From Oryzias latipes (Eukaryota > Chordata > Actinopteri > Beloniformes > Adrianichthyidae), in assembly GCF_002234675.1 (NCBI RefSeq), contig NC_019881.2:13563825-13627824 (forward strand): a stretch of DNA of 64,000 bases. Reading direction: 5' to 3'. Positions 1 through 64,000 of the stretch are shown piece after piece. The translations under genes were made by a program, and so were the position numbers. Position 1 is the stretch's first letter; every line of letters starts with the position of its first letter. The notes beneath the pieces were generated by a model. That model saw only the letters and a list, made by a program, of their open reading frames with translations. It did not search any database and was not told where the DNA came from.

Positions 1-1219
1 TCTGGGTGATCCTGAACACATCGTCTTGCAATCTATAAAACATATTCTTTTGACTTTGGCTAAAAATGACATACTCATAATGAAAAAAAAAAACAATGGG
101 AATGCTTTTAAAATAGATCAAAAGATAACCAGAGTGAGACTTTAATATTTTTCTCGAGCAAGTTACCGCTTGAAATCCTAATTTCTTTTAAAGGAATCTT
201 GAACACATCACCCATAATTTCCTTCTGTGTTTTGAAGCGGCTTCGCTAAGGATTTTGTGAATTATATGATAGTTTCAAATGAGATTTAACTAGGATTTTT
301 ACCTTTAACCTTTTTGGCATATGTTGGCTGCAGGAAATACTTAGAAAACTAAAGGCTTACTTTAATAAACTGTTTAGAGTTTTGCAATTTTCAAATCTTT
401 TCTAGTGTCCTCTTTTTTTGAGAGCAGGACTTGTCTTGGAACAACTGCACTGCAAATATAGAAGATGAATAAGTCCTTCCAAGACATACCAATGTCACCA
501 AGACCGGGCTTTGGATGGTTTACAGGCATCTGTCAGTCTCCTCATCTTTCTTTCCTCTTTCCTTTTGTTCTTGTCCTTCCCACACCGTTACTCCGATCAT
601 CAAATATATCCTTCAAAAATTAAAAGAATCCTTAAATGAATCCGCTTGGCAGAGCTGTTTTTCATTTATCTGAGTGCATCTGAATTGTTTTTTTTTTGTT
701 TGTTTTTTATTCCTGTAAAAAAGTATGTTTGAATATTTTCTTCTTTTTAAGGATGTATTGCTTATCACAGGGAGAAAAACAAAAGTTTACAGTTTGACCA
801 TTGTCATCAGTCCAGTCAATTTAACTTCCCTAAAAAAAGGGAAGCGGTCCTTGTCGTCTGGCAGAGAAACTAATGTCAGCAGCAAATAACTATATTTAGA
901 AATGACCACATAATTCATCCACCAGAAAATTATATTTACAAGCAAACAAGATAGTTTTGCAAAGACAAGATTCAGTAAACAAGAAAAAAAACAACAAGAA
1001 CTTAAAAAATACAAAAACACTCAATTTTCTATGGTGTATAAAGAGTTTTGAAGAAATCATAGCATTAAAAAAAGCAAACATCACAGTGCAAATTCCAGTT
1101 TGTCTCCTATTACTTTCCTTTTTTTAAGAATAAAATCCCCAACTTCTCATTTTTCATAACTCTTGGTCGTTCCATCATCATCATCATCGTCATTGCAAAG
1201 TTGACCTCTTTGATTTCTG
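1..1219 (-). other. lmod2 3' UTR and downstream flank
   Basis: No reading frame here looks like a gene. On the minus strand this lies directly after the lmod2 stop codon, so much of it is probably 3' UTR. A minus-strand AATAAA (TTTATT near 705-710) is a plausible polyadenylation signal. Bases about 60-150 resemble the right end of the TTAA MITE family found elsewhere in the window. Confidence 0.5.
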
Positions 1220-2958
1220 TTACTTCAAATGATGTGGAATTTCCACCTGAAAATGAGAGGGTTTTATTGTTAGATGCAAATCAGTCCAGCAGGTGAACAC
1301 AAACCAACCAACAAACAAACAAAAAGTAATGTTTTTCATGCTGCAGCAATCGCAATGTTTCCAGCTGCTCTGGTGTGCTAATGTGTCAAATCTGCCCTTA
1401 TCAGAGCTCCGGCGGCCAGCTTCTATAAATATCTGTACTGAGTGTCTGGAATTCATCAGCAAGAACGGGAGGACCCTGTTATCAAAGGGCAGAGAGGATT
1501 TTCCATAACAGCATAATGAGCTGGGCTGCTAAAGCATCACAGGTAACACTTTTAATTTGAAAAGGCAGGTAAGGATAAATGGGCTAAAACATTCTTTGTA
1601 ATTATTTTGGCTTTTCATTAAACTTATTTCGTATCATTCTTTGGTGAGAAGAAACGTCCATAACCAAATGTTAGCCGTCTCTTGATGTCTGTGGGCAGCC
1701 TTCTGCCTGCATCCCTCCATCCAGAGACAGAACATATCAAATCATCCACAGGGGTGACTCAGACATTGCTGACAGTGTGTCATCCTCATCTAAATCCAAG
1801 TTCCACATTTGCTTTCAGAGAGCTCTTGCAGCCTGAAGTCCTTTTTCCTCTCTGAACCTGTTATCTTTTTTTTCAAACAAAAAGAAAAGGCTTTGTTTGT
1901 TTTTTTTCCTATTGGATGCCTTACCCGTCTCAGGCTGCGAATGCTGCTGGTCCGGATGGACTCCATCAGTTGGTCGTGAGCCGACCTCATTGGCGTGGAT
2001 GGCCTGCTGCTCTCCCCCTCCTTCCTGTCGGCTGACACGGGCCGCAGGGCGTTCTTCAGCTCCTTCAGGATGCTACTCGTCTCCTCTTTTTCGCGCCCTT
2101 TCTTGCCTTTCTTCCCTTTTGGCTTGGTCGCCTTGGTGCTGCCCGCCTCGTGCGCCCGGATGACCTCAGCAATCATCCTCGTGGGCTTTTTCTTCTTCAC
2201 CTCCTGCTTAGGTGCAGGGGGAGGCAGGGGAGGTGGAGGAGGAGGAGGGGGTGGTGCAGGGGGAGTCTGCTTTGATACCTGTTTGCTTTGGGGCAGTTTG
2301 GGCGAAGACCAAGGGGAGCCTCTGGGTGAGCCGTGAGGCGATGAACTTGGTGTTTCTCTCTGCAGAAGAGGAGGAATCGGTTTGTAATCGAAAGAGAAGC
2401 AATAAAGTTTTATTGATGCAAATATACATCAAACCAGCAGCTCCTAATTTACCCTAATTTAGTGTCCACATGAAAGCAAAAACACAAAGAACATTTTTTT
2501 TCATAGCAGGAAATAAATTCAGGGGTCAAAAGGTTAAACATTTTCCACAAACCAGGAACTTTTTATCATAAACGTTCTTCTAAACCCTTACAAAGGAGTT
2601 GAGGAAAATTATAAAGAAGGAAACCCCAACAACAAGGAATAAAAATGTAAAATAATTTTTAATTTCTCGCAAAAAAAATTAGCCAAACAATCATTTTTAT
2701 GTGACATTAGTTTCTGGGGCACTGCGACAGACATGGCAACCTGTCCAGGGTGTGTCATGCCTTCGCCCAACAGTTGCCAGGTTAGACTCTGGCAGCCCTG
2801 TGATGCTGATAAGGATACAGCGGGCTAGTTTCTCTGGATTGTATTACATGGACGAAGACGTCCGTTTCAAATCAGTTGTGAAAGAAGAAAACTAATAATC
2901 AGAGCCAAAAAAAGCAACAGATTTCTGATTTGGAATCAATGAATTATATATATATAGT

Positions 2959-3015
<57 letters not shown>

Positions 3016-6000
3016 CTTTATTAATCCCACAATGGGGAAATTTCATATATCTGTGGCAGTAAAAAACGACATTCAGAAATAATCTATGTAACATCAAAAA
3101 AGGACATAAAAAATGACATTTATATTAAATTATTAATCATATTAAATAATAAAAATATATAATTACAATTATTATTGAAATTATTATCAAAAATGAGATT
3201 CATAATAAATAAAGAAATAAAAAATATTAAATACTACTACTACTAATAATAATAATAATCACAATAATAAATCAAAGAAAGATAGATCAAAGAAAGGCTG
3301 CAAACCAATGCTGAGGTTCGAGGGTTAACTGCTGCATTTTGGATCCTCTGCTGGTCCTGCTGCTGTTGACGCTGCTCCTGCATCCTCTTCTGCCTCTGCC
3401 GGTCCTGGTTCCTGGTGAGGATCCCTGTCATGCTCATTCTGGGACCAGGCAGGTTAAACTGGTAACCCAGTTTAATCAGGGTGCAGTTTTCCCTCAGGAT
3501 CTTCACCATCTCCATCTCCACCTGTGAGAAGTTTGTTTTGTTGGTTTAATCCTCTCTGGAGAAGAACACTCTGATTGGGACCGATACCAACCTGCCCTCC
3601 ACACATGTGCCTCTGGTTGTGAAAGCGTAGCTCCGTTAAGGTGTTGTTCGCTGGAAGCGCTTGAACCAACGCCATTACGCCTTTCCCAGTCACATAGTTG
3701 GACTCTATGTTCAGGCTGGTGATGGACGAGTTCTCCTTGAGCATCTTAGCTACGGCCAGAGCCACGGGGTCATCGGCTCGAGTGTTTGCAAGGCTGAAGA
3801 CTCGAACGTTTGTGTTGGACCTCAGAGCTTCAGTGAATCTGATGAGAGTTTCCTGAAAGATAAATCAAATGATGGTATAACTCTTTTAACAAACTTTGCT
3901 CGAAAAAGGGGCTTTTTTAAAATAACACGTTTGTCTGATCCTCTTGACCACCAGCAATGCAAATTTGTCTTATGTGTAGAGAACATGTCTAGACCGGAAT
4001 ATCTCCCAAACACTGCATACTACTGAATTAACTCCTCTTGGTATCCACAGAGAACATGTTTCAGTAATTCCAAATGTGAAGGAATGGGGCTCTGGGAATT
4101 GGAGTTTTTGGTGGATTTGTAAAAAATTGGACTGGACAAAAAATGTCTCTGGCAGTCAGGAGGATGACTTCTCGTGATGTCAGAGCATCCCTGAAGCCAC
4201 GGTGATCAGAACAGTTTCTTATGTGGACAATAAATCCCAAAATATGTTCTAACCACTGACTGCACTGGAAAACAATTTAAATGTTGTTACGGCTGTGGCC
4301 ATATTTAGTTTTCTTTTTTTTTATTCTGTGTTAAGTGTATTTTCTATCAGAGTGGGACTACTGCGCTTTTGTAGATCTTTGTGTGTCTGTTTCTGTTGAT
4401 TACTTTCAGGTGTGGAGCTTGAAAAGGTTGTGGCTCCCATTGGACCAGAGCTGATGGAGGCAGCCTTTAAAAGCACTGTGTGGAACTCTAACCTGTAAGA
4501 CGGGAGTTTTGATGCAACTTGTCCTCTGTGCAGCTTTAGTGTTCTTCTCCCCCTGATATGTAGTAGTCTGTTGTACCTTGCGTTCAGGCCCACTCTGTGT
4601 AGTCTCTTGTTTGGTGTGGTTATTTTTTAAGTGAAGCTGTAGTTGTGAACTGCCATTTTCTTTCACATTTTTCTCCAGTTCACTTTTTCTTTTTTTCCCC
4701 TTTTCTTTTGCAGGTAAAATTTCTGGGACTGGATAGGTGGGGTTGTGTTTGTTGTTATGGCCACGGTGCACTGTTTGCTTCAACTCTTGAAGTTATTGTT
4801 TGTATATAATTTTACTTGTAAGTAAATTAGTTACTTTTCACGTAGAGCAAGACTTTTAGTAATTTTAGTATCGATTGTTGGTGTTTGTCTGGATACAATC
4901 ATTTTTTTATTTTGATTATTCTAAATCTCCCATAGACCAGAAAAGGGCATAACTACATACAATATTGTCTTAAGTCATTTCGTCCATTTCCAGTCATGAG
5001 GTGAAATCACATTGTTTTGCATTACAAAAACAAAAAACAATGTGATTTCACCTCATGACAAAACAAAAAACCAGAACCCATTAACCAATTTTCAGGTTAA
5101 AAAAAGTATTTTTATGAGCATTTATAGGAACAAACAAAAGTTTTTTTACATTAAGATAATTGATGGGAAACTACTTGGAGACTTGGCATACAGACATGCT
5201 CCTCCTAATTCTTTAGTGACAAGTAACAAGATCCTTCAATTATTTTTACTAGGCAGTTTACTTTTTAATTTTTTTCTCCATCAAAAATAGTGTTGTCCCC
5301 CAGCTAAATTGTGAACATGATTAAATCCTGCTATAAAAAAATACAAAACATAAAAACATCAAACCCATTGCAGATATCAATTATGACATTGCTCAGAAAA
5401 TAAAGAAATAATTAAGATGATAGAAATGAAGCCATCTTCTTAATGGAGTCATTACTCACAATCATAACTAGATTTTTCTTTACAGTAATGCAAACATTGC
5501 ACATTCATGCCACATTAGATTCATTCAATAATTAATATCCAATGTATTTAAAGTCAAGTGTTGTTTAATTTGTTGCCTAAAAGGAATGGGAAGAAGTGAA
5601 TTTATATAATCCCACCCTGACTAGGTTATTTCTTTTATGTATGTTTATTTAATTAGTTGCCATAATTCCGGTGTGGGTACCGGATGTTCTCGGGGTCCTT
5701 CGGGGTCCTTCGACCAATGATGACGTCACACTATTTGATTGGCTGTAAGTTGCCACGACCAATGAGTTAACGTCGCTAAGTTTTTTTAAAAACTTTATTG
5801 ACAATTGCGGTATCATACATTAACAATGACATTAACGTTAATAATGAACAATAACGATGTAATCAATATTGCCTCGAAGATCAGTCACCATTGCCAAATA
5901 TAACATATTGACATAGAAAATAAAGAATAGAGGGGGAAAAAAGAAACAATGAACATAACACACAAATAAATAAAAACATAAGTAAAATAAAATAAAGGAA

Positions 6001-9000
6001 CATAGAAAAAATCCAAGTAGTCTAATACTAGTTAAGTTGGGGTACTTGTGAAGTTTGTATTTCTGAACAAAACTAAGCAATTTCAAGCCATTCTTCTTTT
6101 TCATATAATGAAGTGATTGAAAGTAAAAACAGAGCTCTTTATTAAATGTTATAAAAGTGGTTTGGTCTTCAAAACTTGACCTCACCAAGATGGCGGTGCT
6201 CTCCTCCTATGAGGAACCACGTGATGTCTCCTCTAGTGATATAACTCATTGGAAGGACCCTGAAGGACCCCGAGAACATCCGGCAACCCGAGAACATCCG
6301 GTACCCACACCGTCCTTTTCAGATGAAGTGCAGACTATTTACCAAGTAACAAATGGAGTGCTTATTGATTATCCTCCGAAAACATTCTCACATAATTTCC
6401 GTAAACAATATTAAAAATGATGAATGCTAATACTGAGGATAAAAGGCAGATATTATCAAATGATTAGCAAAGAATAATTGCATGAGAATGAAAGTTTCTG
6501 CATCAGTTTGTATGTCGATTTCTGCAGTTCAATCGATAGCATCAGAATGTAAGCTCTGTTGAGGGTTTTTTAATTCTTTTTTTAAGCCTGAAAATTCATT
6601 TTAATTGAAGTTTTGTTTTCATTGAATGTAAATAAACTTTCATCATGCGTGTTTTATTTCCAGGCAAAAAGGCAGACAGAAGTATTTTTTTCTTGAAAGG
6701 TAAAACTGTAACAATATAACTTCTTGCTATTGTCTGCTTTTCACTCTCTTGAAATAGCCGCATAAGGTTTTTGAAATCCTCCTGTTGGCCAAATGTATAA
6801 CATGAAACATCAGAAACACCTTTAACTTCAACAAACCAATAAACCGACGCAGATGGAACTTGGAGTCCTTCATCATTTCATGTCAGGTAAACTGGTTCTG
6901 GTTTAATGGTTTTCTTGGTGAACAACTATTAACAGCAATGACGTAGTTTCACTTTAGAGACAAGATCAGCAAGTTCTCCTTAAGACAGGGTTGGATAAGA
7001 TAAGACTTTTTATGGACTAGACTTTATTCAAACCATTGACTGAGAACTGGACCAAGTGACATCACCCATAGAAAATTCTGACTTCCACTTACAACGACAT
7101 ATGGTCAATTTTTTTCTTTTTTCTTCGCCATTTAGATGCCGCCATGTCATGCCAGACGACGTCGGTAAGCAGTGATTGGGCCAAGTCGGTTTGAGTCATC
7201 GTTTCAATGGCAGCCAATCTCGTCAATCAGGAGTGAGCTCGGGTGAATCTGACAATCAACTCTCTCAAATGTACTTTTATTGAGGCACCTAATTGGCCAA
7301 TAGTTTCTCTGGATTGTATTACATGGACGAAGACGTCCGTTTCAAATCAGTTGTGAAAGAAGAAAACTAATAATCAGAACCAAAAAAAAGCAATCAATTT
7401 CTGATTTGGAATCAATGAATTATATATATAGATGATGATGATGATGATGATGATGACTTTATTAATCCCACAATGGGGAAATTTCATATATCTGTGGCAG
7501 CAAAAAACGACATTCAGAAATAATCTATAATCTCAAAAAAGGACATAAAAAATGACATTTATATTAAATTATTAAGAATATTAAATAATTAAAAATTATA
7601 ATTACAATTATTATTGAAATTATTATCGAAAATGAGATTCATAATAAATAAATAGATTTTAAATACTACTACTACTGATAATAATAATAATAATCACAAT
7701 AATAAATCAAAGAAAGATAGATCAAAGAAAGGCTGCAAACCAATGCTGAGGTTCGAGGGTTAACTGCTCCATTTTGGATGGAGTCTAGTCCATAAAAAGT
7801 CTTATCTTATCCAACCCTGTCTTAAGGAGAACTTGCTGATCTTGTCATCTCCATATTGAGGCACCTAATTGGCCAATTTAAAACTTTAATAACTTTCAAT
7901 ACAGAAAAAATATCGTGAAAAAATGTAAGGATAAAAAAAAGGTAGCAGAGTAAGAATGGGTATTCTGACAATGGTCATTCTGTTTATTTCTCAATAAATG
8001 TCTATTGGATTTTGCCTTCTTGGAACCAGCAGCTATTTCCTGTTTGGAACTCGAGAGGGGAGGAGTCACTCAGTCCAGTTCTCGTATACTATCAATGGGA
8101 CAAACTTTGTTTATGGGATTTTAGATGCACTTGAATTTGAGAGATTGGGATTGACTTTGTGAAAAAGCTTTGATACCACAAAAAACCCTGCAAACTTTAA
8201 AGAACACTAACGCAAATGCGTTTTTGTTTTTTTTGGTGTAACCGTTGTGCTATCTTAGATGACCCCACCTTTACATTGATGTGTTCTCCCTACCATGACA
8301 AAGGTGGATAAAGGTGGAAGGATTTCATGGAATCCATGGACACCAGTGAAGATCACTAATCATTAAAAAAAAAAGGTTCAGAGCACTGTCTTGTGGGTCT
8401 AGATGACCCAACTCCCAACGTTAAAGTGTCTAGGATAGCACAAGGGTTAAAGTAGATGTCCCACAGTATTCGTTCCTACTAGAACCCTGACTTGAGCTCT
8501 CTGGGCTTCATGCTCCATGGCTACCAGAGGCATCTATGTGAAAGTGTGCAGATGAATCCAGAGTACCTGTGAGATGTCGTCAATGTTGTTGAGGTTGATC
8601 TCTGTGAGCTCTGCGTCGTTGTTGAGGGCTCTCTGAAGGACGTCGTCCACCACGGTTGGGTTTCTACTCGTGTTCGGGTCACCAGGGGGGGTGGGCGAGG
8701 CTGACTCCACCACTGCAGGCTTGACAGGCGGGGGTTTGATGACCAGTGCTCTCCCCAACTCTGAATGCTTCATGGGTTCAGACTTAACTTGCTCCTCCTC
8801 CTCCTCCTCTTCCTCGTCATCTTCTGTTACAGGTTCCTCTTCCTCCTCAATATCCTCGTCTTCCTCCTCATCACAGCCTTCCTCTTCATCTTCATTTGAT
8901 TCAATGCTTTTTTTCTGCTCTTTCTCATTCTTATCTTTTTCATCCTCTTCTTCACTGCTACCTTGAGTCACAAACTCTCTTTCCTGTCCTTCATCCTGTA

Positions 9001-9443
9001 ATTTAATAGAATTATTAAATCGGAATGTTGCACTGTACTGAGGCGTACCTGTTATCAGAAGGAAGCCTTGAAGACAAATTATCTACTTTGAAGCTTGTCT
9101 TCAAACAGCTTCCCATCTGGCACAATCTTCAAACACCAAACAAACTCAGTTAAGCGTCTCCACTGACCAGTTTGGGGCTTCCTCCCTCGATCTCATCCTC
9201 CAACAGTCTCCGGGTTTCGTTTTCCCAGTATTTCATGAGTGCCTCCCTGCTGAAGGTGCCTGTTGGGGTTTTGTCGGTCTGGTCTCTCTGACGGAGTCCT
9301 ATTGGCACGTTGGCGTCCGGGTCAATGTCCACCAGCTCCTTCTCCAACTCAGCCAGCTCTTCCGGGCTGAGGGAAGCCAAGAGCTCATCCTCATCCACGT
9401 CTTCATACTTACTCAACTCTCGACGATATCCAAAATAACTCAT
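1220..9443 (-). CDS. lmod2: Leiomodin-2, actin filament nucleator of muscle sarcomeres
   Basis: Six coding exons on the minus strand: 9168-9443, 8567-8995, 3592-3852, 3306-3521, 1925-2359 and 1220-1246. All introns are phase 0, giving 547 aa, the same length as human LMOD2. The protein starts [20 protein letters not shown], the tropomyosin/actin-binding N-terminus typical of LMOD2. An acidic Glu/Asp tract follows at about residues 100-165. The leucine-rich repeat actin-binding domain (about 213-390) is split over exons 2-4. Exon 5 carries a Ser/Pro stretch (TPSSSP...SPWSSPKLP), a polyproline run near 427-443, a Lys-rich segment and most of a WH2 helix. The WH2 LRRV motif straddles the last intron, and the 27 bp final exon adds VEIPHHLK and the stop. 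Family role: nucleates and elongates thin filaments in striated muscle. Intron 2 (about 4.7 kb) is full of repeats. asb15 lies upstream on the same strand, as in human. The donor of exon 4 was chosen because it gives NPRTSAL joined to RETPSSSP, matching the family. Confidence 0.95.
2701..2825. repeat. SINE 3'-tail fragment in lmod2 intron 4
   Basis: It reads like the 3' tail shared by several fish SINEs ('cctgtccagggtgt', 'cgcccaacag', then a Cys/Gly-free CAGCCCTGTGA stretch). A second copy of the same tail is at 46628-46735. No tRNA head is visible. It directly precedes the segment duplicated at 7.3 kb. Confidence 0.55.
2826..3344. repeat. Donor copy of a segment duplicated in lmod2 intron 2
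   Basis: This stretch recurs at 7301-7769 with only scattered differences and a shorter GAT array. It holds a GAT microsatellite, a retroelement-type tail (TTTATTAATCCCACAATGGGG) and AT-rich sequence, and its far end covers the last 39 bp of lmod2 exon 4. Because this copy contains part of a functional exon, it is the likely source and the 7.3 kb copy the derivative. Confidence 0.85.
2959..3015. repeat. (GAT)n microsatellite, about 19 units
   Basis: Uninterrupted GAT/ATG repeat in lmod2 intron 4. The duplicated copy near 7432-7456 has about 8 units. Confidence 0.95.
4993..5059. repeat. Perfect 26 bp inverted repeat with 15 bp loop
   Basis: Left arm 4993-5018 (starting GTCATGAGGTGAAATCAC) and right arm 5034-5059 are exact reverse complements, separated by 15 AT-rich bases. 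It lies in lmod2 intron 2 and no gene overlaps it. It could be a fold-back end of a decayed element or a recent palindrome-forming event. Confidence 0.9.
5669..6312. mobile_element. MITE-like element with GGTACC-containing terminal inverted repeats
   Basis: The ends read CGGTGTGGGTACCGGATGTT on the left and its reverse complement on the right. The first 26 bp match exactly, and the homology continues into GGGGTCCTT repeats. The right arm carries an extra internal copy of the ACATCCGG unit. The interior is AT-rich without a transposase. I could not define a clear target-site duplication. Confidence 0.75.
6959..7023. repeat. 65 bp segment present inverted at 7782-7846
   Basis: Bases 6959-7023 (beginning GACAAGATCAGCAAGTTC) are the reverse complement of 7782-7846. 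The second copy sits inside the composite insertion described at 7278-7877. Confidence 0.9.
7278..7877. other. Composite templated insertion flanked by a 24 bp direct repeat
   Basis: A 24 bp direct repeat (starting TATTGAGGCACCTAATTG) at 7278-7301 and 7854-7877 brackets 552 bp. The inserted DNA has three parts. Bases 7301-7769 copy 2826-3344, including the 3' edge of lmod2 exon 4. Bases 7782-7846 are an inverted copy of 6959-7023. The remainder is a few filler bases. It carries no gene and has no transposon ends of its own. Confidence 0.85.
8240..8449. mobile_element. Short MITE with TIR AACCCTTGTGCTATC, lmod2 intron copy
   Basis: About 210 bp. The ends are AACC(C/G)TTGTGCTATCTTAG and the near-complement CTAGGATAGCACAAGGGTT. 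A near-identical copy lies at 13653-13861 in asb15. The interior 'ctccctaccatgacaaaggtggataaagg' region is conserved between the two. It is non-coding. Confidence 0.85.
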
Positions 9444-11359
9444 GCCCCAGTCCTGATAAGCACAGGCCAGATCCTTGAAAATGGAAAATCTTAATTAAGA
9501 GTAGATTCCACAACAAAGCGGAATCTTCTGAGAAACCGAAGAAAGGTTCAATCCACTGAGGGGTTCCTAAAAAAGTGCCCCTCAAAGGCTCTGGCTTCAG
9601 TTGAAGAGCTCCATGCCAAAGATGGGTTTTTGCTGATAAGAAATCACTCAAATCTGAATTCAATTTGTCTCAGCTGCTGAATTTATGGGAGACGGTCAGT
9701 GCGTGGGTCCTCTCCCCTCTAATCTCTGCAGCTGCTGTTTAAGCCTTAAGAGAGGGATCAGAGGGGAACGTACCAAAGTGTGGGCCCCATGATGCAGCGT
9801 CTTTTTTTGGGAGGCGCAGCCCTGAGAGGCAGAGCCACAAAAAGCCTGTGAGCTCAGAGGCCGTGTGGGTTGTCAACATAGCAGTCAGTCACCTCCACTC
9901 GAGTGGCTTTGTTCATGGCCAAAAAAGAGCAACTGGCCTGAACAGATATGTAGAACAAGACAAACACGGATCCTGTGTCACTAAAAAAATGGCAGAGGAC
10001 GCCTCTGCAGGAACATCAGGGTGGTTTTCAAATGGCTTAACGTTAAAGATGCAAACATGAGTTGAATGCAATAAAATTACATGAATTTTTCCTCAATTTT
10101 TTTCCATCTACTTCAATTTCAGATACGCTCACAAAACTTTGTTTTTCTTGTCCCATCTAGTTTGAATTGGTCATTAAGGACAAAGCTAAAGTGCAGTGAC
10201 TGTAGATGGATCTTTTCAAAATAAAAGTCCCCATGCAGTGTTTTACAAGCAATCTCTGCAGTCACATGCCTAATTGAATCACATGTTCAGTCATTAACCA
10301 GCAACCCAACTGACATGGCTATGTGCTGCTCAAAGGCTGGAGGATGAACTCTTTTCAGCTTTCTCACTACAATCAGCACATCTCAAACCTGCAGAAATAA
10401 AAGCATAAAAAGCTAAATTGTTTTCCTTTGAGCTGTACACTTAAAAAACAAAAACAAAAAATTCCTGCCTCTGAGTGTCCTCTTCAGCTCGAGAGGTCAA
10501 TCTTCCAGACTATCATCTATGGTTATGGGGCAATTATTAAAAACAAAAGAACCTAGAGGGACATTTTAAACCAGAATTAAAATGAAAAGTCTTCTAATTT
10601 TAATTTTACTTTGCTAATTGTGACAAAGTCCTTTGAGTTCCTGAGTTTTGTTCTCTTTCCTTGCACCAATAAATGAGTGCATCAAGTTTTCTCCTTCCAG
10701 CAGATCTTTAGGTAAACTGGCCCAAAAAAAAGAAAAAGAAAAAAGAAGTTGCTGTGTAGACAAAGGGATGGCGTAAAGAAATCAATCAAAACAAAATGTT
10801 TAATGCTCACAAAATTAAAGGTGAAGAAATGGGAAATAAACATGTTACCATTCCTTACACATGACATTAGAAAAATACAACTTGAGTACAGTTTGCACAT
10901 TTCCCCCTCATTGAACAGCATTTTAATATCAGATTATTTATGTATTATAATCTTTGACATTCGCCTCCAATTACTGAAAGTTAATACATTTTCGTCATCA
11001 TATCAGTTATGTGCATAAAAAATAATTGATTTACATTATGTTGATTAGGAAAAGCTGTTGAGATTACATGTATGGATACAGTTTCTGATGCTGAAGTGAT
11101 GTTAGATAAACATGTCTGCACATTTAGGTCCAAAAATGACACATGTAGCTTCTAAAAAATGATTTATTAAAAAAATAACAATTAATGCTTGCATAAATAA
11201 AGCCTTTTTGGTGCATCCATCAATTCTTTACATTTATAGTCTTTCCACACACTAAAAGTGCAGAAACTCGTGCTTTTATTCAAATAGCACAGAATGCATT
11301 AGTATAACCCGTAAGTAATGTAATTCATTGTAGCTGTTAGTGAGTGTTTTTCCTTTGGA
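9444..11359. other. Intergenic, lmod2 to asb15
   Basis: Contains the lmod2 promoter and 5' UTR side (minus strand, upstream of 9443) and the asb15 3' UTR. Minus-strand AATAAA signals are visible as TTTATT near 11162 and 11275. The short frames here show no family resemblance. I see no further gene. Confidence 0.6.
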
Positions 11360-14300
11360 TTAGAATACGAATGGGTCCTGCTCTCTGTAGGTTATGTAGC
11401 TCGTCACCCTGGGAGGAAAGGGAGCAGCGGCCATGGCTTCTGGGTCATTCAGCGTCCTGATGCTCACTTGACTTCGGACCACCAGTCGACACAAGTGTTG
11501 AAGAGAGCGAGGGCTGCCTGAGGAGTGAGGGCAAACATTGCAAAATACCCCAAACTGAAAAATTATCAAATATATTTACATGGTTTTTTTTTGGTCTGAA
11601 TGTGTGCTTCTGGTTTTACTGAGTGTGGTGGAAATCTCCTCCCACTCTGGCGTCCGCTCCAGAAGGCGTCTGAGGTTGAAGCAGATGCGGATTTGGCTGA
11701 CATAGTCCAGAAGCATCTTCACAACGCTCCCCACCAGATGGGTCAGCCATGACACAGACACAAACTCACAAAACTGAAACAGAAGATCATTAATTAATAA
11801 AAGTCTCAGGCGATTCAACTAATTTCAGTTTTTTCCATGAAGGGCAAGGTTGTCTGCCTCCACAAAAGCAAAAAAAACATAGCGGAACTTCAATAAGAAC
11901 AAATAGTTATTTTTTCCCCCCAGATCCATTCAATAAAACCACATTGTCTTAACTGCATAAAAACAGCTTATGAAAGTGACCAACAAATTTCCTCAAAGGA
12001 TTGTCAATGTAATTCAAGCAAAAGGGGAGAAAGACTTGACTGTAGCAAATGTTAACTAGCTACAGGCATATGATGAATGATCTCTGAGTCTCCCATTGAA
12101 TTCTGAACCATAAAAATGAAGCCTGAAGGTAGGGGAGCACGTTGACTTTCTGAAATTGGGAAGGGCAAAGTCAATTTTCAAGCTTTGTTATGTTTACTAA
12201 GGGGTCCGCCTACCTGCCAATCAAAAAAACACATCCCCGATTAATTAAGGCAGAAATTTTATCTTAAATCAAAATGAAAACAACAGATCCTCATGTGGTT
12301 ATGAATAAATATTGAAGCAGAGTAAATTGACACCTAGCTTTAAAGTAAGTTTAAAGCTCTGCATGAAGAGGCATCCATTTACACTTTGCTTTGTGTGTAA
12401 ATTTAGACTAAAAATGTGATTCTCTTCTGAAACCTGCCCCCTGTGGTTCTCTGAGGAACTGCAACATTTGGTACTTCCTGGAGTGCATCGAATTCAGGAA
12501 CAGGAAGGTGTAACTTAAATGACCTTTCCACCAATGTTTGTGAAAATGGACACAATTTTCCATTCCAATGCAACATAACAAATCCAATGATCATTTTGTC
12601 AAAATATTATATACATAAGAGAAAATACTCAGGAAAAAAATTCCCTTATTAAATAATTTAAAAGAAACAGACTAAAAACTATATTTGGTCTCTATTAAAA
12701 AAATTAAAAATGTAAAATCAAAAATGATCTAAAACAATTACACTTTTTAAGTGTATGACTTCTAATTTGCAGACCCCTATTTTAATTTTTTTTAATCAAT
12801 GTTCTATTTCGTGTTGGTTGTTCTGTTATAAGACTGTATTAAACTGTTTTATTCTTTGATTTCATTGAGGAAAATATCTTTACATATTTTTACTGTACTT
12901 TGATTATTGTATTGTTTTGTATTGTATTGTATTTGTCATAATAATTTTAAGAAACGTACCGAAATGACACTTGGTTGACTGTAAATGCAGTAGACTTGGT
13001 TATGGAGATCACTGCACTCACCATCCAGATCTTCACAACCCTTGTGACAACACTCAAAACACCTGGGGACAATAAAAAGAAAAACATGGTATTTAACAAG
13101 TTAAAAAGCTTTGAAAACTTGGGTTGCTGTACGTGCTTGTGAGCGTGATATCCGTGGTTGAGCAGCAGTCGCAGCATGGCTGGGTCTCTGATGCAGTACT
13201 GCAGGGCTGTGGGGAACACTGTGTTGCTTATCACTCTAAAATAACAGTTTATCTCAGCTCCGCGCGACAGCAGCAGCTGCACCAGCTCATACCTGGACAG
13301 GAGGATTTGAGATTATTAATCCTTCTGCATGTGAGGGAGTGAAAATAGGGCTAAAGACTGCGGCTCACCTCTCAGCACGTACAGCAACCAAAATGCACCG
13401 CAGAGGGTCCAGGTCGGTTTTTGCTCCAGCTGCCAGCAGCATCTCTGAACAGGTCACATCACCGTTGGAAACAGCAAAGAACAGAGGGGTCTTCCTGAGG
13501 TCCCCATAGTTTTCTGTAAGATTTGGGAGAAATGTGTGAAATAGCCCTGGTTTTTATGTTAAATCTAGATTTAAAAAATTATCTATCAATGATGTGGTAT
13601 TTTACTGTCACCAGTAGAAAACTCAGTTTTTATTCCAAAAAAACTACCTTAAAACCCTTGTGCTATCTTAGATGACCCCACCCTTACATTGACGTGTTCT
13701 CCCTACCATGACAAAGGTGGATAAAGGTGGAAAGATTTCATGTAATCCATGGACACCAGTGAGGATCACAAATCATTGTAGAAAAAAGGTTCAGCGCACT
13801 GTCTAGTGGGTCTATATGACCCAACTCCCAACGTTAAAGTGCCTAGGATAGCACAAGGGTTACACATCACCAAGAATTAAAAATAAACTCTAATTTCAAA
13901 ACAAGTCTTTATTGTGCATTTTTTTGCTTCTGCGACTTATACTCCAAGGAAACTCAACCATAAAACAATATAAACAAAAGCCATTTTTGATATATAATTT
14001 TGATTTATTCAAAGCCCTACCAGAGACGTGTGCATCCAGCAGGGCGTTGACATTATAACCTTTCTGAAGAAGCAGCTCCAGACATTCAGCCTGACCTCCG
14101 TCAGCTGCAGAGTGGACCGGGCTCTGGCCTGAAAGACGGATCGCTCTCTGAGTGGTGATGGGGATGAGAGTCCTCAGGGCTCTGAGGAGAGAAGGAGTGA
14201 GAGGAAAACAGGAAGAAGATGGATGACAGAGTTGGTGAAAAACACAAAACAGGACAGGGGGGCGATGCTCATTAGACTGCGGTTTGAGCGGCATTCTCAT

Positions 14301-17080
14301 TTCAAGGCTGAGCTGAAACATACGGATCAAATAGAGGGCTCTTTGTGGAAACGGTTTCAGAGAAAACATTGCACGATGTGGAAATTGTCCATGTTTTTCC
14401 TCAAGCGCTTGCTCACTTTTGGAACCAGAAAAGGAAAGGAAAGAATTTTAATTTGTCTGGGGCCACTTTTGTTTCCTGGGAACTACATTAGTCTATTAAA
14501 ATTAAGATGTTACGACCCGAGAATGCAACTTTATATAGTTCATCAGTGTGCTGCTGTGTGATCCTGTCAGAGAGCTTTAGCTCACAGTATGTGTCCTTCA
14601 TATGCAGCTCTGTGGATGGGGAGCTGACAGGCGTAGCTTGCCACATTTGGGTTAGCTCCATGCAGCAAAAGCAGTTTGATGCAGTCCAGGTTTCCTGATC
14701 CAGATGCATCATAAAGAACGGTGTCCCCATTGCTGGCCTGGGCGTTTACATCACCGCCTAGAAGTAGATGGAAAATAATCACTGCTGGCACAGATTCACA
14801 CACATAAGATGGGTGCATGCAACCCTTTTTGGTGTTTACCATGCTGTATGAGTATGTCTAAAGCTTCTGCTTTTCCATGCTCTGCCGCTATTCCAAGAGG
14901 TGTGACGCCATGACCGTCTCTCGCTGAAACGTTGGCTCCATGTCGAAGCAGCAGCATCAAAATACGAGGACAGCCCACCTGGTTTCAAAGCAATTCAAGT
15001 TGTTAACTTTTAGCCAAAAGAATTCTGTGATGCATACACATCCTTCACCGCTCTTTCACCTTTGCAGCTTCTTGGATGGCTCTCCACTTAGTGAGGCACA
15101 CCTGCTCCACAAAGGCCCCACCCATAATGAGAGTGTAAACCATCTCATATGAGCGCTGCTTCACTGCTGCGATGCACATAAAATTAAAAAAACATGAGAA
15201 AAATTGCAACAAATAAGAGTTCAAATTCAGTTATGTACAGTTATTGCAGCATTTGCTAATAAAGGTAAACACCTAAACTTGTTTTAGTTTGTTTTTGCTT
15301 AATGAGTTCTTGAGAGAGAATATTTAGGTGGACAAATTTGCCTAAAAATAGCTGCTTGTGCGTGAAAATGCTTGAAACCAGCAGTGTCTGGTTAAAAAAG
15401 GCATTGAATCGATAAATGGCTATACCCTTCTTGTTTTTGTAAACCTTCAGCTTCTCACTTTATCATAAGACATAATCCACTATTGGTGCTATCAGCTGTT
15501 GTATTCATGCATAAATGTTCATTCATCTTCTAAACCCGTTTTGTCCCTTTCAGGGTCACAGGGCTGCCTGGACAGGTGACCAATTTACCTATGAAGAATT
15601 TTTTTTGACAGGAGGTGGGAGGAAGCCGAAGACTCCAGCATGGGGAGAACATGTAAACTCCACACAGAAATGTCTCCCATTGGTGCTCTGTTTCAGGTCC
15701 CCCAGCCATCGCTACTCTTTTTGGTTTATTTCTGCTCTTTGCTTCGCTTGATAGTCTGTCAGAATTTCACAAAAATGTACTCGTATGTGAACTGACACCT
15801 TTGTTTTTAGGTGAACTTGCATTTACTTGACATATCAGATCCCATTCCTACCCAAATAAATGGACAATTTAATGAAATAAACACTGGAATGGACCAAAAA
15901 GCTCACTGTGAAAGTGTACCCTGTACTGTAGGATTTTTGGTTGCATGTATTTAAAGGGACACGTTATTAAAAAAAAAAGTAGAGTTTTTGGTGTTTTTAA
16001 CATGTTCTTGTGGCATCTTTCTCATGATGGAGGACATTTGTAAAGAAAGCCGCTCTGCAGAAACTATGTCCTAAAAAACAACTCAAGTTTTATTTATTTA
16101 TTTTTTTTGTTTTTTGCTAAAAACACAAAGAAAACAGTGGGAACACTTCTTAAAATAGATCAAAAGATGATCAGAGTGGGGACCTAAAAAAATCCATTCT
16201 TTCAAAATTATTTTGAAAATGCTGTATCTGTGGTAAAGCCCAAATAAATTTGTCTATGCAGTGAATGACTCCATATATGTCCACCAGTGCTGAAGCTTAA
16301 GGGTGTATGTTTTTTGTAGTGTGGTGTGGACACAAAAACATATTTTTGGCACAAACGGAACCCCATATTCAGCTACCGAGAAGCAGAGGAGATTCATTTT
16401 TGCCATTGGTGTTGTGTGGCGAAGCTCCGTGCTGCAGCAGCATCTTTACATTTGCCACTCGGTCGGCCTCAGCTGCCAGTGTCAGAGCCGTGTCTCCATC
16501 CACCGTCTGCTCCTCTAGCGTGAAGTCAGCCGATGTCAGTACTGCATGCAGGAAACAAAGGTAAGAACCTCGCCTCCAACTTGATTCCACCAAAACTTTG
16601 GTTGGAAATCTCACCCTGCAGCACAACCTGCAGCATCTCTGGATGTGGCTGCACCGCTGCTGCATGCAGAGGCATCCAGCCCCTGCCATCTCTCTCCTGG
16701 AAGGTAGACTCGCAGCATGACAGTGCCTGCAGCGCATCAACATCACCTGTCGAGGTGCAGGCCACAAAGCAGCCCCAACAATTGTACAAATACATTTTAG
16801 TAACATTACAAAATATTTAACATAACCTCAACCATAAACACTAGGCAGCTTTACCTTCATCAATAGCTTCTATTATTTTCACAAAGGCTTCACTGTTCTG
16901 CTTTTTCCTACAAAAATGATAGAGATTATTAGAGAATGCTACATCTGAGCTGCTTCTTTAATTTACTTCATACCTGTTTTTATCTACTGAGCTTGGCAAC
17001 TTGTAGGCATCTTGAATGCTCTCCCGGATGGCAAACTTGATTAGTTCTTCATTTATTGCTTCCCGCTCAACATCCTCCAT
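11360..17080 (-). CDS. asb15: Ankyrin repeat and SOCS box protein 15
   Basis: Thirteen minus-strand exons: 16974-17080, 16855-16907, 16615-16746, 16377-16541, 15060-15166, 14840-14978, 14586-14757, 14021-14181, 13369-13513, 13137-13292, 12960-13062, 11620-11773 and 11360-11517. All phases close to 583 aa (human ASB15 is 588). The start is [20 protein letters not shown], resembling the short N-terminal helix of ASB15. About ten ankyrin repeats follow, with typical G-TPLH/A-A--G--- patterns such as [11 protein letters not shown] and [11 protein letters not shown]. The SOCS box is in the last exon ([14 protein letters not shown]). Family role: substrate-recognition subunit of a Cullin5-Elongin B/C ubiquitin ligase, muscle-enriched. 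The adjacency to lmod2 matches human chromosome 7 and supports ASB15 over other ASBs. The junction of exons 10 and 11 keeps frame only with a GC donor (see findings). Confidence 0.92.
13653..13861. mobile_element. Short MITE with TIR AACCCTTGTGCTATC, asb15 intron copy
   Basis: Second copy of the element at 8240-8449, same orientation, in the intron between asb15 exons 8 and 9. The terminal inverted repeats AACCCTTGTGCTATC / GATAGCACAAGGGTT are intact. Confidence 0.88.
15525..15705 (-). mobile_element. tRNA-derived SINE fragment, reverse orientation
   Basis: Carries the reverse-strand body of the SINE family seen complete at 25412-25743 (tail 'gtccctttcagggtcacagg', then 'ggtgggaggaagccg', 'ggggagaacatg', 'aactccacacagaa'). 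It is internally deleted and lies in the asb15 intron between exons 4 and 5. Confidence 0.75.
15955..16195 (-). mobile_element. Internally deleted TTAA-MITE fragment, reverse orientation
   Basis: Matches the ends of the family at 35971-36573 in reverse: 'acatgttcttgtggcat', 'tcatgatggaggacat', then 'aaaatagatcaaaagatgatcagagtgggg'. The middle is missing. It lies in an asb15 intron. Confidence 0.6.
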
Positions 17081-17364
17081 CTTTATGGGGACAAAACATG
17101 AAATCAAGTAAATGACTTGTTGAAAAACACTGGTCTTTAAGTTTCATGCAACCCACTCTTCCTCAATCAGCTCATTCAAGCATTGAACTCACAGTTTGCG
17201 TCGATTTTGTGTCGGTATTTGTTGTGTTGAGATGACAACAAGCTTAGTCACATTTTGGGTAGCCGTGTCAAAGCCTCACCTTGTGATCCAAGAAACTGCC
17301 CTTCAGCTCCCTGCCGAACTGTCTGTGTGTTTTTGTTTTGCGGGGTCTTATGGCTGCCGGGGGC

Positions 17365-17375
17365 TATATTTATAA
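17365..17375 (-). promoter_or_regulatory. Candidate asb15 TATA box
   Basis: The minus strand reads TATAAATATAG about 285 bp upstream of the asb15 ATG. It is followed by GC-rich sequence suitable for a start site near 17335-17345. Strength is inferred only from the motif and position. Confidence 0.4.
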
Positions 17376-17650
17376 GTGGCCTCTTTTAGTTGACCTGACT
17401 CAGCTCAGTGTGTCGCTTTTCTCCTCTCCAGCAGCAGAGCTGTCTGCTTAACATCTTGTAGCAGTTGACTCAACCATGGCAACACTGTTCAATAGATTGA
17501 TTCTTAGATTAATGCATGGTGCACAATGATTTCCATATCGATTTCATCATTTTTTTTTAGATTAATTGTCAGAAATGGTTACATAATAAACTTTTATACA
17601 AGAATGTACAAAGACAAGTAAATTGGGTTTAGTAAATTGTGTTGAATTAG

Positions 17651-17915
17651 GGGTCTGCTTGCTGGTGCAGTGGTTAGCACCCTCGTTCCATAGGTTCAAA
17701 TCCCAGCTCGGAACCTTCTGTGTGGATCTTGCATCTTCTCCCTATGCGTGCTCCAGCTTCCTCTCGCAGTCCAAAAACATACTTCATAGGGTGAATGATC
17801 ATTCTAAATTGCCCCTAGGTGTAATTGTGTGGCCCTGCAACAAACCGACAACTTATGCAAGTTGTACCCCGCCTTTGGATTGGATCCAGCAAACCAATGA
17901 CCCCAAAAAAGGAAT
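17651..17915 (+). mobile_element. Degenerate tRNA-derived SINE
   Basis: Box A-like 'tgcttgctggtgcagtgg' and box B-like 'ggttcaaatcccagctc' are followed by the family body ('tgtgtggatcttgcatcttctccc', 'cagtccaaaaacatacttc', 'taaattgcccctaggtgt'). It is a diverged relative of the element at 25412-25743. Confidence 0.75.
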
Positions 17916-18204
17916 ATAGCAGTTCGAGAAACTGGCTAGATGTTAAATTCACTTCCATCAAAAAAATTTTTGCACAATTATTGTTTCAATCTTTCCCATA
18001 GTTTGCATTCGAACGTCCAACACTACATGATTAAATGGACACTTTGTGCACCTGCAATCTTTACTACTTATTAAAACAAACTACTATAAAATGGGAATAA
18101 TCTATACTTTCTCGAGGTTTCAAACAAAGCAACAAATTCAGTAAAAATACTGTGATCAGGAGTGAAATGGCTACACTACATTCAAATGCAAATGTTTTTT
18201 TAAT

Positions 18205-18760
18205 TGCTCCTCAGCTGGCAGCCATCAGGAGGACGCCTGCCAGCTGCGTGGTGTCTCAAAAGAAGGAAGATCTGCACAGAACTGTTAAAAGGCATAAACG
18301 GGTCACACGGAACCGAGAAGAGGAGATGGGAGACTGAGTCTGGCAAGTTAAGAAGCAGCTGGAGGTATTGACTTACTGCCGGGACACCTCAGAGATGTCT
18401 TCAGAGAAACTACAGGCCCAGCTCGCTGAAAGGAGGACCCAGCTGTGCGATGCTCGGCTGAAGGAGCAAGGGTTAATAGAGAAAATTAACTTGTTGGAGG
18501 ATGAGATAAAATTTCTGTTGTAACTCATCTGGAGAGCTCAGTGAAAGATTCTGGAGTTGTCGTTCCTGATGCTCTGTCAGAAGACACAGAGATGGAGTAC
18601 CTGCAGAGGGTTGTATTCGAATACATGATGGAACAGGAAACCAAAACAGTGTCCAAAGTCTTGACCTCAATGATAAAGTTTCCTCCAGACCAAGCACAGA
18701 GGGTTCTGGAAAAAGAGGATTCAAGAACACTTCCATGGCAACGATTCTCAATCGATTTGC
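18205..18760 (+). pseudogene. golga4: 5'-truncated processed pseudogene of golgin A4 (golgin-245)
   Basis: The plus strand encodes, without introns, the C-terminal coiled coil and GRIP domain of golgin A4. Fragments include EDLHRTVKRHK, REEEMGD, QLAERRTQLCD, LKEQGLIEKINLLEDE, then EYLQRVVFEYMMEQETKTVS and LEKEDSR. These follow the order and wording of the end of vertebrate GOLGA4. An in-frame stop follows EEEMGD, another stop follows EIKFLL, and the GRIP part continues in a different frame. No splice sites separate the pieces, although the parent C-terminus spans several exons. Family role of the parent: trans-Golgi tethering through Arl1. This copy cannot encode an intact protein and is best explained as a retrocopy. 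Assignment to golga4 rather than another GRIP golgin rests on the EYMM-ETKT signature. Confidence 0.8.
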
Positions 18761-19734
18761 GTTATTTACGATCACATTGTGTGCTGCTACTGTGCTGAAG
18801 GGGAAGACAGTCATGGATTAGAAAAAGCTTTTCTCTCTGTATCTCATGGTGTGTGTGGGGGGGGGGGTGATAAAAAGGACTTGTTCAATGAACATAAAAA
18901 AAATCATGGAAAAGATTTCCACGAAATGTAACTTATGTCTTTCAACACGAGGCAACTGTGATGTTCCAACTTAATTTACTTTGTTTGGGTCAACCAACTT
19001 GACTTAAGTTTGTTCAACTCAATGTCTTCACTTCATTTAGACCAAGTTCTATAATGTTTGTTTAACTTCTGTTAGTTTTTGTGAGAAGAAAACTTAAAGT
19101 CAATTCTACTTTGATTCTCTTTTTTATTTTCACTCTGATTTGATTGGACTCACATGTGATAAAGTTTTGTCCAACACGCCTTGTCATTTCCATAGTAAAG
19201 ACTTGGATGACCCCAGTAGTGTCTCGCACTACAGGACAGGAGTTCAACTATCAGGAAGTTTGACTTTAATGATAGAACCTATAACTTTCAGGGGTTTGGT
19301 CATCATCCTCTCCCTCCCCTCACTCATGGTGCCGACAGAAATAAACACAACAGGTTAAGTTAAAACAAAGTAAAACAGCTAGACAACAAAACACATGGAC
19401 AGAAACTCACACATAACCCCAATCTGCCAAAAGGGAATGGTATCCCACAATTCTTTGTGCTGCCAGATCTTTCCAGTGTTGTTTGAACTTATTTCAGTGA
19501 AATTGGCTCAATATAAAAAAATGAACTGAAAACGACTTTCTAAGTCTTTGTAAAGTCATATTTATTTACTAAACACAGTTATGTACATCTTAGAAACTCA
19601 TTTCATTTGAGTATGAGCCACATATAATGGTTAGGGAATTTGTACAAACAGCCAGTTTCATTTTTTTCAGTGTGTGTGTGAAAGAAATGGTGTGTGTGTG
19701 AAAACTTGTAAAAGCTTCAAGGGAGTTTCATTCA

Positions 19735-20470
19735 TTCATGTTCTAAATCCGTTTTGTCCCTTTCGAGGTCACAGGGCTGCCGGAGCCTATCCCAGCCACT
19801 CGTGGGCGAAGGCAGTGGAGATCCTGGACAGGTCCCCAGTCTGGCGCAGGGCCACAGGTCACACACATGGACAATTTAGAGCACATGTGTCAAACTCAAG
19901 ACCCATGGGCCAAATGTGGCCCACCATGTCATTTTATGAGGCCCGCAAGTTTTTGATTTCTTAAAATAAAAAATAAAGAATGGTGTGTACTTATTCATAT
20001 CTAGGGGGAATTGGACTTGAAATATTAAGTCCTATACATTAGGACTTAAACACTGTCCATATAACCTAACCTGACAGAATCAAATGTAAAAGGATTTATG
20101 CTAGAGTAACAAGAAAACATGTGTTTTCTATGCAGCTGTAATTGTCACTTTAAAAAGTTATAATAAATCAATAAATAATGAGTTATTTAACATTAAGGAG
20201 TAGTTACATTTATTTTTCATTACATTTAGTTACATGTAAAAGTTATATCTGGCCCTTTGAGGACAGCCACTATGCTGATGTGGCCCTCGGTGAAAATAAG
20301 TTTGACACCCCTGCCTTAGAGTAATCAATTAACCTATGAAGCATGTTTTTGGATGGTGGGAGGAAGCCGGAGTCCCTGGAGAAAACTCACGCATGCACAT
20401 GGAGAACATGCAAACTCCACACAGAAAGGTCGCCCATCGATGTTCTGTTTCAAGTCCCCCTGCCAGGAAT
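19735..20470 (-). mobile_element. SINE (reverse orientation) split by a hAT-type MITE
   Basis: The outer parts (19735-19881 and 20322-20470) are the reverse-strand body of the 25.4 kb SINE family: 'gtccctttcgaggtcacagg', 'cctatcccagccactcgtgg', 'ggtgggaggaagccgg', 'ggagaacatgcaaactcc'. The two halves join cleanly when the middle element is removed. Confidence 0.82.
19882..20313. mobile_element. hAT-like MITE nested in a SINE
   Basis: The ends are CACATGTGTCAAACTCAAG and, on the other strand, CAGGGGTGTCAAACTTATT. This is the widespread fish 'GTGTCAAACT' terminal inverted repeat. The flanking 8 bp are ATTTAGAG and CCTTAGAG (6 of 8 identical), consistent with a hAT target duplication. There is no coding capacity. 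Confidence 0.75.
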
Positions 20471-22510
20471 TTCACAATCTTCCATAATCCACAGTTTAAA
20501 AATTCTGTTTCTTTATGTTTTATATTATAAAAAAAATTATTTAGGGTTTGTTTAAATGTCTACACTTTGCTTTCGACTGTTGTTTTTAGTTGATTGTATG
20601 TGTCTTAACTATTTGAGAATTTTGTGTTCATCCATCTTCTTGCTCGTCTGTCATTGGAGCAGTTGCAAATTATCATATAATAGAGATTTCAGTATTTTTG
20701 GGTGTTTGCTTGTCACTTTCCCCATCCTCTCATACTCAATCTGGTCACAGCAGATGGTCGCCTTTATCCAGTCTGGGTCTGCAGAAGGTTCCCATGATGT
20801 GCAACCAAATTTTCTGTTCCATAGTTTTAAGATTTGTTAAATAAAGCTTAGTTTTTCAAACCCTTTATTTATGTTATAAATATAAATTGTATTTATAATA
20901 TAATGTGATTTCAGTGTACTGTAAAGTTTGTTTTCAGTTTAATTAATTATTACTAATTGTTTTATGTTGCCAGTGCTGGGGAGGATGCTGGTTGCACTGG
21001 TGGTGATGGGGGAGTTCTGCTCCTGTTGAAGTACTGTGAGTCCAAAAGAACCGATCCAAGAAGCAAACAGTTTATACACAACAGCCAAGCAAGTGGGCAG
21101 GCACCATCTATCCAACTTTTCCAGGGGAGAAATATTTGTCTTGTTCAAATTATTTTAATTGTGTCTATTTAATTTGGTTGTGTTGGATTGGCATGCATTT
21201 ATTTTAATGATATTTATGAACTTTTTCCAATGATAGTTTTGTTTGTTGTCTTTGTTGATGGTTTGAGTTTCGCCCTTGTTTATTAAGTGGTCTAACCAGA
21301 CACTGTATAAATGTTTTTCCTGGTTTGTGTTCTTGGGTCAGTTTATTTCAGTCAGTCAATCTGTTTATAGGGTAAAGTTTAGTTAATTTCCTTGTTGTTG
21401 TTTCTATTTAACGCTTTCAAGATCTCAATTATTATCATTTCTTTTTTTTCTCTTATATTAACCAAACCTTTTTTGTGCGGTAATTTTAAACGATTTCACA
21501 CTGAATAAAGAGTGACTGACTTGTGTAATGCCCTCCTGTGGTTGCTTGATGAACTGCGCATGACTTCACTTTTAGTTCGTAGTGCGCTTCATTCTGGAAG
21601 TTGAAAAGTTGCTTCAAACTCCTCTCTTTTGCATCCTATAGAAGTGATGAAACTTAAAACTGAAAAATAAGAGGAAAATGTAAATTCTTAAAAAAAATTA
21701 TTTAGCTGGATAATTAGTGTCAGTTTTGAAATATCATGCAAGCTGGCTGAAGTTGACTCATGAGTGGCTTGCTTGCATATTTTACAATTCATTAGTTCTT
21801 GAAACATGCAAGTCTTTGGTCCATAACATTTCCCACTCTCCTCTCTTCAATCCATTTATACATTAACAGTTCCTGGAATGTCAAAAAGAGAGCCAGTTAT
21901 GAGTACACTCTAAATTTACCTGGCAGAAGCTTCCGGATCATTGGTGGAAAAAGATGCATTTCCTCAGTTATGACTGCCATTGATATTCAAGTAACATTAA
22001 TTAGGAAAAAAGATTTTTGCGTGGGTTAACTCAATCGTGCGCACTGTTGGACTTCATCATCAAACCCAATAAATAGTTGAAATATTCTAAACAGAACAAT
22101 TAAATCAGAGCTGACACCACGACAAAAAAAATCTAATTCCATGTTATTGTTTTTTTTTTTTGTTCTTTTTACAGACAATATTATGGGAAATAATATATTC
22201 TAAGCAAAAGATTCTCTCTAGAGAACAAGCACCCACTTCTCCTGATGACCAAATTGATATGTGGGAGTTCATGGAAAAGTCTCAGACAGCGTCAGCGTGT
22301 GACATAATGAGTCAGCTTGTAGGCGGCCTCTCCTCCACGTCAAAGACCCCACCAGTTTGTCTGAAGTGAAAACAGACTGCTGGCCGGTCCTCAAGTTTCA
22401 CTACACGTTTGGATGTTACACTCATACTCACAAGCCCAGAGATGAGCTCCGTCTTTGAACTGAAAGCATTGATTTTCATGAAGCGGATTTGAGAGAGGCT
22501 CTTTCTCCAT
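20471..22510. other. Intergenic, upstream of kitlg
   Basis: AT-rich sequence with short frames only and no recognisable protein. It presumably includes the kitlg promoter and 5' UTR. I could not identify the transcription start. Bases 22312-22510 contain dense short frames on both strands but no family match. Confidence 0.5.
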
Positions 22511-27588
<5,078 letters not shown>

Positions 27589-29550
27589 ACACGAAAGAGG
27601 ATGGAACACGATTAAAGCAGGGGAAAAACAGACAGCAGGATAACAACTCACATTCCAGGTTGTTCTGTCGTTGGAAGAGCTCAGACGGATGGCTGAGGCT
27701 GGATGGGCACTACCCTGCTTTCACTCATCCATGCACCAGAGATAATGGATGTGAGAAAACTGAGCTGCTGCGAAGACCGGTGGTCAAAAGCAAATTCCCC
27801 TGACTCTTCAGAGGAAGCAAGAGCTTAATAGATGGCCATCTGCCAAAATATTCTGTGAAGCAAACATATTATTTTATCTTTGCAAGTGAATAGAGGAATT
27901 TGGCATATTTTGTTTTGTAGTTTGGTCATATATTATGAAACATTACCGGAGCCTGAATGTTTGCAGAGCCTTTTATTTATTTGACTGGAAGTGCTGATAA
28001 TGCAAGGAGTCAACACACTGAATTACATCCTGCCTAGTTCTGACTTTGACTGAAATGCATAATTAGCTTGTGGGGGGAAAAAAAACATTAACCTTGCTGT
28101 CTGCCCCTATACCATTGAAAGGACTGGTGCAGCTTATCTGAGGCTTCTTTTTTGGACGTCATTTTGATCTGTGATCTGTCATAAAGCAGACCTATCAGTC
28201 CCAAACAACAAGTGTCCCACTTTGTGAATCAAAGATTTGACCAGATGGCAGATTGCCATCGCCAGAGGCTTTTTGAATCCAGCCATTGTAGTTCAAAGTT
28301 GTTGCCCAGTGATCTATTGATGCTCCCCAGCCCCAGTGAGTGTGTTAGAGTTTGTAATGCCTCATTCCCAGAGTCAATCACGTTCAGTCATGAGAACATG
28401 ACTCCCTGATTGTGTGCGCCCTTGTACTGTATGTGTCAGAGCCATGGAGCAACAGATAGGGTTGTCACAACGAGGGAAAGTAAGGGAGACTGGGACAGAG
28501 ACATGGATGGACGGATGAACTCAGTAAGAAGCATAAGGGGCGTTTGTTCTCGTCACAATGGAGGAGGCCGTAGGCAGGAGGAAATGCCAGTTACAAACAC
28601 GACCGATCTCAACAGATGTCAATGAATCAGCGGGCTAAGAATTTCTCCAGACCGCAGGCTATGAGCCTTCTCTACAGTGTGGTCAGGATTTCACTAATAA
28701 TTTTTCATATTCTGATTATTTATTTCCAAAATACTTGTATTAAAAGGTTTACCATGTCAGAAAATGTGCTGAAACTCTATTACAAAATGCTGTCCTGTGA
28801 ATGTAGAGTTTGAATGACAGATTTCAGATTTCTATTATTGAAGCATCTAAGTTATTTTGTCCCAGAAGGAAACGTTTACAGTTAATATACTGACATGTAT
28901 TGTTAATGACTAGCATATTTACAACATGAATGTACAGAGCCTAAAAAAATACACAATGATAACATAATAAGTTTCAATTGATTTCTGCACTTAAATCTTT
29001 TAAGAATACTGGTCTCCTTCTTGTAAACAATGTTTGATAAAATGAATTTCTTTGGCTGAAAATTTTGTTTTGTTATTATTTGTTTTGTCAGAGTTTCGTT
29101 TACTCTTTGTCAGCATTGTAAACTTTGTTTTAAGAAACATAAGAGATAAATTCCTGCCATCATGTCAATAAACACCTAAATCATTTAAAAGGGTCTCTTT
29201 GTTTTGCTCAGTAAGAAACTGGTCACTGTTATTTATTTTAACTATTTTTAACTCTACATTTGATTAAAAACATGAATTACAACTGGCAAAAACTGTGGTG
29301 GTTGAATTTGTTATAATTACATGTTTATTGTGCTTGGGAAAAAAGACATCATTTCAGAAAAAACACAAACTTTGGCAGTATGGAACTTACTAACATTTGT
29401 CAAGTAAAACTGAACTCATTGTATGATTCAATTAATATTTAATGATCTATTTAAACTGTATTTTTTGCTTTAAAAAAAGTTTAGAAAACGAGGCTTTTAT
29501 TTTCTATATGAATATCCGCCGGATATGAACAGACTTTTGTTTTGGAAAGC
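27589..29550. other. kitlg 3' UTR and intergenic spacer
   Basis: No further reading frame of note. An AATAAA at about 29166-29171 is a candidate polyadenylation signal if the kitlg 3' UTR is long, as it is in other vertebrates. An (AT)n run just before exon 7 (27405-27436) belongs to the intron. Confidence 0.45.
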
Positions 29551-29712
29551 CGCTGATCAGCGGCCGCCATTATTATTCCTGGCTTGACGTCCGAAATAAG
29601 ACGGTTTAAATAGTTTTCAACGTTGTAATTTAGGGTAAACTGTTTTATTTGTTGTGTGTTTGTGTCCGTCGATACATTTTCTTCTTGCGTTAGCCACGCA
29701 AATTAGCAGAGC
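29551..29712 (+). promoter_or_regulatory. TATA-less promoter of the TIN2-domain zinc-finger gene
   Basis: A short GC-rich island immediately upstream of the ATG contains a NotI-type GCGGCCGC, a YY1-like GCCGCCATT at about 29563-29571 and a TGACGT half-CRE at 29585-29590. No TATA box is seen at the expected distance. This layout is typical of housekeeping promoters. Confidence 0.45.
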
Positions 29713-32700
29713 ATGGACAGACGGTCCAGTAGAAAAGGTAAGTTGCTAAGCTAACATCGGAAAGCTAACTCAGTGGCTAAAACGGTAGTAAGAAAATAAG
29801 ACGCAGTTCTGGCCATCTGCTGCAAAAAGTACACTCGTTGCTTCTAATTACCAGCCACCATCAACTTTAATCGATCTTTACTCATATTTTATTATTTTTA
29901 ATAGTCAATTCGATTTATAATGATGAGATATATTTAAAACTAAACAATCCGTCTTTTTTCTGAGGGTCCCGCATTTGTATTTTGCGTATTTAACATTCTT
30001 CCTCCTAACCTAGGCAAACTAATAGTCCATTTGTCATAGCGTTGGCTGAAGTTTTAAATGCATCCCTCAAAGAAGATTGGCGCTCAATTCCTCCATCATC
30101 ATGGCACATGCAGCACATCTGCATCCTGCAAAGCACACAGACGACTCCGCAGCGCCCCCTGCCAAAGACTCGATTTTGTTGACAAAATCTTATAAAAGAC
30201 GAAAAAAAAATAGTGAGGCCTTTTATTTCATTTCGTTCTTAAAACTAACTCGCTTATAGATAATATCCCAGTTAATCAAGTATTATTCCACTCTACTTAA
30301 AAATGCTGCAAATGTTATTTATGTTATTTGCACATCATATGCGTTTTGAGTAGTTAATCTAATATATATTTAGTCCAAGAATGGGATTTGTATTATTTAA
30401 ACTTAAATAACATAGTTAGATTTTGCCCCAAATTTCAGATATTTTTCCACTAAACTATCCATACATCTGTTTTGTTTTTTACATCCGCGAGTGTACCATA
30501 AATAAAAAAGGACAAATAGTTAAAGTATGTTGTAGTTACTACCTGACTGACAGACTTCAGGCTTCTTGAAAGCCTGTCATCATTTTAAGTTCCTACATAA
30601 GACTGCAGTAGCATGAAGTTTTTTCATTGATTTTTAAGGGACAGTTCAAGTTTTTGGGGTATTTTTGACATTTTGAGACAAGACATTATAACACATTAGA
30701 CAGTTTGAGTTCTGAGTCTCCAAGTAACTTCGTAAACTTGATTCCAAGTAAACTCGATTGCTTAAGTGTCCATTTTTGGCTGTGGTGCAGAGGTAGAGCT
30801 GTCGACCTCTGACAGAAAGATTGCAGGTTCGGTTTCCCCTTTGCCCACCCATGTGTCCAAATGTCCTTGTCCAAAATACTGGTTAAAGTTTGGCGCCAGT
30901 GCTCAGTAGTGGAAATAGGACTGTGACTGTAAAGCGCTTTGGGCCTTCTAAGAAAGCACTCTATAAATATATGCCACTTACCATTTTTACCATTAAAGTG
31001 CATGTCAGATCTGGTTATTGTATCCCTCAGTTATCAGATTTTTGTGGTCATTCAAGCTGTCTCACCAAAGTGAAAAAGTGTGCTCTTTTTTTCTTCTTCA
31101 TGTTTTAAGTGACTATTTCCAAACTATTTTCCAGGTGCTAGGAGCTCCCTTCCACTGGCCTCCCTCCGTCTGATGGCTTCTCCTCTTCAACTTACATATT
31201 CCTACATGTGGCAGGTCATACGACAGAAAAATGTGAAGCATTATGGGAAAGTGGAAGAGTTTGTGACTATGGTGACTCAAACTGTTCCTGAGCTGCTGAG
31301 TTTCAAGCAGACTGCCCAGCTAATTTTGGGGTTGAGAGCCAGGGTGAGTTGTTTTCACTCCGTTTTTGTTTCAAAAATGACAAATCTATTGGAATAAAAT
31401 GGGCATAATTTCGATTATTTCATATTTATTTAAACGCTCTAGATGCCTTTTTTTAAGCATTTGTTCTACTACTTTCCTTGCAGTGAGCTAAATAATTACA
31501 CACTTGAAGCTAAGCATTTTGCTAAGCTTACATGTTTCTGTGATCAATTTTGTCCTTTTGTATTATAGGTTATCTTGGAGCTTCTTCACAAGGAAGGCCC
31601 ACCAGATCTGAAGGCTATCCAGATGCTCATCAACAAGTTGAAGGTCACCACCACATCTTCTGGGGTGCGTACTGGAGCATGTTGTTTTGTGTATTGATTC
31701 TATGATATGTTAGTGATTTGTTTATGTTCTCTTGGGCACCATTTTCTTTATTCATGGTTTGTTTTGTTCTGATATGTTCAAATTATAAATCAGTAGAGTT
31801 TATTTTTCCCATCTCTGCAAACACAATGTTTTGTTCCCTTTGTTACAGAAGGATAATGAAGTGGACAAATCACAAACAAACTTCATGGTGCTGGTGCAGA
31901 ATCTGCTCAAAAACCCCAATGAAAGGAAGCGCTTCTTCAAGGTACCCGCAACTCTTGAGTGTTTATTTAAACATTATATAACACAAAATCAGTTCAGACC
32001 TGCTTGGAGTTAAGTTTTCGATTAAAACTGGATATTTGTTTTCTTAATTTCCTAAGTGGAATGTCCTTAATTCCTGAAGTGGATCATTTTTGAAACGGTA
32101 AAAGACTTAAAAAAGTGCATGTTTGAACGACAAAGGGCAAGAATGAATGAGCTTTTCATTTTCACAACAAATGAAAGAAAAAATACAAAAGAAGCTCGAG
32201 CGTGTTCTAATGTATTCTGTGTTCACAGAATAATAAAAGTGAAGATGAAATTCAGTCATTTGTATATACATTAAAAAAAATGCAAAACAGCAAATACATA
32301 TTTACCCTCTTTTTGCTTGACATTCTAAAACAAAATGTTGAAGACACAATTTCTATCCATGTTCATATTAATTTCCACATACATGAAATTCAGAGTGACA
32401 ATTAGGGAAAAAAAAGAGTAAAATAGAAACAGACTTTATTCATAGAAGAACAACAAAATAGATCTTAAGGTCAAAGGAGTAATGAATACAAAGACGATGA
32501 ACGACATATTTTTGTACACAGGAAGTCTTCCCTCTTCATTATGGCACAAAGTTTGATACAGCACTGCAGGCTTTGATCGCTGGACTGGTTTGCAAGTTGG
32601 AGCAACTTCTACCTGTTCCCAATCTGTCCCAGGTATGTCATGCAGCTCAACATTCAGCTCCTGCTTTTTGGGAGTGTGGATTCCAGGGTTATTGAACACT

Positions 32701-35700
32701 GGGTGCATAGAGTTTCTTTGGAATACTTTTCCGATTTCTTTCTTTGTGTGTTGATCATTTTTGCATGGCTATTACCAGGGTTCTTGTAAAAACTAATCAC
32801 TCTCTAGTTTATAGATTTGCAATGAATATCTTAAAAGCTTTAAAAATGTATTACTTAATATTGAAGTACAGTGGTCCCTCATTCATCACACACTTCACAG
32901 TTTTCTCAGACAGACTTTCAACAATCTTCCTCTCTTGTTTAACCTCTCCAAGTTTAAACCTTCATAGAAAAATAAATCAGATATAATGGAATGAAAACCA
33001 AGATCTGTTTGTAATACAGAATTAAGTAAATTTGGCAAACTGGCTGCATTCTGTAAAGGAGACACGGTACAAAGGAGACTGAAATTTTCTACAACCAATC
33101 AGGACGCAGAACATACTGCACTGTAAAAAAAAAGAAACATGCTAAATGCACTAAAAGGAATCGCGAAGCTCCAAGGGCGGCAGTGGCTCGGGTGGTTTTG
33201 CAGGTCGGCCAATGATCCAAGGGTCAATCCCCTGTCGTTGGCCCCAGTGGTGTGGGAATGCGGTGGTGGTCAGACAGGTCGTAGGCGCGTACTGGCAGCC
33301 ACGCAGCTGTGGCTGCATCAGTAGCTTACCATCACCAACTAAAAACGAGGAGTGAATGAATAATGGATACGCATTGTGAGCATCTGGAAAAGCGCAGAAA
33401 ACCCATCATTAATACTATTAGGGCTGCATAACTGTTACAGCGAGGGACCGCTGTGTATCACAAAGTAGTTCATGGTTTGTGACATTTTAAATAGAAAAGT
33501 AAATTTTGTTTGTACTACCTACTATAAGTTTCTGTGGAGTATAAGTCGCACCAGCCCAAAAATGCATTATAAAGTTAAAAAAAAACACACAGATAAGTCG
33601 CACTGGACTATAAGTCGCATTTTGACAGGAAATTTATTTGACAAAATATCTACTGTTTATCTAGTTTATCTCTAGTAATTCTTTCTCATACTTATTTATT
33701 TATTCCTTTCATGAAGCATCATTGGCCAACTAATACTCTGTTTTCATCCTGTATTTGTAGAAACAGTTGTCATTTTTATTGCATTTCTGAATCTATGAAG
33801 TTATTGGAAAATAGAATATTATGTTGTTAGCCTTCAAGATCTTACTGTAAAAAAAAGTTTGCTGATTCTGAGTCACTTAACATACTCTTAACACTTAACA
33901 TACCTCATACATCAAATTGACCTAGGACATCATCTCTGTTCCTCACAAATGAACATAACAGGAGGGTTAACAATGTATTTATTTCAATTTATTTCTAATA
34001 TAAGTCGCACCCCTTGCCAAACTATGAAAAGAAGGGCGACTTATAGTCTGGAAAATACGGTATTTTTTTTTTCTACCTGGTTGACACCAGTAGGGGGAGT
34101 GGAGACTCACTGCACTAGAGGGCTGCATTGGGATTGGGTCCCGCCGGGTCCCGCGGGACCCAACGCAAATCTCGCGGGATTGGGCGGTTTGAATTGTACT
34201 GCGGGCGGGAGCGGGCGGCAAAAAAAAAAAACTCTGCGGGATCAGTTTTGCCATGAATATCTCATGAATATATAAAAGTGGACTACGTTAGGCTGTGCGG
34301 CTGTTGGAGTCTTATGTACTGAAGCTCCGTGAAGGCACCAGGTAGAGACGCCTAATGGCCACTGTCATCTAACCTGTTGTTGGGGGTGTGCAGTGCCCCG
34401 CCCCGCCTCTTAGAAATTGTGTTCTTTAAAGCCTGATACCGCGGTCGCGTATGGGCGGAGCTATCAGCTAAAGTTCTGGTCTGATCGCTGCATGGAGCGA
34501 TGTGTGCATCAATGCATGGTAGACACGAAGAATGTGGAGAGATCAGGTTTATTATTTTAAAGAGTTCTGCTTGATAATCATGTTTCCATGTTTGAGTTCA
34601 TAGAATCATCCCAGAGAAAGTCTCTGCTTCAACTCCCGCAGTGAAAGCTGCGTCTCAATCTGACGCCGTGTTTCCATCTCTCTGACAGAGTTTGAAGCCA
34701 AAGCCCCTCCCCCGCCTCTTTACCTGCTTTTCCTCTCTACCTGTTCACCCGTTCACATCCTCTGCAGCTTAGAGTTATTTTCCCCGCGCTCCCAGTGTGT
34801 TCTACACAGAGAGCACAAAATACGGTCATAGCAGGTTAACACGTTAGTTGGAACGCTCTAGCGCAACAGAAGGATGAAAGAGCTGTCAATCTATCTGGCA
34901 ACACTTCGCGGGATAAGGAAGAAGCAGAGGTTTCCTGACAGGGACATGATGTCAGTTGATGAAGCAGAAAAGAACCTCAAACGAGGTTCATCGTGTTCAG
35001 ATCTGCGTGCCAATGCCCCACTGAGGCGCAAAACAGCAAAAACGGGAAAAGGCTGAAGCTAAAAAAAAAAAAAAAAGTATTTTTCCGTCAGGAAAAAATT
35101 AATTCATAGATTTTCAGCTCTGTTGAACCATTACAATGTTTTTCTTCCTGCAAATGACTTTGACCTGCATCTATCCCAGCTGGTTCAGCGCGCTTCAGGC
35201 CGTCTGTCTGCGCGCGGACACACGCACACTTTTTTTTACCGAACAGGATTTGTGAAAATATATTTAATGATTATGTTGCACATTACACAAAAGAGGAATG
35301 CATGAAAAGATGAGACTGGAGGAGGGACATGAATCTCTTTAATAATATCAATACAAATACGTGTTTTTTTCTGCGGGACGGGAGACGATACAAAATCAAT
35401 GCCTCTCTATTACTGTGCGGGACTAAATTCTATGAGTTTTGCGGGTGCGGGCGGGAGTGGACATACATATTGCGGGTGCGGGCGGGAGTGTAACGCATAC
35501 GTTGCGGGAGCGGGCGGGATTGGTCAGAAATTTGGCGGGTGCGGGCGGGAGCGGGATGAAGAAAATAGTCCCGCGCAGGGCTCTACACTGCACCTTCTGC
35601 CTTATGTCTGTAAAAAGGTTGGATAAAATTCTGATCCAAGTCGTCTTAAAAGCGTCTCACATCTTGTAGAAATCTCTGAGATGATCAAATAAAACCATAT

Positions 35701-38281
35701 GTGTTGGTCAGGGATTCACATCAGCAGAGACAAAGGTCTTCACTGTGAATTAAACTACAACTCATTTGTGCTTTAGCTTGGTTCTCTGATCTCAACGGAG
35801 CCCAGCGTCTTGGATGCTTGCGGGGCCTTTATTCCTGACCAAGGAGATTTGAAGACTCTTCTGCTGCACCAGCAGGCCAAAGGTCTCCTGGGCGTTAAAG
35901 GTTTGTTTCTCGTTATTTAAGATTACTTTTGTTATGAAAATGAGTATGTAGCTTGTGTGTAAATGGTTAAAGACCCACTCCTATCATCTTTTGATCTATT
36001 GTAAAAGAGTTCCCAGTGGTCTAATTATGATGATTCAGTTTTTACCCTAAATATAAAAAAACTGCATTGTTTTCCAGGACATAGTTTCTGCAGAGCGGCA
36101 GGAATTCACTAGAAGTTTGCCTCTGAGTTGTGGGCAGAACTGTTGGTGCGGAGTAACCCCGCCCCCCTTCCCGTTGCTGAGGGCTCTCTGTTTATGAGCT
36201 CTCTCACTAGCTTATTTATATATATATGGTGAGCGATATCAGAGCTATCCAGCCATACAGTTTAGATCCAGATACCAGCTCAGATGAGGAAAATGAAGAT
36301 GTACATGGATCTATTTGTCTGCTAGTGAATGCATCATATTGGAGCAGAGCAGGGAGTTTGTGGCCCACTCAGTGTATTTTCTACCTCAGAAATAAGCTCT
36401 TTATCAACATCATTTTTTCTACTGCTTCTGATTCACTACGATTTGAATAAAGAAATACTCAGAAATGCCGTTTTAAGCCATATTTTCTTTATATATGTCC
36501 TCCATTATCCCCAAAAAATATCCCAAGAACATGTTAAAACCACCAGAAGCACCATCTTCATCAGAGTGGGTCTTTAAATGTTGACTGTGTGCCGATGAAC
36601 ACGAGGAATCTCTTTTCTGTGTGCAGCGACCGTCTCAACCTCAGTGGGCGACTGCGTACTTTCATCCCTTGCCTTCCTTCCCAAACCGGTGGAACCACCA
36701 ACACCACCCCCACCATCGCCAAAGCAACCAGAGGCCACCCATGACGAAAGGAGCAATATTTCCCTGAGTGACCATGACGATGCGGGATGTGTCTCTGATA
36801 ACTCTGACATTCAAGAAATTTTCCCTGAGTCACCTCTGCAAAGAGAGCCGGCAAGCCACCCTACGGCTAACAACAAGCAGACAAAGGAAGCAGATCCCGC
36901 TGTTTCTGCTCCACAGGAGTCTCCCACCGCTCCTCAGAGCAGCGGGAACGATGGAACACCAGCACCTCCAGAAAAACCGGAACTACAGCGGCTGCCTTTG
37001 AAATCAATCCCATTCAGGGTGGTACAGGTGCCGGTCAAACCTGCCGCTGCGACACTGAACGCCAGCAGCGCAGGATCAAAGGAAGGGCCAAAGCCTCAGA
37101 CTCAGAGGGTGACGTTACATCAGTGGGTGTCGCAGATTGCCTCGAACTCCATGTCCCTTCCTGCTTTACCTCCTCTTCCTCCCGGCAGATTTAGCGACTG
37201 CGATGACATGCGGCCTAGCATACGACGAAAAAAGCAATTCAGGCATTTGACCGACCGATACAGCTGCAGTGTGTGCGATAAGAGCTTCCCCTATCAGTCC
37301 AAGCTGCTGGATCACGAGCGCATTCACACTGGCGAGAAGCCCTACCTGTGCACGGCGTGCAACAAAAGTTTCCGAACGCAGGGGTTCCTAAACAACCACC
37401 TGAAGACCCACAGCACAGAACGTCCTTTCGCCTGCGGTCAGTGCGGCAAGTGTTTCACCAAACTGCAAAGTCTGACCAAGCACATACTGGCCCACAGCGG
37501 CCAGAAGCCCTTCTACTGCAACATCTGCAACAAGGGCTTCACCCAGTCCACCTACTTCAAGAGGCACATGGAGTGTCACACCAGCCAGATGACTTTCCCC
37601 TGCAAGCACTGCAACAAAATCTTCCCAACAGCCTTTAAGCTGTCCAACCACGAGCGCTGGCACACCAGAGACCGCCCCCACATGTGTGAACGCTGTGGGA
37701 AGAGGTTCCTCGTTCCCAGCCTGTTGAAGAGACACATGGGCTACCACATAGGCGATCGGCAGTACCTATGCTCCCAGTGTGGGAAGACCTTTGTGTACCT
37801 GTCGGACCTGAAGAGACACCAGCAAGACCACATCCCCAAAGCCAAGATCCCGTGTCCGATCTGCCAAAAGAAATTCTCCAGCAAGTACTGCCTGAGGGTT
37901 CATCTGAGGATCCACACCAGGGAGAGGCCCTACCGGTGCACCATATGTGACAAGACATTCACTCAGGTCGGCAACCTGAAAGTGCACATCAGGTTGCACA
38001 CCAACGAGCGACCCTTCAGCTGCGACGTGTGCGGAAAGACCTACAAGCTGGCGTCTCACCTGAACGTCCACAAACGGACTCACACGTGCAAAAAGCCCTG
38101 GACGTGCGAGACGTGCGGGAAGGGATTCTCCGTCCCCGGCCTCCTGAAGAAGCACGAGCAGCTGCACATCGACGAAGCAAACCCCGACTTTGCCGGTAAG
38201 CGAAGGCACCGAGGCAAACACAAGAAGCACTCCCTCAAGAGAAAGTATGACGAGGAAGAGGAGGGCAGCGATGACTATTAA
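29713..38281 (+). CDS. TIN2-like N-terminal domain fused to 11 C2H2 zinc fingers
   Basis: Seven exons: 29713-29737, 31135-31343, 31569-31664, 31849-31941, 32522-32632, 35777-35900 and 36627-38281, giving 770 aa. Residues about 20-200 resemble the TRFH-like N-terminus of the shelterin protein TIN2 (TINF2). Examples are MWQVIRQKNVKHYGKVEEF against WQVVRGRCVEHFPRVLEF, LGLRARVILELL against MGLKAKVVVELI, and FDTALQALIAGLVCKLEQLL against [20 protein letters not shown]. An acidic/Pro/Ser linker follows. Residues about 431-733 hold eleven C2H2 fingers with TGEKP-type linkers, and a basic then acidic tail ends the protein. It probably binds DNA in the nucleus. Its targets are unknown, and a link to telomeres is inference from the domain only. 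I see no F-x-L-x-P TRF-binding motif. The 111 bp exon 5 is easily missed but is needed to complete the domain. Transposons fill the 3.1 kb intron after it. AATAAA near 38822 is a likely polyadenylation signal. Confidence 0.9.
30779..30985 (+). mobile_element. tRNA-derived SINE in intron 1 of the zinc-finger gene
   Basis: Box A-like GGCTGTGGTGCAGAGGTAGA and box B-like GCAGGTTCGGTTTCCC start the element. It ends with the 'gtaaagcgctttgggcc' and 'aaagcactctataaatatat' tail common to several fish SINEs. Confidence 0.78.
33178..33400 (+). mobile_element. Second tRNA-derived SINE type
   Basis: 'gcggcagtggctcgggtgg' and 'ggtcggccaatgatccaagg' form a tRNA-like head. The tail reads 'gtgaatgaataatggatacg' and 'gtgagcatctggaaaagcgc'. 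This is a different family from the 25.4 kb SINE. It lies in intron 5 of the zinc-finger gene. Confidence 0.65.
33530..34062. mobile_element. TAAGTCGCAC-type non-autonomous DNA element
   Basis: The left part has repeated TATAAGTCGCAC motifs. The right end is GCGACTTATAGTCTGGAAAA followed by TACGGTA. This is a terminal motif I recognise from a widespread fish repeat. A diverged relative is at about 63400-63540. It carries no coding capacity. Confidence 0.6.
34116..35585. mobile_element. hAT-type transposon, 1470 bp, perfect 8 bp target duplication
   Basis: The 8 bp CACTGCAC occurs directly before (34108-34115) and after (35586-35593) the element. The ends are TAGAGGGCTGC and, reversed, TAGAGCCCTGC. 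Both ends carry subterminal GC-rich repeats built from GCGGG(T/A)GCGGGCGGGA, with one array near 34199-34220 and four units between 35430 and 35575. These are likely transposase-binding sites. A 60-codon frame at 34874-35056 (start MKELSIYLATLRGIRKKQRF) may be a transposase remnant. No full transposase is present, so the element is non-autonomous. It lies in intron 5 of the zinc-finger gene. Confidence 0.88.
35971..36573 (+). mobile_element. TTAA-family MITE, reference copy
   Basis: Flanked by TTAA at 35967-35970 and 36574-36577. The ends are AGACCCACTCC and GAGTGGGTCT. The interior includes 'atcatcttttgatctattg', 'ccccgcccccctt', an acidic frame beginning MVSDIRAIQPYSLDPDTSSD at 36226, and 'aataaagaaatactcagaaat'. 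It lies in the last intron of the zinc-finger gene, ending about 50 bp before the final exon. Confidence 0.85.
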
Positions 38282-41234
38282 ACAAAAAGGAATTTATTTG
38301 TGCTCATAAATGCTGATCACTGTTAGAAAAAAAAGGGTCCTGTGTTGATCATGTGACTATTAAAGCGACATTTTTTGGATGATATACAATCCCTTGTTCA
38401 TTATGAGTAATCATAATTGACCAAAGTATTGTTTTTTAGTCACTTCATGAGCATAGAAATCATGCATTTTAATGTAAAACCATTTCCCCAAATGAAAAAG
38501 TATTTCTCTTTTTATTCTACTTCATGGTGTGACAAAAAATAAAAAGGGGAAAACAGTAATCGTCAGTCACTGATTCTGTAAATCTTCCACCTTAAAAAAA
38601 TTAGAGGTCTGTAATGTTTATCATAGATACAGGAAGAGAATTTTTGCTTTATTGTCTACACCGTTGTACAAAAAAATATTTAAAAATCACTTTTTTAGAT
38701 TATTTCTCTCACAGTTGAAGATGATGAACATTAGTCACCAAACTCATCCCTTTAATTTGCTAAATTAGTGACTTAACTGCTTTTTTGCCTCACTGTATGT
38801 TGTACATTGTGATTTGGGGCTAAATAAAGCCACCCAGGATTTTTACTTAAACATATTTACATTTGTGTGATTGTAGTTATCTTTGTATTTTTACTAAGTC
38901 TAAAAAATATCAGCATCATGTTTATGTAAAAATACACTTTTTATATGATAAAAATGTAAATATTTCAAAGCATGTGACTGTAGGAAACTTCTTGATATTT
39001 GATAAAAAAAACTGTAGCACATAGTGCAATTTTCTTTGATTTGCTTTACTTTTTTGTCATTTTCAACTTTTTTTTGTTTTGTTGCAACAATTTACTGTAT
39101 ATATTTCACCTTTTTTGTTGTTAACTTCACTTTATCTTCATGTTGAAGTGAAAACCTGCAATATTAAAGTCTAGAAATATGAGGTAAACCACCAAGTGAG
39201 AACAACCGTGTATGTAACCCACCAAGAAATGTTTGCAGCTTTTACAGAAAAATAAAAAGTTTTGTCAAAAACAAATAACTTCTGGTTTTGGGGGGGTTTG
39301 GACAAATAAAAGTTTAAATACAGAACTTTGTTTTGAGCCAGATTTAGTGACATTTCATTATTTCTATCAGTTGTTTTTATTACATTTTGCTGTAGTGAAG
39401 ATGAAAAGTAGAGGCCTAACCTTTAACCTTATGGGATTCAGAGTGAACATCTGCTACAGGGAAACCTGTTTCCTTACTGTACTTATGACAATAAAGTCCT
39501 TTGAATCTCTCATGACTCAACAGGACAGGAGTGTTAAACTGTAGAAGGTAGTGTTGAATCCAGAAAAGCGAGTAGGGGTGTAACGATTGATTTTAACGAT
39601 TTGATTCATATCATAATTTGTGGTAGACGACACGATTCATAGTTCATTTTGAATGATCCGATTCACTGACCTAAAATCAATCCAAGACATCTTTAGCCAA
39701 AACGTCACTTCATCAGCTAACTAATACACCTAAGATGATTTACAGACAATTTCATGAGTCAAAATCTTAGTCATATTAGACTACATTTCCCAGAAACCCT
39801 CATTTTGATATAATAAATTTCGACTTTGTTGATCAAATTCAACAACCAGAGTTTTTACCTCCACCCTCTTGTCCTCGGCTGTGCTTGTGACATTAAGGCT
39901 ACTTTAAACCAAAACATCCTACTTTAAACATTAAAAATGTTGTTTTTGTAGTCGGTTTTCTCAAAGCTGGACTGGAGGACTTGCGGGGAATTGTCATGTT
40001 TTTGCATCTAGAGAGCGCCAATCTGGAAATGATGTGTCCGTCTGGTTTGTCCTAACAAACTGTTTAAAGTGGTTTTCAAAAAAAATAAATAAAGTAAAAT
40101 GAGTCAGCAAATGGATTAGGCCCTGCTCACTATCTGTAGCTCAGTGGATACAAAAGTTAAATTGACTAAATTGATTTTTCTTTGATCCCTGAATGTATCC
40201 TGTTGTGAAGCCCCCATTCTAGTTTGTTTTTCTTTTTTCTGTACTTGCAAGGATGAGTCCAATCTCAACACGTTACTGTTATATTAATTCCCTGTAATTC
40301 TATATCTTTAGGCAATAAAGTAAAAAAAAAAAAAAGTAGGATCTCCAGAGGAAGTTTGACTGTGATCGTGATCATGCAGGTTCAGTCATTTAACTCCTCT
40401 GAACTGCAGATCATCACCACAGCTTACACTTTCATTGTTCTGTACTCGTCATGTACCATTTGTTATTAATAATCAAAATATTAGAGGGATGGGTTCTTTC
40501 AAAGCAAGATGAGGGTATATTTGAAATAACGCCTTTATTATCAGACATATGTCTCTACTTTTTAAAACTCTGCATTAATGTTTTAGCCCAGTCTCTGGAG
40601 ATAATAATTGATCCATGAAGTGAGATAAAACTTCCAGTGATTGATCAAATTCAGGAAATAATAGGACTGAAGGTACTTTGCAGGGTGAGGTTGCTTTTCC
40701 TTTCTGCATGTCAGACAGCTGCAGTTTCCATAAATATACGACTTCCTGCTTTTATCACAAACCCTGAAAGCATTTTCTTCGATTTGATGCTTTATTTAAT
40801 TTGTGTACTTTGTAAACAAAATATGTACTGATTGGTTGCTTCTACTCGCCATGTCGTCATTTGTTACATGACAAACTAAAACCTTTTTTTCCCTTTTTTG
40901 ACAAAGTTACTGCTAATTAGTGTTGTGGAGCCAAAATTAATTAGTAAAAGTTCTTTGTGGCCAGACACTTCATATCTAAACTGAAATATTTGTCATTAGT
41001 CAAATATCTCCCCTTAGCCAAAAGTAGTACACCTTAAGTATACTGGAATATTTGTTAAAATTATATATTGCATTTGGAGTCATTGTATGTCATAAAGATG
41101 AGCTGCAATTAAGTTCCTAAACCCTTTTCTCTCTATTTACTGTCATCTGTATCTTATGTTTCCATTTGTCTGCCTCATCATCAATGTAGCTGACACAAAG
41201 CATACTAAAAAATAAAAACCCACAAAACTAATAA

Positions 41235-41782
41235 AGTCCCACTTCTGTCATTGTTTGATCTATTGTAAAAGTGTTCCCAGTGGTCTTTAATTTATGATTA
41301 TGCTGTTTTTACCCAAAATTTTAAAAAACTGTCATTTTCTAGGACAGTAGTTCTTTAGATATTTGTATCAGAGTCTTAGGTGGGACTGTGGGGGCAAAGC
41401 AACCCCGCCCACCCTTCCCTGTTGCAAAAAGTTCTCTGTTTCCACTCTCTCCCACTAGTTTACAGCCCCTTCATACCCCTAACCCAAAATTACAGATTGC
41501 AACAAAAATGGTGTGCAATACTGGATCATCCAGCTGTACAGTTTTGATCCAGATGCCAGCTCAGACGAGGAAGAAAAAAAAGATGTACCTGGATCTGGTC
41601 GTCTACAAATGCTTGAGGCGCAAATGCATTCTTTTTCAAACTGAATTCTTCTGTCAACAATTTGAATAAAGAAATACTCAGAAATGCATTTTTACTCTTA
41701 ATTGTCTTTATGTGAATCTTCCATCATCAGAGAAATGCCACAAGAACATTTTAAAAACACAATTTTTAATTGGAGTGCGTCT
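41235..41782 (+). mobile_element. TTAA-family MITE copy
   Basis: The ends are AAGTCCCACTTCTG and GAGTGCGTCT, followed by TTAA at 41783-41786. The interior follows the 36.0 kb copy, including 'ctgtacagttttgatccaga' and 'agctcagacgagga', so the acidic frame is recognisable but interrupted. Confidence 0.8.
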
Positions 41783-43066
41783 TTAACTATTTAACATGAA
41801 GGATTTGACTGATTTAAATGTTGATCGTCCTGAAAAAAAAATCTGATTTTTGTATGGTTAGTTTTTCTTGCTCTGAACAAAATGGAAAGTTGGAACATTT
41901 AAAATTTAAAACAAATCAGCTCAGATGTTTTCAAGTAAAACCTTTAATAGATGCTAGTTCTACACAGCTCGCTGCAGCCTCATTCTGGAAAACACAGACA
42001 CATCCATCAACAAGTGCATAGTTCGTGGCATACTCCCCTCAATCCTCTGTAAACATGCTGTAGATCACACAGCAGTGACCCTCACCCAGCTTCCCCTCTG
42101 ACATGCAAAGACAAAAACAAAAGCCTCTCGTCTGACCTTTGGTTTGACCTCACCGGGAAACCCCCAGCAGCCTCTGACTCACAGTCAGCCCACAGTGAGC
42201 ACTGAGGCTGCCGCTGCTGTGGACTCCTGCATGACTGCATGGGTTTGTTCTGACCCGCACCATCATGCACATCAACACAACTACCGTATGCAAGAATGGG
42301 AGCACGTGAAAATGAGCCATGAAGTATCTTTCTATGAGTGACATTCAGTTACGTACAGAAAAGTAGAAAATCTGGAGGAAAATGGACATTTTCAGGTAAT
42401 TGACTCCTAGAAGCAATATTCATTTAGGAGTTTTTAGAAACCAATAGTTTTTGGTCTCTCAGATGTTGAAATCCTAGAATCAACTCCATTATTGATCTGC
42501 AGAGACGGAAAATTCTGTTCTGGTGTTTCTGGAAAACGTTTGTAGTTAACGAACCAACTGTGGAGTATTTCTAAAACATCCCAAACAAATCAAGGAATTT
42601 ATGTAACAACAGTCATGAAAGTCGTGTTTATCCAGGTCCATCAGTCAAATCTCTGCCAGCAGCTCAATCAATGTCACTGTCTTAACTTGTCAACCGAGTA
42701 GTTTGTGAATGAAATATAAGCTAAATGTAGAAAAACAAAACAAAAAAAACCAGTACTTTCAATCTTTTAAAGATAAAACTTTTTATTTAAAAAAAATTTT
42801 AAGAACGGTCTACTGCTCTCTCTACTGCTGAGGATCTGTCACTACATCTCTAATAAAATCTGTTTTACAGGATAAGCTTTGTTTTTATAATCATAATGAA
42901 AAAAAGTAATAAAAATCGTTATTTTCTGGCAGCTTTTTAGTGGAGACTATTTGTGAACTTCTGTCAAAGTTATTCATTATTTCTCAATACATTACATTGT
43001 TTTCCTAAATCAGAGAAAAAAAATAAAATAGAAAAAGGAAGAAATTACCTTCTTGAATGGAGTATT

Positions 43067-43468
43067 AGGGCCACCATAAAAGAAATATATATATACAAAG
43101 TCGTAAATCTATGAGAAAAACATTGTAAAATCATGAGTAAGTCTTAGAAAAAAGGTAAACCAGATTCTTGAGCAGTGCAGTGTTCTGCAACATTAATTAA
43201 ATTATGCTTTATTTTATTTATCAAAACATTTTAAAAGCTAAATGTGAGATTTCATTTGCAAAAATGCACAAATTTTCCTTGTAAAATTACCACTTACTCA
43301 TAATTTTGACTATTATTGTAAAATTTTACTTTTGCATAATTTTACAATCATTTCTCGTAGAAGTTTAACTTCCTTCTCATATCTTTACAACTTTATTCTC
43401 ATAAAATTTTGAACTTATTCTCAATATTTTATGAATTTATTACATTTATTTTCACTTATGGTGGCCCT
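43067..43468. mobile_element. MITE with AGGGCCACCATAA terminal inverted repeats
   Basis: The left end AGGGCCACCATAA and right end TTATGGTGGCCCT are reverse complements, flanked by TATT/TATA. The interior is AT-rich with repeated 'cgtaaa'/'ctcataaaatt' palindromic pieces. Non-coding. Confidence 0.75.
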
Positions 43469-43751
43469 TATACTTCATTATACCTTTTTGATCAAATCAA
43501 ACAGCTTCAACATAGGTTTTACTGTAAGTCCATTTATTTACATTGTTAAGGACTTATGCAAAAAGCCAACAGCTGTGTTCTCTACAGGCAACTTTCAATG
43601 TTTTCTTTAATATCTGAACAGTTCAGCTACAAAATCTTGAATTATAAAATTAGAAAATCCTTTGTTCAGAGTTTACAGTTCATTTATTTATGTCTAAGAT
43701 GTCTCATGTTCTAATCTTCAGGAGAGCGAAAGCAGATGATCGGTGGAAACA

Positions 43752-46700
43752 TCATCTGGAGGCTTTTCCGTTTTCATGCACATCCATCCTGTAAACAGAA
43801 AAGAAAATGTTTATTTAGCAACCATATAAAAACATTTACATTTTTGCATTTCAATGAAATATAAAAATAAATCTTAAAAGAAAAAGTCAAATTTGTCTTT
43901 TTTGATGTTGATGTGATCAGGAACTGAGCTCCATTTGGTAAAGAAGGAGACAAAGATGATCAATTTAAAAAAAAACAACAACAACAAACCCGTTTTCCTC
44001 TTTGAGGTGCTGGTACAACTCAAACTTATTGTTTACGGAGCTGACTCTTCCCACAAACTCTTGGTGCTTCCTGGAGTTGGCTGCTGTGATGCGATTGGTC
44101 CACAGGGAGAGGAGCGACACAGGACCTGCACAGACAGCTTAGACTTTAGAACCAGAAGCTGCTGGTTTGTAAAAAGGTTCTTTTTAAATTCACAAGAAAA
44201 AAGGCCATCAAAATCCTCTCATCTGAGTGTTGAAAGCAGATGAAAATAAATGTTATTTACACTTAAGAGTTCATTAAAACAAGAAAACTGCTCGTTTAAA
44301 GAAATGCTTCATCAGTACTCGAACCTTTTGCCCTTTCTGGGGGTTGAACTTCATCTACCATAAGGCGGGGCTTCTTGTTTAACGGCTCAGGTGAGTCTGG
44401 GGAATCCTTGATCACCTCTGCATCCTGCTCTCCCTTCTCCAACAAGCCCTTTAGTCTGGAGTTGAGGAAAGAGAAGAAAAATACCAAATAAAACGTCTTC
44501 ATATCAGGAAATCTGCAGCCTGTGATCAAAACTGACCTCTCAGAGTCCTGCCAACTTTTATCTTCCATCTCTTTGCTGCCGTTTTTCTCGGCCCGGTCCT
44601 CCCTATCCTCCCTCTTCCTCCCTCTTTTCTTCCTCTCTTCTTCCTCGGGGGGTTTGCTGCGGCAGGCGATGATGCAGTCCAGGACCCGCTGGTGTCTGTC
44701 TGTGGCTCCGGCGTGAGTTTTCACCAGCGTTTCCAGCTCGTTCCACATGATGCGGTACTGTTCGTCCCTGAGGGGAAAAAACACGGGAAGTGTGACCTCC
44801 CTGCTGACACTAGTCCCACTTTTCAACAAAGCACTAGAATCTGATCAAACACCTCTTGGGGCCTTTGCCCCTGGATCCCACTGTAGAAATGGGGAGTGGA
44901 TCATTCTTCCTCTCCATGTCCACCAGGTTGTAGACAGTTTTCTGGCAGGTGAGGACGTCCTCCTCAGTGAGAGTCTCCTTCACTATCAGATTAGCCAGAG
45001 GAACCACCTACAAGATAAAATAAAAATCCAGACACTGAACATCTATGAGCAATCTAGAGGAGATCTTTGAAGGAAAAGATGCAGAGAGACGTCTGAGCAT
45101 CTGTAGAGCTCCTCACAGCCTGCATGTTGAAGATGGTGGTCTGGGAGATGATCATGGGCCAGTATCTGGTGTAACGTTCCAGCTGCGCTTTCGCCCTCTC
45201 CACAGGTACTTTTCCCGAGGGATCATGGGAAGATTCTGCGACAGGAGTCAGACGATTCTCCCTCATAAATTCACCAAAATCCTGGAAAAATAGATAAATA
45301 AATCTTACTAAGCGGACAAAAGCTCAGTAAATGTGAGTTGACGTATTTGAAAATTTGAGGCAGCTTTTCGTGTTCAAGAAAGACAATGAACACAAAATAG
45401 AAGCTGCAAAAAATGACCATTAAAACAGCTAAACTTCAAAATAAAAGACCCCGCTGAAAACTGGATGGTAAAAGCAGGACAATGACTACTTTACATACTT
45501 TGCAGTAAACAAAAACTTGTTTTCACCATTATAAATCATCTTTTAGTGAAAAACAAGGAAATCCCTACAGAAAAAAGCACAAAAATTAATTTCAAGATTT
45601 TTTACTAAAGAACATGACAAGCGACATTTTTTGGTGTCTTTTTTAATACCAGTCAACATTTCTGAGAGATACTGGTTTAATAGTAGGAGTGTCATTTCTG
45701 AGCAGATGTCAGAAATCAGCAGGTAAACATACAGTGATTCTGTAATCGGTCACTCTGCCCCCACAGCCCTCGCTGATGGACGGCGGGTCCTCTAAGGTGG
45801 AGCGGTTGCTGTTGAGCACGTGGAGGAAGATCTCGCCTCCATGGCTGCTGAGCATGTGACTGATGACCTTTGACCCTGACTTCCTGGGCTGCTCCAGCAG
45901 CACCGATCTACCTGTGGTAAGAACACATAAACAATGCACAGATCCGATGGTCAAAGAAGTTTCATTTGAAAAATAAACTTAAAGAGTAAACCCTTTTCAA
46001 AAGAAATTTAACTAAATATAAATAAATTCCCACTCCAATCACCTGAGATATTTTAAAGGTGTTCCTAGTGATCATTTAATTATATTTCTGCAAAATAATT
46101 TTTTGGGGCCAAAATAAATTTTAAAATGTGTCGGAGCAGGGAGCTTGTGGCCCCGCCCATCGTATTTTCTACATCAGAAATATGATCTTTCTCTTTTTCA
46201 TCTGCTCCTGATTTCCAACTATTTGATTAAAGAGGTACTCAGAAATGCAATTTTAAGATGAATTTTCTTTATAAATGTCCTCCATCATTACAAAAATGCC
46301 ACAAGAACAAGTGGAAGTGGGTCTTTAAATGGATCGAAATGATGGGCTTACCATTCAGAAGAAAGTTTGTTAAGCACGATGAAGGCCGACTGTTTACGTC
46401 TGTAGGCGAAATGCGATAAGCTCCTGTGCAGTAATGGAGTTCTGCATTGGGGGGGAAAAAAAATAAAAAAACAACACACAACTGTGATATTGAATATTAT
46501 TATAAACTAAATCATTGCCTTTGTATTTTTGTAATAGAAAGTAGCACAAAATGTCAAATGTATTTATTTAATATGACAAAAGCTGTTTTTTTCCAAAGAA
46601 AGAAATGTTCAATAAATTTTATTAAAACCCTGCAATGGACTGGCCACCTGTCCAGGGTGTAGCCTGCCTTTACCCAACAATAGCTGGGATAGGCTCCAGC

Positions 46701-49700
46701 AACCCTGTGACTCCCAAAGGGGATTCAGATAGATAGAAATCAACATCTGATCCTTAAATCTCTGGGTTGACAGTCAAATCCAACCTATGTTGTTGGTTCT
46801 GGGGGTGCACCACTTCAGTGTCACGGTCTCCTTAAAGCTGTTCTCTCGAGTACTTGTTCCTGCCATGTGCAAGTCACCTGGGAGGGGGACAAAAAGCTGA
46901 GTTTAGCTGAAGCAAAAATTCAAAAAAGGAAAAGAAAAAACATGTTATAAAGAGCAACTCTTGTGTGTCAGTCTTGTCACTAAGCAAAGACAGCCTCGAT
47001 CAATTACTGAAAGGTGGGAACCAACCGCTTTTAAAGAACTCCAGGTGAGCGTCCCTGTGGTGCAGCAGCTCGACGTCGTAATTGGCGGATGTGTTGGCGT
47101 GCTGCTCCTCCTGTACAACCGCACACACATCAACATGCATGCAGCCATTTTCTCTAACATGCAATCTTAAACACAACAAACTAAAAACCATAAAGGGCTG
47201 AGTTTCAAAGAGATAATGATGGCGGATGAGGTCAAATTAAATGCTGACTGGGTTCTGTAAATACCAAAGCACAGTCTACTGACAGTCTTTTTTTGGCCTC
47301 TCTTGTATTTGCTTTTAGTTCTACACTTTATCATCTTTCAAAAATGATTTATTTACTAGCATCTTTTTACATTAGTGGGTCAAGAATTCTCCCACCTTAG
47401 AAAATTAAGCTTTTATTCAGCTTCTTTTTATAAACCGCTAGAAAAGTTTTATGTCAAAAATGAATCCAACTTAATCAGGTGTTGGCCTGACAAACACTGC
47501 CTTCGTTTAGTCAATGATGCATTCGTACAGATGGCTGCATACAGTTTATGCTCAAGGGATATACACAATTGCAGTTTAGTCATCTAGACAAAATAATGGA
47601 CCACATTTAACGGAAAGTTTTAGTCAAAGGAGGAGAAAGATTTAAGGAAAAAAGGGACAGAGAGCAGGGGGAGGCTTAGAAAGACAGACAGAATTGAATT
47701 AGTCAAGAGGAGCCAAGGCCGAAATCAGACACTCTCTCTACAGTTCCTTTTTTTTAAACCTTATTTTGAGTCTCCCCTGTTAGGATCAAAACTAAAAAAA
47801 ATATAAAAAAATAAAAAAGTAAAATCCTGCTGTGGGAATTGAACTTTTCAACAAAAAGTGGCTTTGGCTCCCCTATGTCTGAGCTCCATCAAATCTGTCA
47901 CATCAGAACCACCTGAAGCAAAACTGTTTACAACAGTAGAGCTCAGAATATATACACTAAGTGGTGCAGAGACAAGCCCGTCTTCAGTTTTGACATGTGT
48001 GTGATCAGAGTACTAACCTGTTCGCAAACATTTAATGTGGGCTAGCAAAACAGAAAATACAGCATGAAACCAGCAGCAGGTTCACAGTCATATCCACATG
48101 CAGATGAGATGATGAACGCAACGGAGAGACTGCAGAGTTTCATGTGTTATCATGGCTGAAGAAAACCACACTCAGAAGGTTAAGCAAGCAAATCAATAGT
48201 CGAATCAAAAGGGAAGAATTCAACAAAAGTAAGCAGTGAAGTTAAACGCAAAACTTATTAGTAGAAAGCAGAAATTTGTCACAGATTAGGCTGATGTGGG
48301 ATGGACAAGACAACAGGGACAACGGAGAGACGACACCCTATACCTTCATGGGGATGTTTGTGATGGTGGTGGAAGCCAAGTCGAAGTGCTGCTGGACCAA
48401 AATGTTAAGTTTGGAGGCAAGGTGCCGCCCGGCCCGAACGCTGTGGACCTCGCTGGTGAGCAGAGGGGAGATCTGAAAACGGCAACCGGTGTTATCAGGA
48501 GAAACAACAAGGATGACAAAAATGAGGCTGTACCCCGAAGATTTACACCCACTTCTTTCTTTGGCCGATCAGAAACCAGAGTGTCCTCACCCTGGGGGTA
48601 GATGTGGACAAGAACTAACTCACACTGCTGGATGCCCATCAGCCTGAAGAATAAAATCATAAAAAAACAATTCAGCATTGAACATTTTATTAAATCATTT
48701 TTTTTTAATCATTTCAATCAGCTACAGTTTGTTACGAATGATTACTGACCTGTCTGATCCAGCAGCCAGCTTGTTTTGATCTAAAATAGTCTCCTGTATG
48801 CAGTCTTCCAACATACGGACATGTGTGTCACTGTCGGTGTATAAAAAAGAAGCCAAGATGATTTGCAACCATCAAGGACAGAGATTTAACAATTTAAAAA
48901 GATGATAAAAAAGTTTTTTTCTACAACCTATGACTGATTTTTAAAAGAAACTTGTTCAGTCTCTCTAACCTTTTTGCGTTAGTCAGACAGATGATCCGGC
49001 CTCGATTAGCGACCCTCTCTGCTGTGTCCATCAAAGCTGTGCGCTTCTCATGCTGCAGCTCTGTGATTTTGCATAAAGACTCCACTGCAGCGACCAGCCC
49101 GTGCAAAATGCTGCAACATTCTGGGTCCTCACAGGGATTTGGTGGCCCAACAGCTGCCAAAGCTGACATTAGCTGCAATGGGGGAGAACTATGTAATGGC
49201 ATATCTCACACATAAGACCAGTGAAGAAAGACCCACCCTGATCATCTTTTGATCTATAGTAAAAGCGCTTCCAGAGGTCTTTTAATAATAAATATTTCTG
49301 CTTTTAGCCAAAGTAAAAAAAAATTGTGTTGTTTTCTAGGACATAATTTCTGCAGAGGGGTAGTAGTTCAGTAGAAATTCACCTCTGAGTTGTGGGTGGG
49401 AATGTTGGCGTGGAGCAACCCCGTGCCTCTTTCCCTCCCCGTTGAGGAGCAGAAAAGGGACATTGTGGCCCGCCCAGAATATTTTCTACGTCACAAATAA
49501 GCTCCTTTTTAAACTACATTTTTTTATCTGCTCCTGATTCAAAACAATTTGAATAAAGAAATACTCAGAAATGCCATTTTTAGCTGAAGTTTCTTAACTT
49601 ATGTCCGCCATCATCAGGAAGAAGAATATGTTAAAAGCACCAAAAAGACAATTTTCCTCAAAGGGGGTCTTTCAGTACAAGTTTTGCGTATTTACCTCAT

Positions 49701-50095
49701 GAGTGCTCTGATCTCCTCGTCTCCAACTATTCAAGATGTGGAACTCTGAATCACTCACTATATAGTTGACCTGTTTCAAAGCAAATGTTTTCATTTATAC
49801 ACATGATATAACTAGCGTGTCTGAATTAAAATAGCAATTGAATGCATAAATAAATCAAATAAAAACAAACCAGTTTGTCTTTCGGGTAAACGTCGTAGAG
49901 GATCCGGCAGTATTCCATGGAGCACTCCACTGCGCAAGTCCATAATGATTTGGAGACAGGAGCCAGAGGAATGACCCCCTGAGCTCGGCTTTTTGTGAGA
50001 ACATCACACTCTACCTGCTGCCGACTGGACTCTGCCATGTAGGGACAATGGTCCACTACAAAGACAGTCTTGTGTGCCACTGAGAACATCTTCAT
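43752..50095 (-). CDS. ints13: Integrator complex subunit 13 (Asunder)
   Basis: Sixteen minus-strand exons: 49871-50095, 49696-49770, 48970-49172, 48750-48830, 48553-48643, 48344-48472, 47026-47110, 46785-46877, 46352-46441, 45733-45911, 45117-45281, 44853-45007, 44537-44767, 44325-44455, 43990-44125 and 43752-43788. They give 701 aa (human 706) with every phase consistent. The start MKMFSVAHKTVFVVDHCPYM, the middle VHSVRAGRHLASKLNILVQQ, the motif LKWCTPRTNN and the C-terminus VSLLSLWTNRI...HLKEENGMDVHENGKASR are near-identical to vertebrate INTS13. The N-terminal part is a VWA-like fold. A basic KKRGRKRE stretch near residue 570 is a likely nuclear signal, and the conserved C-terminus docks the cleavage module in the family. 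Role: Integrator RNA processing, dynein localisation and mitosis. An acceptor just before the ATG (CTTTCAG, about 50118) implies a 5' non-coding exon upstream. TTAA MITEs sit in two introns. Confidence 0.97.
46026..46324 (+). mobile_element. TTAA-family MITE, internally deleted copy
   Basis: Starts 'ttcccactccaatcacc'. It retains 'gagcagggagcttgtggccc', 'cgcccatcg' and 'aatgccacaagaaca', and ends GTGGGTCT then TTAA. It is about half length and lies in an ints13 intron. Confidence 0.78.
46628..46735. repeat. SINE 3'-tail fragment in ints13 intron
   Basis: 'ggccacctgtccagggtgta', 'gctgggataggctccagcaa' and 'ccaaaggggattcagatag' form the conserved tail also seen at 2701-2825 and in the 25.4 kb SINE. 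Confidence 0.65.
49229..49670 (+). mobile_element. TTAA-family MITE copy in ints13 intron
   Basis: The ends AGACCCACCCTG and GGGGGTCT enclose 'atcatcttttgatctatag', 'gacataatttctgcagaggg' and 'gagttgtgggtggga'. The acidic frame region is deleted. The flanking TTAA is not preserved. Confidence 0.78.
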
Positions 50096-51954
50096 ATTTG
50101 AAAATATGAAGTTATCTCTGAAAGAAAGAGGGCAGTGTCATCTAACCAAAACATTCAAAAAAGGAAAATAAAATACTCATCCAACAGCTAGATAAAATTG
50201 TCAAATTATTTTTTCAGCATATTTTGGTAACATAAACACCCAATTACTTGCAGTAAAATTTAATTTGAAACTACATGTTTACAAATTAGATAAGTTGGAA
50301 CTATAAGTAGTAACTCACCTACCACTAGGGGAAAAAACAGGTTAGCAGCAGACGACCTATGTCCTAATGATCCAGCCAGAAAAAAATTAAAAAATAACAT
50401 TTATAGGCAAGTTATTTTAAAATACGCGTATATCGTATAGGTTATTACAGTTTGGCCCAAAAATAAAAATGAAAGACATGATACATGTTTCAATTCGCAG
50501 GTCCCATCAGCTACGATAAATCGGCCGTTAGCCTGTTAGCTCACGACAAATTTTATATCTGCCGATTATTATGGCCTATTCTTCCGCGAGAGAGACAACT
50601 GCCAATATAATGTCTGTTTGATAGGATTATTAAGTTATTGCAACGACTAATTGGGTACCTTGCTATCAAACAAATGCAACCTAATAATGTTCACATTGCT
50701 GGAAAAGATGAACACAAAGAATGCACTTCAAGAAAGCTAACAGGTTTGTTGTTAGAGGAAATGTGGTCCGTCATCTTTTTCATTCCGCTCCCCGGTGCCT
50801 CGCGAATAGTTCCTGGCTCATTTGACATCACTTTAGCTCTCTATTAACAGAAAATAAATAAATACAGTTTTCATTATTTGTATTTAAATATTGCTAAAAC
50901 TAATTTTTTTAAAAGCCTTAAAAATGTTACACAGAGAATCATGGTTTGTAAAAAAAAAAAGAAGATTATGTTTACATTCAATTGAAGAAGAAGTATAAGA
51001 GGCAATTCACTCATACATTGTACCCAGAAGTTTAGTCCATTAGGCCTATATTGTTTCCTTTAAAAAAAAAATCTGAAAACTTGTCGTTATGACCTTCAGC
51101 TTCTTTTGAGTCAATCATAGGAAAACAAACTGGAAAGGCATAAAATGTAATATTTATATTAATATATACCTCCCAAATATGACTTGTGAATTGCATAATA
51201 AACCACAAAAAAGCAGTTTAAAGACACAAAACATAAGAATGAACGAATAAATCTGTTAAAAAATATTTCCTTTGCCTCCTATATCAGAGAAAAGGATATT
51301 AAAATTCTTGCTTGTTATTCTTTTCTGTAAAATATTTAAAAAAATACAAAAAGAACTTGTTAGAATAAAAAAATCCTTTGTTTTATAAATCTTAATTGAA
51401 AACATAAAAAAGGCATGCAGACAGGAACATAAACAGTATGTCAGGTTTTCAAAATAAACGCAAAAGGGGGTAGGGAAATTAAAAACAACAATAAAACAAA
51501 CAAATTTATTTTAATCTATAATAAAGCTGAGAAAGACTGTAGGTTTTTACTGTTTTATATTTGTACTGGATCAAATAGAGTGTAAGTAATGTCTTATTTA
51601 GAACTCAAAGACATTTGCAGTTTAATTTGTTTCTTTACAATGGAAAGTAGTTTTCACAGAAAGCAGCTCCAAAGTACTTTACAAAGTTTAAAAAATATCA
51701 AAACACAAGTAAAAGATAGAAGAGAAGACAAAACCCGCCCTCTCCTCTTCGATGTCCTCCGCCCCCCCAGCCCAACCCGCCTGTTTTTCTTTCTTTTTTT
51801 TATAATTTTCAAGCCCCAACTTGAACACATTTTGTCTTTGCGATCAACATCGTGAGATGAAGCCGAGATGATTACATGTCGGGGGTTTGGATCCTCTGTT
51901 TGATCGCCGCCCTCACACCTCCTCGCTGCTTTTTCTTCTCCAACAACAAGGATC
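50096..51954. other. Intergenic between divergent ints13 and ano6
   Basis: Probably holds the ints13 5' non-coding exon and promoter (about 50330-50830) and the ano6 5' flank. AT-rich, with short frames only. The two genes are divergent but about 1.9 kb apart, so a single shared bidirectional promoter is unlikely. Confidence 0.5.
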
Positions 51955-54900
51955 ATGAGCACAGACGGCATAGAAGAGACGGACTCGCTGTGTGAAACTG
52001 ACGAACTGGGTGATGCAGAGCGCTGTGAGGAAGTTGGTGAGAGCAACAACACTCTGTTTTTCGCACACTGTCCCGCCCTTTGAGCGCCAGTTCTTTCACA
52101 AACTTACACCAACTTAGTTATATGAAATAATTTGTTAGTTGGATCTAAGTTCTTTCCACAACAGCTGTTTATTTCTTAAGCAACTTTCAAGAGATTTACA
52201 TCACGTATTGATTTGAAACTGCATTCAAATGTCACACAGATGAGGGTTTTCTTTATATATTTACAGTGAGATAACATCAGAATGCAAAGTGCCTCATCCG
52301 TCTAAAAATAATGTAACCTAAGGGGTGCATTGGCTGCAAGGCCATGAAGATCACAGATAAGGATTTCCTTTGAGTCTAAAACCTCAAGTCAAGCAGCACT
52401 GTACAGTTGGAGCACATTTTGTTTATGTGAGTTATTATGACTATCTGCTTCCAGGCAGCGCAGAATTAAAAACCTCAGGACTCCTATCCCACTCCATAGT
52501 CATGTCTTTTCTATTAAGGGTTTCATATATTTATGCGGGATGTCTGTTAAAAAGCATTATAAAGTGCAAATGGAGAACTTGTGGTTTTGTGTATCGTTCA
52601 GAGAGGACATTATGTGGTTGTGCAGACAGATGCCATCCTTGAGATGATCAAGTTGATCGGACTTGATTAGAAACTACTAGCTGAAGATTGGAGAGAAAAG
52701 AAAGTGAGGAATTTGGGTTCGGTTCAATGGACTTCGTCATCTTTTTGCTCCACCAGGCTCCTCCGCGGAAGAAAAAAAAAGGGTTTCACATTGTGTTACC
52801 ATAGTCACTGTTTTTTATGCAACATCTGGTTTAAGTTATATGACAGGATGTGACGTTGTCTTTACTGGAGGGTGTTTCATCTGCTTTAAAAACAACATAA
52901 ATGCAAATTATAGACTTAATTAATCAGTGTTTTACTTAGTTTCTGTATAGAAAACTTTTTTATGCCACAAATTTTTCAAAACGTTTGCGCAGGAGTTTTA
53001 ACATCAGTAACCACCTTATGGAAAATAAACAAGCTGTCCTGAACTGAGAAGCACCAGGAGACTTAACACGGGTCTGGTTATACCAGAAGCTGTTGCATAT
53101 CTAAGAACAGGCTTTGGGAGTTTGTTGCATCCATTGTGTTTGAAACCACAAATCAGTTTCTACAACATGGCATTTTTAAAGATTTGTCAATGCTTTTTAA
53201 AAGTCTTTCATCACTTCAGAGATGAAGATCAATCACAGCTTTACTGCTAAAGACAACAAAAAACAGCATTGGACATATTTTACATACCAAAATAAATTCA
53301 AGTTAGGTTTTTTTTAAAGGAAAAATATTTTTAAAAAGTGAGATTGCTTTAATCCACTTAATTTACTTTAGCTTGTTAAACTCGAACCAGTATAAATTAA
53401 TCGATATGCCTTTGTAATATACCATTAAATCTGTAAAGTTTCTCAATTATATTTAATAAAAGCCACTTATTTCGTCTTTTAGGAAAACATAAATGCAAAC
53501 ATTGATTGGGTTAAACATGTGGAATTTCTTAGCCCTAACTTTCTTGCAAGAGGATGTATAATTATTTTTTGTCCAATATTTTTCACATTTATATTTGCAA
53601 AAATGCCTTACTGTTTGCTTTTACAAACTCCTTTTGTTATAAAGAATTTATACTTGGTTTTTAGTAATAATAAAGTCCCACTCCGATCATCTTTTGATCT
53701 ATTTTCAAAGCGTTCCCAGTGGTCTTTTAATTATGATTATGCCGTTTTTGGCTTTGAGCAGTAGTATTTCAGAGCTATGCAGTCAGCTGTCATACTGGCA
53801 AAAGCCTTAATAAAATATTTCCCACATCTTACTTGATTAGAAATTGATCATTAGGAATAGGACTTTGGGTAATAATAAGCAAATTACTCTTTTAAGATAT
53901 CGATATTCATAAACTTTAAAAGTTGCTGAAATGAAGTCTCTAGAGGATCAATGCTATAAGGAAGTTAAACCAAAGATGGTTTGCTACATCAAGCTACCAC
54001 TTACAGTTTTGCTGTTCACATTTTTTGATTTTCTTTTTCTTTTTTTCCAGTCTACGCTCAGGAATTTTTACCAACATATCAGTCCATCAGAGAAGGAGAG
54101 ACCGTAACCAAAACACAAGTGGTGAGTGATCGCTTCCTTGGGCTGTAATCAGAATCATAATTACTTTATTGATCCCACGTGTGGGAACTTTGTTCGTTAC
54201 CGTAGCAAATGACAGCATTATCAACATAAGAGAAAATAGAATAAGAATAATTTAAAAACAAAAAATGTAACATAAATGTAAATAGATAAGGTGGTATAAT
54301 TTAAAGAGCCATTTACAGACAATACAGGTAAAGATGTGCAAAGAATTGTGCAAAAGTTATCTGTTACACTGTGAATTATTGTGCAGTGAAATTGTGTTGG
54401 GGAGGAAGGATTTCCAGTATCTGGCAGTTTTGGAGCGAAGCTGTCTGAGCCTCCTAGAGAAGGAGCTCTGCTGTTTGTCCAGAACAGGGTGGAGAGGATG
54501 GTGGAGATAATACAACATGATCAAATTGAATCAGTTAGTTCAAAAGGGGCCCAAGTCCTACTAGTGCTGCCATCTATGGGATAAAGCAAAACCCACGCAA
54601 GAGAGACCCAAGTCCAGGAATTTGGCCCCTCTTGCACTTAATGCATTTTAAATGTCAAGCATTGTCAATACATTACAACAGACTTGAGACTTTTTTGCAC
54701 ATAATCAGATAGCTTTTCCCTTGAAGACCATAGAACGTGTAATATCTCTATTTTGAAAAATTGTGGACTTGGGCCCCTTTTGAACTAACCGATTCAATTA
54801 GGAATAAAGACACCACTTCAATACACAACACCCATAATTCTCTACTCTTAAAAAAATTGAAAGGATTTGGATGATTTAACTGACAATCGTTCCATAAGTA

Positions 54901-57900
54901 CAGCAAAGATAAGACATTTATTGTTGATGTAGCAAGATACAGCAATAGTTAAAAGTTTTCCGGAATTGAACCAAAAAATGTAATAAATGGTCTAAACCAT
55001 AATGAATCATTAACATAAAGTTAGTGTAATTTGCTATAGCACCTTAATACAAAGTTAGAGCAATAGGGGCTCTGTATGTTAAGCCATTGTTGATTGTGTT
55101 CCTCAGGGGTCAAATATAGAGCTTTACACATTTTTACATTTTACATTGTTAACACGTGTAATACTTCAATTGCAATTCAGAAATACAGTAGTTTTTACAG
55201 GAACAAACACATTTTTTAAATAATTTTTCATATTATTTAAAAAAAAAGTTTAAGTTGATTTGAATAAAACATAGTCACTTGTAAATAAGAAATACTGCAG
55301 ATTCAAAAAGTTTACATTTTGAGGGGTTTATTAATGTATATTCAATAAACTAAAAATACTGGAAATTAGATGTAAATACCTAACATTATTTTCAACATAG
55401 TAATATAAATTCTTTTTTAACCCCTCCAGTCTTAACATTAGGTGGAAGATTAATTAGAGCTAGTTGCTACAAAAGTTAGCAATAAAGGTTAAGAAAAAAA
55501 TAAAATAAAATATCAATATTTCTAAACACTTATGATCTATATGCTGATACAGTGATATATAATAGCATATGCTTTCACATAATATACTGTTTTTAGAAAC
55601 ACAGCAAAGAAAATAAATTGCAGAAGAAAGGTAAGGACTAGAAAGTCAACACTCGTCAAATTAATGTACCGGTATATAAAATTGACTATTTTATTCAGGG
55701 AACAGTTTTTACAAATATATCTGTTGCTATTATTGTTCGTCTATTCTTTAGGGCATATGTTCATTTATGTACATTTACGGTATGTGGTTTTAGATAGATT
55801 AATAGACAGACATGTGTTTTTCTTGTTAAGCAGATAAAATTTAAGATCCTACAGGTTTTATCCTTTCGTCTTGTTTTTAGACTTTTGTTTTAATGTTTTG
55901 TACATTAAAAACAATAAAAATGACCACTGAAAGGGCTTTTTTTACATTAAGTGCAGTCCTCAAAACATGAGCTGGAGATTTTTTATGCTTAGTGGCAGCG
56001 GTCATGGTGTGTGGAGAGTGGGAGGGTTGGAGACGAAGGGCGGGTGTTGCATTGTTTTGTAGACTCTTTCCATCATCCTGTCTGGGCCCAGTTCACAGAT
56101 GAAAACATCCTGTGAGAGACAGCTTATGACCACCTAGCCGGCCTTTTGCTCACAGACATGTTCTGTATTTATAACATTATGGAGGAAGATGAGGAGGAGT
56201 ATGTAGATCAGCCAGCAGATTTACCTGATGGGCCTCATTTTTACCCACAGGTAGAATTCAATGACAAACCTGAGTCGCTGTTCTTCAACGATGGGATTCG
56301 AAGGATCGATTTCATCCTGGTGTATGAAGATGAGGACAAGAAGGAGTTTGAGAAGAGGACCATGTCCCAGAGGCGCAAGGTAATGTTTTTCACATTTTCT
56401 TATGTTATAGTTTCAGCTTATGTTGTTGGAAAAGGCTTATAAGGACTTGACTTCAAAAGATCCTTTCAGAAGTTGACATCAACAACATTTTGTGAGGAAA
56501 CTTAAGAAAAAAGTTGTGACTGTTTTACAGCGAAAATATAAATGCGCAAAACTATTTTAAAATCATTTAAAGGTCGAATTCCGATCAAACTAACTTGATA
56601 AAACTAACAAGTTTTGCTTAATATGAAGCTAAAAGAAGATAATTGACAAATGTTTCAAAATGCATAGTAGCTAAGGCGCTGTATTTGCTCTTTGATGGGA
56701 ATCTTCATAACCAAATGTTTATGAGGTTAAATATGGCTTTAACCTTTGACATTTTAGCTTTCTAAGATTCATTTGCTTAGGGAGGAGGAGCAAATGAAAA
56801 GAACCGTTTGCTCACTTAATCTCTGCCAGGCAGATCGAAACAAAACCACGATCTTTGCCAAGTCTAGATATTTCTGAAAATGTGGTTTAAGATGGAATAG
56901 AACAGAAGACACAAACACAATCTGACGCTCGGAGGTGGGATTATTTCCACCTATGTCTTTCGCAAGAGGCTTACAGGAGTATTTGTGCAATGTCATGTTT
57001 GGAAAACAGAGGTTGCGCGCTTTAAAGTTATAAGAGTCAACAACACAATCTCCAGGAAGTTATGAAAGGCAGGCTGTCATTTTCAGAAGCTGAAATCTGG
57101 CCATCTTGACTGAAAGGATAAGTAACAGTTTACAAGAAAATGACATGTTCTTTCTTGAAAATAATCCTTATCATACATTTTTCACATCATGTGCCTGGGT
57201 TTGGAGGTGCCCTAACTTGAAAGCTACAACAGTAACATGTCTAGCAGTAAAACCTAAATCAGTGAAAGCGGACCATCCTGTTACAGGGTTCCTTGGAAAA
57301 CGGGCAGCAGAACATTTCTTACTTCATCTGCTGTAATTCCCCCGGTCTTAGTCATAGCAGATCAAGCTAAATCTGGTTCAGAGGAAGTTTGGGCTGCTGA
57401 CTCCTCCAAGGACTTGATCCCATTTCTATTTACCCCCAGACAAATGTTTCACAATATTTGTTCTCCTCTGGCTTCTGGGGAGGAGTGGTTAAACCAACTT
57501 GTTCTTTTTCAATTATATTTATGGTTATGAAGTCTTAAAACAAAATCTCATCCTTTAGAGCCCTTATTCAGTGAAAATCATCTGGTATTCCTTTTTCTTT
57601 GTGTTTGATCCAAACCAAGTATCTAACCACTCTCATAAAAAATACCATCATGATAAATGTGTTTCTTAAAAGGAATCCTAATGACGTATTTTGTTTTCTT
57701 CATTTCTAATGGGGTTAATTCATCCTCACATACTTAATCTCTGACCTAAAAAGAATACAAAACATTTTTAGCATTAAAGCTCTTAACACACATTAAGGTC
57801 GCACTATTAGTGAGCAATATTGTGATGACGAAATAACTTGCGATGCCTGAACTAATGGCAAAACAACTAAATGCATCTTTCCAGTTCACTACAACAGTTT

Positions 57901-60900
57901 ATTTAAAAGAAGAGTCAACATAATTTAAATTATACTCCAAATGAGTCTCGTAGGAGGCAAACATCTAACAAAAGGGCTTCATCCGATTGGTCAAATGCAT
58001 AAAGGGATTTATTTGATTCATTAAATATTCAAGCTGCCATAAGATTGTTTTTGCACATGTACTGGTAACCATTTATATCAATTTTCGCAGACTTTTGCGA
58101 TATGCATATTGCACAGCTTTAAATTACGATAATGATAAACGTGTGATTTATTGTGCAGGCCTAACACACATTCAGTTTTTTAAATTATCTTTCAAATTTA
58201 GCATGTATGTGTAAAAAATAGCAATTTGAATAATTACCAGTACATAATCTATTTTTCTAATAAAGACTTTCCTGGAGTCTGGGATCCAGCCACCTGCATG
58301 TCAGTTGTATATGGCCCCTCCAATGTCAATAGTGGTCAATCTGATCACTATAACACTGATTCACGTTCAACGTGATCTGAAACTTTTTCTCATGACGAAT
58401 AAGGAGACATTTTATGGAATTACTGAGCGCAGGTTATAATATTTTGGATTATTAATTAAAACTTGCATTGTATCAGAAGGACAGCAGTATAATACAAATA
58501 ACACATTTTTAATTGAGATACGTTAATCTAAAGACCCACTTCAATAAAAATTGTGTTTTTGGCATTTTTTACATGTTCTTTAAGCATTTTTCTGATGATG
58601 AAGGACATAGATCAAGAGTTTTTTTTATTCAATCATTGTGAATCAGAAGCAGACAAAAAATGCAGTTTAATAATAATAATATAAGGACACTGTACAGGTT
58701 AAAAAGAAACACAATAAAATTACAACATGTAAAATACAAGAAATAAGATAAAATCATTAATAAAATCAGATAGCAGAAGATGAAAAATTGTGATCAGGGA
58801 AAGCAAGTTTAAACAGATGGGTTTTGAGTTTGGATTTAAACATTGAAAAGGAGTCTATGTTACGGATATCTGAGGAGAGAGAGTTCCAGAGTTTGGGAGC
58901 CGAGCGGCTGAAGATATGGCTCCCCATGATCACCATACAGGCCGGACGGAAGGAAAGCTGAAGGGAGGAAGAAGACCGGAGAGAGTGAGAGGGAGTGTTA
59001 ACATGGAGGAGGTTAGAAAAATACGAGGGAGCCAGGTTATGGAGGGCTTTGAACGTGTAGAGAAGGAGTTTGAATTGAATCTGAAAGCTACTGGAAGCCA
59101 GTGCAGCTGCTGGAGCACGGGAGCGATATGATGGAAGAAAGGAGTTCTGGTGATGATGCGGGCAGCTGAATTCTGGACCAATTGGAGTTTATTAAGAGGT
59201 TTCTTGGGAAGACCAGAGAGAAGTGCATTGCAGTAGTCAATGCAAGATGTGATCAGACTATGAACTAAAATGGAGGCAGAGTGGACGGTGAAGGAGGGGC
59301 AGAGACGATTGATATTGCGTAGATGAAAGTATGCAGACCGAGTACCGGAAATGCTATTAATGTTAGATTGAAAGGAAAGAGTTTATTTGTTATATAAAAA
59401 ATATGCTTCTCTGCCACAACCTTCCTGGTGCAACCTCTTAGCAACAGCTCTGCACCAACTCAGAGGCGACTTTCTAGTGAACTACTGTCGTTCTGCTGAA
59501 ACGATGACCTAGAAAACGATACATTTTTTAAATTTAAGCTAAAAACAGCATAATCTTAATTAAAAGGCCAATGGAAGCACTTTTACTATAGATCAAAAGA
59601 TGATCGAGTGGGCCTTCAAAAATGAACAGTTTTGTATCATCTTATATAAATGCATCGTTAATCAAAACGTGTGAAGTTCATCTCTATCCAGAAGCAAATT
59701 TCAAACATATAAATAGAAGATTTACTCTTTTTGCTTAAATTTATGTTTAAATTTAGTTATGATCTAGTGAGCATTAGTAGAACACTTACATTAGCCTTCT
59801 ACCAGTACTTATTCTGTGTGTTATTTGTTGTATAGTATTCACTAAGCTGGGGTCGCTGTCTTTGGTCACCCCAGAAAAAACAATTCTAGTCTCCAGTTGA
59901 TCAGAAAGTCACAGATGGGCAAACAACCACAACCACATGTGGTCATGGCGATTTCAAAGATCATTTACTGACTGAGGAGGAAGCTTAAGTTCCTCTGAGA
60001 GAAAACAAGCTTTATAAGTTTGAATGAACCAATCTAAAGCATGCAATTATAGGCTGGGCTCGAGGAGTCAGGAGCCAACAGGAATACATGATCAAACATT
60101 TTTTAAATTCCTGTGCATATGAGCACTTTAATAGATAAAATAACACAACATTTTCAGAGTTCTGATAATGTCACCATCCTGCAAAAATAACACAGTAAAT
60201 GAGTTTTGTTTTTCTTAACAGAATAACAGAATTATTTCAAACATGAGGTTCCTTCTGTTTTAATATACAATAACTTACTTGTTTTTAAAGTAAATACACT
60301 CCCAGGAGCATTCAGACATAATAGGTTCTTGGAAATAGTAGGCATGAATGCATTGTGAAAACAAAGCTCCCTTACACAAAGGACTTCAACGGACCTCCAC
60401 TAAAAGAGTTAAAAGATATGAACAGAGTGTAATCTCTTCTCTCTCTTTGCTCTCTGTGCTAGTATATGACTTAATTTGTATTTTTGTGGCATGGTTTGCA
60501 TGAATTTTGTAATTCTTACCTGTTTTACCGGTTGGTTGTGCACTGGGACGTACTGAAGGGAAATAAGTGAAGCCTGTGCTGGCTAGGACAGGAAACCGTA
60601 TGCAGCAAACAAATCTATATAAAAGTGTGACAGTTTGTCAGGATTTCCTGATTGTATGAAACAATGTTGACATTTATTCTTGACTTGTCTGGTTTTTTTA
60701 AGAGTTTGAAATTTTGCAGTAGCAAAACAAAAATCGTATTTGTGCATTTTCCTGTGTTCCCCGTAGAGACGGCGGGAGTACTTTGAGGCCAGCCTGATGA
60801 AAATGGGCTTGGAGCTGGAAGCCACTCCATCTGTAAGTGGAATATGTTTTAAAGACCTACTCCAATCACCTTTTAAATTATTTTCAGTAATCCCAGAGGT

Positions 60901-63900
60901 CTTTTTATTATAATTATGTCATTTTTGTCAAAATCTAAAAAACTGTGTCTTTTTCTAGAACATAGTTTTACAGAGTGGCAGGAGTTCATTAGAAATTTCC
61001 CCATTGATTTGTGGGCGGGACTGTTGACGTGCTGCAGCCCCGCCCCCCTTACCATCTGTGGCTGAGAGCTGTCAGTTTACATGCTCTCCCACTAGCTTAC
61101 AGCTTCTCACACCCATTACTGTTGCATCAAAAATGGCGAACAACATTGGAGCCATACAGGTTTAAGCCAAATGGCGACTCTGACGAGGAAAACGAAAACG
61201 TACATGGATCTATTTGTCTGAAAGTTGATGCATCAAAATGGAGCAGAGCAGGGAGTTTGTGGCCCCGCCCAGTGTATTGTCTGTGTTACAAAATGATCTA
61301 TTTCGAACTGTTTTTTATCGTCTGACATGATTCATAATGACTTCAATAAAGAAATACTCAGAAATACATTTTAAAGCTTAACTTTCTTTATATATGTTCT
61401 ATATCATGAGAAAAATGTCTCAAGAACACGTTTAAAACACACAAAAAATACCATTTGCCTCAGAGTGGGTCTTTAAGGTTCTTTTTAGCTTGTGTCTCTT
61501 TTCAACCAACTGTGCTTTGTGTTGCAGGTAGTCAACGACAAACTAATGTTTGTCAAAGTTCACCTGCCGTGGGATGTGTTGTGCACCTACGCCGAGGTCT
61601 TACACATCAAGCTTCCCATCCGGCCCAACGACATGACCCCTCGCCCCTCCATGTGGCGCTTCTTCACCTGCATAACAAAGCACTTTTACCCCGACGAAAA
61701 GCTGATCCAGAAAGAGGTGGAATTTTTCACCGCCCCCTTTGAGAAGAACCGTCAGGACTGCTTCTACATCAAGGACAAAGATCTTTTCTTCACGCCGTCC
61801 ATGAGGAGCAGGATGGTAAGTTTCTGCACATTCTTAGACAAAGATCTTGGCCTGATAGTTTCTTTGAACATGTTCAAATGATGTTATCGAAACCAAACGC
61901 ACAGCTACATTCTTTGCCCATAACTTCCCTTTCCTTCTTCCGCTTTTCAGGCATGTTATATCTTGAGCAAGGCCCAATATGAAATTCGAGGTAACATCAT
62001 CAAGTTTGGCATCACCAAGCTGCTGAATTCTGGGGTGTACAAAGCTGCCTACCCCCTTCACGATGTAGGGTTTCTATGTTGTTTCAAAGTAAAATCTGTC
62101 GATAAAGATCAACTATGATTCATAGAGTATGTTGTGTTTTTGTTTGCTTGTTGTTTTTTTTAACTTAAGGGCAAGTTCAATGTTAAGTCCAAAGAAGAAG
62201 CTCCCAGTGAGAGGTACCTGCTTTATAACGAATGGGCAAATCCCAAGAACTTCTACAAGATGCAGCCTCTTGACCTCATAAGGTGAGCTAAAGATCTCCT
62301 GTTCCCCTCACAAATATTTTGGTTGTTTAACTATCATCTTAAGAACTTTAAATGTTTGTGACAGTCTGAATTCTTATCTTGAACAGGAAATACTATGGAG
62401 AGAAGGTTGGGATTTACTTCGCCTGGCTAGGTTTCTACACAATGATGTTGGCAGTGGCTGCTGTTGTGGGACTGGGCTGTTTTATTTATGGACTCAAAAG
62501 TCAAGAAACAAGCACCTGGAGGTACTGCAAAGTAGATTTTTGACGTTCAATTTGATGTAAATGTTCTTTTTTTGTGTCTTTATTTTTAACGATTTCTGTT
62601 TTGTGTTTGAATCTCTGAAGCAAAGAAGTTTGTGACCCAGACATTGGGGGGAAGATTGTCATGTGTCCTCAGTGTGACCTGTGCAAATACTGGATACTGA
62701 ACAGCACCTGTGAAACTTCCCAAGTAAGATTTGCTTCAAGCATTCCTACACTATAAAGTCTTTGGGATCTCTAGTGGGGATCTGAATTTGCTCTTTTTGT
62801 TAACCTCAGTCTGTGCATACATTTTGTTAATGTTGGTTACTATGACAACAAAAGAGCAAGTATAGTCCTTAAATTTTATGACACTGTTCTACCTATAAAT
62901 TTTTGGTTTTAAGTTAGGATTTTTCTTTCTTTTAGAAACTGTCTATATTTGATAACTTTGGGACGCTGGTGTTTGCAGTTTTCATGTCCATCTGGGGTAA
63001 GTCTGCCAGTTACAGAATCACTTTTTACCTTATTAACACCACCACTTCAAGGGATTTATGTCTTTTTGAGTATTTTTGACATTAAAAAACGTTAACAGGG
63101 GTTTGCAACCTTCAACGATTCAAGATTAATTTGGCTTAGCTCACCCTTTAGAAAAATTAGACACTGATTTTTTTTTATGTTATTGTTACCATAATGAATA
63201 ATATAAATGAAATATTGTTTTTTTTTTTGCTTAAAAAAAAAAAAGAAATGGTCATTTTTGACAAAGATTCCCCATGACTTCTTTTCAAAATAAAATACAC
63301 CTCTTGTCACATTAAATCATCTCAATGCAGTAAATTTAATAATGTCAACAGTAAGTTAAAAAAAAAAGAAATATAACAAACAAAAATTAAATCAAGTGAC
63401 CCTTACCATATTTTTTAACCATAAGTCACACTTAAAATTCTTGATTTTTTTTTTATATATAAAATCTGCTTTATAATCCAGTGCACCTTGAATATAAATC
63501 CTGGTTGTGTTTACTGACCTCAGATTGATTTTTGGTGGTAAATGGTGGGTACTATTGTCAGGAGTCTCGCTGAGTGATATGTACTGTTCTTCAACTGTTT
63601 AAAGTTTGAATTGGTTTACTTTACTTCTTTTACTTCACTACTAACTTCTTACTTTACATTTACTTTCTAAAATTAAAACCTTGATTAACTTTAATCAGAG
63701 AGCCACAATGGAAGGGTAAAAGACACATACTGTATGTGGCTCCAGAGCCTCAGTTCTAGATCAACCTTTGAAATCCAGTTGAAGAACAGAATCCAGCAAT
63801 GACATGCCTGTGATGTCATGTTATTTCCTTCTCTAACTGGACCTCATGGCTTTTTTTCTTGCACCTGTATGTTTCTTGTAGTCACTTTGTTCCTGGAGTT

Positions 63901-64000
63901 TTGGAAGCGCTACCAGGCCGAGCTGGAGTACGAATGGGACACTGTGGAATTTCTGGAGCAGGAAGAGCCACCTCGCCCTGAATACGAGGCCAGATGTATT
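51955..64000 (+). CDS. ano6: Anoctamin-6 (TMEM16F), 5' part, runs off the window
   Basis: Exons: 51955-52036, 54051-54121, 56251-56379, 60767-60832, 61528-61815, 61951-62064, 62170-62282, 62387-62521, 62621-62723, 62936-62996 and 63882 onward (open at 64000). They give 427 aa of roughly 900. Residues from [15 protein letters not shown] onward match ANO6 best, for example [42 protein letters not shown] and [20 protein letters not shown]. The cytosolic dimerisation domain is complete. The first transmembrane helix is in exon 8 ([20 protein letters not shown]). The extracellular Cys-rich loop follows in exon 9 ([20 protein letters not shown]). Family role: Ca2+-activated phospholipid scramblase and ion channel of the plasma membrane. 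The calcium-binding helices lie beyond the window. Exons 1-2 are less conserved and chosen by phase, splice sites and acidity. An alternative 5' end is listed at 56158-56250. Confidence 0.94.
53671..53775 (+). mobile_element. TTAA-family MITE, left-end fragment
   Basis: 'aataaagtcccactccgatc', 'atcttttgatctatttt' and 'gttcccagtggtcttttaat' match the first 100 bp of the family and then stop. It lies in ano6 intron 1. Confidence 0.72.
54150..54505 (-). mobile_element. LINE 3' end, reverse orientation
   Basis: The plus strand begins 'ttactttattgatcccacg', a retroelement 3' tail common in fish. On the minus strand a frame with [20 protein letters not shown] resembles the last residues of a Rex1/CR1-type LINE ORF. 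It is 5' truncated and lies in ano6 intron 2. Confidence 0.6.
54525..54798. mobile_element. MITE with 34 bp terminal inverted repeats
   Basis: The left arm 54525-54558 (ATTGAATCAGTTAGTTCAAA...) and right arm 54765-54798 are reverse complements with one mismatch and share the motif GGGGCCCAAGTCC. The interior is AT-rich and non-coding. It lies next to the LINE fragment in ano6 intron 2. Confidence 0.82.
56158..56250 (+). CDS. ano6: Candidate alternative first coding exon of ano6
   Basis: An open frame runs straight into exon 3 without a stop and in the same phase. It has ATGs at 56158 and 56179, the latter in good context (ATTATGG). From 56179 it reads [20 protein letters not shown], very like the MEEEEDDDD acidic start of human ANO6. 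If used, transcription would start just upstream and the acceptor at 56250 would be bypassed. The alternative is chance readthrough of intron 2. Confidence 0.5.
58535..59615 (-). mobile_element. TTAA-family MITE (reverse), split by a LINE fragment
   Basis: The left end TAAAGACCCACTTC and right end 'aaaagatgatcgagtgggcc' are the reversed family ends. The interior is interrupted at about 58665-59376. It lies in ano6 intron 3. Confidence 0.75.
58665..59376 (-). mobile_element. LINE reverse-transcriptase C-terminal fragment
   Basis: The minus strand encodes [18 protein letters not shown] followed by [16 protein letters not shown] and FKAL/LAP-like residues with frameshifts. This is the characteristic C-terminal end of fish L2/Rex-type LINE reverse transcriptases. 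It is 5' truncated and lies inside a TTAA MITE. Confidence 0.78.
60853..61472 (+). mobile_element. TTAA-family MITE copy in ano6 intron 4
   Basis: Flanked by TTAA at 60849-60852 and 61473-61476. The ends are AGACCTACTCC and GAGTGGGTCT. The acidic frame is recognisable ([20 protein letters not shown]). It ends about 50 bp before ano6 exon 5. Confidence 0.84.
63400..63540. mobile_element. Diverged relative of the TAAGTCGCAC element
   Basis: 'accatattttttaaccataa', 'gtcacacttaaaattcttga' and 'tataatccagtgcaccttga' match, with decay, a fish repeat whose ends read TACCGTATTTT-CCATAAGTCGCAC. It lies in the intron before the last visible ano6 exon. Confidence 0.55.

Follow-up and report, generated by a model that had tools for sequence, protein, structure and literature searches.

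A TIN2-type TRFH domain and 11 C2H2 zinc fingers combined in a predicted medaka protein

A gene of the medaka Oryzias latipes is predicted to encode a protein that combines an N-terminal domain of the type found in the shelterin component TIN2 with a C-terminal array of 11 C2H2 zinc fingers. The gene lies in a stretch of 64,000 nucleotides of contig NC_019881.2 that was analyzed at its full length (hereafter, the window). At the level of the sequence, this architecture is nearly certain. Three residues required, fully or in part, for the docking of partners by human TIN2 are replaced in the medaka domain, indicating that the partner of this domain is probably not TPP1 bound in the human mode.

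The seven exons, on the plus strand between positions 29713 and 38281 (Table 1), join in frame into a predicted open reading frame of 770 residues, the stop codon being included in the last exon. All six introns have a GT donor and an AG acceptor. Pfam profile zf-C2H2 matched 11 stretches of the product (E = 1.7e-51), corresponding to 11 C-X2-C-X12-H-X3-H units in tandem. They are preceded by a linker (residues 220 to 425) that contains 34 Pro and 26 Ser among 206 residues. These results confirm the initial annotation, which had described a seven-exon gene combining a TIN2-like domain with 11 fingers.

Pfam profile TINF2_N (PF14973) matched residues 34 to 178 over its entire length (positions 1 to 149 of 149) with an E value of 1.2e-51 and a score of 175.4 bits for a cut-off of 29.4. 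A human TIN2 fragment scored 190.9 bits on the same model, indicating that the medaka domain fits the TINF2_N family almost as well. A phmmer search with residues 1 to 220 against 177,635 distinct PDB sequences (E up to 10) returned a sole match, the TRFH domain of human TIN2 (5XYF; E = 8e-14; residues 21 to 185). Local alignment to human TIN2 with BLOSUM62 gave a score of 165, versus no more than 54 for any of 500 shuffles; 47 of the 162 aligned positions hold identical residues. SCAN, BTB, and KRAB were not among the 13 Pfam families matched at E values up to 0.1. The Pfam, PDB, and pairwise comparisons with TIN2 support homology between the N-terminal domain and the TIN2 TRFH domain. The domain had been assigned to exons 1 to 6, and this assignment holds in part: the Pfam match is encoded by exons 2 to 5 and the PDB match extends slightly into exon 6, but exon 1 provides just eight residues.

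Table 1. Exons of the TIN2-like zinc-finger gene and candidate polyadenylation signals downstream of it (positions in the window)
Feature	Position(s)	Strand	Content
Exon 1	29713..29737	+	Start codon, 8 residues, phase-1 donor
Exon 2	31135..31343	+	Residues 9-78; TINF2_N/TRFH domain begins here
Exon 3	31569..31664	+	Residues 79-110; within TINF2_N
Exon 4	31849..31941	+	Residues 111-141; within TINF2_N
Exon 5	32522..32632	+	Residues 142-178; Pfam match ends; bears A161 and G162 (places of human F152 and E153)
Exon 6	35777..35900	+	Begins at residue 179 and runs to residue 220, where the junction is in phase 1; C-terminal margin of the TIN2-like part; bears T205 (place of human W198)
Exon 7	36627..38281	+	Pro/Ser-rich linker; 11 C2H2 fingers (residues 433-733); tail, first basic and then acidic; stop codon
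AATAAA/ATTAAA sites (n = 7 within 38282-39600)	38359, 38538, 38823 (38823..38828), 39163, 39251, 39305, 39490	+	Candidate poly(A) signals

Introns 1 and 6 are both in phase 1, and exons 2 to 6, which lie between them, total 633 nt, a multiple of three. Because transfer of a cassette flanked by introns of the same phase leaves the reading frame intact, this arrangement fits exon shuffling of a TIN2-type block onto a zinc-finger exon. The structure of this single gene fits a history in which exons 2 to 6 are a TIN2-type cassette that was copied and joined to the zinc-finger exon.

Zinc-finger proteins of the SCAN and BTB families carry an N-terminal protein-binding domain followed by a C-terminal C2H2 array. 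The medaka protein follows the same plan, also found in the KRAB and FiNZ proteins (PMC11603059), but differs from all of these proteins by an N-terminal domain of the TIN2 TRFH type. Its fingers are mutually divergent, with mean finger-to-finger identities of 0.39 for the protein and 0.52 for the DNA (maxima of 0.62 and 0.63, respectively), and 9 of the 10 linkers deviate from T-G-E-K-P. In young arrays, the fingers are more alike and the linkers closer to T-G-E-K-P. The medaka array looks like an old one with settled roles rather than one that was recently multiplied, and the divergence of its fingers, together with the noncanonical linkers, carries some weight against participation in a transposon arms race. 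Outside the gene, a tblastn search of the window with the 770-residue protein (E up to 10) returned only matches at E values of 0.97 or worse, and neither a second TINF2_N domain nor a second finger array was found. A viral-contig scan with exon 7 returned two stretches that fit a pattern, neither of which encodes a relative. We consider it unlikely that the protein is a silencer of transposons comparable to those of the KRAB or FiNZ types, although many fingers preceded by an N-terminal docking domain would be in keeping with their plan and cyprinid FiNZ zinc-finger genes have been reported to repress transposons (PMC11603059): the array is unlike young ones, and the window holds no second copy of the gene.

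The recognition of DNA by fingers of this type is described by a textbook code. Few of the helix residues of the medaka fingers match textbook DNA contacts, so that prediction of a target motif would be guesswork.

The N-terminal domain had been described as a dimerization or docking fold. The second part of this description agrees with the TRFH domain of TIN2, which is described as a dock for peptides of TPP1 and TRF2, whereas homodimerization has been described for TRF1 and TRF2 (PMC7617103). A domain acting chiefly as a homodimerizer, in the manner of SCAN and BTB, would have a precedent in the TRFH domains of these two proteins. Such a role appears improbable to about the same degree as transposon silencing, because no relative closer than TIN2 was found, and the TRFH domain of TIN2 is described as a peptide dock (PMC7617103). 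The 5XYF entry contains one TIN2 chain, an observation that points in the same direction and is not decisive.

In human TIN2, replacement of either F152 or E153 by alanine eliminates the binding of both TPP1 and TRF2, changing W198 weakens it, and K160 is indifferent; the A15R substitution abolishes TPP1 binding (PMC8262337). The numbering of human TIN2 was set by fitting the residue letters named in that study, and one of the five offsets tried was found to fit. Human F152, E153, and W198 align with A161, G162, and T205 of the medaka protein, respectively, and human K160 aligns with Q169, the two substitution matrices used giving the same result in each case. The place of human A15 is at a two-residue gap, this residue being unaligned with BLOSUM62 and aligned with S31 with BLOSUM45 and PAM250. 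Position 161 is thus naturally occupied by alanine, the residue whose introduction kills binding in human TIN2. Because residues needed by human TIN2 are replaced, TPP1 is probably not the partner of the medaka domain in the human mode of binding, as judged by a comparison restricted to the human protein; in fish, TPP1 and TIN2 may have changed together.

The [FY]-x-L-x-P motif is absent from all 770 residues, in agreement with the initial annotation, which had deduced from this absence that TRF proteins would not recruit the protein to telomeres. There are two routes of interaction between TRF2 and TIN2, and the central TRFH-binding motif of TIN2 binds TRF2 far less tightly than does the TRFH domain of TIN2 itself (PMC5974431). 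Since TRF2 can dock on the latter domain, the missing F-x-L-x-P motif does not on its own exclude TRF2 and counts mainly against the binding of TRF1. The deduction had missed this second route, and its conclusion is better based on the replacement of F152, E153, and W198 (PMC5974431, PMC8262337). Thus, the medaka protein shares with TIN2 (TINF2) of shelterin an N-terminal TRFH-type domain, and differs from it by the absence of F-x-L-x-P, by the replacement of these three residues, and by the addition of 11 zinc fingers. The gene is best called a TIN2-domain paralogue rather than TIN2.

Three zebrafish homologues of TIN2 sharing a common N-terminal domain and differing in their C termini have been cloned as cDNAs (Xie et al. 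2011, PMC3032778). Among the three, zfTIN2-1 is the only one reported to have a TRFH-binding motif and the only one whose N-terminal part coprecipitated with zfTPP1 (PMC3032778). The N-terminal parts of zfTIN2-2 and zfTIN2-3 failed to bind zfTPP1 (PMC3032778), so that there is a precedent in fish for additional TIN2-type domains lacking TPP1 binding. zfTIN2-2 and zfTIN2-3 resemble the medaka protein in having a TIN2 N-terminal domain and a C terminus unlike that of zfTIN2-1, and short stretches of them, read from primers only, match exons 6 and 2, respectively. The start of zfTIN2-3, M-W-Q-V-L-Q-H-K-S-L (primer translation, PMC3032778), aligns with M-W-Q-V-I-R-Q-K-N-V of exon 2, none of 1,000 shuffles being as good. 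For the zfTIN2-2 primer peptide D-M-K-S-L-L-E-H-H-T (PMC3032778), the counterpart in exon 6 is D-L-K-T-L-L-L-H, an alignment equaled by 6 of 1,000 shuffles. The remaining five of the seven primer peptides of that study aligned no better than expected by chance, with 84, 192, 463, 503, and 374 of 1,000 shuffles as good. The term "zinc finger" does not occur in the main text of PMC3032778.

A pull-down of zebrafish telomeres led to the enrichment of all six shelterin orthologues (PMC11846949). The presence of Tinf2 among them indicates that zebrafish possesses a proper TIN2 besides any paralogue of the kind described here. Zebrafish tinf2 mutants were reported in the same study as apparently unaffected, which would fit the existence of a stand-in and is not proof of one. 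The medaka protein could accordingly be imagined as a telomere accessory factor, with a TRFH-type domain that would still dock TRF2 or TPP1 and fingers that would bind TTAGGG or subtelomeric repeats. The clear homology of the domain to the TRFH domain of TIN2 would support such a role, as would the capacity of the latter to accept a TRF2 peptide without F-x-L-x-P (PMC7617103, PMC5974431), the binding of TTAGGG by several zinc-finger proteins, such as ZBTB48 and ZBTB10 (PMC11846949), and the room for a stand-in left by the tinf2 mutants. We regard it as a doubtful proposition, somewhat below the two roles considered above, since A, G, and T occupy the positions of F152, E153, and W198, and since two of the three zebrafish TIN2-type N-terminal domains did not bind TPP1 (PMC3032778). 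In addition, Tinf2 is named in passages of the pull-down study alongside several zinc-finger proteins, and none of these is described there as a fusion of TIN2 with zinc fingers (PMC11846949). Telomere-like repeats in the window were not above chance (2 matches with at most 2 mismatches versus a mean of 3.66 by chance), a count that says little about binding sites elsewhere.

An erroneous join between a TIN2-like gene (exons 1 to 6) and a neighboring zinc-finger gene (exon 7) is very improbable: intron 5 is long (positions 32633 to 35776, 3,144 bases) and holds a transposon-like insert, AATAAA or ATTAAA sites occur between exons 5 and 7 (at 32971, 35688, 35749, and 36446), the exon 6 donor (GTTTGT) is weak by eye, and a finger-only protein could begin at Met395, ahead of the first finger at residue 433, but the junctions are in frame, exon 7 begins in phase 1 and its linker is open from the first base, the open frame ahead of Met395, the first Met of exon 7, would be useless over about 175 linker residues without an upstream exon, and exon 6 resembles a stretch of a zebrafish cDNA (the zfTIN2-2 primer).

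The insert in intron 5 is about 1.47 kb in length (about 34116 to 35585; 34108 to 35593 with the repeats), has roughly inverted termini, and is flanked by an 8-base direct repeat, CACTGCAC, at positions 34108 and 35586. It accounts for about half of the length of the intron and is no part of the gene. A GC-rich 31-base tandem repeat is found inside the insert (35439 to 35551), and a reading frame at 34862 to 35056 had no Pfam match. We take the insert to resemble a nonautonomous hAT element.

The gene is flanked on one side by a relative of leiomodin-2 and by ankyrin-repeat exons and on the other side by exons of the Mat89Bb family and a relative of anoctamin-6. These neighbors were identified by a general profile scan of 14 of the 191 reading frames and one shorter frame, and TPP1 was not among the matches of these 15 frames. 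In zebrafish, by contrast, the TIN2 orthologue is located near the TPP1 gene (PMC3032778). The leiomodin-2-like exon (9153 to 9494, minus strand) matched leiomodin-2 in the PDB (E = 5.2e-37) and Tropomodulin in Pfam (E = 2.7e-23). Frames 1793 to 2428 and 3475 to 3864 resemble, by eye, further parts of this gene; Pfam gave no match for the first and a leucine-rich repeat below the cut-off for the second. Among the ankyrin-repeat exons (12950 to 16827, minus strand), 14585 to 14857 and 16372 to 16827 scored above the Pfam cut-off and 12950 to 13312 scored below it. Their position beside leiomodin-2 suggests, on our assumption of conserved synteny, that they belong to ASB15. Five stretches between 44299 and 50137 on the minus strand matched Mat89Bb (PF10221), which we take to be the Asunder/INTS13 family. 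The anoctamin exons are on the plus strand (56116 to 61878); 56116 to 56439 and 61489 to 61878 matched Anoct_dimer, the second of these also matching anoctamin-6 in the PDB (E = 8.2e-32). Two further features are repetitive or transposon-like in appearance. On the minus strand, frames within 58769 to 59382 resemble, by eye, the last part of a LINE-type reverse transcriptase, the frame at 58769 to 59188 having no Pfam match at E values up to 0.01. A long simple repeat at 24725 to 25065 opens alternating Y/I reading frames on both strands.

For the TIN2-domain paralogue itself, we rate as even the chances that it is a nuclear DNA-binding docking protein whose partner is not TPP1 in the human mode, with control of chromatin or transcription away from telomeres as its likeliest role. 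In this proposal, the TIN2-type cassette (exons 2 to 6) would have been copied and then joined to the zinc-finger exon. The fingers would direct the protein to specific sites on the DNA, and the TRFH-type domain would there capture a short peptide belonging to a different nuclear protein. The domain would thereby serve in the control of chromatin or transcription off the telomeres as the SCAN, BTB, and KRAB domains do in other zinc-finger proteins. More tentatively, ray-finned fish may possess zinc-finger proteins in which a shelterin TRFH domain has been repurposed as an effector with a new peptide partner at nontelomeric sites, the zebrafish cDNAs of 2011 whose products failed to bind TPP1 belonging to the same group; we see this wider proposal as possible rather than probable. 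The statement of the initial annotation that fish have coupled the fold to fingers has, as a statement on a family, one gene as its basis here.

Pfam, protein databases, and fish gene catalogues already list proteins that combine TINF2_N with C2H2 fingers in fish. We found no paper describing this architecture in the literature searched, which excludes most subscription papers. The combination has thus probably been recorded but not studied.

The TIN2 TRFH domain is known above all for its role as the hub holding shelterin together. One practical consequence is a caution, namely, that fish proteins picked by similarity to the N-terminal domain of TIN2 need not be TIN2. The medaka domain also provides a natural comparison for the residues responsible for the binding of TPP1 and TRF2 by TIN2. 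If the proposal is true, the existence of a zinc-finger protein based on the TIN2 TRFH domain would show this domain to be a peptide dock open to redirection in the course of evolution.
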